Source: Tridacna crocea (Eukaryota > Mollusca > Bivalvia > Cardiida > Cardiidae). Taken from it: 64,000 nt of DNA. This document shows, piece after piece, positions 1 through 64,000 of this stretch. Below the pieces are notes generated by a model. The model was not told the origin of the DNA. It saw nothing but the letters and a program-made list of their open reading frames with translations, and searched no databases. Every line of letters begins with the position of its first letter. Positions within the stretch are counted from its first letter, which is position 1. Location: the NCBI GenBank assembly GCA_943736015.1, contig OX031058.1, forward strand, positions 3,301,001 to 3,365,000, written 5' to 3'. The translations under genes were made by a program, and so were the position numbers.

Positions 1-976
1 CACAGAACACGGTTGGGCACACGGTTCCAATACGGTATACTCGGTTATACACGGGTTGACTGGTACGAGTATTGAGGTCCAACCGTGCCTGGGGATGAGT
101 TGGTACGATTTAGACTCGAATGTAGCACGAGTATGTACGAACAAAGCACGGACATACTCGGTCAAGCAAGGTTTGTCACGGCTTGAACACGATTTGCAAA
201 CGATTTTCATACGATTGTTGTACTGTTCCAAATACGGTCTAGTACGGTCTGTTACGGCCTAGTACGGTTAAACACGACTTTTACTCGATTAACTGGACAT
301 TTACAGGGTTTACATACGGTCCCACCGACTTTTGTTCGAGTTATGCTCGAATTATCACACATTCGTGTATGTTTTGATATAAATTGACTCGTTTTGATGG
401 CTTGGCTTCATAAATTTTCGAACTTTCAACAGAGAAGTTATAAAAACGGCAGATGACAAAATAAGGGAATTAGAGACTGTGTCTGGTCGTACTTGACCAT
501 GTATAATTCGTACTTGAACCGTATTGGTCGTATGGCGATCGTATGAAACCGTATTGGTCGTATGGCGATCGTATAAAACCGTGCGTACACTCGTGTGAAT
601 CGTACGGTGATCGTGTGACATTCGAGTGTTAATCTGGGTGTTGGATGTAGGACTTAGGAGCGGTTTCACACGATTCCATACGATTTATATACGATATTGA
701 CACGGTTGAGCTCACTCGTGGAGTGGACTTCATGTGCGGTTGTATATACGGTCTCGTACGGTCTCACACGGTCTCTTACGGTCTTGTACGATCGCTAATA
801 CGATCATACACGGACATGGCACCCGTGCGAGTTTTTTAAAAGTTTTAAAAATCATACACGGCTTTCACGGATACACTCGAATGGCCCGAGTGTAACTCGG
901 ATAAGGCTACGGTTGGCTCGGTTGTATGTACGGTTTACACGAATGGCCAACCGTTTAAGCCGTGTGTTCTGTGTGA
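1..976. mobile_element. Element with inverted ends filled with ACGGT/ACGAT short words
   Basis: The first bases (CACAGAACACGG) are mirrored at the right end (CCGTGTGTTCTGTG), so the segment has terminal inverted repeats. The interior is packed with variants of TACGGTC, CACGGTT and TACGATC on both strands, is richer in CpG than the neighbouring DNA, and has no convincing reading frame. A unit of about 28 bases (GGTCGTATGGCGATCGTAT core) occurs twice in tandem near 518-573. It ends where homology to the second segment copy begins. The class is unknown, and the left end may extend beyond the window. Confidence 0.55.
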
Positions 977-1790
977 GACAGGCTTAAGGATCTAATTTCT
1001 TGTGGTGGCTAAAACGTGACAATATACACTACCACTCGTCACTGTATTCTGTTTTCCCTACCTACTAGTATTATGGATCGATGAATCATGTATCAATCAG
1101 AGAGAGAGAGTGTGTGTGTGGAGGGAAGTATGGAGGGAAAACTAGATCAGGGAACAAGAGAGTGTGGAAAGAACAGAGGGAGAAATGGATGAGAGAGAAA
1201 CTATTTGACTAAAAAGTTGACTAAAGCTATCACTAAACGTGATTATACCCCCCCCCCCACAACAGCTCCTTGTCACAAAAACAGGTCACAGAATGCAGAA
1301 TGGTTTAGCACAAAAGTAAGAGTTGAAAAAAAAAGTTCACGGGGAGATAATTCCACAACAAATCGCAACAGGGTTATGAAAATTGCACATGGACAACTTC
1401 ATATTATAAATAGGAACCCTGTGTGTAAATTTGAGTTCACTATCTTAAAAGTATTGGAATATTGCTGCAGACAAATTTGTGTCTGCATACCATGACGATT
1501 CTAGTATACCCCCTACAATACATTGTGGTGGGTATGAAAAGTATCAAGTTGAATAAGAACAACAACTCAGTGGTATGTTTATGTATGAAAATATATCTTC
1601 TATACATTTATTTTCAATACAAAAAAAATTCAAACACAACAGATACAAAGGTTATAGTAAACAATGAGAAGCACATATTAAAAAGGTCACAATAGACTGA
1701 TGATTTCATCACAATTCATTTCCATCTTATGCATAAGATCTTGAAATTGTGTGGCAAAGAGCGATACACATTATGGGCCGTCCTCTGTGA
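977..1790. other. Left edge of duplicated segment, no recognised gene
   Basis: It contains GA/GT simple repeats near 1100, a C run at 1249-1257 and a stretch ending in ATTTATTTTCAATAC, which on the minus strand gives AATAAA. Frames in copy 1 are broken where copy 2 stays open for 164 codons. Codon content looks random, and I treat it as noncoding. Confidence 0.5.
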
Positions 1791-1794
1791 AAAA

Positions 1795-2028
1795 AGGGCT
1801 TGATCCCTTCCCAAACGACAAATTTTTAGACTGTACCAAATTCAAAGGATCTGCACACAACAAATCAAATATTGGTAATATGATGATTTTCAACTTTGAT
1901 AGGGTAGAAAATATTGTGGGAAAAGGAGAAAATGCTGGTTACCAGCATTTTCTCCTTTTCCCACAATTTTTTCTATAGGTTTCTTTCTCAGGGGCGTTAA
2001 AAGTCGGGATTGTGGGGTAAAGAATTAA
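1795..2028 (+). mobile_element. TTAA hairpin MITE, type A, diverged left end
   Basis: It has the family layout of long arm, hairpin (GAAAATGCTGGTTACCAGCA centre) and short arm. The left TTAA is lost; the right end is GGTAAAGAATTAA. Confidence 0.75.
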
Positions 2029-2183
2029 AGCATCTATGACAAGTTAGGAAAGATTTAATCAGGTCAGCATGCACAGTTTGTGCAGGATGATCTGAACTGT
2101 AACTTTTTGTTATTGATCAGTTTTCTGCATGTCAAAGTACCAAGTTACATCATGATTCATTCTGTTGTTAAAACAAAATCGCT

Positions 2184-2412
2184 TTAACTCATTACCACAC
2201 AATCCCTACTTTTAACACCCCTGTAAAAGAAGCCCTTTGAAAACATTGTGGGAAAAGGAGAAAATGCTGGTAACCAGCATTTTCTCCTTTTCCCACAATG
2301 TTTTCTTCCCTTCCTAAAAAAAATTTCAATTCTTTCATCACATTCATTTTGTCGTCTGCAAATGCTTTCAATTTGGACCAGGCTAAAATTTTGTCGTTTG
2401 GTAAAGAGTTAA
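2184..2412 (-). mobile_element. TTAA hairpin MITE, type A
   Basis: It is a full-length reverse copy with TTAA at both ends and an intact 33-base-arm hairpin. Confidence 0.88.
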
Positions 2413-2494
2413 TGGATACGTAACTATATGATAAGTTTCTTAGTATTACTCATCACGGAGTTAAATGTACATTAAAATCCTTTTTTGCCAGATT

Positions 2495-2780
2495 GTGGCT
2501 TATATGTGGCTTGCAGCACGTGAAAAGGGGCATTTGAAAATTCATGTATTTATAATATCGTCTCAGATCAGCATGCGCAGTCTGTGCAGGTTAATCCAAA
2601 ATGATGTTTTCTTTTTTTTATGCAATTTTCTATTTTGTGCAAATCTGCTTTAGAAAAAAATCTAATACAGTTGTAAAGTGCCATCTCAGATTAACCTGCG
2701 TGGACTGCACTAATCAGAGACAACACTTCGTGCAAATGTCCGCACACCCCTTTTTGCATGTTGCAAGTCATATACGTGAC
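2495..2780. mobile_element. GATCAG hairpin MITE, diverged
   Basis: The arms GATCAGCATGCGCAG and ATTAACCTGCGTGGACTGCA lie inside outer inverted ends (GTGAAAAGGGGCATTTG against CAAATGTCCGCAC...CCCCTTTTTGCA). Better-preserved relatives are at 26035 and 26728. Confidence 0.6.
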
Positions 2781-2850
2781 AACTTGTAATCACTGTGTAT
2801 TACATGCAGACATATCATCAAGTAGATAAGTGCAGAACATTTACCTTTCC

Positions 2851-3079
2851 TTAACCCATTACCGCACAATCCCTACTTTTGACGCCCCTGAGAAAGAAGC
2901 CTTTTGAAAACACTGCGGGAAAAGGAGAAAATGCTGGTAACCAGCATTTTCTCCTTTTCCCACAGTGTTTTCTACCCTTCCCAGACCAAATTTTAATTTT
3001 TCAATCACCTTTATTTTGTTGCCTGCAAATGCTTTCAATTTGGACCGGTCTAAAATTTTCTCATGTGGTAAACAGTTAA
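2851..3079 (-). mobile_element. TTAA hairpin MITE, type A
   Basis: TTAA is present at both ends. It shares its right TTAA with the next element, so two copies sit head to tail. Confidence 0.88.
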
Positions 3080-3284
3080 CTCCTTACCAAGCAAGCCCTG
3101 GTTTTCACGGCCATGGGAAGAAAAGCTTTGGAAAACCTTGTGGGAAAAGGAGAAAAAGTTTTCCCACAATGTTTTTCTATACTTTCAAATACAAACTTCA
3201 TAAATTGAAACATTTTTAATTTTTCTTCAACAAATGCTTTCAATATGGACCAGTCTAACATGTTGTTGTTTGGTAAAGAGTTAA
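3076..3284 (-). mobile_element. TTAA hairpin MITE, type A, shortened hairpin
   Basis: The hairpin centre has lost the ATGCTGGTAACCAGCAT part, leaving AAAAGGAGAAAAAGTTTTCC. TTAA flanks both sides. Confidence 0.8.
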
Positions 3285-3474
3285 TATCGTATCCAATGAC
3301 TTTTTCCTGGACCAGAAACTCTCCACTTGTTTAATTTCAAAGCTTTTGCAAGTAACAAACTACATTCTGCTTATCACTCTCTCGCACTACTGATCATTCC
3401 TATTCACCTCTATAGTTGACCCAGGAAGTAGTCCATCATGACGTGATATTTTCGTCACATGACCACAACTCAAA

Positions 3475-3600
3475 ATGGCGACACAAACGCCGGTGAAAGA
3501 AAGACCTATCAATTGTTTTGTGTGCTGTTCAAACAGCATACCGCCAATCAGACTTAGTGGTAGGAAATGTGAAAAAGAGGGATTTTCTGAAAAGCTTTAA
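3475..3600 (+). CDS. Short conserved frame with promoter-like upstream region, copy 1
   Basis: ATG sits in AAAATGGCGAC, a context typical of animal genes with a YY1-type start. Upstream are GGAAGT, TGACGTGA and TCACATGACC, which resemble ETS, CRE and E-box sites. The 41 residues include ERPINCFVCCSNS, IRLSGRKCEKEGF and end in EKL; the CxxCC and later Cys suggest the start of a zinc-binding module, but I recognise no family. The stop TAA lies in the TTAA where an A-type MITE begins. Copy 2 keeps the frame with three substitutions. It may be a first exon or a relic. Confidence 0.35.
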   Translation: MATQTPVKERPINCFVCCSNSIPPIRLSGRKCEKEGFSEKL

Positions 3601-3825
3601 CCCATTACCAAACGACAATAATTTAGGCTTGTCCAAATCGAAAGCATTTGCAGACGACAAAATAAAAGTGACTGAAAATTTGCAATTTATTTTGTGAAAG
3701 GTAGAAAACATTGTGGAAAAAGGAGAAAATGCTGGTTACCAGCATTTTCTACTTTTCCCACATTGTTTTCTAAAGACTTCTTTCTCGGGGGGTTCAAAAG
3801 TAGGGATTGCATGGTAAAGGGTTAA
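3597..3825 (+). mobile_element. TTAA hairpin MITE, type A
   Basis: It is full length, and its left TTAA supplies the stop of the 3475 frame. The copy 2 counterpart has lost most of the interior. Confidence 0.87.
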
Positions 3826-4320
3826 AGTCTTTTAAAGGGCAATAACTTGTTTTTTAATCTCACAAACTTAGATCCATTGGCGTGTCGAAACTGTTATATC
3901 GTTCAAGGGCACAGCCATTTTTTCTTACAACTGGCATAAGATTCTGTTTCAGTAAAGGAGCTTGAAAAAAATAGTTCCATTGTATACAGGTAAATTCATC
4001 AGTTTGAATGAAACTATAATATATCCAGAATCATATTTCCTTTGTCTACTTTATAATGTTACACATGAAACACTTAGAAAGTAATAAAAACATGTTTTCC
4101 TCGGTTTGACAAGATTCTTGTCATTTAGGTTGTTGCAGAGATGCTTGGTGAGAGTAACAAACGACAACTCTGCTCAGAGATTGGCTGTTTATACAATGTT
4201 GCTTGAGAATGAAATTTCTAATGGCTGATTTACACTGAGAACAAGCATAATTAACATGTAATAGATAATATCTTAAACCTGTTACAGTATACCTGTATAG
4301 AAAGGAACAATAATTGCACA
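3826..4320. other. No recognised gene
   Basis: This is AT-rich single-copy-looking sequence, conserved in copy 2 (31197-31693). No motif or repeat was recognised. Confidence 0.5.
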
Positions 4321-4547
4321 TTAACTCATTACCAAACGACAATATTTTAGGCTTGTCCAAATCGAAAGCATTTGCAGACGACAAAATAAAAGTGACTGAA
4401 AATTTGAAATTTGTTTTATGGAGGATAGGAAACATTATGGAAAATGGAGAAAATGCTGGGTACCAGCATTTTCTCCTTTTCCCACAATGTTTTCCATAGG
4501 CTTCTTTCTCAGGATCTTCAAAAGTAGGGGTTGTGCGGTAATGGGCC
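4321..4547 (+). mobile_element. TTAA hairpin MITE, type A
   Basis: The left TTAA is intact; the right end is eroded to GCGGTAATGGGCC. Hairpin loop GGTACC replaces GGTTACC. Confidence 0.82.
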
Positions 4548-4750
4548 TGACATTGCTATCCCTACAATTAACAAGAGTATCGAATGATAGGCGTGTAAAC
4601 GATTGGCTGCACTTTCTTTTTTAAGCCCTTTTTCTGCTGAATATGTTAACCTTGACATAGAAGCCTTCTGACCTGAATCTACAATGGTTGCAAAAGCGAC
4701 TATAGCTGTAAAAGGGGCTTTAAGGGCCAAGGTCCCTGCTGGAGCAAGCC

Positions 4751-5217
4751 TTAACCTTTTCCCAAACAATTCCTGGTTTTCGTGACCCTGTAAAAAAAAC
4801 CTTTTGAAAACATCATGGGAAAAGGAGAAAATGCTAGTAACCAGCATTTTCTCCTTTTCCAGCAATGTTTTCTTCCCTCCCAGAATGAATTTAAATTTTC
4901 CTAGTCATGTTAATTTTTGTCATCTGCAAATAAGCCTACTTTCAATTTGGACCTATCTACAGGCCTGTCAGAAGGAAATTTCATTCGGTCCGGCCAGTTA
5001 GGCGAGCGACGAAAAATTCCCCCGGAAAAAATTTGAAAATAAGACGCTCTCTGGTGCATTCTGGTGCATTTTTGGGGATTTATATTATGCATTTTTTTCG
5101 AAAATTGGTCCGGCCATTTTTCTTTCTTGGCCGAAAATTTGGTCCTGCCATGGCCGGACTGGCCGGACCACTTCTGACGGCCTTGGTCTAAAATTTTGTT
5201 GCTTGGGAAAGAGTTAA
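4751..5217 (-). mobile_element. TTAA hairpin MITE, type A, hosting a nested insertion
   Basis: TTAA is present at both ends. A separate element (4960-5186) interrupts the long arm; the copy 2 version (32123-32358) lacks it. Confidence 0.85.
4960..5186. mobile_element. Nested MITE with AGGCC-TCAGAAG ends
   Basis: This GC-richer insertion of about 227 bp is absent from copy 2. Its ends are mirror-like (AGGCCTGTCAGAAGG and CTTCTGACGGCCTT), and TCTA flanks both sides but occurs once in the empty copy 2 site, so the target duplication is 3-4 bp. The interior repeats TCCGGCCA words. Confidence 0.8.
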
Positions 5218-5357
5218 GAACTACAAAGGTAAAATAAAGCAGCTGTCTGTATACAAGCAAGTGTGCTTTTTTCCTTTCAAAATGCTTACTACATAATATC
5301 AGGAAGTATTTATATGTATTTGTTCATGAAAATCATTGTTCTTCCTTGACACTTAAT

Positions 5358-5586
5358 TTAACTCATTACCAAACAACAATATTTAAGACTAGTCCAAATT
5401 GAAAGCATTTGCAGACGACAAAATAAAAGTGACTGAAAATTTGAAAGTTGTTTTGTGAAGGGTAGAAAACATTGTGGGAAAAGGAGAAAATGCTGGTAAC
5501 CAGCATTTTCTCCTTTTCCCACAATGTTTTCTAAAGGCTTCTTTCTCGGGGGCGTCGAAAGTAGGGATTGTGTGGTAATGGGTTAA
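5358..5586 (+). mobile_element. TTAA hairpin MITE, type A, present only in copy 1
   Basis: It is full length with a perfect hairpin at 5465-5531: 33-base arms around one centre base. Copy 2 (near 32502) has a single TTAA in matching flanks, a clean empty site. Confidence 0.93.
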
Positions 5587-5789
5587 CAGGTTTAAAAATT
5601 GGCCAAAAATATTGCAGTATTTCCTTCTTTGTTATGCTCTGACACACAGAAACCTATTATCAATATACAAAGAATAAAAACTGGTAGCATTTTTTTTTTT
5701 CACAAGCTTATGTAAGTGTCTTTTTCGGATTAGCTACATGTGCTTCATTTTGAACTACGGTAGATATTTTGTGTACTGATAAAATTGCA

Positions 5790-6018
5790 TTAACCCTTTA
5801 CTCGATAGATACTCATTTGTACGCATTGCTTGTAGAAGCCTTTGGAAAACATTGTGGCAAAAGGTGAAATTGCTCGTGACGAGCAATTTCACCTTTTGTC
5901 ACAATGTTTCTCATGCTATCAAAAGGTGTCATATACACATAGGAAACGGCTTCATCCTCGCTGTTATTTAGGGTCAATTAGAGATACCATAGAAATGCCT
6001 TATGGAGTAAAGGGTTAA
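5790..6018 (+). mobile_element. TTAA hairpin MITE, type B
   Basis: TTAACCCTTTACT ends flank a hairpin of the second type (GGTGAAATTGCTCGTGACGA). Outer arms differ from type A, with CATATACACATAGGAAACGG in the right arm. Confidence 0.87.
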
Positions 6019-6196
6019 CAAAGATTTCTGATTGGTCAAAAATGTACACTGTTAGTGTTTACTCTAAGGACACCAGCCTATTTGTGCACAAATTTGCTCT
6101 TTCTATCTTTTCAAAAGACATTTCTTGTTTTTGATCCCCCTTGATCAGATTGCATAACAAGACTGAGAACTATTTACACAACATTGAGGAATATCT

Positions 6197-6416
6197 TTAA
6201 CCCTTTACCACTCAATATCGAGTTTTAACAACCCTGAAGAAGACAGCTTTTGAAAACATGGTAAGAAAGGGAGAAAATGCTGGCAACTAAATTTCCTCCT
6301 TTTCCCACAATTTTTCTTATCCTATCCAGTACAAATCCCACTATTTTAGCCACATTTGTCTGCCACTGCTTTCATGTTGGACAAGCCTACGTTTTTATTT
6401 TGTAGTTAAGAGTTAA
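6197..6416 (-). mobile_element. TTAA hairpin MITE, type A, diverged
   Basis: TTAA ends are kept, but the hairpin is damaged (GCTGGCAACTAAATTTCCTC). Confidence 0.75.
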
Positions 6417-6504
6417 ATGGTTTAAAATCAGCCATACATAATGATCTATTTCCTTCCATATACATTATGCTCTTAAACTTTTAAAATCGATTTACAATGA
6501 AAGA

Positions 6505-7010
6505 AAACAACAGGGCCATGATGACTCTGAAGTGGAGTCCCTCACCTGAGGCTTTGGATTAAACATGACCCATTTCCAATCTCTTCAGAGATATTAAGAC
6601 AAACATTTTGACAAACACACATTAATATTGCACTCACAAATATGGCCTCTGGAGTGCAGACAAGCCTTTTCTAGAACTTGTCTCAGCGGCCTACTTGATA
6701 TGTAGAAATTATCCAAACATACATTCTGACATCAGGAATATTTGAGAGAAAACGTGTCCTGTAGGGTGTACAACAGGTTTTTCCAAGATTTGACCTACTG
6801 ACCTAGTTTTATAACCAACATGACCCATATTCATACTAGTCTAAAATATTATCAAGACAAACATTCTCAGCCAATTTCAGAATTATTAGACTGAAAATGT
6901 GGCCTCTAGAGCGTACACAAAATTAAAAATTGACAATGCACGGTAGACATAGCACAATCACAATAGCTCACCATGAGCACTTTGAGCACTTTGTACTCAG
7001 GTGAGCTAGA
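6505..7010. mobile_element. CACCTGAG repeat with 3' hairpin and CTAG end
   Basis: It starts near GGGCCATGATGACTCTGAAG...CTCACCTGA and ends GAGCACTTTGTACTC then AGGTGAGCTAG. Relatives lie at 7330 and 22505. The end layout (short hairpin, about 11 bases, CTAG) recalls Helitrons. Confidence 0.6.
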
Positions 7011-7124
7011 AAAGGAAAAAAATAGTAAGTAGATTTTTTACAAGTGCCTTCTCCTTTTTAAATTCCCCACCAGACTGAGTAACATGTACAAGCTGTACTA
7101 TTTACAAAACATTGTGGCAGACTT

Positions 7125-7322
7125 TTAACCCTTTATTATACAACCCCAAGTTTGAACAACGCTGAAAAGGAAAGCTTTTGGAAACAATGTGGGAAAGGGA
7201 AAAAATACTAGGAAACAGTGTTTTCTCCTTTTCCAACAATGTTTTCTATCATATCCAGTAACAAGTGCAGCATCTGAACCATACTAAAATTGACTGACAT
7301 TTGAAAATGTTTTCTATTTGAA
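7125..7322 (-). mobile_element. TTAA hairpin MITE, type A, degenerate
   Basis: The left TTAACCCTTTA is present. The hairpin is imperfect and the right end is lost near the next CACCTGAG repeat. Confidence 0.65.
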
Positions 7323-7329
7323 CATGTCT

Positions 7330-7615
7330 AGGAATTAGATGACCCTGAAGTTGCTCACCTAAGCCTTTTGAGCAAACATGATCCATTTTAGAACTAAGCC
7401 TTTTGAGCAAACATGACCCATTTTCAAACTAATCCAAGATATCATCAAGAAAAACACTCTAATAAATTTTCAAGAGTATTGGACAAAAAATGTGGACTCT
7501 AGAGTATACGCATGGTGAAAGTTGATGATGCAAAACAAACAATGCACAATGCACTACAGATGACGCATGACAGACGCCCTACACTTTGTGCTTAGGTGAG
7601 CTAAAAACAGATGAG
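7330..7615. mobile_element. CACCTGAG repeat, short copy
   Basis: It runs from AGATGACCCTGAAGTTGCTC to CTTAGGTGAGCTAAAA, with a 33-base tandem duplication containing AAGCCTTTTGAGCAAACATG near 7365-7430. Confidence 0.55.
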
Positions 7616-7749
7616 CTAAAAATATGGAATTTAATATCAGCTATAAAAGGGTAGAATCAATCCTTTTATACTATTTATGCAAACAAAAACTATTGGCAAG
7701 GCTCCTTATAAATCATCCTTTGTATATCATAATGCAAACAATACATATT

Positions 7750-7982
7750 TTAACTCCTTACCAAACAACAATATTTTAGACTTTTCTAAATTAAGTAAAT
7801 TTAAAGCACTTGCAGACAACAGATTAATCGTAACTAAAAAGATGAAATTTGTCTTTTCTATACTGTAGAAAATATTGTAGGAAAAGGAGAAAATGCTGGT
7901 AACCAGCATTTTCTCCTTTTCCCACAATATTTTCAATAGCCTTGGAGTTGTTAAAAGTTGGGATTGTGTGGTATAGAGTTAA
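7750..7982 (+). mobile_element. TTAA hairpin MITE, type A
   Basis: It is full length with an intact hairpin; the stem ends are AATATTGT rather than ACATTGT. Confidence 0.86.
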
Positions 7983-8052
7983 TGGCTCACTTTTGACCAT
8001 GTATTTGTACTCTTGATCAATCTAGGGCTATTTAAGTCTTCTTATTTGTTTC

Positions 8053-8281
8053 TTAACTCTTTACTACACAATCCCGACTTTTAATAACCCTTAGAAAGAT
8101 AGCTTTTGAAAACCGTGTGGGAAAAGGAGAAAATGCTGGTAACCAGCATTTTCTCCTTTTCCCACAATGTTTTCTTCCTATCCAAAATTGAATTTAAACT
8201 TTTGATTCACATTTGTTTTGTTGTCTACAAATGCTTTCAAGGTGGACTAGTCCAAAATGTTGTTGTTTGGTAATGAGTTAA
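8053..8281 (-). mobile_element. TTAA hairpin MITE, type A
   Basis: It is full length with TTAA at both ends and adjoins another diverged member sharing the TTAA at 8278. Confidence 0.86.
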
Positions 8282-8465
8282 CCTAATCCTACATGTAAGT
8301 TTTGACAACTTTGAAAAAGAAGACTCTTTGAGCAGCATTTTCTCCTTTTTCCACAATGTTTTTATATTCAAGGAAAAATAATTTTCTCGAAATATGTAAG
8401 TTTTATTGTCTTTCAATGCTCTAACACTGAAGAGTCTACAAGTTTGTTATGTGGAAATGTTTTAA
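8278..8465 (-). mobile_element. TTAA MITE remnant
   Basis: TTAA is present at both ends. Only one hairpin arm remains (GCAGCATTTTCTCCTTTTTC). Confidence 0.6.
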
Positions 8466-8829
8466 CCCATGGAGTGCAGTAAACACCAAACAAAAATTTT
8501 CAGTCAAAAAATGGCAAATGTTATAGTTTCTTAAAAAATTGTGGATTATAATAATGTTTCTGCTATACAGACAATTCAAATCAAATACAAGACAGCATCT
8601 TTTGTTCAGCCTGATCTTTATCTACACTGGAGAAGAAGCAACTTCTTTTCATAAAAAGAGCTTTAAGGTTTAAGAACTAACAAAAAAAACCTTCTTTGAT
8701 TTCATCTAAATAAGACTTACTACAACAAACAAATTTGCATTGGACTTTTCACCTTTCCTGTGTTGGTCTCAAACTCGTTTTATCTTGGAGTAGTAAAAAC
8801 AGCAGATTCTGATAGTTTGTTCTAAAGCA
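8466..8829. other. 3' flank of Shisa-like copy 1
   Basis: This is AT-rich and conserved in copy 2. It is likely 3' UTR or downstream DNA of the minus-strand gene; a candidate AATAAA is nearby at about 8402. Confidence 0.4.
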
Positions 8830-9057
8830 TTAACCCTTTACTCCATAGATACTCATTTCTACTCACTGCTTGTAGGAGCCTTTGAAAACATTGTGGCAAA
8901 AGGTGAAATTGCTCGTGACGAGCAATTTCACCTTTTGCCACAATGTTTTCTCTGCTATCAAAAAATGTCATATACACATAAGAAATGGCTTCATCCTTGC
9001 TGTTATTAAGGGTCAATTAGAGATACCATAGAAATGCCTCATGGGGTAAAGGGTTGA
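8830..9057 (+). mobile_element. TTAA hairpin MITE, type B, only in copy 1, next to a stop codon
   Basis: A perfect B-type hairpin lies inside TTAA...TTGA ends. Copy 2 has no element at this site. The element ends 14 bases downstream of the stop codon of the Shisa-like gene, so the copy 1 mRNA probably carries the hairpin in its 3' UTR. Confidence 0.9.
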
Positions 9058-9071
9058 CAGAGTTTTGGAAG

Positions 9072-9283
9072 TTACTGCGAATTGACAACATCACTGTACT
9101 TTGGTGGATCAAACCCTTGGTTGGTATTTCCTGGTTGCATCCCTGGTTGTAGTGGTTGTGGTTGTGGTTGTGGTGGTGGCTGTTGATAGCCCATTGGTTG
9201 GTAGCCTCCAGGTGGATAAGCAGGTGGCTGCTGTATGTATGGTTGCTGGATATATGGGGTCTGCACCGTGGCCATCGGAACAG
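9072..9283 (-). CDS. Exon 4 of Shisa-like copy 1 (Pro/Gln-rich tail)
   Basis: The acceptor is TTCTGTACAG. It encodes VPMATVQTPYIQQ, YPPGGYQPMGY, alternating PQ repeats and the end FDPPKYSDVVNSQ before TAA. A candidate AATAAA on the minus strand lies near 8402, so the 3' UTR probably crosses the B-type MITE at 8830-9057. Confidence 0.88.
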
Positions 9284-12200
9284 CTGTACAGAAAAAAATA
9301 TATAAATTAAAGTTCACAGTTATAATTAAGAAAGTTATGGTATTTAATCCTTTACCCCAAAATCACAAGTTTTAACCACCCCAAGGAAGATGCCTTTTGA
9401 AAACATTGTGGGAAAAGGAGAAAATGCTAGTAACCAGCATTTTCTCCTTTTCCCACCATGTTTTCTATTGTACATGTATCATGGACAAATTTCATCATCT
9501 GAGCCAAGTTCAGCAGTCACAAGGTAATACTTTCAAATGCTTTCAATTTGGACAAGTCACAAATTTTGTTGTTTTGTTATGAGGTTAAGTCACTTACCAG
9601 TTCCAGTCGTTGTGACCACCTGGCCAGCTCGTCCACGGCTTTTCCTCATGCAACAACAGCAGGCAACGATGACGGATACAACAAGGCCGACAAATATCAG
9701 GCTACCAATCACAATGCCAGCGATCATGCCAGCTTGCCTATATAATACAAAGAGAAGGCCATTTAACTCATTACCAAACGACAATATTTTAGACTGGTCC
9801 AAATTGAGAGCATTTGCAGACGACAAAATAAAAGTGACTAAAAATTTGAAATTTGTTTTGTGAAAGGTAGAAAACATTGTGGGAAAAGGAGAAAATGCTG
9901 GTTACCAGCATTTTCTCCTTTTCCCACAATGTTTTCTAAAGGCATCTTTCTCAGGGGCATCATAAGGAGGGATAATGTGGTAATGGGTTAACCAGTTATT
10001 TACCACACAATACCGAGTTTTAACAACACTGAGAAAACATAGACTTGAAAACATAGTTGGAAAGGAGAGAATGCTGGTTACCATGACAAAACTTCGCGAC
10101 CGGGTCGTGAACTATGCACAAACTGTTCACGAACTCATCGTGAACTCATCGAGACGACGCAGGAGGATGCATGCCAGTGTGTGCCATGCCACAACTGTCA
10201 CGAACTGCCATGAATAGTTCACGAACAGCTCACGTGGAGTGCACGAGTAGTTTACGACATGTTCACGAGCAGTTCACGACTATTACGCGACAGTGGCGCT
10301 TGCGTCGGTGCAGGGGTGTATATATAGGGCTTCCTGGACACTGCTTGCCATTCCAGAGATCGCCAGCGAAGAGACACCTTATATCACAGAGACAAGATGC
10401 CTAAAACAAAGCAGACATGACCCTCCCAGTTTGTGCCCCAAAATGGCACGACTTGCCACAACAAAACCGTGGTCAAAAGTCGTGCGAGTGTCAGCCTTGC
10501 TTTACATAATCCGTATGCATTTACCAGTACACTACATTTCCCACATATTTCATGTAATATTGTATTGTGTTCTTACTTGGAGGGGGGTACATCACAGGAA
10601 TTACAGTAGTATTGACTTTTGACAAAAGTTCCGATAAAAAAGGGGTTAGCTGCATGAAGCAAATAGAATATTTTTGCTTTTTACATGAAAGCTTGAGATT
10701 TGTTTCATTTCATAACATAATCAGAAATATTTTCCCCATGGCTTGACAAATAAATTTTGATCCTTTATCTATGAGAAAACAAAATTAATATCCTCTATGT
10801 CTTTTGATAGCCAAATCTGTTGTTCTTTGATTCAGCTGTCTTTAGATATAGATAGGCCTTACCCGATAAACCTCTTTTTCTCAGTAGACATTTAGGTTTG
10901 TGTTCGATATAGCAGGTCTAAGGTCACAAACTGTCACAGACTGTGACCAGATAATTTATAAGCCCCACTTGATTATATTTATATTGTCAGTGGCAGTTTG
11001 TAACTCTAAATCTGTATTCCTGAAAACAAACATTCATATAAACTGTAACTGAAAGGTTTATCGAGTTAGACAGCATTTTGAACCTTCTATTGATAACAAT
11101 GAATCTATAACTAAACTTTCTGCCAATTACCAATTACCGATACCTAGACAGGCTGTATTTTTTTTTTTACTTTGATGACAGATTGTTTAACCCTTTACCA
11201 CACAATCCCCACTTTTAATGACCCTGAGAAAGAAGCCTTTTGAAAACATTGTGGTAAAAGGAGAAAATGCTGGTAACCAGCATTTTCTCCTTTTCCCACA
11301 ATGTTTTCTACCCTTTCAAAGTCAAAATTCAATTTGGATTCACATTTATTTTGTTGTCTGCAAATGCTTTCAATTTGGACAATTCCAAAATTTTGTCGTT
11401 TGGTAAAGAGTTAATGGTAACCTCTCACATTTTTTGAGGCAGATTAAGTCAGAGTCGTTTTTAACATTATGTCACATGATAGATATAGAGGTACAGCTTT
11501 TTGGAGAAGCACAATATTAGACGAACCCACATTGTTCAAGTATTACAGCGTAAGACTTATAAACACCAAGTTTCAGGTTGGTTGAGGGTGTGGGTTTGAT
11601 TTCTGCAGCTGGCAAGCTAAGCTCTAGTTCCCCCCTTAACCCTTTACCCCATAAGGCATTCCTATAGTATCTGTAATTGACCCTGAATAACAGCAAGGAT
11701 GAAGCCGTTTCTTATGTGTATATGACACCTTTTGATAGTATAGAAAACTTTGTGGCAAAAGGTGAAATTGCTCGTCACGAGCAATTTCACCTTTTGCCAC
11801 AATGTTTTCCAAAGGCTCCTACAAGCAGTGCGTCGAAATGAGTACCTATGGAGTAAAGGGTTAAAATTTCCCTGTAAAAAGATTTATAGCCTTCAGAAGG
11901 CGTTGCTCATATGGGCAACCAGTGGCAACAATAAATAATGCACTTTAATTCATACTAATTAATTATGTAAGGCTATGTAATTTTTATGTACAAGTCTAAG
12001 GAAAACTCTATTAAGCTGGCCTTTGACAAGCCTAATAGCATTTTTTCTTGACAAGTTTTATAAGATTTTTATCTCATACACAAACGAATGTCAGATTCTT
12101 TTTATCACATTATGTCATAACGTATTTATACAAATCGTAGATCAGAAGTTGCAAACCATCGATAGATAGATGCACACACGGTAACATTCATCACAAACCC

Positions 12201-15200
12201 ATTCACTTCTATGATAAACGTACATAATGACATCAAAAATGATGTCACACAAAAGTGATATAGAGGGTATTTGTTTTTTTCGGTGAAAGATCGAAATTTA
12301 TTTCATCGAGTGGACACCATCACGAGTGGCACAGCCTTGAGTGAAATATTACCGACGGTGTTCACGAGATAAATTAAATTTTGATCTTTCACCGAAAAAA
12401 ACAAATATTCTATTTCGTTCATGCTTTTAATCCTTTCTGGGAGGAGCTTTATCAAAATCCAGTACAGTTCTTTTCCCTTATTTCCCGTGGCATACCCCTC
12501 CCGCATAGCAACGCATAACAATATTGTGTCAAGCACAAGAAATCTAAAGGTAAATGACGTTATATTTCCCATCTGGTTGTGAGGCCCGCGCAATTTACCT
12601 AGGCAACAAGAACATGAAAATCGGTATTTTCACTGGTGGTACCAGTGTAAGATCGAGAAATATTTTCACTGCTATTTCTCGATATCCTACCGGAAAGCAT
12701 GAAATAAATTAAGGTAGCAGACCCATAACACAGTGTAGTGCAACATGGAATAAAATTTCTTGACAGTTGATAAATACAGATATACACAGATATAATGCTT
12801 TTCCACATTTTTAACCGACGAGAAATTCCTTTGATGTCTATCTTGAAATTATTTGTTGATACTTTTGTTATTTTTCAGAAAAAGGGAGGTAATTATTTTC
12901 TCCCTTTGTAATGAGAGTATAGTGTTTTTAGATTTATAAATGATAATTCTAAGAAGGAAAAATAAGGAAAAAGAAGCACGGTTAACTCTTTACCAAACGA
13001 CAAAATTTTAGACTGGTCCAAATTGAAAGCACTTGCAGGCGACAAAATAAACGTAACTCTAAAATTGAAATTTGTTTCCAACAGGGTAGAAAACATTGTA
13101 GGAAAAGGAGAAAATGCTGGTTACCAGCATTTTCTCCTTTTCCCACAATGTTTTCAGAAGGCTTCGTTCTCAAGGTCGTGAAAACCAGGGATTGTTTAGG
13201 AAAGGGTTAAAGAAGTACAATAATACTCATTTTTAATCATAGCAAAATTTTTAAGATAATATTATAGTGGATATAGCTGTTGTCTATAACAGGTCCACTA
13301 ACTTAACATAATTTAATACCACACAATCCCTACTTTTGACGACCCTGAGAAAGAGGCCTTTAGAAAACATTGTGGAGAAAGGAGAAAATGCTGGTAACCA
13401 GCATTTTCTCCTTTTCCCACAACATTTACTACCCTGAGGGAAACAAAGTTCAAATTTTCAGTCACTTTTATTTTCTCGTCTGCAAATGCTTTCGATTTGG
13501 ACCAGTCTAAAATTTTGTCGTTTGGTAAAGAGTAAAAAGTGTATGAGATAAGAAAATTCATAAAGGGTATATTACACTGAAAACAAGGGAGGTTATGTGA
13601 TAAAGTAGACCTGTACATTTACATGACTTGTGTAATAACACGTGTGCAGTTAACCATAGAAACAGTTTAACCTTCACGTCAGAGCAAAACTTAAGATAGT
13701 TTCACACTGAGTGAATTTACAGAGGCCAATTAAAATGTTTTTCATAATTATAATGGCATTGTTCTCGAAGAGGTAGAAAACACTGTGGGAAATGGAGAAA
13801 ATCCTGGTGATCAGCATTTCTTCTTTTTCCACAGTTTTTTCAAAAGCCGTCTTTCTCAGGGTCTTTAAAGGTGGGTAACTAGAATTTTCACATCACACCA
13901 AATCAAAAAATATATATATCACTGAAATTTATATGAAAAAACAATACAAATCTTCAATAATTAAGAATCATAAAACTACCAAAAAATTTTCTTTGGTGGT
14001 ATTTCCTTAAAAGGCTACGTAGCCTCTTAAGCTATTTTTAGATTTCGCGCCAAAAATAAAAAAAATGCATTGTGGGAATGTTAAGTGACTGGCACGTGAC
14101 TTAAAACGCTTAAATTCCATTACATAACAAACATGTAATCATTTTTCATAATATCTTCTTCTGACGCTATGTTTGAAGCTTCATCTGTGTATTTCCAGTA
14201 TGTAAATGAGCAAGTTGGTCATGTAAAAATAGAATGTGTTTCCCGTCGATGTCGACCTTGGTCGTAGTAAATTTCTAATTTCTCGTGTTATCGGATGGTT
14301 TTCGACTACTGGAGTTTTATGAATGACGATTATAAGGCTTTGGGAGTATAAGGACAATATTTTTGTATTTTTGTAAAATTTTCGTCCCAAATTCTGAAGG
14401 GCCACCTTTAAATGTCGGAACTGTGTGGTTAAAAACTTAAGAATAACAATATTTTTTGAGGATCTCTACATAGGTAAATAAAAGATTTACCATTTGTACA
14501 AATCTTTACCAAACAACAAAACTGCAGACCTGTCCAAATTGAAAGCCTCTGCAGAATACATAGTTAACTTGGTTCTAAAGACTGAAATTGTCTTAGGTTA
14601 GAGAACATTGTAGGGAAAGGAGAAAATGCTGGTTACCAGCATTTTCTTTTCTTCCCACAATGTTTTCAAAAGCCTTCGTTCTCTAGATTATTCCCCAGCC
14701 TCGGTAGCTCAGTTGGTAGCATACAGGACTTGAGAACAGGGGGTCGTGAGTTCGTTCCCCAGCTCGGCCAATTTCTTTCCTAGGATTGATGATAGTCATG
14801 TTCCCTGGCTCGGCCAATTTCTTTCCGAGGATTGATGATAGTCATTGTGACAAGATTCATTCCTCTCTCACAGCTGACTGTTGTTTCAACAATGGTTATG
14901 TGGGAAAGAAGCCAGTGGCTTGGAAAGAATATTGTGCAGAGTACTGATAATAGAAGCTCCAGGAAAGCATGGATAGGAGCACTGGCAGCCACAATATAAC
15001 TGAAATAATGTTGAAAATGGCATTTAACACCATACAATCAATCAATCTCTAGGTTATTACAGCATGAGACTGTGTTGTAATGGGTTTCATGCAGACAAGA
15101 TGGTCATGGAATGAAGAGAAAGAGACATGCTTACTCTGCATGCCTCCGTCGGTGTGTTTGCTGGTCTTTTACACAGCTTAGATCAAACATTTCTCTGATA

Positions 15201-18200
15201 GTAACTAATTAATTTGTATGGGGTGTTTAATGTGATTTTCAACATTACTTCAGATATATTGTGGCGGCAAGGGCACCTATCCATGCTTTCAGTGCTCTCA
15301 ATAAGGACCCATGTCAGGAATTTTTATAACTCCATCTTCAAATTTTAGGTTTTTTTTTTTTTAAACTCAGGAATCTTTAATTGCCGCCACAATGTTTTCT
15401 TAGACTTATTTATAAGATTTATATTGATTGTGTCGTGGAATGACTAACCTTTATTGTGCGGAGAACTGGTAAAAGAAACTCCAGGAAAGCAGCTTTCCTG
15501 GAGTTTCTTTTACCAGTACTCCGCACAATATTCTTTCCAAGCCAGTGGCTGCTTTTCCACATAAACATCGTTGAAACATTGATCAGTGGTAAGAGAGGAA
15601 TGAATCATGTTGCAATAACTATCATCAGTCCTCCGACAGAAACTGGCAGCATGTGCGGATCCAGATATCTTTCTCAGGTGGGGGTGGGGGGGGGGGGGAG
15701 TGTGTCTCACCGAAAGCGCACTCGTCTTATAATAATGATGATACTTTGATTTCCGGATCCAGTTCTAACCATGAGGAGGTCTCCATATTTAGAACCTTTT
15801 TTTTTAACTTATGACTGTATTTTACATGGATGCTGTGCGATATCAAAACTAGTACCATTTCACGAATCCGATAACTACATTTTTGCCAAAATTCCAGGAG
15901 AGGGGGGTCAGGAACCCCCCCCCCCCCCCCCCAGATCCACCTGTGGGCAGGACCAGGGACCAAACCAGCAACTCCCTGTTCTCAAGTCCTGTACGCTTCT
16001 CAGTACTCACTGAGCTCAGCATTATTAGTTGTACGGTCAGGTGGCAGGGGACTTGGGAACTTGTTCATGGCTGTGGTGAATCATGTCGCCGCAAGCCGAA
16101 GGCCGTACAACAAGTTTATTATACATGTACTGTAAAGTTTTACCCTTTCAATGCACTTTAAGTGAAACTTTCCTGTATTATAATCTCACAAATTGAGTAT
16201 GCTGATGAAACAGAAATTCCCTTCTGAGTGCCCCAATTCAATGAAAACTAACGTCACCTGAAACTGACGTCACTAAAACGTGCAGTTTGGTGCATAAATG
16301 TGCACTCTGGTGATCAATCAACGCCGCCATTTTGGATGTTGAGTTGCACACGTGTTCCCAAAATGTTAATAGAAGCCATCTTTCTCAGAGTCCTGAAAAC
16401 ACAGGATTCTTCGGTAAAGAATGATGACCTTTGACAACCCTTAGAAAGAAGTCTATTTAAAACATTGTGGCAAAAGGAGAAAATGCTGGTAACCAGCATT
16501 TTCTCCTTTTCCCGCAATGTTTTCTACCCTATCATTGAACAATTGCAACATTTGAGCCACATTGAAATTGTCCTCTGCAAATGCTTTCGATTCCGACAGG
16601 GCTAGAATTTTGTCGTCTGATAGTGAGTTAAGTGTAACTTGATCTCTAGTTATCATCCTCCTCGGAACCCAGGTTAAAAGCATTATGTTACTCTCTATAC
16701 AATGAAACGAAACTGGGTCAACAAGGATGAGTTTCATTTACTTACCTGCCAATACAACAATATCGGTCGTAGTTCGAGCCACAACAGCCATGTTCACACC
16801 AGAATGTCTCTGAGGAATCGAAAAAATCTGTGGAATGATCTGTGCACCATTCACCTCCATGGACGACTGAAAATGTAAAAAAAAAAGGGCAGCCATGACC
16901 TATTGGTAATGTTAACTCTTTACCAAACGACAAATTTATATTGGTCCAAATTGAAAGAATTTGCAGACAACAAAATGAGACTAAAGAATTGAAATTTGTT
17001 TCAGGAAGGGTAGAAAACATTGTGGGAAAAGGAGAAAATGCTGGGTACCAGCATTTTCTCTTTTTCTCATGGTGTTTTCAAAAGGCTTAGGCTTCTTTCA
17101 CAGAGGTGATAAAAGTAGGGATTGTGTGATAAAGGATCAACCCTGAAGTATACCAGAATGCAAAATTTTAGCCTTGTTGAAAATGAATAAATTAATTAAA
17201 TTTGCAGACAACAATTTCAATGTGGCTCCAATGGTGCAATTCTTCTTTGACAGGATAGAAAAAAGAGAAATTGCTGGTTACCATAATTTTTTTAAATGGC
17301 TTCTTTCCCAGACAAAGTCGGCACTGTGCGCTAAAGGGTAAAATCTAAAATATTTCCATCCAAGACAAGGTCGACAATGTGCAGTAAAGGGTCAAAATCT
17401 TAAATATTTTCATCACAAAATTCTCTGTGGAGCATCTCATATGAATTATTTATTTTATGTTTGATTAAGGGTAAACATATGAATTGGATAATAGGATATA
17501 TAGAGGATATACTTTTTCTGAAGGTGAAAGATCAAAATTCATTTCAACGACTGAACATCATAGGTAATATTTACACAAATGGCACAGCCACGGGTGAACA
17601 TATTACACATGTTCACGAGATGGAAATATATTGTTCTTTCACCAAAAAAAAGGGAATGTTCTATTCATTTCATTCTTTTACTCTTTACCACACGATGACG
17701 ACTTTTAACGCCCCTGAGGAAGAAGCCTTTTAAAAACATTGTGGGAAAAGGGGATAATGCTGGTAACCAGCATTTTCTCCTTTTCCCACAAAGTTTTCTA
17801 CCCTTTCAAAGCAAAACTGCATGAAATTGCCTCTTTGAAATTGTCTGCAAACATTAATTTTTCAAGTTGGATCTATAGGTCTAAAGCTTTGTAGGAACGG
17901 GTTAACTTAATGGGGAACTTGATCCAAATGCAGTACAGTTCTTTTTGGTTTTTCCCCATGACGTACCCCCTCTGCATAGCCACACATTACAGTATAACGT
18001 CAAGCGCAAGAAGTATAGTGTTAATTATATCATATTTCCAACTGTTTGTGAGGCATGTGCATAGAGCACAGGAACAACTATTTCCACCTTCAATTGAAGA
18101 GTTAGAATGAAAAAATCGGTATTTTTCGCCGGTTGTAACCATGAAACATCGAAAAATATTTAAATAATATTTCTCAATAACTTTCCAGAAATCATGCAAT

Positions 18201-21200
18201 AAAAACCCAGATCTATCTGTTGCATTACCGAATGTGATCCTTGGTGACATAGAGCACAGGAATTTGACATTTTATAACAAAAATAAATGATCAAATATGA
18301 AAAAAAAAAAATCTCCCCTATATAATATAAACAATGTTTATATTATATAGGTGAGATTTTTTTTTTCATATTTGATCATTCATTTTGGTTATAGAATGTC
18401 AAATTCCTGTGCATAGAGGAGACCTAAATTCTCCATCAAATTTTCAGAATGTGACTTCCCCATTTGATTTACTTGACTCTGTCTATAGATCTACCCAACA
18501 TTGCGCATTTTATGTTTTTTTTATGCATGCTGTTGTAGGTCTTGTATGCTGCTGATTGGGCAGTTTTTTCAACTAACCCATTACCAAGCAATCCCATTTT
18601 CACCCCTTAGAAAATTGGTTTCTGAAAAAATTGTGGGGAAAAAAATCTGCACAATGAATATCAGAAATGAAAAATAAGGATGTAGTGGCTCATGAATAAG
18701 AAAAGGAAATGACACAAATTGTTACGGTAACATATGAAATTTAACTCTTTACCAAATGACAAAATTGTAGACTGGTCCAAATTGAAAGCATTTGCAGACG
18801 ACAAAATAATTGTGACTAAAAAATTGAAATTTGGTTTGGGAAGGGAGAAAGTATTGTGGGAAAAGGAGAAAATGCTGGTTACCAGCATTTTCTCCTTTTC
18901 CCACAATATTTTCCAAAGGCTTTTTTTTTCAGGGTCATTAACAGTCGGGATTGTGTGGTAAAGATTTAAAGATCTTGTACATAAGGACAGGGTTGGTATA
19001 TATATCGTATATACCATCCCTGGTAAGGAAATTGGAATCTTTCACTCATGAAAATTTTGAACTTACAGATCAAATCCAAGCAATCACATACTGAAAGCTA
19101 CAGGTGATTATGTGCCTCAAATGGTAAACACTCTCACTGAACGAGAAAAGAAAATATTGTGGGAAAAGTGGTCGAATAAATATGTCTGTAGATCTAAATC
19201 TTTTATATAGGTGACTATGCAACCAGGGATCTTGGAGGGGAAGAAAATGATTGTAAAATAGTCCAGATAGATCTAGATCTACAATTACCAGCATTTTCTA
19301 CTAGTTATCCAACAGTGTTTTAAAATTCAGCTTTCTTAGAGCCAATATAATGTGTGGATGTGTGCACAGGCCAATAATTGTGAGAAATTATGTTGTGATG
19401 TATGACGTTGGGTGGATTCACGACCAGACGCCCAGCTAGCTCATTTAGTAGAGCTGTGGTACTAGTGTTCTGGGGGTTGTAGGTTCAAGGCCCACGTCGG
19501 GCACTCATTTCTCCCTTGATCTATTTCATTGCCAACGAGGTAAATTGGTGAATGCAGGATGCAGCACCTGTGGTCCATGGGGACTGAAGGGTAGTTGATT
19601 ACTCCCAAAAAATCAGGAGGGGGGAGTGTTGTGATATTATAAGACGTTGGGTGGACTCACAACCAGATGCCTGGATAGCTCAGTAGGTAGTACAGATAAC
19701 TGTCCCCAAAGGCGATGTTACTTTTTGACTGGTCGCCTCTGGACTTGAGACGGTACGGTGTACAGTAAATGTCCAAATATGAAAAAGATCACTGGAGCGT
19801 CTGTCTCATTATGAGACGCCCCGGTGATCTTTTTCATATTTGGATATTTACTGTACATCGTACCGTACCAGAGGCGACCAGTCGAAAAGTAACATCGCCT
19901 TTGGGGACAGTTATCTGTACTACGGAGCGTATCATTATTGAGACTAGCTCTGTAGGTAGAGCTGCGGAAGTAGTGTTCCAGGAGTCGTGGGCTCGAGTCC
20001 TGCATTGGGCACACTTTTCTCATTTACTTCAGATAGTAGAAAAGTCTACAGATCTAGTTCCCATGTCAGCCTGCATGATCTCAACAGTCTGATCATAATC
20101 TACAGTGCAGTTTAAAACTAAAAGCCAGTTTAAAGGTGGCCCTTCAGATCTTGGGACGGAAATATCAAAAAGATGCAAAAAAATCATCCTTACACTCCCC
20201 AAGCCTTTTAATTTGCCTTCATAAAACCCCAGTAGTCGAACACCATCCGACAGCACAGAAATGAGAGATTTACTACGGCCCAGGTTGACACCAACGGGAG
20301 ACACGTTCTATTTTTAGATAATCAATTCGCTCATTTATATACAGGAATACACAGATAAAGTTTCAAATATAGGGTCCGAAGAAGACATTATTGAAAATAA
20401 TTATTACATGTTTGTTATGTAATGGAATTTAAGCGTTATAAGTCACGTGCCAGTGACTTGACATTCCCAAAGTGCTTTATTGACTTTTGGCGGGAAATCT
20501 AAAAATACCTTAAGAGGCTACGTAGCCTTTTAAGGGAATACCATCAAAAAAAATTTTTTCTGTAATTTTACGAGTCTTACTTATTGATGATCTGTATTAT
20601 TTTTTCATATAAATTTTAGTTGTATATATGTTTTTTTAATTTGGTGAGATGTAAAAATTCTAAATACCCACCTTTAAAGCCTGTCAAATTAATTAACTCA
20701 TTACCAAACGACAAAATTTTAAGCTTGTCTAAATCGAAAGCATTTGCAGACGACAAAATAAAAGTGACTGAAAATTTGAAATTTGTTTTGTGAAGGGTAG
20801 AAAACATTGTGGGAAAAGGAGAAAATGCTGGTTACCAGTATTTTCTCCTTTTCCCACATTGTTTTCAAAAGGCTTCTTTCTCAGGAGCATCAAAAGTAGG
20901 GATTGTGTGGTAAAGGGTTAACCATATATTAAAAGCCAAAGATCTAACCCTTTGGCTGCTAAGCGCTACTCGATGACCTATGGCGGACAATGTAGATTAA
21001 GATCAGACTGCACAGAACGTGCAGTCTGATCTTGGGATCTACATTGTCCGATAAGGAGATGCTTTTCTTCAAAAAACAATAATTATATAGCAACATTTGA
21101 GTGTTTACTTCATCTTTCGGTTTTAAATTTCATTCATTTTACTTTGCAGTAGCTCTAAATCTATCAAGAGTTTATGTCAGAACTACATTCTACAGTGTAG

Positions 21201-21329
21201 ATCTACAAATCAATAACAATTTGGTTAAACAGATACAGCCGTCCAGAATCGGGGAAAATTAAGAAATAACCCCTCACCTGATATCAGGAAGAAAGCTAAC
21301 AGCACGGAAAGAATACAATAGTCCGCCAT
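9072..21329 (-). CDS. Shisa/CYYR1-like small type I membrane protein, copy 1 (four exons)
   Basis: Joining 21329-21278, 16866-16746, 9737-9598 and 9283-9072 on the minus strand gives 525 nt, 174 residues plus stop. All introns are GT-AG and exon phases match (1, 2, 1). Residues 1-17 form a signal peptide. Residues 19-57 are a Cys-rich ectodomain (C25, C41, C45, C46, C54, C55) with the WC-x3-CC...YCC pattern of Shisa and CYYR1 proteins. Residues 62-83 are one hydrophobic helix, then CCCC (84-87), a likely palmitoylation site, and basic MRKSRGR. The tail from 106 is rich in Pro, Gln and Tyr and contains PPAY and PPKY, candidate WW-domain ligands. Family members act in membrane trafficking and receptor regulation; the role here is unknown. 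A B-type MITE lies 14 bases after the stop. Assignment to Shisa rather than CYYR1 is uncertain. Confidence 0.85.
9344..9588 (-). mobile_element. TTAA hairpin MITE, type A, fills intron 3 of Shisa-like copy 1
   Basis: TTAA is present at both ends. It occupies 245 of the 314 bases of intron 3; one end lies 9 bases inside the exon 3 donor. Confidence 0.88.
9598..9737 (-). CDS. Exon 3 of Shisa-like copy 1 (transmembrane helix)
   Basis: It encodes QAGMIAGIVIG through VVTTTGT, the membrane span and CCCC cluster. The acceptor is TATATAG and the donor G|GTAAGT. MITEs lie close on both sides: one TTAA end is 9 bases past the donor (9588), another starts 26 bases before the acceptor (9763). Confidence 0.88.
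9763..9991 (+). mobile_element. TTAA hairpin MITE, type A, in intron 2 beside exon 3
   Basis: It is full length. It begins 26 bases from the exon 3 acceptor, so its end may overlap the branch-point region. Confidence 0.88.
9995..10084 (-). mobile_element. TTAA MITE fragment, truncated at the centre of its hairpin
   Basis: The short arm and left hairpin arm stop at GCTGGTTACC, where unrelated GTTCACGA-rich sequence begins. Confidence 0.65.
10085..10420 (+). promoter_or_regulatory. GTTCACGA motif cluster upstream of a TATA box, copy 1
   Basis: At least eight GTTCACGA or TCGTGAAC variants lie between 10101 and 10280, then TATATATAG at 10319-10327. About 70 bases on, an ATG (10397) opens MPKTKQT and stops. 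The order resembles a promoter of an expressed gene or terminal repeat whose coding part was lost. Copy 2 is nearly identical. Confidence 0.4.
10421..11186. other. No recognised gene
   Basis: This lies inside intron 2 of the Shisa-like gene. It is almost identical to copy 2; nothing was recognised. Confidence 0.5.
11187..11414 (-). mobile_element. TTAA hairpin MITE, type A
   Basis: It is full length with an intact hairpin (one stem base GTGGTAAA). Confidence 0.87.
11636..11864 (-). mobile_element. TTAA hairpin MITE, type B
   Basis: It is a reverse B-type copy; hairpin centre GCTCGTCACGAGC. Confidence 0.87.
11865..12261. other. No recognised gene
   Basis: This is AT-rich intronic sequence shared with copy 2; nothing was recognised. 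Confidence 0.5.
12262..12960 (+). repeat. GGTGAAAGATC foldback repeat, copy 1
   Basis: An inverted pair (TTTTTTCGGTGAAAGATC and GATCTTTCACCGAAAAAA) starts the repeat, followed by CAGTACAGTTCTTTTCCC and AAAATCGGTATTTTCACTGG segments. Copy 1 lost about 25 bases of the loop. Relatives lie at 17495, 42860 and 54320. Confidence 0.65.
12982..13210 (+). mobile_element. TTAA hairpin MITE, type A, only in copy 1
   Basis: It is full length. Copy 2 reads GCACGGTTAAAGAAGTAC at 39655, an exact empty site with one TTAA. Confidence 0.95.
13313..13535 (-). mobile_element. TTAA hairpin MITE, type A
   Basis: The left end is TTAATACCACACAATC, the right end eroded to AGTAAA; the hairpin is nearly intact. Confidence 0.8.
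13741..13864 (+). mobile_element. TTAA MITE remnant, split by a 547-bp insertion
   Basis: An imperfect hairpin (GAAAATCCTGGTGATCAGCA) remains; the right tail continues at 14412 beyond the inserted element. Confidence 0.65.
13865..14411 (+). mobile_element. 547-bp TTTAAA-AGGTGG element, only in copy 1
   Basis: TTTAAAGGTGGGTAAC opens it and GGCCACCTTTAAA closes it. Copy 2 has a single TTTAAA in the same flanks (GGTCTTTAAATGTCGG), so TTAA or TTTAAA was duplicated. The interior holds GGCTACGTAGCC, and no coding capacity was seen. Confidence 0.9.
14505..14690 (+). mobile_element. TTAA hairpin MITE remnant
   Basis: CTTTACCAAACAACAAAACT and an imperfect hairpin are recognisable; the ends are eroded. 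Confidence 0.65.
14695..15050 (+). mobile_element. tRNA-derived SINE
   Basis: The head has A box GGTAGCTCAGTTGGTAGC and a B-box-like GTTCGTTCCCC; in copy 2 the GCCGAGCC and GGCTCGGC acceptor arms still pair. The body has a duplicated GGATTGATGATAGTCAT unit. The B box is degraded. Confidence 0.75.
15455..15665 (-). mobile_element. SINE body fragment beginning with a perfect foldback
   Basis: At about 15458-15528 the SINE 3' part is present in both orientations back to back (AGCTTTCCTGGAGTTTCTTT and its complement), giving arms of about 35 bases. The rest is the SINE body in reverse. Confidence 0.7.
16025..16345 (+). repeat. Unclassified dispersed repeat, copy 1
   Basis: It contains GGCTGTGGTGAATCATGTCG, ACTGACGTCACT and CGCCATTTTGGATGTTG in the same order as 56616-57684, where MITEs split it. 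Confidence 0.6.
16417..16631 (-). mobile_element. TTAA hairpin MITE, type A, lost left end
   Basis: The hairpin is intact and the right end is GATAGTGAGTTAA; the left TTAA is missing. Confidence 0.78.
16632..16735 (-). repeat. Short dispersed repeat (AGAGTAACATAATGC)
   Basis: About 60 bases match 62575-62635 in the opposite orientation and 44095-44190 in copy 2. The class is unknown. Confidence 0.5.
16746..16866 (-). CDS. Exon 2 of Shisa-like copy 1 (Cys-rich ectodomain)
   Basis: The acceptor TTTTCAG lies at 16867 and the donor AG|GTAAGT at 16745. It encodes the six-Cys segment ending CCIGR at the exon junction. An A-type MITE begins 46 bases upstream of the acceptor. Confidence 0.85.
16912..17139 (+). 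mobile_element. TTAA hairpin MITE, type A
   Basis: It lies in intron 1 of the Shisa-like gene, 46 bases from exon 2. The left TTAA is present, the right end is GATCAA. Confidence 0.82.
17495..18240 (+). repeat. GGTGAAAGATC foldback repeat, second copy, split by a MITE
   Basis: The same segments as at 12262 occur in order, interrupted by the MITE at 17681-17905. Confidence 0.6.
17681..17905 (-). mobile_element. TTAA hairpin MITE, type A
   Basis: Hairpin stem has GGGGATAATG against an unchanged partner arm; the right end is GGGTTAA. Confidence 0.8.
18248..18414. mobile_element. AT-rich foldback element, copy 1
   Basis: GCACAGGAATTTGACATT is mirrored at the right end; inside, ATGATCAAATATGAAAAAAA is also mirrored around TATAATATAAACAATG. 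The whole unit can fold into one long hairpin. Confidence 0.8.
18573..18650 (-). mobile_element. TTAA MITE fragment
   Basis: Only the short arm and part of a hairpin arm remain. Confidence 0.5.
18741..18969 (+). mobile_element. TTAA hairpin MITE, type A
   Basis: It is full length, with TTAA at both ends and an intact hairpin. Confidence 0.87.
19415..19686 (+). mobile_element. tRNA-derived SINE, copy 1
   Basis: The head reads AGCTAGCTCATTTAGTAG then GGTTCAAGGCCCACG; the body ends TCAGGAGGGGGGAGTG. ACGTTGGGTGGA recurs on both sides of the body, suggesting tandem SINE units. Confidence 0.7.
19687..19923. mobile_element. Long foldback element inside a tRNA-like SINE, copy 1
   Basis: Nearly the whole 237 bp is an inverted repeat, ends GTAGTACAGATAACTGTCCC and complement, meeting near 19805. 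It splits a second tRNA-like head whose remainder lies at about 19939-20012. In copy 2 only the left arm remains. Confidence 0.85.
19939..20012 (+). mobile_element. tRNA-like SINE head remnant
   Basis: TAGCTCTGTAGGTAGAGCTG and GGCTCGAGTCCTGCATTGGG mark A-box and B-box regions. It is not a convincing tRNA gene because the acceptor arm is interrupted. Confidence 0.55.
20130..20677 (-). mobile_element. TTTAAA-AGGTGG element, reverse copy, only in copy 1
   Basis: At 548 bp it matches 13865-14411 reversed, including the GGCTACGTAGCC core and CGTTATAAGTCACGTGCCAG. Copy 2 lacks it. Confidence 0.88.
20693..20921 (+). mobile_element. TTAA hairpin MITE, type A, only in copy 1
   Basis: It is full length. 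Copy 2 reads AAATGAATTAGCCATATAT at the site, one near-TTAA without the element. Confidence 0.9.
20945..21066. mobile_element. GATCAGACTGCACAG hairpin element, copy 1
   Basis: AAGATCAGACTGCACAGAAC is mirrored by CGTGCAGTCTGATCTT, with outer pairing of CGGACAATGTAGAT and ATCTACATTGTCCG. The left end CCCTTTGGCTGCTAAGCGC resembles 28206. Confidence 0.75.
21278..21329 (-). CDS. Exon 1 of Shisa-like copy 1 (signal peptide)
   Basis: The ATG at 21329 opens MADYCILSVLLAFFLIS, a typical signal peptide. The donor CAG|GTGAGG follows in phase 1. No closer in-frame upstream ATG was seen. Copy 2 encodes the same residues. Confidence 0.85.
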
Positions 21330-22504
21330 TTTATATGTAATTTTCTGGTTTATGAAAAGACCGTGTCATTTAGATCTACCTGGATATTTCGCAATATAGT
21401 CCATACAACACAGTATGGATCAATGAATCAAGTCATGTATGTTACTATTTTTAGGCGACGCGGATGAAAAATCTGACTGTCCTGTTTCCGGTCGTTTTCG
21501 GTATTATCCGTTCCCGATCGATTTCGGCATTTAGCGACTCGTCCCCCGTTCCCCCTCCCTCCAAAATTCTTTAACAGTTTTTTTTATCTAAAACCAACTA
21601 GAGAAGGGGGAGTTTTCAATCATTTTCTGCATAGGAAAAATATTTGAAACTTGCTTTTTGTCCTACTCGACCTTTCAGATAGTTTTGCACATTAAATAGA
21701 TCTATATATTCCATCGATCCGTTGTAAGTTTGGGTGAAAGCGTCCCTCTTGATTTAAATCATCGAGTCGACGAACAATTTTGGGGTTCAAGACTGTGACA
21801 TAATAATCATCAGTGTAGGTTCAGCGAGAGGCATGTTATTAATTTAGGTAAATTATAGTTTTGGCCCCAAAAGATGATATCCTATCCATGTAAAGATCAG
21901 TCTAGTTCGGAAAAGGTTAAACAAACAAGTCGATGGTGAAACATCGGAAGACAGATCTAGATACCTGATAGATCTATATAGCCTGAAGTATTTTCATCTT
22001 GACCACCAAAATTTAAGATCTAGAATCCAGATCTACTTTTTTTAAATTTCTGCAAAGCTTTATTAAAGTTTGGAATTGACAAATCACCTACCCTCTATAC
22101 ACACACCATAGCAAAGTGCATAGATCTCCTTTTCCCATATTTTTATCTACTCTTCTCAAAATAAATTCCAGTTTCTCAGTCAAATCAGGGATCATAATTA
22201 TATACATATACTATCCCTGGACAAATGCATACATGTACATTTTGTTGTTGGAAATGCTTAGAATTTGGACTGGTATATAGATCTAATTTTGTAGTTTGGA
22301 AAAGAGCCGATTAAATCTTATCTCGAACACCAGCCCCTACCAGGTCCTACATATCACAGTCTCTGCAAATTTTTACCAATACTCTGGTAATGTTCCGAGG
22401 ATGTATATCATTTTTAACAAAGTGACGTCAGAATCTATGCAAGGAAACAACGATCACACAGGGGTCATAGAAAACTGCTTACAAAGGGAAAATGGTGACA
22501 AGGA
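21330..22504. promoter_or_regulatory. Upstream region of Shisa-like copy 1
   Basis: This precedes the gene on the minus strand and should hold its promoter and 5' UTR. No TATA box stands out near the start codon. GATCTA words are frequent. Copy 2 is conserved. Confidence 0.35.
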
Positions 22505-23043
22505 CAAACAAGAGGGCCAAGATGGCCCTGAATTGCTCACCTGAATTTTTGAGAGGACCAGAGCCACGAAGTGCTCATGGTGAGCTTTTGTGATCGCCCA
22601 GTGTCCGTCGTCCACAATTTCTTTAAACATCTTCTCCTCCTAAACCACTGGGCCAATCTTGATGAAACTTGGCAGGGATGTTCCTTAGGTGAAGCTCTTC
22701 TAATGTTGTTCAAGAGATTGAATTCCACCCATAACTCTGGTTGCCATGGCAACCAAAAGGAAAAAAATAGCAAAATCTTTTAAAATCTTCTTCTCTGGAA
22801 CTAGAACGTGTAGAGCTTTGATATTTGGTATGCAGCATCTCCTAGTAGACCTCTACCAAGATTGTTCATATGATGCCCCTGGGGTCAAAACTGACCCTGC
22901 CCCGGAACATTCCAGCCAAGTTTGGTCCAAAGTGGCCCAGCGGTTTAGGAGGAGTTGATGTTTAAAGAATTGTTGACGACGCACGACGGACACCAGATGA
23001 TCCTAAAAGCTCCCCTTGAGCACATTGTGCTCAGGTGAGCTAG
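22505..23043. mobile_element. CACCTGAG repeat, longest copy (segment copy 1)
   Basis: It starts GAGGGCCAAGATGGCCCTGA...GCTCACCTGAA and ends with hairpin GAGCACATTGTGCTC then AGGTGAGCTAG. The interior has TTGATGAAACTTGGCAGGGA. Confidence 0.75.
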
Positions 23044-23377
23044 AAATAGACATGAAAGATATATTTGTTTGACAATGGTTTATTGTATTTCATATAATAA
23101 ATCTGGTTTACAGTTCTATATTACATGTATGTACAATAAAATCTTCCCTATAAGGGTACTAGTACATGTACCAATATATTACAAGAAAAAGTTGATGCAA
23201 AGCATCAAAGTCGCCGCAAAAAAAATTGTTTAATGCTTCAAGAAAGCCAGGGCAAGTAAGTAAATGTCAGTTTTCATCAGCAGATTTTTTAACACATTAT
23301 GAAATTATGTGAATAGTAACCTATATCAAAACTTGTCTTCTGTGTACAGTATCTAATACCCTAGCACAGCGCTCTCT
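23044..23377. other. Right edge of copy 1
   Basis: On the minus strand, CAATAAACCATTG suggests a possible polyadenylation signal. Duplication homology ends near 23186; nothing else was recognised. Confidence 0.35.
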
Positions 23378-23605
23378 TAGCTCTTTTCCAAACGACAAAT
23401 ATCAGACTCTTCCAAATTCAAAGAGTTGGCAGATGACAATTTCAAAAAGCTGCAAAAATGGTGGAAAATTCGCTAGTAGTGGGGAAAAAGTATTTAATAA
23501 AGAAGAAATTGCTAATAACGAGCAATTTCTCCTTATCCAACATGTTTTGACGAAAGAATTTGATGGCACACATGTGATAACCCGTGTTTGTTTGGGAAAG
23601 TGGTG
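23378..23605 (+). mobile_element. TTAA-family hairpin MITE, type C, diverged
   Basis: CTCTTTTCCAAACGACAAAT and a loop GCTAATAACGAGC are recognisable; one hairpin arm is damaged and the TTAA ends are lost. Confidence 0.7.
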
Positions 23606-24059
23606 AAAGCAGGGCTAAGTTACTAAAATGTTGCTGTCCTAGGAAAGTATGATTCAAGAGGACGTAAGTTTGCAAGGCATGCTTTCAATTTAAACAAGTC
23701 TAAGACTATAGTGTTTGGTGAACATTGTTCATAAAGAATCATGGTTTTGCATCGCGCTTTATCATTATGAACAACACAGCGAAAAAGTGGCCTCTCTCCA
23801 GATTTTTTCCACAAATTAAATTTATGCAGAGCTCGTTGAGAAATAAACAAAAGGAGTTCTAAACTATCTTTGTTGTAAAAACTAGACTTAGAAATACAGT
23901 AAGTAACCAATAATGGTCAGATACAATCATAACCATCATACCCGTTCTTCGGCGGAATTTAGCACAATTTCAGCAATGCACAATTTTAGCAGTGGTCATT
24001 CAACAAAAAACACACAAATAGTAGGAAAAACTATCTACAAAATAATCAAAATGATTATT
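23606..24059. other. No recognised gene (spacer)
   Basis: It includes a short MITE-like segment near 23675-23715; otherwise unassigned. Confidence 0.4.
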
Positions 24060-24215
24060 AAACCTGTGTACGAAGGTTGTACGAAACGACCAACTGGGTA
24101 CGAAATGACCAAAATTGAAAGTATAAGTAGACCTATATGAATTGACCAAAATCGTACGAAATGACCTAGGTACGAAATTAATAAGGTACGAAATGACTGG
24201 AAACCTGTACAGCCT
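24060..24215 (+). repeat. GGTACGAAATGACC motif array
   Basis: Six irregularly spaced copies of TACGAAATGAC or close variants occur between 24067 and 24200. Confidence 0.7.
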
Positions 24216-24459
24216 TGACCAATGAAAACAAGGCATTTATGTGGACGAGTCCATTTCTCACGAATAGCGACAATAAAAGAAATAATTAGGCGGTTTTTTG
24301 ATGTTGTAAGTATTAATAGAACAAAAACAGTATCATATTGCAATTTCGTAGTTTAAGAATGAATTAAAAAGCCAGTTTAAGGCGAAGTAACGTTAGAAAG
24401 ATTCCTTGTTAACCTAACACCCCTATGAAAACGAAATTCCCACTATCCATGTCCTAACT

Positions 24460-24720
24460 CGAAAAACTATTAAAAATATAGTCGCGCGCTTCTGCGCGGC
24501 GACTAACAAGTACATCTATATTGAAATAAGAGGCTGTGATTGGTATTTCAAAGTTGTCTTTCTTTATATTGCCCCAATGCCGTGTCACATCAAACTTCGC
24601 AAGAAATAGGACGGCGTTTTGATCCTCTTTGAACAACGAAGCATTCAAGTAACCATGACTGATTTTTGTGGCATTTGTCGAAGACAATGCCACTATCAGA
24701 TCAATAATAAATGTTCAATA
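24460..24720. other. Unclassified stretch with GTCGCGCGC hairpin
   Basis: GTCGCGCGCTTCTGCGCGGCGAC at 24480-24503 can fold back, giving a GC-rich stem in AT-rich DNA. A 79-codon minus frame covers it but shows no known domain. Confidence 0.4.
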
Positions 24721-24777
24721 TTGAATTCTGAAGACCATGTATGGTATTTTGTGCAAAACCGAAGGAAATAAACCCAA

Positions 24778-24995
24778 TTAACTCATTACCAAACGACAAA
24801 ATTTTAGACTAGTTCAGATTGAAAGCATTTGCAAACGACAAAATAAAGGTGACTGAAAAATTGAAATTTGTTCTGGGAGGGGTAGAAAACACTGTGGGAA
24901 AAGGAGAAAATGCTGGTTACCAGCATTTTCTCCTTTTCCTACAGTGTTTTCAAATAGCTTCTTTCTCAGGACCGTCAAAAGTAGTAATGGGTTAA
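24778..24995 (+). mobile_element. TTAA hairpin MITE, type A
   Basis: TTAA ends and the hairpin are present; about 12 bases are missing near the right end. Confidence 0.84.
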
Positions 24996-25097
24996 ACTCA
25001 GTTTTTCTAGACAAATAGGTTTTTTCAAAAGCACTCAGATATTTTTCCTTGTCCTCGTAAAAGAATTTACATGAACTATGCTCTGGAAAAAGGGGGT

Positions 25098-25412
25098 TTA
25101 ACCCTTAACCAGACGACAAAACTTCAGCCCTTTTAAAATTGAAAGCATTTTCAGACGACAATTTCAGTACTGCTCAAACTCAAATTAAGTCAATCACACC
25201 ATTCCCACTTATAACGAGCCTGCGCCAAAAGGATTTGAAAACGTTGTCGGAAAAGGAGAAAAAGCTGATAATCAGCATTTTCTCCTTTTCCTACAACGTT
25301 TTCTATCCTTTTAAATTCCACATTGTAAGTTTTGAAAAAACATTTATTTTGTCGTCTGACGTCTGCAAATTTTTTCGATGTAGACCGGGCTAAAATTGTG
25401 TGTTTCTGATAG
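25098..25412. mobile_element. Composite of two diverged TTAA MITEs
   Basis: A left part like TTAACCCTTAACCAGACGAC runs into a second element with hairpin AAAGCTGATAATCAGCATTT; the right end is lost. Confidence 0.65.
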
Positions 25413-26034
25413 CCGATTGGTTTCTGATAGCCGATTGGTTTCCCTCTGGGTATTTAACATTCGCATTAGCGTTGTCTGCGCATGTCATATTCTTCGAAGA
25501 TTCGACTGTCTTATATGACACATCACTAGCCCCGAAAGCGGGCTGACTGTAAATTTACGCTCTATAAAGTACATGTAGCAATGTTGAAAATAGCTTTTAT
25601 CAATAGGTTTGAGGAGAAACGAGACCTGCTTTAGCTCCAGATTTCTCTGGACTGCTGATCATAGCTGAATGAATTGCACGAGGTAGCGTTTTATTGAGTA
25701 AACCTTTATTTTAGTTTTAAATTCAAAGTAACGGTTGTCGCGTAGGAATGTGATTCGGTTCTGTACCCAGGATGCCCATATCAGATAGATGAGTATTTAT
25801 AGAATGCCATCTAGCGGGAGATAATGTTCGCATTAACTCAAGTTTGAAGGAAATAATCATCTTCGGTACTTTAAATTCAGAGATATCAGTAAATGTACGC
25901 AAAAATAATATACGGTAAATAGATCTATGAAAGTTTTTTGCACTAAAAGGTTGTGGTAATACAATGACAATTTTTTGAAAACAGCCGAGCAAAAAAAACA
26001 TCACTACCCTTTGAAATAAAAGTTTTATATGGCC
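25413..26034. other. No recognised gene (spacer)
   Basis: It contains a short direct repeat (TTTCTGATAGCCGATTGG twice at about 25404-25440); otherwise unassigned. Confidence 0.4.
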
Positions 26035-26305
26035 TACATCGCACGAAATGGGGTATTCAGACATTTGCGTATATAAAGTATCGTTTCGGATCAGCCTGCG
26101 CAGTTCGTGCAGGCTCATCCGACACAGAACTCTATTTCAAAATAAAATTGTGCCCCGCAGTATACTTGCGTGAAACAGAAAATCACTCACGATCGGAAAG
26201 TGTCGTCTTGGATCAGCCTGCGCACACTGCGCAGGCTGATCCGAGACGACACTTTACGCAAATGTCCGAATTCCCCTTTTCGCGTGTTGCAGGTCAAAAT
26301 TATGG
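26035..26305. mobile_element. GATCAGCCTGCGCA hairpin MITEs
   Basis: Two hairpins lie together: GGATCAGCCTGCGCAGTTCG near 26087 and a longer perfect one at 26199-26254 with arms AAGTGTCGTCTTGGATCAGC. Outer ends (ATTTGCGTATA and CGCAAATGTCC) are roughly mirrored. Confidence 0.75.
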
Positions 26306-26495
26306 CCGTTATTGCCGCAGCGACAATGAGCGACGACTCGCCTATTCACAGCAGTCTATACATGCTGGATTTCGTAAATTTATATTCGTCATATAATCAC
26401 GTAGGCCCTATGGTATGGGGAATATTTGTTGAAATTTTCTACGTCATGAACTGAGGTTGAGTAAGTTTTAAGTGATTTCCCCGTTTTATTAACTA

Positions 26496-26725
26496 TTAAC
26501 CCTTTACAACACAATCCCGTATTTAACGACCCCGAGGAAGAAGCCTTTTTGAAAGCATTGTGGAACAAGGAGAAAATGCTGCATGGTTACTGGCATTTTC
26601 TCCCTTTCCTGCAATGTTTTACCCTTTCAATGACAAAAATTCCATTATTTGATTCACACTAAAATTGTCACCTGCTAAAGTTTTCAACTTGTGCCAGACT
26701 AATATTCTTATCGTTCAGAAAATAA
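26496..26725 (-). mobile_element. TTAA hairpin MITE, type A, diverged
   Basis: The left TTAACCCTTTAC is intact. The hairpin loop has gained bases (GCTGCATGGTTACTGGC), and the right end is eroded. Confidence 0.72.
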
Positions 26726-26727
26726 TT

Positions 26728-26992
26728 GCGACCCGTCACGCGAAAAGGGGACCTTCCGGGAACTGTGAAAAGTGTCAACCCTGGTCAGACTGCGCGGATT
26801 GCGCAGGCTGATCAGGGTCGACACTTTTCGCTTTTCTGATATTTTCTGTATGAAAAGTTGTCATTCTACCATGCTATATAATAATTTTTGAACTATCAAC
26901 TTAAACTGACCTGCACTTTCTTTACTTAGGTCTGTGTACATCTAATTGATGTACGGAATTCACAGATAGCCCCTTTTCGCGTGACGGGTCAC
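26728..26992. mobile_element. MITE with GACCCGTCACGCG ends and GATCAG hairpin
   Basis: GACCCGTCACGCGAAAAGGG and its exact complement close both ends. Inside, AGTGTCAACCCTGGTCAGAC pairs with GGCTGATCAGGGTCGACACT. Confidence 0.85.
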
Positions 26993-26996
26993 AATA

Positions 26997-27335
26997 TATT
27001 CTGTTTATACCTACTGTGATGTGAATATGAGACGTCATAGCAAGTTGCATTAATAGCTTGAATGATTCCTTTGAATTGGATTTAAATGATTAAATAGCTT
27101 TGGTCATATCACAGCAATCAGTGCACCAAAGCATAAGTTTCTCCATCTAGTTATGACACAGCTGACTTTCCAGGTCAATGGCTACTTTTCTCACGATGCA
27201 TCATAGGTGAGAGGCGAAAAATCGGCAGAAACACATGTTGTCGCAACTGGTTATTAAACTCGCAAACAACAGGTCACGAGTCAGGTACACTAAACACTGA
27301 GCTATCCACTCGGACCAGTAGCTTGAATGACCATT
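26997..27335 (-). other. Possible SINE remnant (spacer)
   Basis: CGCAAACAACAGGTCACGAG and GAGCTATCCACTCGG look like reversed B-box and A-box regions of a tRNA-like head. Weak. Confidence 0.3.
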
Positions 27336-27341
27336 ATTATA

Positions 27342-27425
27342 TCGTCGGTTTACTTTGAAAAACCTCGTAACTACAGCTTGTTACAAGCTGTAGTTACGAG
27401 GTTTTTGAAGTAAACCGACGATAAA
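27342..27425. repeat. Near-perfect palindrome
   Basis: Arms of about 40 bases (ATCGTCGGTTTACTTTGAAA and complement) meet at GCTTGTTACAAGC. It sits immediately beside a reversed SINE. Confidence 0.85.
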
Positions 27426-27439
27426 ACTAATGTTTTATC

Positions 27440-27740
27440 TAAGGTGTTTAATGCCGTTTCAACATTGTTTCAGCGATATCGCTGCGGCCAGCTCACCTAA
27501 CCATATATTCCTGGGGTAGCTTTTACCACTACTCCGCATTATAGTCTGTCCATGCCACTATCTGCTTTCCAACATGGCTATCGTCGAAACAATGGCCAGC
27601 GGTGAGAGACGAATAAACCCAGTCGGAATGACTATCATCAATTCTCGGTTAGATATTGGCAGAGCCGGGAATCGAAACAGCAACCCTGTTCTCAAGTCCT
27701 GTACTCTACCTAGTTCAATACGAGACCTCGGCAGGATGTT
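27440..27740 (-). mobile_element. tRNA-derived SINE, reverse
   Basis: The body (GCCGTTTCAACATTGTTTCA, ATGGCTATCGTCGAAAC) is followed by a reversed head with GGGAATCGAAACAGC and CTCAAGTCCTGTAC; it is the same family as 14695. Confidence 0.72.
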
Positions 27741-28204
27741 TTAGAGCAACCCCCGGTTACAAAAGCCGCCGTGGTATAACAATGTTTCACTTACTACTGA
27801 CCAACAAACTAATTTATGTAACTGGATAACTTTGCGCAAGCGGCCCATGGATGTTAGGATTTTGAAACTATTCGATAATTTCTAATATAAATGTGGAGAC
27901 CGTAAACATTTTAAGCAGTTCGAGCCTTTATCTACAAACAATCCTGTGTTTAACAAGCAAACCTGATGAAATCTTTTGAAAGTACCGTCAGAAAAGGAAA
28001 AAAATACCGATAGACAGCATATTCCCATTTTCAACAATGAGTTCTATTCTTTTACATACAAAGCATTTAACAATAAATACATTATTTCTCATCAACAAAA
28101 ACTTGTTATTTGAAAGCGTATGTAGTTACATTTTACCTTCTAGTAAAAAGACAAATGCCGACCATGCGTGACACATGTCATGATGTGTCTCATTCGTGGG
28201 GATT

Positions 28205-28330
28205 TAACCCTTACGTTGCTAAGCGCGACCCAGTGACCTTTTGCTGACCGTGTAGATCAAGATCAGACTGCACAGAACGTGCAGTCTGATCCTTGATCTA
28301 CACTATCCGATAAGAAGATATCCCCCTGAC
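28205..28330. mobile_element. GATCAGACTGCACAG hairpin element (spacer)
   Basis: TTAACCCTTACGTTGCTAAG opens it. The hairpin AGATCAAGATCAGACTGCAC and complement matches 20945. Confidence 0.75.
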
Positions 28331-28433
28331 ACTTTGAAAAAGCAATAATCGGGGTCTCTAATGTTTGGAAAACCTTCATTTAACCAGACATAAATAAGAG
28401 TGTGTATTGTATGTCTCTGATTTAACCTCTTTA

Positions 28434-29299
28434 GCAGGTTAAGGATCTAGGTGAAACGATGAATTTCTTGTGGTGGCTGAAACGTGACAATATACACTAC
28501 CACTACATCTCATCACTGTATTCTGTTTTCCCTGCATACTAGTATTATGGATCGATGAATCATGTATCAATTAGAGAGAGAGAGAGAGTGTGTGTGTGTG
28601 TGTGTGTGGAGGGAATATGGAGGGAGAATGGAAAACTAGACCAGAGAACAAGAGAGTGTGGAAAGAAGAGAGGGAGAAATGGATGAGAGAGAAACTATTT
28701 GACTAAAAAGTTGACTAAAGCTATCACTAAACGTGATTATACCCCCCCCACAACAGCTCCTTGTCACAAAAACAGGTCACAGAATGCAGAATGGTTTAGC
28801 ACAAAAGTAAGAGTTGAAAAAAGTTCAAGGGGAGATAATTCCACAACAAATCGCAACAGGGTCATGAAAATTGCACATGGACAACTTCATATATATAGGA
28901 ACCCTGTGTGTAAATTTGAGTTCACTATCTTAAAAGTGATGGAATGTTGCTGCGGACAAATTTGTGTCTGCATACAGACAGACAGCCATGGCGATTCTAG
29001 TATACCCCCCCTCCACCATGTTGTGGTGGGTATGCAAAGTATCAAGTTGAATAAGAACAACAACTCAGTGGCATGTTTATGTATGAAAATATATCTTCTA
29101 TACATTTATTTTCAATACAAAAAAAATTCAAACACAACAGATACAAAGGTTATAGTAAACAATGAGAAGCACATATTAAAAAGGTCACAATAGACTGATG
29201 ATTTCATCACAATTCATTTCCATCTTATGCATAAGATCTTGAAATTGTGTGGCAAAGAGCGATACACATTATGGGCCGTCCTCTGTGAAAAAAGGGCTT
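28434..29299. other. Left edge of copy 2 with GA/GT microsatellite
   Basis: An AG run passes into a GT run at about 28574-28608, longer than in copy 1. The C run here is shorter (7 rather than 9), which is why one frame (28699-29193) stays open. No protein signature was recognised. Confidence 0.55.
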
Positions 29300-29527
29300 G
29301 ATCCCTTCCCAAACGACAAATTTTTAGACTGTACCAAATTCAAAGGATCTGCACACAACAAATCAAATATTGGTAATATGATGATTTCCAACTTTGATAG
29401 GGTAGAAAATATTGTGGGAAAAGGAGAAAATGCTGGTTACCAGCATTTTCTCCTTTTCCCACAATTTTTTCTATAGGTTTCTTTCTCAGGGGCGTTAAAA
29501 GTCGGGATTGTGGGGTAAAGAATTAAA
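29299..29527 (+). mobile_element. TTAA hairpin MITE, type A (pair of 1795)
   Basis: It has the same eroded left end as in copy 1 and an intact hairpin. Confidence 0.75.
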
Positions 29528-29680
29528 GCATCTATGACAAGTTAGGAAAGATTTAATCAGGTCAGCGTGCACAGTTTGTGCAAGATGATCTGGACTGTAA
29601 CTTTTTGTTATTGATCAGTTTTCTGCATGTCAAAGTACCAAGTTACATCATGATTCATTCTGTTGTTAAACAAAATGGCT

Positions 29681-29909
29681 TTAACTCTTTACCACACAAT
29701 CCCTACTTTTAACACCCCTGTAAAAGAAGCCCTTTGAAAACATTGTGGGAAAAGGAGAAAATGCTGGTAACCAGCATTTTCTCCTTTTCCCACAATGTTT
29801 TCTTCCCTTCCTAAAACAAATTTCAATTCTTTCATAACATTCATTTTGTCGTCTGCAAATGCTTTCAATTTGGACCAGGCTAAAATTTTGTCGTTTGGTA
29901 AAGAGTTAA
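29681..29909 (-). mobile_element. TTAA hairpin MITE, type A (pair of 2184)
   Basis: It is full length with TTAA at both ends. Confidence 0.88.
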
Positions 29910-29989
29910 TGGATACGTATCTATATGATAAGTTTCTTAGTATTACTCATCACGGAGTTAAATGTACATTAAAATCCTTTTTTGCCAGA

Positions 29990-30276
29990 TTGTGGCTTAT
30001 ATGTGGCTCGCAGCATGTGAAAAGGGGCATTTGAAAATTCATGTATTTATAATATCGTCTCAGATCAGCATGCGCAGTCTGTGCAGGTTAATCCAAAATG
30101 ATGTTTTCTTTTTTTATGCAATTTTCTATTTTGTGCAAATCTGCTTTAGAAAAAAATCTAATACAGTTGTAAAGTGCCATCTCAGATTAACCTGCGTGGA
30201 CTGCACTAATCAGAGACAACACTTCATGCAAATGTCCGCACGCCCCTTTTTGCATGTTGCAAGTCATATACGTGAC
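29990..30276. mobile_element. GATCAG hairpin MITE, diverged (pair of 2495)
   Basis: It has the same order of motifs as copy 1. Confidence 0.58.
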
Positions 30277-30346
30277 AACTTGTAATCACTGTGTATTACA
30301 TGCAGACATATCATCAAGTAGATAAGTGCAGAACATTTACCTTTTC

Positions 30347-30577
30347 TTAACCCATTACCGCACAATCCCTACTTTTGATGCCCCTGAGAAAGAAGCCTTT
30401 TGAAAACACTGCGGGAAAAGGAGAAAATGCTGGTAACCAGCATTTTCTCCTTTTCCCAAAGTGTTTTCTACCCTTCACAGACCAAAATTTAATTTTTCAA
30501 TCACCTTTATTCTGTTGCCTGCAAATGCTTTCAATTTGGACCGGTCTAAAATTTTCTCATGTGGTAAACAGTTTTAA
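30347..30577 (-). mobile_element. TTAA hairpin MITE, type A (pair of 2851)
   Basis: It is full length and shares its right TTAA with the next element. Confidence 0.87.
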
Positions 30578-30781
30578 CTCCTTACCAAGCAAGCCCTGGT
30601 TTTCACGGCCATGGGAAGAAAAGCTTTGGAAAACCTTGTGGGAAAAGGAGAAAAAGTTTTTCCACAATGTTTTCTAAACTTTCAAATACAAACTTCATAA
30701 ATTGAAACATTTTTAATTTTTCTTCAACAAATGCTTTCAATATGGACCAGTCTAACATGTTGTTGTTTGGTAAAGAGTTAA
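30574..30781 (-). mobile_element. TTAA MITE with shortened hairpin (pair of 3076)
   Basis: It has the same loss of the hairpin centre as copy 1, so the loss predates the duplication. Confidence 0.8.
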
Positions 30782-30971
30782 TATCGTATCCAATGACTTT
30801 TTCCTGGACCAGAATCTCTCCATTTGTTTAATTTCAAAGCTTTTGCAGGTAACAAACTACATTCTGCTTATCACTCTCTCACACTACTGATCATTCCTAT
30901 TCACCTCTATAGTTGGCCCAGGAAGTAGTCCATCATGACGTGATATTTTTGTCACATGACCACAACTCAAA

Positions 30972-31097
30972 ATGGCGACAGAAACGCCGGTGAAAGAAAG
31001 ACCTATCAATTGTTTTGTGTGCTGTTCAAACAGCATACCGCCAATCAGATTTAGTGGTAGGAAATGTGAAAAAGTGGGATTTTCTGAAAAGCTTTAA
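30972..31097 (+). CDS. Short conserved frame with promoter-like upstream region, copy 2
   Basis: This is the counterpart of 3475-3600 with Q4E, L27F and E36V and no frameshift. The stop again lies in the MITE's TTAA; here the MITE itself has lost most of its interior. Confidence 0.33.
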   Translation: MATETPVKERPINCFVCCSNSIPPIRFSGRKCEKVGFSEKL

Positions 31098-31196
31098 CCC
31101 ATTACCAAATAAAAGTGACTGAAAATTTGCCACATTGTTTTCTAAAGGCTTCTTTCTCGGGGGCGTCAAAAGTAGGGATTGCATGGTAAAGGGTTA
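31094..31196 (+). mobile_element. TTAA MITE with two internal deletions (pair of 3597)
   Basis: About 50 bases of the long arm and about 75 bases covering the left hairpin arm and loop are gone compared with copy 1. Confidence 0.85.
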
Positions 31197-31693
31197 AAGT
31201 CTTTTAAAGGGAAATAACTTGTTTTTTTAATCTCACAAACTTAGATCCATTGTTGTGTCGAAACTGTTATATCGTTCAAGGGCGCAGCCATTTTTTCTTA
31301 CAACTGGCATAAGATTCTGTTTCAGTAAAGAAGCTTGAAAAAAATAGTTCCATTGTATACAGGTAAATTCATTAGTTTGAATGAAACTATAATGTATCCA
31401 GAATCATATTTCCTTTGTCTCCTTTATAATGTTACACATGAAACACTTAGAAAGTAATAAAAACATGTTTTCCTCGGTTAGACAAGATTCTTGTCATTTA
31501 GCTTGTTGCAGAGATGCTTGGTGAGAGTAACAAACGACAACTCTGCTCAGAGATTGGCTGTTTATACAATGTTGCTTGAGAATGAAATTTCTAATGGCTG
31601 ATTTACACTGAGAACAAGCATAATTAACATGTAATAGATAATATCTTAAACCTGTTACAGTATACCTGTATAGAAAGGAACAATAATTGCACA
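31197..31693. other. No recognised gene (pair of 3826)
   Basis: It is conserved with copy 1; nothing was recognised. Confidence 0.5.
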
Positions 31694-31919
31694 TTAACTC
31701 ATTACCAAACGACAATATTTTAGACTTGTCCAAATCGAAAGCATTTGCAGACGACAAAATAAAAGTGACTGAAAATTTGAAATTTGTTTTATGGAGGATA
31801 GGAAACATTGTGGAAAATGGAGAAAATGCTGGGTACCAGCATTTTCTCCTTTTCCCACAATGTTTTCCATAGGCTTCTTTCTCAGGATCTTCAAAAGTAG
31901 GGGTTGTGCGGTAATGTGC
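31694..31919 (+). mobile_element. TTAA hairpin MITE, type A (pair of 4321)
   Basis: The left TTAA is intact and the right end eroded, as in copy 1. Confidence 0.82.
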
Positions 31920-32122
31920 CTGAATTGCTATCCCTACAACTAACAAGAGTATCGAATGATAGGCGTGTCAACAATTGGCTGCACTTTCTTTTTTAAGCCC
32001 TTTTTCTGGTGAATATGTTAACCCTGACATAGAAGCCTTCTGACCTGAATCTACAATGATTGCAAAAGCGACTATAGCTGTAAAAGAGGCTTTAAGGGCC
32101 AAGGTCCCTGCTGGAGCAAGCC

Positions 32123-32358
32123 TTAACCTTTTCCCAAACAATTCTAGGTTTTCGTGACCCTGTAAAAGAAACCTTTTGAAAACATCATGGAAAAAGGAGA
32201 AAATCCTTGTAACCAGCATTTTCTCCTTTTCCAACAATGTTTTCTTCCCTCCCAGAATGAATTTAAATTTTCCTAGTCATGTTAATTTTTGTCATCTGCA
32301 AATAAGCCTACTTTCAATTTGGACCTGTCTAAAATTTTGTTGCTTGGGAAAGAGTTAA
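32123..32358 (-). mobile_element. TTAA hairpin MITE, type A (pair of 4751, without nested element)
   Basis: The uninterrupted long arm shows the original target of the 4960 insertion. Confidence 0.87.
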
Positions 32359-32705
32359 GATCTACAAAGGGAAAATAAAGCAGCTGTCTGTATACAAGCA
32401 AGTGTGCTTTTTTCCTTTCAAAATGCTTACTACATAATATCAGGAAGTATTTATATGTATTTGTTCATGAAAATCAATGTTCTTCCTTGACACTTAATTT
32501 AAAAGGTTTAAAAATTGGCCAAAAATATTGCAGTATTTCCTTCTTTGTTATGCTCTGACATACAGAAACCTATTATCAATATACAAAGAATAAAAATTGG
32601 TAGCATTTTTTTTTTTCACAAGCTTAAGTAAGTGTCTTTTTCGGATTAGCTACATGTGCTTCATTTTGAACTACGGTAGATACTTTGTGTACTGATAAAA
32701 TAGCA

Positions 32706-32934
32706 TTAACCCTTTACTCCATAGATACTCATTTCTACGCACTGCTTGTAGAAGCCTTTGGAAAACATTGTGGCAAAAGGTGAAATTGCTTGTGACGAGC
32801 AATTTCACCTTTTGTCACAATGTTTCCCATGCTATCAAAAGGTGCCATATACACATAGGAAACGGCTTCATCCTCGCTGTTATTTAGGGTCAATTAGAGA
32901 TACCATAGAAATGCCTTATGGAGTAAAGGGTTAA
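32706..32934 (+). mobile_element. TTAA hairpin MITE, type B (pair of 5790)
   Basis: It is full length; one arm base changed (GCTTGTGACGAGC). Confidence 0.87.
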
Positions 32935-33112
32935 CAAAGATTTCTGATTGGTCAAAAATGTATACTGTTAGTGTTTACTCTAAGGACACCAGCCTATCTG
33001 TGCACAAATTTGCTCTTTCTATCTTTTCAAAAGACATTTCTTGTTTTTGATCCCCTTTGATCAGATTGCATAACAAGACTGAGAACTATTTACACAACAT
33101 TGAGGAATATCT

Positions 33113-33331
33113 TTAACCCTTTACCACTCAATATCGAGTTTTAACAACCCTGAAGAAGACAGCGTTTGAAAACATGGTGAGAAAGGGACAAAATGCTGGC
33201 AAGTAAATTTCTCCTTTTCCCACAATTTTTCTTGTCCTATCCAGAACAAATCCCACTATTTTAGCCACATTTGTCTGCCACTGGTTTCAAGTTGGACAAG
33301 CCAACGTTTTTATTTTGTGGTTAAGAGTTAA
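33113..33331 (-). mobile_element. TTAA MITE, type A, diverged (pair of 6197)
   Basis: TTAA ends are kept; the hairpin is damaged as in copy 1. Confidence 0.74.
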
Positions 33332-33422
33332 ATGGTTTAAAATCAGCCATACATAATGATCTATTTCCTTCTATATACATTATGCTCTTAAACTTTTAAA
33401 ATCAATTTACAATGAAAGAAAA

Positions 33423-33925
33423 CAACAGGGCCATGATGGCTCTGAAGTGGAGTCCCTCACCTGAGGCTTTTGATTAAACATGACCCATTTCCAATCTCTT
33501 CAGAGATATTCAGACAAACATTTTGACAAACATTCATAAATATTGCACTCACAAATATGGCCTCTAGAGTGCAGACAAGCCTTTTCTAGAATTTGTCTCA
33601 GTGGCCTACTAGATATGTAGAAATTATCCAAACATACATTCTGACATAAGGAATATTTGAGAGAAAACGTGTCCTGTAGGGTGTACAACAGGTTTTTCCA
33701 AGATTTGACCTACTGCCCTAGTTTTATAACCAACATGACCCATATTCATACTAGTCTAAAATATTATCAAGACAAACATTCTCAGCCATTTTCAGAATTA
33801 ATAGACTGAAAATGTGGCCTCTAGAGTGTACACAAAATTAAAAACTGACAACGCACGGTAGACATAGCACAATCACAATAGCTCACCATGAGCACTTTGA
33901 GCACTTTGTGCTCAGGTGAGCTAAA
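33423..33925. mobile_element. CACCTGAG repeat (pair of 6505)
   Basis: It ends GAGCACTTTGTGCTC then AGGTGAGCTA; the hairpin is perfect here but not in copy 1. Confidence 0.6.
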
Positions 33926-34038
33926 AAAGGAAAAAAATAGTAAGCAGATTTTTTACAAGTGCCTTCTCCTTTTTAAATTCCCCACCAGACTGAGTAACAT
34001 GTACAAGTTGTACTATTTACAAAACATTGAGGCAGACT

Positions 34039-34245
34039 TCTAACCCTTTAGTACACAATCAAAGTTTGAACAACTCTCAAAAGGAAAGCTTTTGGAAACA
34101 ATGTGGGAAAGGGAAAAAATACTAGCAAACAGTGTTTTCTCCTTTTCCCACAATGTTTTCTATCATATCCAGTAAGAATTGCAGCATCTGAACCATACTA
34201 AAATTGATGGATATTTGAAAATGCTTTCTATTTGGACATGTCTAG
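34039..34245 (-). mobile_element. TTAA MITE, degenerate (pair of 7125)
   Basis: CTAACCCTTTAGTACACAAT starts it; the hairpin is imperfect. Confidence 0.62.
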
Positions 34246-34249
34246 GTGT

Positions 34250-34520
34250 TAGATGGCCCTGAAGTTGCTCACCTAAGCCTTTTGAGCAAACATGATCCAT
34301 TTTAGAACTAAGCCTTTTGAGCAAACATGACCCATTTTCAAACTAATTCAAGATATCATCAAGAAAAACACTCTAACCAATTTTCAAGAGTATTGGACAA
34401 AAAATGTGGACTCTAGAGCATACGCATGGTGAAAGTTGATGATGCACAACAAACAATGCACAATGCACTACAGACGACACATGACAGACGCCCAACACTT
34501 GGTGCTTAGGTGAGCTAAAA
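34250..34520. mobile_element. CACCTGAG repeat, short copy (pair of 7330)
   Basis: It has the same internal tandem duplication as copy 1 and ends TTAGGTGAGCTAAAA. Confidence 0.55.
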
Positions 34521-34648
34521 ATATGGAATTTAATATCAGCTATAAAACGGCAGAATCAATCCTTTTATACTATTTATGCAAACAAAAACTATTGGCAAGG
34601 CTCCTTATAAATCATCCTTTGTATATCATAATGCAAACAATACATATT

Positions 34649-34880
34649 TTAACTCTTACCAAACAACAATATTTTAGACTTGTCTAAATTAAGTAAATTT
34701 AAAGCACTTGCAGACAACAGATTAATCGTAACTAAAAAGATGAAATTTGTCTTTTCTATACAGCAGAAAATATTGTAGGAAAAGGAGAAAATGCTGGTAA
34801 CCAGCATTTTCTCCTTTTCCCACAATATTTTCAATAGTCATGGAGTTGTTAAAAGTTAGGATTGTGTGCTACAGAGTTAA
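34649..34880 (+). mobile_element. TTAA hairpin MITE, type A (pair of 7750)
   Basis: It is full length with TTAA at both ends. Confidence 0.86.
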
Positions 34881-34950
34881 TGGCTCACTTTTAATCATGT
34901 ATTTGTACTCTTGATCAATCTAGGACTATCTAAGTCTCCTTATTTGTTTC

Positions 34951-35179
34951 TTGACTCTTTACTACACAATCCCGACTTTTAATAACCCTTAGAAAGATAG
35001 CTTTTGAAAACCGTGTGGGAAAAGGAGAAAATGCTGGTAACCAGCATTTTCTCCTTTTCCCACAATGTTTTCTTCCTATCCAAAATTGAATTTAAACTTT
35101 TGATTCACATTTGTTTTGTTGTCTGCAAATGCTTTCAATCTGGACTGGTCCAAAATGTTGCTGTTTGGTAAAGAGTTAA
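34951..35179 (-). mobile_element. TTAA hairpin MITE, type A (pair of 8053)
   Basis: The left end has mutated to TTGA; the hairpin is intact. Confidence 0.85.
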
Positions 35180-35745
35180 CCTAATCCTACATGTAAGTTT
35201 TGACAACTTTGAAAAAGAAGACTCTTTGAGCAGCATTTTCTCCTTTTTCCACAATGTTTTTATATTCAAGGAAAAATAATTTTCTCGAAATATGTAAGTT
35301 TTATTGTCTTTCAATGCTCTAACACTGAAGAGTCTACAAGTTTGTTATGTGGAAATGTTTTAACCCATGGAGTGCAGTAAACACCAAACAAAAATTTTCA
35401 GTCAAAAAATGGCAAATGTTATAGTTTCTTAAAAAATTGTGGATTATAATAATGTTTCTGCTATACAGACAATTCAAATCAAATACAAGACAGCATCTTT
35501 TGTTCAGCCTGATCTTTATCTACACTGGAGAAGAAGCAACTTCTTTTCATAAAAAGAGCTTTAAGGTTTAAGAACTAACAAAAAAAACTTTCTTTGATTT
35601 CATCTAAATAAGACTTACTACAAGAAACAAATTTACATTAGACTTTTCACCTTTCCTGTGTTGGTCTCAAACTCGTTTTATCTTGGAGTAGTAAAAAAAG
35701 CAGATTCTGATAGTTTGTTCTAAAGCATTTTACGAGTTTTGGAAG
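35180..35745. other. 3' flank of Shisa-like copy 2
   Basis: It holds a MITE remnant to about 35363 and then AT-rich sequence like copy 1, without the B-type MITE. Confidence 0.45.
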
Positions 35746-35951
35746 TTAATGAGAATTGACAACATCACTGTACTTTGGTGGATCAAATCCTTGGTTGGTA
35801 TTTCCTGGTTGCATCCCTGGTTGTAGTGGTTGTGGTTGTGGTTGTGGCTGTTGATAGCCCATTGGTTGGTAGCCTCCAGGTGGATAAGCAGGTGGCTGCT
35901 GTATGTATGGTTGCTGGATATATGGGGTCTGCACCGTCGCCATCGGAACAG
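35746..35951 (-). CDS. Exon 4 of Shisa-like copy 2
   Basis: It is six bases shorter than copy 1 within the PQ repeat and ends FDPPKYSDVVNSH before TAA. Confidence 0.87.
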
Positions 35952-38900
35952 CTGTACAGAAAAAAATATATAAATTAAAGTTCACAGTTATAATTAAGAA
36001 AGTTATGGTATTTAATCCTTTACCCCAAAATCACAAGTTTTAACCACCCCAAGGAAGATGCCTTTTGAAAACATTGTGGGAAAAGGAGAAAATGCTAGTA
36101 ACCAGCATTTTCTCCTTTTCCCACAATGTTTTCTATTGTACATGTATCATGGACAAATTTCATCATCTGAGCCAAGTTCAGCAGTCACAAGGTAATACTT
36201 TCAAATGCTTTCAATTTGGACAAGTCACAAATTTTGTTGTTTTGTTATGAGGTTAAGTCACTTACCAGTTCCAGTCGTTGTGACCACCTGGCCAGCTCGT
36301 CCACGGCTTTTCCTCATGCAACAACAGCAGGCAACGATGACGGATACAACAAGGCCGACAAATATCAGGCTACCAATCACAATGCCAACGATCATGCCAG
36401 CTTGCCTATATAATACAAAGAGAAGGCCATTTAACTCATTACCAAACGACAATATTTTAGACTGGTCCAAATTGAGAGCATTTGCAGACGACAAAATAAA
36501 AGTGACTAAAAATTTGAAATTTGTTTTGTGAAAGGTAGAAAACATTGTGGGAAAAGGAGAAAATGCTGGTTACCAGCATTTTCTCCTTTTCCCACAATGT
36601 TTTCTAAAGGCATCTTTCTCAGGGGCATCATAAGGAGGGATAATGTGGTAATGGGTTAACCAGTTATTTACCACACAATACTGAGTTTTAACAACACTGA
36701 GAAAACATAGACTTGAAAACATAGTTGGAAAGGAGAGAATGCTGGTTACCATGACAAAACTTCGCGACCGGGTCGTGAACTATGCACAAACTGTTCACGA
36801 ACTCATCATGAACTCATCGAGACGACGCAGGAGGATGCATGCCAGTGTGTGCCATGCCACAACTGTCACGAACTGCCATGAATAGTTCACGAACAGCTCA
36901 CGTGGAGTGCACGAGTAGTTTACGACATGTTCACGAGCAGTTCACGACTATTACGCGACAGTGGCGCTTGCGTCGGTGCAGGGGTGTATATATAGGGCTT
37001 CCTGGACACTGCTTGCCATTCCAGAGATCGCCAGCGAAGAGACACCTTATATCACAGAGACAAGATGCCTAAAACAAAGCAGACATGACCCTCCCAGTTT
37101 GTGCCCCAAAATGGCACGACTTGCCACAACAAAACCGTGGTCAAAAGTCGTGCGAGTGTCAGCCTTGCTTTACATAATCCGTATGCATTTACCAGTACAC
37201 TACATTTCCCACATATTTCATGTAATATTGTATTGTGTTCTTACTTGGAGGGGGGTACATCACAGGAATTACAGTAGTATTGACTTTTGACAAAAGTTCC
37301 GATAAAAAAGGGGTTAGCTGCATGAAGCAAATAGAATATTTTTGCTTTTTACATGAAAGCTTGAGATTTGTTTCATTTCATAACATAATCAGAAATATTT
37401 TCCCCATGGCTTGACAAATAAATTTTGATCCTTTATCTATGAGAAAACAAAATTAATATCCTCTATGTCTTTTGATAGCCAAATCTGTTGTTCTTTGATT
37501 CAGCTGTCTTTAGATATAGATAGGCCTTACCCGATAAACCTCTTTTTCTCAGTAGACATTTAGGTTTGTGTTCGATATAGCAGGTCTAAGGTCACAAACT
37601 GTCACAGACTGTGACCAGATAATTTATAAGCCCCACTTGATTATATTTATATTGTCAGTGGCAGTTTGTAACTCTAAATCTGTATTCCTGAAAACAAACA
37701 TTCATATAAACTGTAACTGAAAGGTTTATCGAGTTAGACAGCATTTTGAACCTTCTATTGATAACAATGAATCTATAACTAAACTTTCTGCCAATTACCA
37801 ATTACCGATACCTAGACAGGCTGTATTTTTTTTTTACTTTGATGACAGATTGTTTAACCCTTTACCACACAATCCCCACTTTTAATGACCCTGAGAAAGA
37901 AGCCTTTTGAAAACATTGTGGTAAAAGGAGAAAATGCTGGTAACCAGCATTTTCTCCTTTTCCCACAATGTTTTCTACCCTTTCAAAGTCAAAATTCAAT
38001 TTGGATTCACATTTATTTTGTTGTCTGCAAATGCTTTCAATTTGGACAATTCCAACATTTTGTCGTTTGGTAAAGAGTTAATGGTAACCTCTCACATTTT
38101 TTGAGGCAGATTAAGTCAGAGTCGTTTTTAACATTATGTCACATGATAGATATAGAGGTACAGCTTTTTGGAGAAGCACAATATTAGACGAACCCACATT
38201 GTTCAAGTATTACAGCGTAAGACTTATAAACACCAAGTTTCAGGTTGGTTGAGGGTGTGGGTTTGATTTCTGCAGCTGGCAAGCTAAGCTCTAGTTCCCC
38301 CCTTAACCCTTTACCCCATAAGGCATTCCTATAGTATCTGTAATTGACCCTGAATAACAGCAAGGATGAAGCCGTTTCTTATGTGTATATGACACCTTTT
38401 GATAGTATAGAAAACTTTGTGGCAAAAGGTGAAATTGCTCGTCACGAGCAATTTCACCTTTTGCCACAATGTTTTCCAAAGGCTCCTACAAGCAGTGCGT
38501 CGAAATGAGTACCTATGGAGTAAAGGGTTAAAATTTCCCTGTAAAAAGATTTATAGCCTTCAGAAGGCGTTGCTCATATGGGCAACCAGTGGCAACAATA
38601 AATAATGCACTTTAATTCATACTAATTAATTATGTAAGGCTATGTAATTTTTATGTACAAGTCTAAGGAAAACTCTATTAAGCTGGCCTTTGACAAGCCT
38701 AATAGCATTTTTTCTTGACAAGTTTTATAAGATTTTTATCTCATACACAAACGAATGTCAGATTCTTTTTATCACATTATGTCATAATGTAATTATACAA
38801 ATCGTAGATCAGAAGTTGCAAACCATCTATAGATAGATGCACACACGGTAACATTCATCATAAACCCATTCACTTCTATGATAAACGTACATAATGACAT

Positions 38901-41900
38901 CAAAAATGATGTCACACAAAAGTGATATAGAGGGTATTTGTTTTTTTCGGTGAAAGATCAAAATTTATTTCATCGAGTGGACACCATCGGTAATATTTTC
39001 ACGAGTGGCACAGCCTCGAGGGAAAATATTACCGACGGTGTTCACAAAATGAACTAAATTTTGATCTTTCACCGAAAAAAACAAATATTCTATTTCGTTC
39101 ATGCTTTTAATCCTTTCTGGGAGGAGCTTTATCAAAATCCAGTACAGTTCTTTTCCCTTATGTCCCGTGGCATACCCCTCCCGCATAGCAACGCATAACA
39201 ATATTGCGTCAAGCACGAGAAATCTAAAGGAAACTGACGTTATATTTCCCATCTGGTTGTGAGGCACGTGTAATTTACCTAGGCAACAAGAACATGAAAA
39301 TCGGTATTTTCACTGGTGGTACCAGTGTAAGATCGAGAAATATTTTCACTGCTATTTCTCGATATCCTACCGGAAAGCATGAAATAAATTAAGGTAGTAG
39401 GCCCACAACACAGTGTAGTGCAACATGGAATAAAATTTCTTGACAGTTGATAAATACATATATATACAGATATAATGCTTTTGCACATTTTTAACCGACC
39501 AGAAATTCCTTTGATGTCTATCTTGAAATTATTTGTTGATACTTTTGTTATTTTCCAGAAAAAGGAGGTAATTATTTTCTCCCTTTGTAATGAGAATATT
39601 GTGTTTTTAGATTTATAAATGATAATTCTAAGAAGGAAAAATAAGGAAAAAGTAGCACGGTTAAAGAAGTACAATAATACTCATTTTTAATCATAGCAAA
39701 ATTTGTAAGATAATATTATAGTGGATATAGCTGTTGACTATAACAGGTCCTCTAACTTAACATAATTTAATACCACACAATCCCTACTTTTGACGACCCT
39801 GAGAAAGAAGCCTTTAGAAAACATTGTGGGGAAAGGAGAAAATGCTGGTAACCAGCATTTTCTCCTTTTCCCATAACGTTTACTACCCTGAGGGAAACAA
39901 ATTTCAAATTTTCAGTCACTTTTATTTTGTCGTCTGCAAATGCTTTCGATTTGGACCAGTCTAAAATTTTGTCGTTTGGTAAAGAGTAAAACATGTATGA
40001 GATAAGAAAATTCATAAAGGGTATATTACACTGAAAACAAGGGAGGTTATGTGATAAAGTAGACCTGTACATTTACATGACTTGTGTAATAACACGGTGT
40101 GTGCAGTTAACCATAGAAACAGTTTAACCTTCACGAAACAGCAAAACTAAGATAGTTTCACATTGAGTGAATTTACAGAGGCCAATTACAATGTTTTTCA
40201 TAATTATGATGGCATTGTTCTCAAAGAGGTAGAAAACACTGTGGGAAATGGAGAAAATCCTGGTGATCAGCATTGTCTTCTTTTTCCACAGTTTTTTCAA
40301 AAGCCCTCTTTCTCAAGGTCTTTAAATGTCGGAACTGTGTGGTTAAAAACTTAAGAATACATGTAACAATATTTTTTGAGGATCTCTACATAGGTAAATA
40401 ACAGATTTACCATTTGTACAAATCTTTACCAAACAACGAAACTGTAGACCTGTCCAAATTGAAAGCCTCTGCAGAATACATAGTTAACTTGGTTCTAAAG
40501 ACTGAAATTGTCTTAGGTTAGACCGTTAGAGAACATTGTAGGGAAAGGAGAAAATGCTGGTTACCAGCATTTTCTTTTCTTCCCACAATGTTTTCAAAGC
40601 CTTCTTTCTCTAGATTATTGCCGAGCCTCGGTAGCTCAGTCGGTAGCATACAGGACTTGAGAACAGGGGGTCGTGAGTTCATTCCCCGGCTCGGCCAATT
40701 TCTTTCCGAGGATTGATGATAGTCATGTTCCCTGGCTTGGCCAATTTCTTTCCGAGGATTGATGATAGTCATTGTGACAGGATTCATTCCTCTCTCACAG
40801 CTCACTGTTGTTTCAACAATGGTTATGTGGGAAAGAAGCCAGTGGCTTGGAAAGAATATTGTGCAGAGTACTGGTAATAGAAGCTCCAGGAAAGCATGGA
40901 TAGGAGCACTGGCCGCCACGATGTAACTGAAATGATGTTGAAAATGGCATTTAACACCATACAATCAATCAATCTCTAGGTTATTACAGCATGAGACTGC
41001 GTCGTAATGGGTTTCATGCAGACAAGATGGTCATGGAATGAAGAGAAAAAGACATGCTTACTCTGCATGCCTCCGTCTGTGTGTTTGCTGGTCTTTCACA
41101 CAGCTTAGATCAAACATTTCTCTGATAGTAACTAATTAATTTGTATGGGGTGTTTAATGTGGTTTTCAACATTACTTCAGATATATTGTGGCGGCAAGGG
41201 CACTTATCAATGCTTTCAGTGCTCTCAATAAGGGTCCATTTCAGAAATTTTTATAACTCCATCTTCAAATTTTAGGAATCTTTTTTTAATGGGTCAATGT
41301 TTTCTTAGACTTATTTATTATATTTATTTTGATTGCGTCGTGGAATGAATAACCTTTATTGTGTGGAGAACTGGTAAAAGAAACTTCAGGAAAGCAGCTT
41401 TCCTGGAGTTTCTTTTACCAGTACTCCGCACAATATTCTTTCCAAGCCAGTGGCTGCTTTCCCACATAAACATCATTGAAACATTGATCAGTGGTAAGAG
41501 AGGAATGAATCCTGTTGCAATGACTGTCATCAGTCTTCCGACAGAAATTGGCAGCATGCACGGATCCAGATATCTTTCTCAGGGGGGTCCCATCGAAAGG
41601 GCACTCGTCTTATTATAATGATGATACTTTGATTTCCGGATCCAGTTCTAACCATGAGGAGGTCTCCACATTTAGAACCTTTTTTTTTTTAACTTATGAC
41701 TGTATTTTACATGAATGCTGTGCGATATCAAACCAGTACCATTTCACGAATCCGATAACTACATTTTTGCCAAAATTCCAGGAGAGGGGGGGGTCAGGAC
41801 CCCCGGTTCCCCCCCCCCTCCACCTCTGGCTCTGGATCAACCCATGGGCAGGGCCAGGGACCAAACCAGCAACTCTAGTGATTATTCTAGAGCGGAAAAG

Positions 41901-44900
41901 CAGGGCGCGCCGCCCTGCCCCTTTTTCACTCCGCCCTTCTGCCCTCGAATCTGTAAAAAACCCGCCCTGCTGCCCTTATCAAATGCATACAAAACTTGTT
42001 TGTGTATTGTTCTGGTTTCAGAACAAACCACCGGGCTACATGAGCAAAAAACTCATCTTCAGTGTCTCGGCTCTGTCTTATCAAGCTTGCACAGTCACAA
42101 AAAGTCGCCATAAATTTCTTTCGACCTGACGATATTCAAGAAATACAGCCAATCTAAGACTAAGGGTGACACTAATTATCTTTTATCAACTTCGTCAGTT
42201 AAGATAGGACAGCAGGGTGTTATAATCTCTCTCTGTCATTAACTTGCTAAACCATCCCTTTATCCCTCGAAACCCTGACTTTTTTGCCCCACATGTACTT
42301 TAACGTCTGCTAATTTCTTTAAATGACGTCACACAGTCAGTGAAATTTATCAATACTTGAATAGTCTTAAAATAAAGCTGAATTAACTCTTATTGCAGGT
42401 GGAGATTATCATATCATATATTTTTTGCACAAATTACAAGTATGGATGGTAAACCAAAGTTGCGAACTATCTTGAAAGTACTCGATCTTTGCTATTCAAG
42501 CATCGGCAATTTTCTTAAAGCAAAATCTGCATTGCAGTGTTCTATTTTTAGCAGTCTATTTATAGAATTGCTATGCAGTAGTACACTACTCCATCAGTAG
42601 GCCTACACATTTTGTAATTCTTTCTATGTAATAATTAAGTTTTTTTTTTATTTCTTTTTTAATCAAAATTAATGTAATTTCGTAAAACAGCTGAGAAGAA
42701 GGGTTTTTTTTTTTTATAATTACTCTGGACATTTTTTGTTATCTGACGAGACGTTAGGTAGTGGACCTGTAATAGAAAACAGCTATTTCCACAATATTAT
42801 TATCCTGCAAAATTTGCTAAAATGAGTATTATTGTACTACTTTAACCGAGCCAATTTTTCATTTTTTTCCTTCCTAGAATTATTATTTATAAATCCAAAA
42901 CCACTGTATTCTCATTACAAAGCGAATTAATAATTACCTCCCTTTTCTGAAAACTAACAAAAGTATCAACAATTTTTTTTTAAGAGACATCAAAGGCATT
43001 TCTAGTGGGTCAAAAATATGCATCAGTATTTTATCTGTATAAATCTGTATTTATCAACTATCTAGAACTTTTATTCCATGCTACACCAGAAGCGTTACGG
43101 GTCTACTACATTAAAGCTAAGTGTGACTGTACATCATGGGATCATAAATTACATGGCAATCAAAACCTGTATAGTCAGATTGTGTTGCTTTGGGTCTATG
43201 AGTTGATAAGAATCTTTTCTTATTCTTTTCTTTAATATGCAGTTCATATCCAAAGTTCTAGTTAGAACTTGTTTCGAAAAGAGTGAAGGACACTGATTTG
43301 CCTTTATCTGATATGAGAAGTCATTCAACAAGGCAATGTTCCTCCCTGTCCCTTTTTCCTGCCTCCCTGCCCCTTTTTCCTGCCTCCCTGCCCTTTTGCC
43401 TGGTCTAGAATAATCACTAAACTCCCTGCTCTCAAGTCCTGTACGCTTCTCAGTACTCACTGAGCTCAGCATTATTAGTTGTACGGTCAGGTGGCAGGGG
43501 ACTTGGGAACTTGTTCATGGCTGTGGTGAATCATGTCGCCGCAAGCCGAAGGCCGTACAATAAATTTATTATACATGTACTGTAAAGTTTTACCCTTTCA
43601 ATTCACTTTAAGTGAAATTTTCCTGTATTATAATCTCACGAATTGAGTATGCTGACGAAACAGAAATTCCCTTCTGAGTGCCCCATTTCAATGAAAACTA
43701 ACATCACCTGAAACTGACGTCACTAAAACGTGCAGTTTGGTGCATAAATGTGCACTCTGGTGATCAACCGATGCCGCCATTTTGGATGTTGTGTTGCACA
43801 CGTGTTCCCAAAATGTTAATAGAAGCCATCTTTCTCAGAGTCCTGAAAACCCAGGATTCTTCGGTAAAGAATGATGACCTTTGACGACCCTTAGAAAGAA
43901 GTCTATTTAAAACATTGTGGCAAAAGGAGAAAATGCTGGTAACCAGCATTTTCTCCTTTTCTCGCAATGTTTTCTACCCTATCATTGAACAATTGCACCA
44001 TTTGAGCCACATTGAAATTGTCCTCTGCAAATACTTTCGATTCCGACAGGGCTAGAATTTTGTCGTCTGATAGTGAGTTATAAAATGTAACTTGATCTCT
44101 AGTTATCATCATCCTCGGAACCCAGGTTAAAAGCATTATGTTACTCTCCATACAATGAAATGAAACTGGGTCAACAAGGATGAGTTTCATTTACCTACCC
44201 GCCAATACAACAATGTCGGTCGTAGTACGAGCCACAACAGCCATGTTCACACCAGAATGTCTCCGAGGAATCGAAAAGATCTGTGGAATGATCTGTGCAC
44301 CATTCACCTCCATGGACAACTGAAAATGTAAAAAAAAAAGTGCAGCCATGACCTATTGGTTAATGTTAACTCTTTACTAAACGACAAATTTATATTGGTC
44401 CAAATTGAAAGAATTTGCAGACAACAAAATGTGACTAAAGAATTGAAATTTGTTTCAGGAAGGGTAGAAGGAGAAAATGCTGGTACCAGCATTTTCTCCT
44501 TTTCTCAAAGTGTTTTCAAAAGGCTTTAGGCTTCTTTCACAGAGGTGATAAAAGTCGGGATTGTGTGGTAAAGGATCAAGCGGATTCAACCCTGAAGTAT
44601 ACCAGAATGCAAAATTTTAGGCTTGTTGAAAATGAATAAATTTGCAGACAACAATTTCAATGTGGCTCCAATGGTGCAATTCTTCTTTGATAGGATAGAA
44701 AAAAGAGAAATTGCTGGATACGATAATTTTTTTAAAAAAGCTTCTTTCCCAGACAAAGTCGGCACTGTGCGCTAAAGGGTAAAATCTAAAATATTTCCAT
44801 CCAAGACAAAGTCGACAATGTGCAGTAAAGGATCAAAATCTAAAATATTTTCATCACAAAATTCTCTGTGGAGCATCTCATATGAATTATTTATTTTGTT

Positions 44901-47900
44901 CCATATGAGGAGTCTGAACCCAAAACAGTTGCAGACGAAGAGCACAATGCGGCTCAAACTGTAGAAAATGTCATTGATAAGGTAGAAAACATTATGGAAA
45001 AAGGCGAGAAATACTAGTTACCAAGATTCTCTCTTTTTCCCACAATGTTTTCAACACCTTTCTCATTCAGGGCTGTTTAGACTAGGAACTGTGTGATTAA
45101 GGGTAAACATATGAATTGGATAATAAGCCATATAGAGGATATTTTTGCAAGGTGAAAGATCAAAATTTTTCATTTCATCGACTGAACATCATTGGTAATA
45201 TTTACACAAGTGGCACAGCCACGGGTGAAAATATTACACATGTTCATGAGATGGAAATATATTGTTCTTTCACCAAAAAAAAGGGAATGTTCTATTCATT
45301 TCATTCTTTTAACTCTTTACCACACGATGATGACTTTTAACGCCCCTGAGGAAGAAGCCTTTTAAAAACATTGTGGGAAAAGGGGATAATGCTGGTAACC
45401 AGCATTTTCTCCTTTTCCCACAAAGTTTTCTACCCTTTCAAAGCAAAACTGCATGATTAGAGCCACTTTGAAATTGCTGTCTGCAAATATTTTCAAGTTG
45501 GATCTATAGGTCTAAAGCTTTGCTGTAGGAACAGGTTAACTTAATGGGGAACTTGATCCAAATCCAGTACAGTTCTTTTTGGTTTTCCCCCATGGCGTAC
45601 CCCCTCTGCAAAGCGACACATTACAGTATAACGTCAAGCGCAAGAAGTATAGTGTTAATTATATCATATTTCCAACTGGTTGTGAGGCATGTGCATAGAG
45701 CACAGGAACAACTATTTCCACCTTCAATTGAAGAGTTACAATGAAAAAATCGGTATTTTTTGCCAGTTGTAAACATGAAACATCGAAAAATATTTAACTA
45801 ATATTTCTCAATAACTTTCCAGAAATCATGCAATAAAAACCCAGATCTATCTGTTGCATTACCGAATGTGATCCTTGGTGACATAGAGCACAGGAATTTG
45901 ACATTCTATAACCAAAATAAATGATCAAATATGAAAAAAAAAAAATCTTCCCTATATAATATAAACAATGTTTATATTATATAGGTGAGATTTTTTTTTT
46001 TTCATATTTGATCATTCATTTTGGTTATAGAATGTCAAATTCCTGTGCATTGAGGAGACCTAAATTCTCCATCAAATTTTCAGAATGTGACTTCCCCATA
46101 TGATTTACTTGACACTGTCTATAGATCTACCCAACATTGCACATTTTATGTTTTTTTATGCATGCGGTTGTAGGTCTTGTATGCTGCTGATTGGGCAGTA
46201 TGAGTTTTTTTCACCCCTTAGAAAATTGGTTTCTGAAAAAAATATGGGGAAAAAATCTGCACAATGAATATCAGAAATGAAAAATAAGGATGTAGTGGCT
46301 CATGAATAAGAAAAGGAAATGACACAAATTGTTGACATATGAAATTTAACTCTTTACCAAACGACAAAATTGTAGACTGGTCCAAATTGAAAGCATTTGC
46401 AGACGACAAAATAATTGTGACTGAAAAATTGAAATTTGGTTTGGGAAGGGAGAAAATATTGTGGGAAAAGGAGAAAATGCTGGTTACCAGCATTTTCTCC
46501 TTTTCCCACAATAATTTCCAAAGGCTTTTTTTTCAGGGTCGTTAACGGTCGGGATTGTGTGGCAAAGATTTAAAGATCTTGTACATTAGGACAGGGTTTG
46601 TATATATATCATATATACCATCCCTGGTAAGGAAATTGAAATCTTTCACTCATGAAAATTTTGAACTTGCAGATCAAATCCATAATTTAGCATTCGCAGA
46701 CTGAAAACTACAGGTGATTATGTGGCTGAAATGGTAAACACTCTCACTGAACGAGAAAAGAAAATATTGTGAGAAAAGTGGTCGAATAAATATGTCTGTA
46801 GATCTAGATCTTTTATATAGGTGACTATGCAACCAGGGACCTTGGAGGGGGAGAAAATGATTGTAAAGTAGTCCAGATAGATCTAGATCTACAATTACCG
46901 GCATTTTCTACTAGTTATCCAACAATGTTTTCAAATTCAGCTTTCTTAGAGCCAATATAATGTGTGAATGTGTGCACAGGCCAATAATTGTGAGAAATTA
47001 TGTTGTGATGTATGACGTTGGGTGGATTCACGACCAGACGCCCCGCTAGCTCATTTAGTAGATTTGTTTGAATGGTGTTTTACGCCGCTTTCAACAGTAT
47101 TTCAGTCATATCACGGCAACAGTTCACATATTCATGTTTCCTGGGTTTCACCAGTACTAGGCTAGGCTCTGAAGTGTCTTGCCCAAGGACACTCCTGTGA
47201 AAAAAACCCAGTGGAGCCAGCGAGGCTCGAACCTGGGACCTCCAGGTTACGAGTCCTGCACTTTACCATTGAGCCACACAGGACCCCTCATTTAGTAGAG
47301 CTGTGGTACTAGTGTACTGGGGGTTGTGGGTTCAAGGCCCACGTCGAGCACTCATTTCTCCCTTGATCTACCTCATTGCCAACGAGGTAAATTGGTGAAT
47401 GCAGGATGCAGCACCTGTGGTCCATGGGGACTGAAGGGGAGTTGGTTACTCCCAAAAAAATCAGGAGGGGGGGAGTGTTGTGATATTATAAGACGTTGGG
47501 TGGACTCATGACCAGATGCCTGGCTGGCTCAGTAGGTAGTACAGATAACTGCCCCCAAAGGCGATGTTACTTTTTGACTGGTCGCCTCTGGACTTGAGAC
47601 GGTACGGTGTACAGTAAATGTCCAAATATGAAAAAGATCACCGGAGTGTCTCATTATTGAGACTAGCTCAGTAGGTAGAGCTGCGGAAGTAGTTTCTCCT
47701 GTTATTTACTTCAGATAGTAGAAAAGTCTACAGACCTAGTTCCCATGTCAGCCTACATGATCTCACCAGTCTGATCATAATCTACAGTATAGTTTAAAAC
47801 CAAAGTCCTGTCAAATGAATTAGCCATATATCAAAAGCCAAAGTCAAGTTCTAACCCTTTGGCTGCTAAGTGCTACTCGATTACCTCCGACGGACAATGT

Positions 47901-48234
47901 AGATCAAGATCAGACTTCACAGAACGTGCAGTCTGATCTTAGGATCTAGACTGTCCGTTAAGGAGATGCTTTTCTTCAAAAAACAATAATTATGTTGCAA
48001 CATTTGAGTTTTTATTTCATCTTTCGGTTTTAAATTTCATTCATTTTACTTTGCAGTAGATCTAATTCTATCAGAGTTTATGTCAGAACTACATTCTACA
48101 GTGTAGATCTACAAATCAATAACAATTTGGTTAAACAGATACAGCCGTCTAGAATCGGGGAAATTTAAGAAATAACCCTTACCTGATATCAGGAAGAAAG
48201 CTAACAGCACGGAAAGAATACAATAGTCCGCCAT
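35746..48234 (-). CDS. Shisa/CYYR1-like small type I membrane protein, copy 2 (four exons)
   Basis: Joining 48234-48183, 44319-44199, 36405-36266 and 35951-35746 gives 172 residues plus stop with the same splice phases. Relative to copy 1 the changes are F32L, N49Y, Y53H and R58G around exon 2, A64V in exon 3, loss of two residues in the PQ repeat, and Q174H. All six ectodomain cysteines, the membrane helix, CCCC and both PPxY motifs remain, so it looks functional. The exon 2 donor is G|GTAGGT, slightly weaker than copy 1's GTAAGT. It lacks the MITE found next to the copy 1 stop codon. The role is unknown. Confidence 0.85.
36012..36256 (-). mobile_element. TTAA hairpin MITE, type A, fills intron 3 of Shisa-like copy 2
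   Basis: It is nearly identical to 9344-9588. Confidence 0.88.
36266..36405 (-). CDS. Exon 3 of Shisa-like copy 2
   Basis: The transmembrane exon differs from copy 1 by one residue (Ala to Val). It is flanked by the same two MITEs (36012-36256 and 36431-36659). Confidence 0.87.
36431..36659 (+). mobile_element. TTAA hairpin MITE, type A, in intron 2 (pair of 9763)
   Basis: It is full length with TTAA at both ends. Confidence 0.88.
36753..37088 (+). promoter_or_regulatory. GTTCACGA motif cluster upstream of a TATA box, copy 2
   Basis: It is almost identical to 10085-10420, with one change in a TCGTGAAC word. Confidence 0.4.
37089..37853. other. No recognised gene (pair of 10421)
   Basis: This is intronic and nearly identical to copy 1. 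Confidence 0.5.
37854..38081 (-). mobile_element. TTAA hairpin MITE, type A (pair of 11187)
   Basis: It is full length and differs from copy 1 by very few bases. Confidence 0.87.
38303..38531 (-). mobile_element. TTAA hairpin MITE, type B (pair of 11636)
   Basis: It is full length with TTAA at both ends. Confidence 0.87.
38930..39650 (+). repeat. GGTGAAAGATC foldback repeat (pair of 12262, loop intact)
   Basis: The inner inverted pair GGTAATATTTTCACGAG and GGAAAATATTACCGAC is kept here and partly lost in copy 1. Confidence 0.68.
39768..39990 (-). mobile_element. TTAA hairpin MITE, type A (pair of 13313)
   Basis: The hairpin is nearly intact and the right end eroded. Confidence 0.8.
40190..40350 (+). 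mobile_element. TTAA MITE remnant, uninterrupted (pair of 13741)
   Basis: Contains the empty TTTAAA site at about 40321 for the 547-bp element of copy 1. Confidence 0.68.
40430..40615 (+). mobile_element. TTAA MITE remnant (pair of 14505)
   Basis: The hairpin is imperfect and the ends eroded. Confidence 0.63.
40616..40970 (+). mobile_element. tRNA-derived SINE (pair of 14695)
   Basis: The acceptor arms GCCGAGCC and GGCTCGGC pair; A box GGTAGCTCAGTCGGTAG. Confidence 0.77.
41357..41565 (-). mobile_element. SINE fragment with foldback (pair of 15455)
   Basis: The foldback at about 41361-41430 has one arm substitution. Confidence 0.7.
41876..43419. mobile_element. 1.5-kb non-autonomous DNA transposon, only in copy 2
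   Basis: TAGTGATTATTCTAGA opens it and its complement closes it. AACTC is duplicated on both sides (41871-41875, 43420-43424) and occurs once in copy 1 (15970-15974). Next to the ends, GC-rich CCCTGCCC words are repeated, with three tandem units of about 22 bases (CTCCCTGCCCCTTTTTCCTG) at 43343-43405. No transposase frame was seen. Confidence 0.93.
42860..43110 (-). repeat. Reversed GGTGAAAGATC-repeat fragment inside the 1.5-kb element
   Basis: It matches 12720-12960 in reverse (ATTACCTCCCTTTTCTGAAA, TCAACAATTTTTTTTTAAGA). Confidence 0.6.
43475..43800 (+). repeat. Unclassified dispersed repeat (pair of 16025)
   Basis: It has the same order as copy 1 with few substitutions. Confidence 0.6.
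43870..44081 (-). mobile_element. TTAA hairpin MITE, type A (pair of 16417)
   Basis: The hairpin is intact and the left end lost. Confidence 0.77.
44199..44319 (-). CDS. Exon 2 of Shisa-like copy 2
   Basis: The acceptor is TTTTCAG and the donor GTAGGT. Four amino-acid differences from copy 1 cluster here, while every cysteine is kept. Confidence 0.83.
44366..44574 (+). mobile_element. TTAA hairpin MITE, type A, hairpin shortened (pair of 16912)
   Basis: The outer part of the left hairpin arm (AAACATTGTGGGAAA) is deleted compared with copy 1. Confidence 0.8.
44897..45103 (+). mobile_element. Degenerate TTAA MITE, absent from copy 1
   Basis: An imperfect hairpin (ATACTAGTTACCAAGATTCT) is seen. 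Copy 1 joins the flanks directly near 17455, probably by deletion. Confidence 0.6.
45130..45875 (+). repeat. GGTGAAAGATC foldback repeat split by a MITE (pair of 17495)
   Basis: The MITE at about 45308-45541 interrupts it as in copy 1. Confidence 0.6.
45308..45541 (-). mobile_element. TTAA hairpin MITE, type A (pair of 17681)
   Basis: TTAA is present at both ends, with the same GGGGATAATG arm mismatch. Confidence 0.8.
45890..46051. mobile_element. AT-rich foldback element (pair of 18248)
   Basis: The long hairpin is preserved; A and T run lengths differ. Confidence 0.8.
46347..46574 (+). mobile_element. TTAA hairpin MITE, type A (pair of 18741)
   Basis: It is full length; the right arm ends ATAATTTCC. 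Confidence 0.86.
47025..47540 (+). mobile_element. tRNA-derived SINE interrupted by another SINE (pair of 19415)
   Basis: The head is split at 47061 by the insertion at 47062-47286 and resumes at 47287. Confidence 0.75.
47062..47286 (-). mobile_element. tRNA-derived SINE, reverse, only in copy 2
   Basis: On the minus strand it begins GGGTCCTGTGTGGCTCAATG with B box GGTTCGAGCCTC. CTCATTTAGTAG flanks both sides (47050-47061 and 47287-47298) but occurs once in copy 1, a 12-base target duplication. Confidence 0.92.
47539..47650. mobile_element. Foldback element reduced to one arm (pair of 19687)
   Basis: The left arm is kept; the loop and right arm are deleted up to TCATTATTGAGACTAGCTCA. Confidence 0.8.
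47870..47975. mobile_element. GATCAGACTGCACAG hairpin element (pair of 20945)
   Basis: One arm base changed (CAGACTTCACAG). Confidence 0.72.
48183..48234 (-). CDS. Exon 1 of Shisa-like copy 2
   Basis: It encodes the same signal peptide as copy 1 and has the donor CAG|GTAAGG. Confidence 0.85.
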
Positions 48235-49425
48235 GTTTATATGTAATTTTCTGGTTTATGAAAAGACCGTGTCATTTAGATCTACCTGGATATTTCGCAA
48301 TATAGTCCATACAACACAGTATGGATCAATGAATCAAGTCATGTATGTTACTATTTTTAGGCGACGCGGATGAAAAATCTTAGGCTGTCCTGTTTCCGGT
48401 CGTTTTCGGTATTATCCGTTACCGGTCGGTTTCGGCATTTAGCGACTCGTCCCCCGTCACCCCTCCCTCCAAAATTCTTTAACAGTTTTTTATCTAAAAT
48501 GAACTAGAGAAGGGGGAGTTTTCAATCATTTTCTGCATAGGAAAAATATTTGAAACTTTTGTCCTACTCGACCTTTCAGATAGTTTTGCACATTAAATAG
48601 ATCTATATATTCCATCCGTTGTAAGTTTGGGTGAAAACGTCACCCTCTTGATTTAAATCATTGAGTCGACGAACAATTTTGGGGTTCAAGCCTGTGACAT
48701 AATAATCATCAGTGTAGGTCCAGCGAGAGGCATGTTATTAATTTAGGTAAATTATAGTTTTGGCCCCAAAAGATGATACCCTATCCATGTAAAGATCAGT
48801 CTAGTTCGGAAAAGGTTAAACAAACAAGTCGATGGTGAAACATTGGAAGACAGATCTAGATTCCAGATAGATCTATATAGCCAGAAGTATTTTCATCTTG
48901 ACCACCAAAATTTAAGATCTAGAATCTACTTTTTTTAATTTCTGCAAAGCTTTATTAAAGTTTGGAATTGACAAATCACCTACCCTCTATGCACACACCA
49001 TAGCACCCTCTATACACACACCATAGCAAAGTGCATAGATCTCCTTTTCCCACATTTTTATCTACCCTTCCCAAAATAAATTTCAGTTTCTCAGTCAAAT
49101 CAGGGATCATATATACATATACTATCCCTGGACAAATACATACATGTACATTTTGTTGTTGGAAATGCTTAGAATTTGGACTGGTATATAGATCTAATTT
49201 TGTAGTTTGGAAAAGAGCCGATTAAATCTCATCTCGAACACCAGCCCCTACCAGGTCCTACATATCACAGTCTCTGCAAATTTTTACCAATACTCTGGTA
49301 ATCTGTTCCGAGGATGTATATCATTTTTAACAAAGTGACGTCAGAATCTATGCAAGGAAACAACGATCACACAGGGGTCATGAATAGAAAACTGCTTACA
49401 AAGGGAAAATGGTGATAAGGACAAA
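48235..49425. promoter_or_regulatory. Upstream region of Shisa-like copy 2
   Basis: It is conserved with 21330-22504 apart from small indels, including a short duplication of CACACCATAGCA near 49000. Confidence 0.35.
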
Positions 49426-49972
49426 CAAGAGGGCCAAGATGGCCCTGAATTGCTCACCTGAATTTTTGAGAGGACCAGAGCCACGAAGTGCTCATGGTGA
49501 GCTTTTGTGATCGCCCAGTGTCCGTCGTCCACAATTTCTTTAAACATCTTCTCCTCCTAAACCACTGGGCCAATCTTGATGAAACTTGGCAGGGATGTTC
49601 CTTAGGTGAAGCTCTTCTAATGTTGTTCAAGAGATTGAATTCCACCCATAACTCTGGTTGCCATGGCAACCAAAAGGAAAAAAATAGCAAAATCTTTGAA
49701 AATCTTCTTCTCTGGAACTAGATCGCGTGGAGCTTTGATATTTGGTATGCAGCATCTCCTAGTAGACCTCTACCAAGATTGTTCATATGATGCCCCTGGG
49801 GTCAAAACTGACCCTGCCCCGGAACATTCCAGCCAAGTTTGGTCCAAAGTGGCCAAGCGGTTTAGGAGGAGTTGATGTTTAAAGAATTGTTGACGACGCA
49901 CGGCGGACTACGCACGACAGACACCAGATGATCCTAAAAGCTCCCCTTGAGCACGTTGTGCTCAGGTGAGCT
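49426..49972. mobile_element. CACCTGAG repeat, long copy (pair of 22505)
   Basis: It has the same ends as 22505-23043 plus a short duplication near GCACGGCGGACTACGCACGA. Confidence 0.75.
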
Positions 49973-50143
49973 AAAAATAGACATGAAAGATATATTTGTT
50001 TGACAATGGTTTATTGTATTTCATATAATAAATCTGGTTTACAGTTCTATATTACATGTATGTACAATAAAATCTTCCCTATGAGGGTACTAGTGCCAAT
50101 ATATTACAAGTACATCTATGTTCAAAATGAGCCAAAAGATGTT

Positions 50144-50356
50144 TTAACTCTTTCCCACATAATGACAACTTTTGACAAACCTTGGAAAGAAGCCTTTTGA
50201 AAACATTGTGGGAAAAGGAGAAAATGCTGGTAACCAGCACAATGTTTTCTACCCTTTAAATAAAAAATTGCACCATTTGAGCCACATTGAAATTGTCGTC
50301 TGCAAATGCTTTCAATTTGGACAAGGCTAAAATTTTGTCGTCTGGTAAAGGGTTAA
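50144..50356 (-). mobile_element. TTAA MITE, type A, right hairpin arm mostly deleted
   Basis: TTAA is present at both ends. After GCTGGTAACCAGC the arm jumps to ACAATGTTTTC. Confidence 0.85.
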
Positions 50357-50589
50357 TGCATCTGAAGACAGTACTGATGCAGGTCAGCCTACGCATTCCA
50401 CACAAGCTGAATTGGATCAAAAATTTTGACAATGGTGGATTGAGTCTGTCCACACAAAATAGGATTCATGGGTCCATAATTATGTGATGACTTGCTTGTC
50501 GCGATATCCATGAACGCTTATTGCAGAGATGCAATAAACCCCATTTTGCCAAACATGGCTCAAATATGAATATATCTATGAAAGAGCTT

Positions 50590-50865
50590 TATAGATTCTA
50601 ATGAAGATTTCATCATTTTGCCATGGACAAAAACCTTCTATTTTTTCACATAAGGCCCTGAAGGGATACTCAATTCTAATGGAAATCTCAATTCTTTTTT
50701 TTTTTGTTTGCAAAAATCCATTTTCACATACAGCCTCGAACGGCAACTCATTTCTTATAGAAATTTCAGTATTTTTCTCTCGGCAAAAGCTCAATTTTAC
50801 ACATATTTGCTTTTAGCTATGAAAGGGATAATAGATTAAAATGAAGATTTCATCATACATACACA
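50590..50865 (+). repeat. Diverged tandem repeat, unit about 80 bases
   Basis: Three units and part of a fourth share TCTAATGAAGATTTCAT, a T run, TTTCACATA and CCTCGAACGGC-like segments. The last unit repeats TGAAGATTTCATCAT exactly. Confidence 0.6.
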
Positions 50866-51126
50866 TATAGTTATAATATGAGATGGCTAAATAAACAACT
50901 TATAAACCACAATAAAAACATTCTATTTACACAGAAATCAACAATTTTGCATTTATGATAAAGGCAAAAACATAATTGGTATTTTTTCTTGACAGAACAT
51001 CAGAAAATTGAAAGAGAATTTTTTTTCAAACCACTTCTTTTGTAGTTACACATATAGGGTTAACTCTAGGCAACACAATCAAGAATTTTCACATCTGAAC
51101 AGAATAATCTTTAGAAACTTTTGTGG

Positions 51127-51360
51127 TTAACTCTTTACCACACGAGAAAATTTTAGACTGGTCCAAATTGAAAGCATTTGCAGACGACAAAATAAAGGTG
51201 ACTGAAAAATTAAAATTTGTTCTGGGAAGGGTGGAAAACATTTTGGGAAAAGGAGAAAATGCTGGTTACCAGCATTTTCTCCTTTTCCCACAATGTTTTC
51301 TATAGGCTTCTTAAATTTCTTGGGGGCGTCAAAAGTGGGGATTGTGTGGTAATGGGTTAA
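51127..51360 (+). mobile_element. TTAA hairpin MITE, type A
   Basis: It is full length with TTAA at both ends. Confidence 0.87.
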
Positions 51361-51438
51361 AGGAGAAAAAGCTGGTCACTAGTATTTTCTTCTTCACCAA
51401 CAATGAATTTTTATCCTTTGAAAGAATCATCCCATCAT

Positions 51439-51648
51439 TTAAACTCTTTACCAAATGACAAAATTTTAGACAGGTCCAAATTGAAAGCACTTGCAGATGA
51501 CAATATAAAAGTAACTCAAATATTGAATTTTTTTCCAGCAAGGTAGAAAACATAGTGACTATCAGCATTTTCTCCTTTTCCCACAATGTTTTCAAAAGTC
51601 TTCTATCTCAGGGTCATAATAACCAGGGATTGTTTGGTAAAGGGTTAA
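51439..51648 (+). mobile_element. TTAA MITE, type A, left hairpin arm deleted
   Basis: TTAA ends are present; only the right hairpin arm remains. Confidence 0.83.
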
Positions 51649-51664
51649 GCTACATTTCAATAGA

Positions 51665-51877
51665 TATTTAAGACTGGTCCAAATTGAAAGCATCTGCAGA
51701 TGACAAAGTGAAAGTGACTTAAATCATTTCATTATTTTGTCTGAAAGGCTAGAAAACATTGTGGGGAAAAAGAGAAAAAAATGCTGGTAACCAGCATTTT
51801 CTCCTTTTCCCACAGTGCTCTCAATAGGTGTCCTTCTTGAGGTCTTAATATCTTGGGACCATGTGGTAAAGGGTTAA
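51665..51877 (+). mobile_element. TTAA hairpin MITE, type A
   Basis: The left end is truncated; hairpin and right TTAA are present. Confidence 0.78.
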
Positions 51878-51978
51878 CAAATATCATCTGAAAAGCAGGA
51901 TGGTAAAAATGCAGTAATAAGAGTATAAAATTTTTCTAACATGAGGAATACTGTACCCTAGATATAATTTGTGGGGTG

Positions 51979-52036
51979 AGTGCAAGACTATTCTAAGTGC
52001 ATATACTTTGTATATGCACTTACAATAGTCTTGCAC
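51979..52036. repeat. Isolated near-perfect palindrome
   Basis: GTGCAAGACTATTCTAAGTG is mirrored around ATATACTTTGTATAT with a single mismatch. It is not part of a recognised family. Confidence 0.85.
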
Positions 52037-52234
52037 TAACCCCTTGATATCCTAGCATATTTTTAGCTACATCCAACTGCCTGTGCTCTCAGTTATATAT
52101 CAGATTTTCTCCTTTACCCACAATGTTTACAAACTCTTTCTTACAGAGAATCTCAAAAACATAGATCAGTTTGGTAAAGTGTTAAAAGGTAACCTTGGAA
52201 GGTACCATAATGCTGACAATTGAATAATCTTCAT

Positions 52235-52440
52235 CACGCAGTCCTGAGTTTTAGCGACCCTCAATAAGAAGGTCTTTGACAACATTGTGGGAAAAGAAGA
52301 TGCTGGTTACCAGTATTTCCTCCTTTTTTAACAATATCTTTCTCCCCTTCCAAAGACAAGTTTAAGGTTTTGGTCACATCTGATATTAGGTATGTAAAAG
52401 CTTTTACTTAAGACACATTTAAAATTTCGCCCTTTGATCT
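52235..52440 (-). mobile_element. TTAA MITE remnant
   Basis: It has a CACGCAGTCCTGAG-like start and a broken hairpin (GATGCTGGTTACCAGTATTT). Confidence 0.55.
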
Positions 52441-52584
52441 AGGGCTAATTAAGAAAGCCCCAAACTCGACTTCAGCTGGTTTGCAGTGTTTATTTTTTGG
52501 CCTATGATAAGACTGCAATTGTATGGTTAGCTCTTTTACCAAATGACATAAATTTAGACTAGTTGGAAGCATTTGCAGACAACA

Positions 52585-52813
52585 TAATTATCTCTTTACC
52601 ACACAAGAAAATTTTAGACTGGTCCAAATTGAAAGCATTTGCAGACGACAATAAAGTGACTGAAAAATTAAAATTTGGTTTGGGAAGGGTAGAAAACAAT
52701 ATGGAAAAAGGAGAAAATGCTGGTTACCAGCATTTTCTCCTTTTCACACAGTGTTTTCAGAAGGCATCTTTCTCAGGGTTGTTAAAAGTCGGGATTGTGT
52801 GGTAAAGAGTTAA
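52585..52813 (+). mobile_element. TTAA hairpin MITE, type A
   Basis: The right TTAA is intact and shared with the next element; the left end is eroded. A short duplicate of the long arm lies just upstream. Confidence 0.8.
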
Positions 52814-52980
52814 ATGATTCAAAAGTTGAAATTTGGATTAGGAAGGATAGAAAAAACATTGTTGGAAAAGGAGAAAATGCTGTTTACCAGCATTTCCTCC
52901 TTTTCCCATTATTTTTTCAGAGGGTTTCTTCCTCAAGGTCGAGAAAACCCGGGATTGTTTGGAAAACGGTCACGGGTTAC
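52810..52980 (+). mobile_element. TTAA MITE, type A, partial
   Basis: The long arm is shortened and the hairpin has one loop mismatch. Confidence 0.7.
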
Positions 52981-53240
52981 TTAATCTGATATGTAAAATG
53001 ATCTGAGAATCCCATCAAAATATCAACGACAATATCATAATAAATAATGATGCAGCTCTTGTGGAGAAAAAAAAATAGAATTAAAACAATTTCCTCTCAT
53101 ACAATTTAGCCATACTATGTGAAAAAAGGTCTCCATGACGCACCGTACACAGCAGGTCAACACATGATTATAGATCTTTAGTCATTTTGTATAACGGCTG
53201 AGCAAATCATGCCTTATCGCTTTACCACACAATCCCGACT

Positions 53241-53468
53241 TTAATCCTTTCCAAAACGACAAATTTTGGGCTCTTCCAAACTGAAAGAGTTTGCAGACGA
53301 CAATTTTAGATTTTGAGAAAATGGCAGAAAGTTCTCAAAAAGGGTAGAAAACACTGTGGGAAAAGGAGAAATTGCTCGTTACGAGCAATTTCTCCTTTTC
53401 CCACAGTGTTTTCGAAAGAATTTTACTGCAGACATGTAAAAACCAGGGCTTGTTTGGGAAAGGGTTAA
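53241..53468 (+). mobile_element. TTAA hairpin MITE, type C
   Basis: It has TTAA at both ends and a perfect hairpin of the third type (GGAGAAATTGCTCGTTACGA). Confidence 0.88.
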
Positions 53469-53672
53469 ATAACCCTGAGAAAGAAGCCTTTTGAAAACAC
53501 TGTAGGAAAAGGAGAAAATGCTGGTAACCAGCATTCTCTCCTTTTCCCACAGTGTTTTCTACCCTTCTCAAAAGGAGTTTCAATTTTTCAGTAACATTCA
53601 TTTTGTCATCTGCAAATTCTTTCAATTTGGACCAGTCTATAATTTTGTCGTTTGGTAAAGAGTAAAACTGAT
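53465..53672 (-). mobile_element. TTAA hairpin MITE, type A, joined to the previous one
   Basis: It shares the TTAA at 53465; the terminal CCCTTTACC block is missing on that side. Confidence 0.78.
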
Positions 53673-53836
53673 CTTTTGACATGCAGAGAATTTAACTGTT
53701 GCTTTGAAGAGTTGATCAAACAGAAAAAGTTTTGACTCAGGTCAGCCCGATCTATACTACTTTTTGCTGATGCATTATGCCCCCTTTTCACAGAGCATGG
53801 CTCAAGAATATCGGACATGTAAAATATAATTACTCA

Positions 53837-54064
53837 TTAACTTATTACCAAACGTCAAAATTTTAAGTTTGCCCAAATCGAAAGCATTTGCAGACGACAA
53901 AAAAAAAGTGACAGAAAATTTGAAATTTATTTTGTGAAGGGTAGAAAACATTGTGGAAAAAGGAGAAAATGCTGGTTACCAGCATTTTCTCCTTTTTCCA
54001 CAATGTTTTCTAAAAGCTTCTTTCTCAGGGGCATCAAAAGTAGGGATTGTGTGGTAATGAGTTC
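53837..54064 (+). mobile_element. TTAA hairpin MITE, type A
   Basis: The left TTAA is intact, the right end GAGTTCA. Both arms carry a matching GGAAAAAGG and CCTTTTTCC change. Confidence 0.83.
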
Positions 54065-54319
54065 ATGGACTTATAAAACGAAAGCCCCATGATATGTCTC
54101 ACACAATCTATGTGGCCCTTGCAGGCTGTAAAGCCCAAGAATAGGCTACAATGTAAGCACATAATGATCTTTGATCTCTATTGTACAATAATTTATGAAA
54201 TGGTCTACCCTAGTAAGTCATAACACTTCAATTCTGATCTTTCTTTCCAATCGAAAGTTTGATCCATGATATGGGTAATCTGATCAAGCAAATGAATTAT
54301 GTTTTTTTTATTTAATGCT

Positions 54320-54815
54320 TTCTGGTAGGTTATCGAGAAAAGTCCTTGAAATGTTTTTCGGTATTTCATGGTTACAACCAGTGAAAATACTGATTTTCAT
54401 ATTCTAGGTATCTAGCTAAAATGCGCCTAACTCACAACGAGATAGATATATAACCTCTTTTACCTCACATTTCTTAATCTTAATACAATAATGTAATGCA
54501 TTGCTATGTGTATGGGGTACCCTACGAGGAATAACTCAAAAGAACTTACTGCATTTTGATAAAGTTCATCCCAGGAAGGGCTAAAAGCATGAAATAAATA
54601 GAATATTTGTTCTTTTTTTTTTTTGTTTTGTTTTTAATTGGGGGGGGGGGAAGTGTTTAAAGAAAAAACTTATTTCATTTTGTGAAACACCGTAGGCAAT
54701 ATTTTCACCCATGGCAGTGCCATGAGTGAAAATATTACTGATGATGTTCACTCAATGAAATAAATTTCGATCTTTAACCAAAGAAAACAAATATCCTCTA
54801 TGTACTAGACCATTT
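54320..54815 (-). repeat. GGTGAAAGATC foldback repeat, reverse copy
   Basis: Segments of 12262 occur in reverse order, with a G run at 54641-54650 between them. Confidence 0.6.
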
Positions 54816-55160
54816 TTTTCTATATCTTTACATGTCATCTAAAAAAAATGAAAAGCACATCCAAAAAAAAAAAATTACATTCAGACACTGGTCTGTGGCA
54901 TGGCCAGCAGACATATGCACATGTGCAAGTCTAGAACATAAAAATTCTCATACATGCTTTTTTATTGGAAATAAAAATAACATGCAAATTCTTCTCTTGT
55001 AAAGGCTTAAAGTTTGTACCCACAAAGATGATTTTTGAAGTTTTTAAATGCATAAATTGTATTCTTACTGATAAAGCTTTGGCCCTGAGGCCCCCAAATA
55101 TGGGGCTCCATTCTGTTAACCCTACTGGGTGAGGACTTCATAGCCCCCATCAAAATTTAC
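54816..55160. other. No recognised gene
   Basis: This is AT-rich, with short A runs; nothing was recognised. Confidence 0.45.
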
Positions 55161-55162
55161 CT

Positions 55163-55390
55163 AACTCTTTACCAAACAACACTTTTTTTTATTAGACCAA
55201 ATTCAAAGCATCTGCAGACAACAAACTAAACCTTGTTAATACAATGATTTCTGACGTTGATAGGGTAGAAAATATTGTGGGAAAAGGAGAAAATGCTGGT
55301 TACCAGCATTTTCTCCTTTTCTCACAATGTTTTCTAAAAGCTTCTTTCTTATGGTTGTTAAAAGTCGGCACTGTGTGATAAAGAGTTTAG
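55163..55390 (+). mobile_element. TTAA hairpin MITE, type A
   Basis: The ends are eroded (CTAACTCTTTACC, AGAGTTTAG); the hairpin has one mismatch. Confidence 0.78.
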
Positions 55391-55710
55391 TTAGATGAAA
55401 AAGAAAAACAGCTTCCCCGATGGTAGACAAAATCATGAAAACAACTTAGTGGCAAAAAAAGCCCCTTAGTTTGAGCATTACCGGTATACATCATTTTTCA
55501 TGATATTTTGAACGCCCTCCAAATTTAGTGGTATTAAAATATATACATGTGTTGGCATGAGGAAATACAATAAAGAAACTCATATAAACAAATACATTTC
55601 ATACAACATGGCTTTTATATCACAGAAAAATGCCTATATAAAAAATTCACAAGCTTATTACAATCATACAACTCTAACCTTACATAAATTGCCTCACACA
55701 CATATTAATT
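55391..55710. other. No recognised gene
   Basis: AT-rich; nothing was recognised. Confidence 0.45.
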
Positions 55711-55939
55711 TTAACCCTTTACCAAACAATCCCTGGTTTTTATGACCTTGAGAAAGAAGCCTTCTGAAAACATTGTGGGAAAAGGAGAAAATGCTGGTAA
55801 CCAGCATTTTCTCCTTTTCCCACAATGTTTTTATCCCTTAACCAAAATAAATTCAATTTTTGAATCATATTAATTTTATTATCTGCTGATGCTTCCAATC
55901 TTGATAAGTCTAGAACTATGTCATTTAGTAAAGACTTAA
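55711..55939 (-). mobile_element. TTAA hairpin MITE, type A
   Basis: It is full length and shares its right TTAA with the next element. Confidence 0.86.
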
Positions 55940-56156
55940 CCCACAATCCCTACTTTTGACGCCCCTGAGAAAGAAGCCTTTTGAAAATACTGCGGGAAAA
56001 GGAGAAAATGCTGGTAACCAGCATTTTCTCCTTTTCCCACAGTGTTTTCTACCCTTCCCAGAACAAATTTCAATTTTTCAGTCACCTTTATTTTGTCGTC
56101 TGCAAATGCTTTCAATTTGAACCAGTCTGAAATTTTGTCGTGTGGTAAAGAGTTAA
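55936..56156 (-). mobile_element. TTAA hairpin MITE, type A
   Basis: It is head to tail with the previous copy. The CCCTTTAC part of its left end is shortened. Confidence 0.84.
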
Positions 56157-56174
56157 ACAATTTTACCACTTATG

Positions 56175-56350
56175 AATTCTTTACCAGATGATCAAAGTTT
56201 AGACCAGTCCATAACCTCAGATTAGATGTATCTAAAATGATAGAATTTGGCTTTGATAGGGTAAGAAATATTACAGGAAAAGGCTGGAACACTTGCTACC
56301 AGCATTTTCTCCTTTTCCCCAAAAATTTCATAAGTCTTCCCCGTCAAAGA
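56175..56350 (+). mobile_element. TTAA MITE remnant
   Basis: CTTTACCAGATGATCAAAGT and one hairpin arm remain. Confidence 0.55.
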
Positions 56351-56615
56351 GCATAAGAATTTAGGAATTTCTTTTTTTGTGTGTCTGTATGATCAACATT
56401 GCTTTCATCAAGTGCCATATAACAAGCAAGCTATTATTATGGATCTATTTATCATTATGGATCCATGAAATCCATTTTGTAAAACAACCGACTGCATCAG
56501 TAGGTAAACTGGTCCTTTGACAAGCAGGAAATTGACTAAAAGCAAAAATTTAAATGCAAGCACCTGCACTGACTGCACAGGCTGATCTGAATCCATACTT
56601 TTTGCAGATACATTA

Positions 56616-56812
56616 TTAGTTGTACATTGAGGTAGCAGAGACCTTGGACACTTGTTTATGGCTGTGGTGAATCATGTCGCCCTAAGTCAAAGGCAAGGTC
56701 AAGGTGGCAACATTATTTGCCACTGCTGTGAACAAGACAGAGAGGTGACGACATTATTCACCACAGCCCCGAACAAGTTTTCAAGTCCCCTGCCACCTGA
56801 CTGTACAACAAA
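56616..56812. mobile_element. Foldback element with GTGGTGAAT arms
   Basis: TTGTACA...GGCTGTGGTGAATCATG on the left pairs with TATTCACCACAGCC...TGTACAA on the right, arms of about 60 bases. The duplicated segment holds one arm only (16025, 43475). Confidence 0.75.
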
Positions 56813-56849
56813 TTTATTGTACTGCCAAGTTTTACCATTCCAACATGTG

Positions 56850-57078
56850 TTAACTCTTTACCACACCACACAATTTTAGACCAATTCAAATTGAAAGCAT
56901 TTGCAGACGACAAAATAAAGGTGACTGAAAAATTGAAATTTGATCTGGGATGGGTAGAAAACACTGTGGGAAAAGGAGAAAATGCTGGTTACCAGCATTT
57001 TCTCCTTTTCCCATAGTGTTTCCAAAAGGCTTCTTTCTCAGGGGCGTCAAAAGTAGGGATTGTGTGGCAAAGGGTTAA
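56850..57078 (+). mobile_element. TTAA hairpin MITE, type A
   Basis: It is full length and splits the dispersed repeat shared with 16025. Confidence 0.87.
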
Positions 57079-57251
57079 GCGAAATTTCCTAGTTTTATGG
57101 TATCTAAAATTGAGTATGCTGACGAAATAGAATTTCTCTACTGAGTGCCCCAATTCAATGAAATATCACTAGTACTGGAAACTGACGTCACTGAAACCTT
57201 GGTAAAATGTGCAGTTTGGTGCATAGTCTTGATGAAAAGGAATGGCTTGTT

Positions 57252-57479
57252 TTAACCCTTTCCCAAACAAGTCCTTGTTTTTACGTGTCTGCAGTACAGG
57301 TCCTTTGAAAACACTGTGGGAAAAGGAGAAATTGCTCGTAACGAGCAATTTCTCCTTTTCCCACTGTGTTTTCTGCCCATTCGGATAATTTTCTGCCATT
57401 GTTATGGAAGTTAAAATTGTCGTCTGCAAACTCTTTCAGTTCGGAAGAGTTTAAAATTTGTTGTTTGGGAAAGGGTTAA
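57252..57479 (-). mobile_element. TTAA hairpin MITE, type C
   Basis: It is full length with hairpin centre GCTCGTAACGAGC. Outer stem ACACTGTGGG pairs with CCCACTGTGT, one mismatch. Confidence 0.87.
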
Positions 57480-57683
57480 ACCCCCCTGTGCTTGTTTTGG
57501 ACTGACATCAAACAATAATACATGTAAAGTTCTATATTAATTTATTTTAAAAATAATCAATTCTTTCTGTTTTTATGACAACCGTCAAGGGAAACTAGTA
57601 ATGATATGGTACAGGTCACTCAGTATGTCTGTCTTGTTGGCGGCTGGCATCAATCAGTCGATGTCGCCATTTTGGATGTCATG

Positions 57684-57912
57684 TTAACCCTTTACCACAT
57701 GAGAAAATTTTACACTGGTCCAAATTGAAAGCATTTGCAGACAACAAAATAAAGGTGACTGAAAAATTGAAATTCCTTCTGGGAAGGGTAGAAAACACTG
57801 TGGGAAATGGAGAAAATGCTGGTTACCAGCATTTTCTGCTTTTCCCACAGTGTTTTCAAAAGGCTTCTTTCTCAGGGGCGTCAAAAGTAGGGATTGTGTG
57901 GTAATGGGTTAA
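57684..57912 (+). mobile_element. TTAA hairpin MITE, type A
   Basis: It is full length with TTAA at both ends. Confidence 0.87.
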
Positions 57913-58402
57913 AAGTGCAGTTATGTACATATATGGGGCCCCCAAAAGAGAAACTGCTTTTACAATGGTTCTTCCAATGCAACTGATACTATGTTCAGCA
58001 CAAATTATGCAGGTTATGAGAAATTTCTTTGCAGTAAATTAAAGAGCCCACTTTACACATAGCATGGCTCAACTATTCACATCCAAAAAGTGCTTATTTT
58101 AGTCCTTTTTTCTAGTCTGAAGAATGTACAGTTTATCTATTTTATGCTGCATAGCATAAAATGTACTTTATATATTAAAGTAAAACTGTTCTGCAGTGGT
58201 GATAGCAATTGTAATTGTACATTCATCCACACAAATTCCAAGTATTTCAAAGCAATTTGACTATAAGCCTGTACCTTGTATCTTTACATGAATATTATTT
58301 CCTCAATAGTGGATATGACATCCAAGTTCTTTGAACAACTGGTATCATTTAACAACAACAACAATCACAAAAACATGACCACTAGGTGGCTCTTGAGTTC
58401 TG
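57913..58402. other. 3' flank of the distal Rab4 exon
   Basis: This probably includes 3' UTR on the minus strand. A small palindrome, TTTTATGCTGCATAGCATAAAA, is at about 58139. No clear AATAAA was identified. Confidence 0.4.
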
Positions 58403-58509
58403 CTAGCATCCACAAGGAGGCTTCACTCCGGCTTGCTGTTTCTGTAATCGGCGCAGAGATGCATCACCATATTGTATTCCTGACCCCATTCTTTCTGGGT
58501 CCAGCTCCC
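58403..58509 (-). CDS. RAB4: Rab4 terminal exon, distal version (ends CGC)
   Basis: An acceptor TTTACAG precedes a 107-nt reading frame encoding [20 protein letters not shown], a variable linker and the end PPCGC before TAG. This is the hallmark C-terminal stretch of Rab4 small GTPases, which act in recycling from early endosomes. In vertebrate Rab4 the same conserved block starts after a glycine, as here across the exon junction (phase 1). The final CGC is a double geranylgeranylation signal. The GTPase domain is not in the window and must lie beyond 64000 on this strand. A second version of the exon lies at 62790-62899. Confidence 0.88.
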
Positions 58510-58639
58510 CTGTAAATACACAATAATACATGTCAAAAGGAATCTACATTTCACCATCTAAAAGCTTAATCATCTTATGCCCTGACTAAATATTAGGACT
58601 TATCTTTAACTCTTCACCTAATGAGACAAAATTTGTCCA

Positions 58640-58940
58640 TACTAACCTGTTATCACACGGCAAAATTTTAGACCTATCCAAACTGAAAGCAAAATTTCAA
58701 AGTAGCTTAAATGGTGCAGTTTTGCTTTGATAGAGTAGAAAACTTGGTGGGAGAAGGAGAAAATGCTGGTTACCAGCATTTTCTCCTTTTCCCACAATGT
58801 TTTCTACCCTCCCCAAAAGGAATTTCAATTTTTTAGTCACATTCATTTCATCATCTGCAAAAGCTTTCAATTTGCACCTGGCTATAATTTTGTCGTCTGG
58901 TAAACTAAAAGAGTTAAAGCTTTGGATTGTGTGGCAAAGG
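58640..58940 (-). mobile_element. TTAA hairpin MITE, type A, rearranged ends
   Basis: The hairpin is intact, flanked by long-arm-like sequence on both sides, so it is probably two merged copies. Confidence 0.7.
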
Positions 58941-59264
58941 GTTAAGCCATAACAATACAAGGTGATACTACAAAAGTCACCAAAAGCTATTAGAAAAGTA
59001 AATGATGAACTTAACAGACATGGAGGAAAATGTTCAACCTTTCAATATTATAAAAAAAAAACATTGCAGTAAAAAGAAGTAACTGTTTGCTACAAACAGC
59101 TTCTCATGTCCCAACATCCTTTTCCAAAAAGGTCAACTGCAAGATTTTTCTGTCTTGCGATGGTCCAATAAATCCTTCTGCTTTACCCCATCATTACCTC
59201 ATACATTGTGCCAAAAACAACTGTTTAGTGTTTGAGTTACATTTCATTTATTACCTTAAATGTT
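58941..59264. other. No recognised gene
   Basis: This lies between the two Rab4 terminal exons; nothing was recognised. Confidence 0.45.
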
Positions 59265-59495
59265 TTAACCCTTTCCCAAACAATCCCCAGGTTTTTTTTA
59301 CCCTGGGATAGAAATCTTTTGAAAACATTGTGGGAAAAGGAGAAAATGCTGGTAACCAGCATTTTCTCCTTTTCCTACAATGTTTTCTATCCTGCTGGAA
59401 ACAAATTCCACTTTTTGAGTTATGTTTATTTCGTCATCTGCAAGTGCTTTCAATTTGGACCAGTCTAATTTTTTGTGGTTTGGTAAAAGAGTTAA
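59265..59495 (-). mobile_element. TTAA hairpin MITE, type A
   Basis: It is full length with TTAA at both ends. Confidence 0.87.
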
Positions 59496-59605
59496 ACATA
59501 GACAATGCTGAAGTTTGCAAGTCTGGCAGTTGGAACCAGGCCTTAGAAAGTAACTAAATTACAAAAAAGTTAGTCCAATAGTAAAAGCTGATTATTTACT
59601 GCATA

Positions 59606-59834
59606 TTAACTCTTTACCACACAAGAAAATTTTAGACTGGTTGAAATTGAAAGCATTTGTAGACGACAAAATGAAGGTGACTGAAAAATTAAAATTTGGT
59701 ATGGGAAGGGTAGAAAACACTGTGGGAAAAGGAGAAAATGCTGGTTACCAGCATTTTCTTCGTTTCCTATAGTGTTTTCAAAAGGCTTCTTTCTGAGGGT
59801 CATTGAAAGTCGGGATTGTGTGGTAAAAAGTTAA
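59606..59834 (+). mobile_element. TTAA hairpin MITE, type A
   Basis: It is full length; the right hairpin arm has three substitutions. Confidence 0.85.
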
Positions 59835-59869
59835 AGAGCTGAAAAAAAAAAAAAAACATATTCCAAGGG

Positions 59870-60080
59870 GCAGATGATTAAAATTTGCAAATAACAGAGA
59901 TGTGGACTTGTCCAAATTGAAAGTATGTGCAGACGACACATTCGATGTGTGTGATAGGTTGGATTTTGTATTGGAAACGGCAGAAAACAGTGTGAGAATA
60001 TGCCGATTACCAGTATTTTCTTCTTTTCCTGCAGTGTTTTCAAAAAGGCTTTCTTTTTCTCTAGGGTCATAACCCTATAC
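59870..60080 (+). mobile_element. TTAA MITE remnant
   Basis: The long arm is recognisable; the hairpin is reduced to ATGCCGATTACCAGTATTTT. Confidence 0.55.
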
Positions 60081-60372
60081 AACATGGCAAAATTTAAGAG
60101 TAGTCTAAATTGACAGCATTATTTTGCAAGACAACAAATTAAATATGGCTTAAATGAAAGAACTGACTAGTAAAGGTTAGAAAATATTGTGTGAAAAGTG
60201 AAATGCTGGGATAACACATTTCGCAGATGCATACTTTTTTCCATGGAGACTATGGCTCATGAATGTTACTTTGTTTGACTACACTATATGTGTTTTCTTG
60301 CCTGAAATCTAAACATAAGACTGTTGGGTTCACAAGAAACATTGATTCTACCGTCAATTTGTTCATGCTATT

Positions 60373-60606
60373 TTAACTCTATACCACACGAGAAAATTTT
60401 AGACTAGTCCAAATTGAAAGCATCAATTTTGCAGACGACAAAATAAAGGTGTCTCAAAAATAGAAATTTGCTCTGGTAAGGGTAGAAAACACTGTGGGAA
60501 AAGGAGAAAATGCTGAATACCAGCATTTTCCCCTTTGCCCACAATGTTTTCAAAAGGCTTCTATTCAAGGGTCGTCAGAAGTTGTCATTGTGTGGTAAAG
60601 CGTTAA
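60373..60606 (+). mobile_element. TTAA hairpin MITE, type A
   Basis: It is full length; the loop has mutated to GCTGAATACCAGC. Confidence 0.84.
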
Positions 60607-60754
60607 GTTGAAATGATAGCTAATCATATATCTTCCTGTCTGCCTATTTGTGGTTAACCACATACACATCAAATTCAAGTAAAAAAGAGGCCCTTGAGGG
60701 CCTGAGATTATTCTACCGACATTGATTTTACTTTTCTGTTTGCATACTTTATGC

Positions 60755-60935
60755 ATACGATCTGCAGACAACAAATTAAAGATAGCTCAAATGAGGATAT
60801 CTGTCTTTGATATGGAAGAAAAAATTGTGGAAAAGGAGAAAATGCTGGTTTCCAGCAAATTCTCCTTTTTCCACTGTGTGTTCAAAGTGCCTTTCCCCAG
60901 GGTCATCAAAAACTTGAATTGTGTAATAAAGGATT
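60755..60935 (+). mobile_element. TTAA MITE remnant
   Basis: Part of the long arm and an imperfect hairpin (GCTGGTTTCCAGC) remain. Confidence 0.6.
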
Positions 60936-61078
60936 AGCGAGCTTTGACATTGTACTATGCAAAATCTTCAGTATTGATTGCGAAAGTTCATTTCTATTAT
61001 TCAGTGTGACAAGGATAAATATTTTAATAACATGCGATAATGTTTGATATTCAGACAAGATGCTTGTAATGGTAATCG

Positions 61079-61712
61079 GAAAGAAAGTATCAGGAAAAAA
61101 AGTATTGGAAAATAGTATTAATCTTTGCTAGGAAAGAAATTATGAGGAAAGGAAAGAAAGTATGAGAAAAGAAAGTATCAGGAAAAAAAGAATCAGTTTT
61201 TGTCGAAGTTGCGATTCTTTACTAATACTTATTTTATATCATATAGTTATGATTTTGATACTTTATGTAATTATTCTTTGACATTTTAAAAAATGTACAT
61301 AGATCTATATCTTTTTTTTTTTTTAAAGAAGAAAAAGGAGGTCAGTTTAACCTATCATTTAATGTTTTATATTATATACCATATGAACTTTACCCTTTAC
61401 CAAACAATCCCTGGTTTTTACGACCCTCAGACAGAAGCCTTTTGAAAACATTGTGGGAAAAGGAGAAAATGCTGGTAACCAGCATTTTCTCCTTTTCACA
61501 CAATGTTTTCTATCCTGCTGGAAAAATTTTTCAATTTTTGAGTTTCGTTTATTTTGTCATCTGCATGTGCTTTCAATTTGGACCAGTCTAAAATTTTGTT
61601 ATTTGGTAAAGGATTAAGTCTTTTCATGGCAATGTATATTTTTTTTCCTGCTACTTTTTTTCTGATACTTTTTATCCTGATTCTTTTTTTCCTGATACTT
61701 TTTTTTTCTACA
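61079..61712. mobile_element. Inverted pair of GAAAGTATCAGG arrays enclosing a MITE
   Basis: Tandem GAAAGTATCAGGAAAAAAA units at 61079-61200 recur as the complement at about 61643-61712, including a 25-base exact match. A type A MITE lies between them. It is possibly a foldback element or a hairpin-forming inversion. Confidence 0.6.
61388..61617 (-). mobile_element. TTAA hairpin MITE, type A
   Basis: The left end has mutated to TTTACCCTTTACC; the right TTAA and hairpin are present. Confidence 0.84.
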
Positions 61713-61829
61713 ATCACTTGTAATATAGGCTACAACATAAATCCATCATGTCAGTACTATTTGTATTCAAATGACATTCCATGGTTATACAAAAACTTGC
61801 CAGAATCGTGTTACATGAAACCTATTTAA

Positions 61830-62560
61830 ATAATTGCTGCAATCAAGTACAAGTAGTTCAAGTCAAATATGCACAATATGCACCTAGATGTATTTTTGCT
61901 ATCATTTCGTATAATACAAAATACCAATATTCATACAAAACAGAGCGTAAGTTTTAAATAGGCCAATCACAACAGTTACTCTGACGAATCTAGTAACAAA
62001 CCCCAATGAATTTTTTTTCAAAGAATCTCCATTGAAAGACAAAAATCATATCAGATCATATGCTTTCAATTTGGACTAGTCTAAAATTTTGTCATTTGTT
62101 AAAGAGTTCAGTAAATATCTTCAGCAATAACAGAGGTATTACAAAATGCCGAAGTTTCACACCACTACGATGACAATGATGACAAGACTGACAATAACTT
62201 GCTGTTTTCGAAGAAAACTGCGAAGCTAATTAATAAGCAATTTTGGTCTGCATATTGGGAAACATCCTCATTGACTCAGTTTCATTCATACTGTAATCAA
62301 CCCTGGGTTATTTTGGCTGGTGTTTCCTTGTTCTCATGGATTATTCATGAAGCATTTTGATTGGTAATCTCAGTTTTTCTTTGAGAAAATTTAAACTATT
62401 TCTATCACAAATTTACCATCATCATTTCCATTTTTAGTAACTGATGAAATAACATTGCCCTCCCTACAAGAGAGAATGAATATGTTACTGATCTTTCAAT
62501 TGGCTATTAGGGTACTTTCCGACCATGTGAATATTAATAAGAAACTAGGATTTGCTAATC
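61830..62560. other. Mostly unassigned 3' flank of the proximal Rab4 exon
   Basis: It holds a MITE fragment at about 62050-62110 (TTTCAATTTGGACTAGTCTA) and otherwise AT-rich sequence. Confidence 0.4.
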
Positions 62561-62640
62561 AATTTTCCCAGGGGTAGACACATGGAGAGTAACGTAATGC
62601 TTCAAACTTGGGTTCCGAGGATGATTGGGAAATACACCTT
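62560..62640 (+). repeat. Short dispersed repeat (AGAGTAACGTAATGC)
   Basis: It is the opposite-strand match to 16632-16735. Confidence 0.5.
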
Positions 62641-62674
62641 CTCTAATGTGATTACACTCTTTTACAGAAACATT

Positions 62675-62697
62675 ACAACAACAACAACAACAACAAA
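62675..62697 (+). repeat. ACA microsatellite
   Basis: A run of ACA triplets, seven units. Confidence 0.8.
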
Positions 62698-62789
62698 GGG
62701 TAAGATACGCAGGCAAGGAAGTAGGGGATCAAATAGTGGAATACCAACTTTTTCCATACATTCAACCAAGTTTACAAGATGACATAAAG

Positions 62790-62899
62790 CTAGCATGAAC
62801 ACTCAGGTCGTTGGGGAGTTGTTGGCATTCTTTGTTGTCGTCTTACAGAAGCGTCCCCATACTGTATACCAGACCCCATTCTCTCAGGGTCTAGTTCAC
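62790..62899 (-). CDS. RAB4: Rab4 terminal exon, proximal version (ends CSC)
   Basis: An acceptor TTCTAG precedes a 110-nt frame encoding [20 protein letters not shown], a linker unlike the distal version ([11 protein letters not shown]) and the end ECSC before TAG. The phase equals that of the 58403-58509 exon, so either could be joined to the same upstream exon. CSC is a valid Rab prenylation motif. Both frames are open, so neither looks like a pseudogene. Whether these are alternative last exons of one gene or ends of two tandem genes cannot be decided here. No Rab4 GTPase-domain exon was recognised between them. Confidence 0.87.
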
Positions 62900-62959
62900 C
62901 TAGAAGCAATATAGAGAAGAGAGTACAGAAAAAGAGAAGAATTTAGAGTAAAAGTTCCG

Positions 62960-63320
62960 ACACATAACCTCCCAAGGCAGGGATTAAAACCAGGACCTCT
63001 ACATCGCAAAGTGAACACTCTACCACATTGCTACAAAAGCTAGCTCTACAGCATGGCAGTAAAAGTGTCCCCTTATACAAACACAAGCTATACATTCTTG
63101 TCTATCTATAGGATAGACCAGTATATTACATACTCCACTACAATATGGCGATTTGTCCATGAATCTTTCAAGCACTGTTACTCTATTCTTCAACAAAGTG
63201 GATTTCTATGTGGGCTCAAATGTAACAGTTCTGACAAATTACCTACCAAGGCTATTATTGAACCAAGGACCTCTTAATCCCAAGGCAAACACTCTACCAT
63301 GTCAAAAGCTAGCTCAATAG
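62960..63320 (-). mobile_element. Two reversed tRNA-derived SINE heads
   Basis: GGATTAAAACCAGGACCTCT with ACACTCTACCAC near 62980-63030 and TTGAACCAAGGACCTCTTAA with ACACTCTACCA near 63250-63300 look like reversed B and A boxes. The intervening bodies share TACAAACA-AAGCTA-ACATT. Confidence 0.6.
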
Positions 63321-63419
63321 CAAGGTAATATACGTGTGCCCTCATACAAACAAAAGCTACACATTTATATCTTTAAGTGGGATAGACCAGTATACCACAT
63401 AAGCATAAGCAAAGGCTGA

Positions 63420-63612
63420 CACAGGGCCATCAGTGACCCCCCAGGGTTTTCATGACTATATAGAAGAACGCTTTTTCAAATACTGTGAGTAAAAAAGAAA
63501 ATGCTAGAAACCAGGATACTCTTCATTTCCCCCAGTGTTTTCTATCCATTTAAAGACAGGTCCATAACTTATAATTTTGTTAGCAATTGCTTTTAGTTTA
63601 GAAGTGCCTTAA
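63420..63612 (-). mobile_element. TTAA MITE remnant
   Basis: A decayed short arm and imperfect hairpin (ATGCTAGAAACCAGGATACT) lead into the next copy. Confidence 0.58.
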
Positions 63613-63837
63613 CCCTTTACCAAACAATCCCTGGTTTTTACGACCCTAAGATAGAAGCCTTTAGAAAACATTGTGGGAAAAGGAGAAAATGCTGGTAACC
63701 AGCATTTTCTCCTTTTCCTACAATGTTTTCTCCCTTGCTAGAAACAAATTTCAGTTGTTTAGTTACGTCTATTTTGTCGTCTGCAAGTGCTTTCAACTTG
63801 GACCAGTCTAAAACTTTGTCGTTTGGTAAAGGGTTAA
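63609..63837 (-). mobile_element. TTAA hairpin MITE, type A
   Basis: It is full length with TTAA at both ends. Confidence 0.87.
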
Positions 63838-63844
63838 AGGTTTT

Positions 63845-64000
63845 AAATCTTTACCAAACAACAAAATTGTAGACTTGTCTAATTGTAAGCAATGGCAGAC
63901 AACAAAATAAATGTGGCTAGGGAATTGAAAAATGTTTTTTGGAAGGGTAGGAAACATTTTCCCACAATGTTTTCAAATGCGTCTTTATCAGGGTCATTGA
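63845..64000 (+). mobile_element. TTAA MITE, type A, hairpin deleted, cut by window end
   Basis: The long arm is clear. The left hairpin arm and loop are gone (GGAAACATTTTCCCACAATG). Confidence 0.75.

Follow-up and report, generated by a model that had tools for sequence, protein, structure and literature searches.

Hairpin MITEs of the MADE1/mir-548 type give rise to microRNAs, and a central palindrome of 67 bp is, to our knowledge, no known hallmark of MITEs of the piggyBac superfamily. In Acropora, small, TTAA-flanked elements related to piggyBac have been described under the name CMITEs; in the part of the article available to us they are about 100 bp long with an interior of 75 bp, for which a consensus of 60 bp is printed, and across families the terminal repeats are less conserved than this interior (PMC2872659). 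The authors propose that the conserved interior serves transposition, and the same text gives CC[C/T]T as terminal motif of piggyBac MITEs (PMC2872659). For piggyBat, the accessible text states that transposase domains bind as a dimer to an imperfect palindrome, and that the ends of piggyBac carry 19-bp palindromes (PMC11707139).

A TTAA-flanked family with a long central palindrome was analyzed in 64,000 nucleotides of the bivalve Tridacna crocea (GCA_943736015.1, contig OX031058.1, positions 3,301,001 to 3,365,000), a stretch called the window here. The copy at 5358-5586 is a 229-bp element running from one TTAA (5358-5361) to another (5583-5586), with the central palindrome as its core. The hairpin around a single center base that had been predicted at 5465-5531 is a perfect inverted repeat, and its arms are 35 bp long (5463-5497 and 5499-5533) instead of the predicted 33 bp. 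The layout of the element is 107/33/1/33/55 bp for left arm, stem, center, stem and right arm, the outer arms including the TTAA. The window also contains a segmental duplication, with two copies of about 22 kb each that are about 27 kb apart, have 18,981 mapped bases with 2.9% substitutions, and differ by several MITE insertions. The features are:

5358..5586, + strand: MITE copy of type A with TTAA at each end; the other duplicate has an empty site
5362..5464, + strand: left outer arm, element columns 5-107
5465..5497, + strand: left stem arm, columns 108-140; pairing extends 2 bp further outward
5498, + strand: center base, A here and T in most type A copies
5499..5531, + strand: right stem arm, columns 142-174
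5532..5582, + strand: right outer arm including the terminal inverted repeat
32499..32502, + strand: empty TTAA site in the other duplicate, matching the insertion 5358-5586
994..23185, + strand: segmental duplication, first copy, used as clock
28462..50110, + strand: segmental duplication, second copy

The elements are short, homogeneous in length and, judged by the list of open reading frames, non-coding, as is typical of MITEs, and the 229-bp layout is common to the types A and B. No tRNA was found in the window, no Rfam family matched it at gathering thresholds, and the 10 of its 21 open reading frames that were compared with Pfam gave no convincing domain, the sole row being FANCI_S4 with 15.8 bits at a cut-off of 25.3. 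Searches with the hairpin in collections of viral contigs and of genome contigs retrieved no match, and therefore the evidence comes from the genome of Tridacna crocea alone. Judged by its target site and in part by its ends, the family is likely a non-autonomous, TTAA-inserting DNA transposon of the piggyBac type. Two clean empty sites document the target site duplication. The motif CCCTTT stands at both ends of the type B consensus and at the right end of the type A consensus; most type A left ends read CTCTTT or CTCATT, and some right ends CCCATT. An autonomous piggyBac-type partner would be expected to have the ends TTAACCCTTTACC.

About 70 copies had been predicted for the window. As a raw count this was correct: a tolerant hairpin scan yielded at least 71 rows, two of which (51764 and 51767) belong to a single hairpin. 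With a profile of the whole element, 105 matches were obtained, divided 52 to 53 between the two strands; they cover 31% of the window, and 67 of them span more than 200 columns. The number of independent copies is smaller, because the window holds the segmental duplication of about 22 kb. A genome sample of 200 kb was drawn from the 1.05-Gb genome of 31 contigs; it consists of twenty stretches of 10 kb that start at round coordinates and are spread over 11 contigs (C1-C7, C9-C12). This sample contains 232 matches covering 19.9% of its sequence, with 0 to 30 matches per stretch and 5,729 matched bases in the stretch from C10. If it is representative, the family has about 1.2 million matches genome-wide, and one group of TTAA MITEs may make up about one fifth of the genome. 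Neighboring copies can be very close; 13 such neighbors among the 105 matches are at most 6 bases apart, and copies abut at 51128-51650, 52534-52975, 53242-53665 and 55711-56156, as if the TTAA of one copy had been the target of the next. The window contains further long, near-perfect palindromes of unrelated sequence with arms of 28-80 bp (15452-15530, 41357-41435, 45888-46048, 26197-26255 and 51973-52043), of which the first two look like mutual duplicates and have, by score, 1 and 3 mismatches. Deletions inside the MITE palindrome occur in the copies 3075-3283, 17151-17342, 44367-44581, 50143-50355 and 51442-51650, at least the one at 44367 being confined to one duplicate, which suggests that the palindrome is unstable.

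With moderate confidence we favor the explanation that selection for mobility, acting among source elements, has preserved the palindrome as a DNA site that is symmetric or folded. The parents of later copies would then be enriched in elements whose palindrome is sound and close to the consensus. During mobilization the palindrome would act in cis, be it as a duplex of two-fold symmetry that is bound by a dimeric transposase or by a host protein, or in the form of an extruded cruciform or hairpin. When only one arm changes, this might be tolerated for a while and the change later be matched or lost, which would generate covariation without repair in place. The filter would thus lie in the choice of the copies that become parents, and resident copies would decay after landing.

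The history of the family is recorded in its subtypes, which differ at several stem positions, as had been predicted. Compared to the consensus of type A, type B has pair 14 changed from G-C to C-G, pairs 21 and 26 from A-T to T-A, and pair 31 from G-C to C-G, so that all four differences are pair swaps and none is a transition. Type C shares pairs 26 and 31 with type B and in addition has C-G instead of T-A at pair 8, a change that is also present in a part of type A. Representative copies are:

8830..9057, - strand: type B copy, 33/33 paired; no counterpart in the other duplicate, whose empty site lacks a clean TTAA
11636..11864, + strand: type B copy, 32/33 paired; duplicate at 38303-38531
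5790..6018, - strand: type B copy; duplicate at 32706-32934
53242..53469, + strand: type C copy, 33/33 paired
57252..57479, - strand: type C copy, 32/33 paired
53838..54067, + strand: type A copy in which pair 14 is privately compensated (A-T instead of G-C)

The claim that a change in one arm is always matched in the other is true of the changes that define the subtypes, but not of private ones: by parsimony, 138 of 151 events on terminal branches are one-sided and break a pair. Events that preserve or restore a pair account for 6 of 15 on internal branches versus 10 of 151 on terminal branches, all counts being taken from an uncollapsed tree. Two members of the same four-member clade as 53838 (3598 and 4322) have A.C at pair 14, possibly an intermediate toward A-T, for which parsimony counts separate events.

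The predicted compensatory pairs are clearly present. In an alignment of 42 independent stems (39 distinct; 9 of 51 copies had gaps or indels and were excluded), 9 of the 33 stem pairs have two-sided changes versus a mean of 3.5 in shuffles (0/500), and 27 cells have such changes versus 5.6 (0/500). Pairing is found in 95.4% of the cells, with G.U counted as a pair, and drops to 51-61% when the partner is slid. The 150 hairpins of the genome sample contain 21 covarying pairs (shuffle mean 14.1, maximum 20) and 102 covarying cells (mean 26.4, maximum 45). When only the 45 copies of type A are considered, covarying pairs are not more numerous than in shuffles (6 versus 3.9, 132/1000), which is a point against selection among source elements; the covarying cells are in excess (14 versus 5.7, 0/1000), chiefly via pair 8, and the share of paired cells is likewise reached in 0/1000. 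The consensus sequences of types A and B are identical at 58/66 stem positions, at 36/94 positions of the left interior and at 18/38 of the right interior; the likeness is at shuffle level on the left and above the 95% level of shuffles on the right. A separate origin of the palindrome in types A and B was considered and rejected on account of the base-exact layout of 107/33/1/33/55 in both.

The segmental duplication allows resident copies to be followed over a common interval. Five sites have a copy in one duplicate only: a clean single TTAA is present opposite 5358-5586 and 12982-13210, TTAG opposite 20694, the site opposite 8830 is not clean, and 44910 is without a clear site. Insertion after the duplication is the simplest reading of the clean empty sites, while precise excision is possible. 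It had been claimed that most copies are perfectly paired, and this turned out to be wrong. Mismatch-free stems are found in only 5 of 48 independent A/C copies of the window with at least 100 arm and at least 60 stem columns, at most two mismatches in 27 of these 48, and mismatch-free hairpins in 14 of 150 in the genome sample.

In 22 duplicated copies, 614 stem pairs are Watson-Crick pairs that are identical in both duplicates, 54 mismatched pairs have been kept in both, 19 differ on one side only, with the consensus pair in one duplicate and a mismatch in the other, and 3 are mismatched differently. Compensated or re-matched non-consensus pairs number zero in this set. A restoration to the consensus pair is indistinguishable from a new mutation and could sit among the 19 one-sided pairs; however, arm-to-arm conversion should yield new pairs about as often as restorations, and their absence therefore argues strongly against in-place repair of the palindrome, which is undetectable in resident copies. 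The original prediction had offered concerted repair as one of two explanations, and for resident DNA it is contradicted by these data. By the rule of three, conversion to new pairs is estimated at no more than about 1/18 per 2.8% divergence, or 1/9 when restorations are included, a rate that would hardly hold the pairing over the larger divergence between types A and B without a filter. In agreement with decay after landing, the number of mismatches rises with age (Spearman 0.69 with the nearest-neighbor arm distance, n=118, genome sample).

Repair of the palindrome at each transposition is also unlikely, as is exemplified by the following copy:

12982..13210, + strand: type A copy with the stem mismatch G12A; present in one duplicate only, the clean empty site opposite lying near 39661-39664

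The mismatch G12A is common to this copy, 59265-59493 and 63607-63837, which belong to a four-member clade (support 78) whose fourth member, 61388, is without it. If 12982 is an insertion, it is younger than the duplication, and a mismatch shared within the clade would thus have passed through transposition. G12A is also present in 7751, 14501 and 26495, and a recurrent mutation is possible. Barring such recurrence, the shared G12A means that near-perfect pairing is not required, which counts against selection among source elements.

The outer arms have drifted more than the stem, as was predicted: the mean pairwise difference among the 48 window copies is 0.30 for the arms versus 0.12 for the stem. 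Since the duplication the difference has been small, with 30/1586 substitutions in stems, 104/3747 in arms and 369/13475 elsewhere, i.e., a stem/arm ratio of 0.68 (P=0.07; stem versus non-element DNA P=0.047); the pairs 13309/39763 and 13680/40126 are included in this comparison. Without CpG the P values are 0.14 for stem versus arm and 0.12 for stem versus the rest, and a context model, applied to a slightly smaller set, expects 36.3 stem changes where 27 are observed and 92.7 arm changes where 89 are observed. A weak effect in place on resident stems is therefore possible and counts against pure source selection. Thus, stem and arm rates have been close since the duplication, yet the family history contains a clear excess of paired changes.

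For the older history, one outer arm served to build the trees, and the lengths of their branches were estimated from the other arm and from the stem; in this way the stem is measured against sequence that had no part in shaping the tree. On internal branches the stem/arm ratio is 0.15 and 0.27 in the window (43 copies) and 0.11 and 0.14 in the genome sample (102 copies). Along source branches the outer arms have thus evolved about 4 to 9 times faster than the stem, and the contrast sets in abruptly at the stem border. On terminal branches the ratio is 0.33-0.43. Compared to the post-duplication value of 0.68 the internal ratios have approximate z values of -2.6 to -5.3, which are rough, since branch lengths were treated as counts, and which stem from poorly resolved trees of about 160 arm columns from one genome, represented by one window and 200 kb. 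The selection that had been predicted as the second explanation is thus supported for source elements rather than for resident copies: stem conservation is strongest on internal branches, and mismatches build up as resident copies age. Its target may be the folded form or a symmetric duplex site.

Several observations on rates count against this explanation. The terminal ratios of the genome sample are also below 0.68 (z -2.2 and -2.6; P 0.03 and 0.01), which we interpret as a remnant of source history on long tips that the tree does not resolve. Young clades have few private changes in their stems (24/1188 versus 136/2674 in arms), and McDonald-Kreitman-type contrasts between subfamily consensus sequences are not significant.

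Over nearest neighbors the stem/arm ratio in the genome sample is 0.49-0.63. Type B has a similar contrast within itself, its differences from the consensus numbering 22/775 in the stem versus 109/1847 in the arms (P=0.0008; 12 copies, including one partly deleted copy from a locus found by similarity and excluding one further locus and the second duplicates). In favor of source selection, conservation is step-like at the stem border, the columns 108-112 at the stem end being about as conserved as the middle; column identity is 0.88 in the stem, about 0.76-0.79 in the tip columns 5-18, and 0.71-0.79 in the right tip. A smooth gradient centered on the hairpin, as conversion would lead one to expect, was rejected in view of this sharp edge.

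The foremost rival explanation is that template switching or arm-to-arm conversion, i.e., quasipalindrome correction, both makes and keeps matching arms without any selection. According to the accessible text of a published proposal, template switching can create and maintain hairpins (PMC8794818), and the tree contains several double changes on single branches (6 terminal, 4 internal). In addition, most changes of the center base lead to its complement, the outcome expected if the middle were inverted. Among the independent window copies with good arms and a changed center, 7 of 8 have A instead of T (8 of 10 when partial copies are included); in the genome sample, from which partial copies were left out, the change is T to A in 12 of 23, and in type B it is C to G in all 3 cases among 11 copies. 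The pooled fraction of T to A, 19/31, exceeds an expectation of 26% estimated from the duplication spectrum (P 4e-5) or of 36% from singletons (P 0.004). This complement bias is compatible with a palindrome middle that is inverted now and then, whether through template switching, cruciform exchange or recombination between inverted copies. However, the bias is weak in the genome sample alone (P 0.007 to 0.08, depending on the expectation used), center flips between the duplicates are 0/24, and the 22 duplicated copies show persisting mismatches and no conversion to a new pair. Furthermore, template switching would keep the pairing, but not the sequence, and stems on source branches are slow in sequence as well. 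As sole explanation it is therefore unlikely, but it is possible that template switching supplies paired changes, which are then filtered by selection.

Ectopic gene conversion, in which breaks induced by the palindrome are repaired from other copies and the core is homogenized genome-wide, would account for a conserved core with diverging arms, and the scattering of the T-A to C-G change of pair 8 over several arm clades and the extreme copy density are in its favor. It appears improbable, because the stem differences between the duplicates are single-base, without tracts toward the consensus, and one pair that changed on both sides between the duplicates is mismatched in both. In addition, mismatches climb steadily with age, and conservation shows no steady fading from the center toward the stem ends.

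We give equally little credence to the absence of any function, i.e., to a few source lineages that had good palindromes by chance, with stem conservation resulting from low mutability and from detection by a stem-rich profile. It is true that the type A stem consensus is without CpG and mutates somewhat less, to which the post-duplication ratio of 0.68 corresponds, and that the profile favors copies with intact stems. But internal branches have a still lower ratio of 0.11-0.27, most stem bases are common to types A and B although their left interiors have no similarity above shuffles, and paired changes exceed those in shuffles. Selection for an RNA hairpin, as small RNA precursor or structured transcript, is the least credible alternative: the element folds very stably as RNA (-99.9 kcal/mol, z -11.9) and likewise as DNA (z -11.6), but the mismatches show no G.U-type preference (52 G.T versus 49 A.C, P=0.84), the window lacks an Rfam match, and resident copies are not visibly maintained.

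If the palindrome was kept by selection among source elements, a symmetric duplex site would be the simplest reading by analogy, given the dimeric binding of piggyBat transposase and the 19-bp palindromes of piggyBac (PMC11707139). In the same partly available article an internal piggyBat transposase site lowers the activity, which counts against source selection (PMC11707139). The cruciform is the bolder version. More tentatively, and with a rather low probability, the 67-bp palindrome might be a structural cis-element, and mobilization via an extruded cruciform or a multimeric symmetric complex would keep both pairing and sequence in the source line. If the cruciform reading were true, the complement-biased center would be the trace that extrusion and inversion leave in vivo. 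Beyond this choice, two levels of apparent hairpin maintenance, the transposing lineage and the resident DNA, have been separated. The segmental duplication used as a clock places the maintenance in the transposing lineage, whereby the purpose of MITE interiors becomes directly testable, in a very large family that makes up about one fifth of the sampled genome.

In the titles and abstract openings of the open-access literature that was searched, no MITE with a covarying internal palindrome was found. The CMITEs of Acropora are the nearest precedent that we encountered; as far as the available text goes, they have in common with the family of T. crocea the TTAA, the relation to piggyBac and an interior that is more conserved than the termini (PMC2872659). 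The same part of that article describes no covariation, and the printed coral consensus, compared by eye, is neither palindromic nor like the interior found here, where the element is palindromic and has 229 bp instead of about 100 bp. Hairpin MITEs of the MADE1/mir-548 type differ in that they match curated small RNA families, of which the window contains none at the gathering thresholds of Rfam. The T2-MITE/Kolobok elements of Xenopus also target TTAA and have long-lived MITE subfamilies, but their ends are given, in the accessible text, as AGGRR, AG or RR after the TTAA, compared to TTAA-CYC here (PMC6004289). Hairpins that arise by template switching, as outlined in the available part of the respective article, likewise have matching changes in both halves, and the loop inversion expected for them has a counterpart in the center flips; in contrast, no conversion was detected between the duplicates here (PMC8794818). 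With MITEs of the piggyBac superfamily the elements share the TTAA and, after it, CCCTTTAC at the consensus right end of type A and at both consensus ends of type B, while most left ends of type A differ and begin with CTCTTTACC or CTCATTACC. The transposase sites of piggyBac and piggyBat, as far as described in the accessible text, are similar in being palindromic DNA within the element that is placed asymmetrically to the tips (107 and 55 bp here), but they are 14-19 bp long and close to the ends, whereas the arms of the palindrome described here are 33-35 bp long and nearly perfect (PMC11707139).
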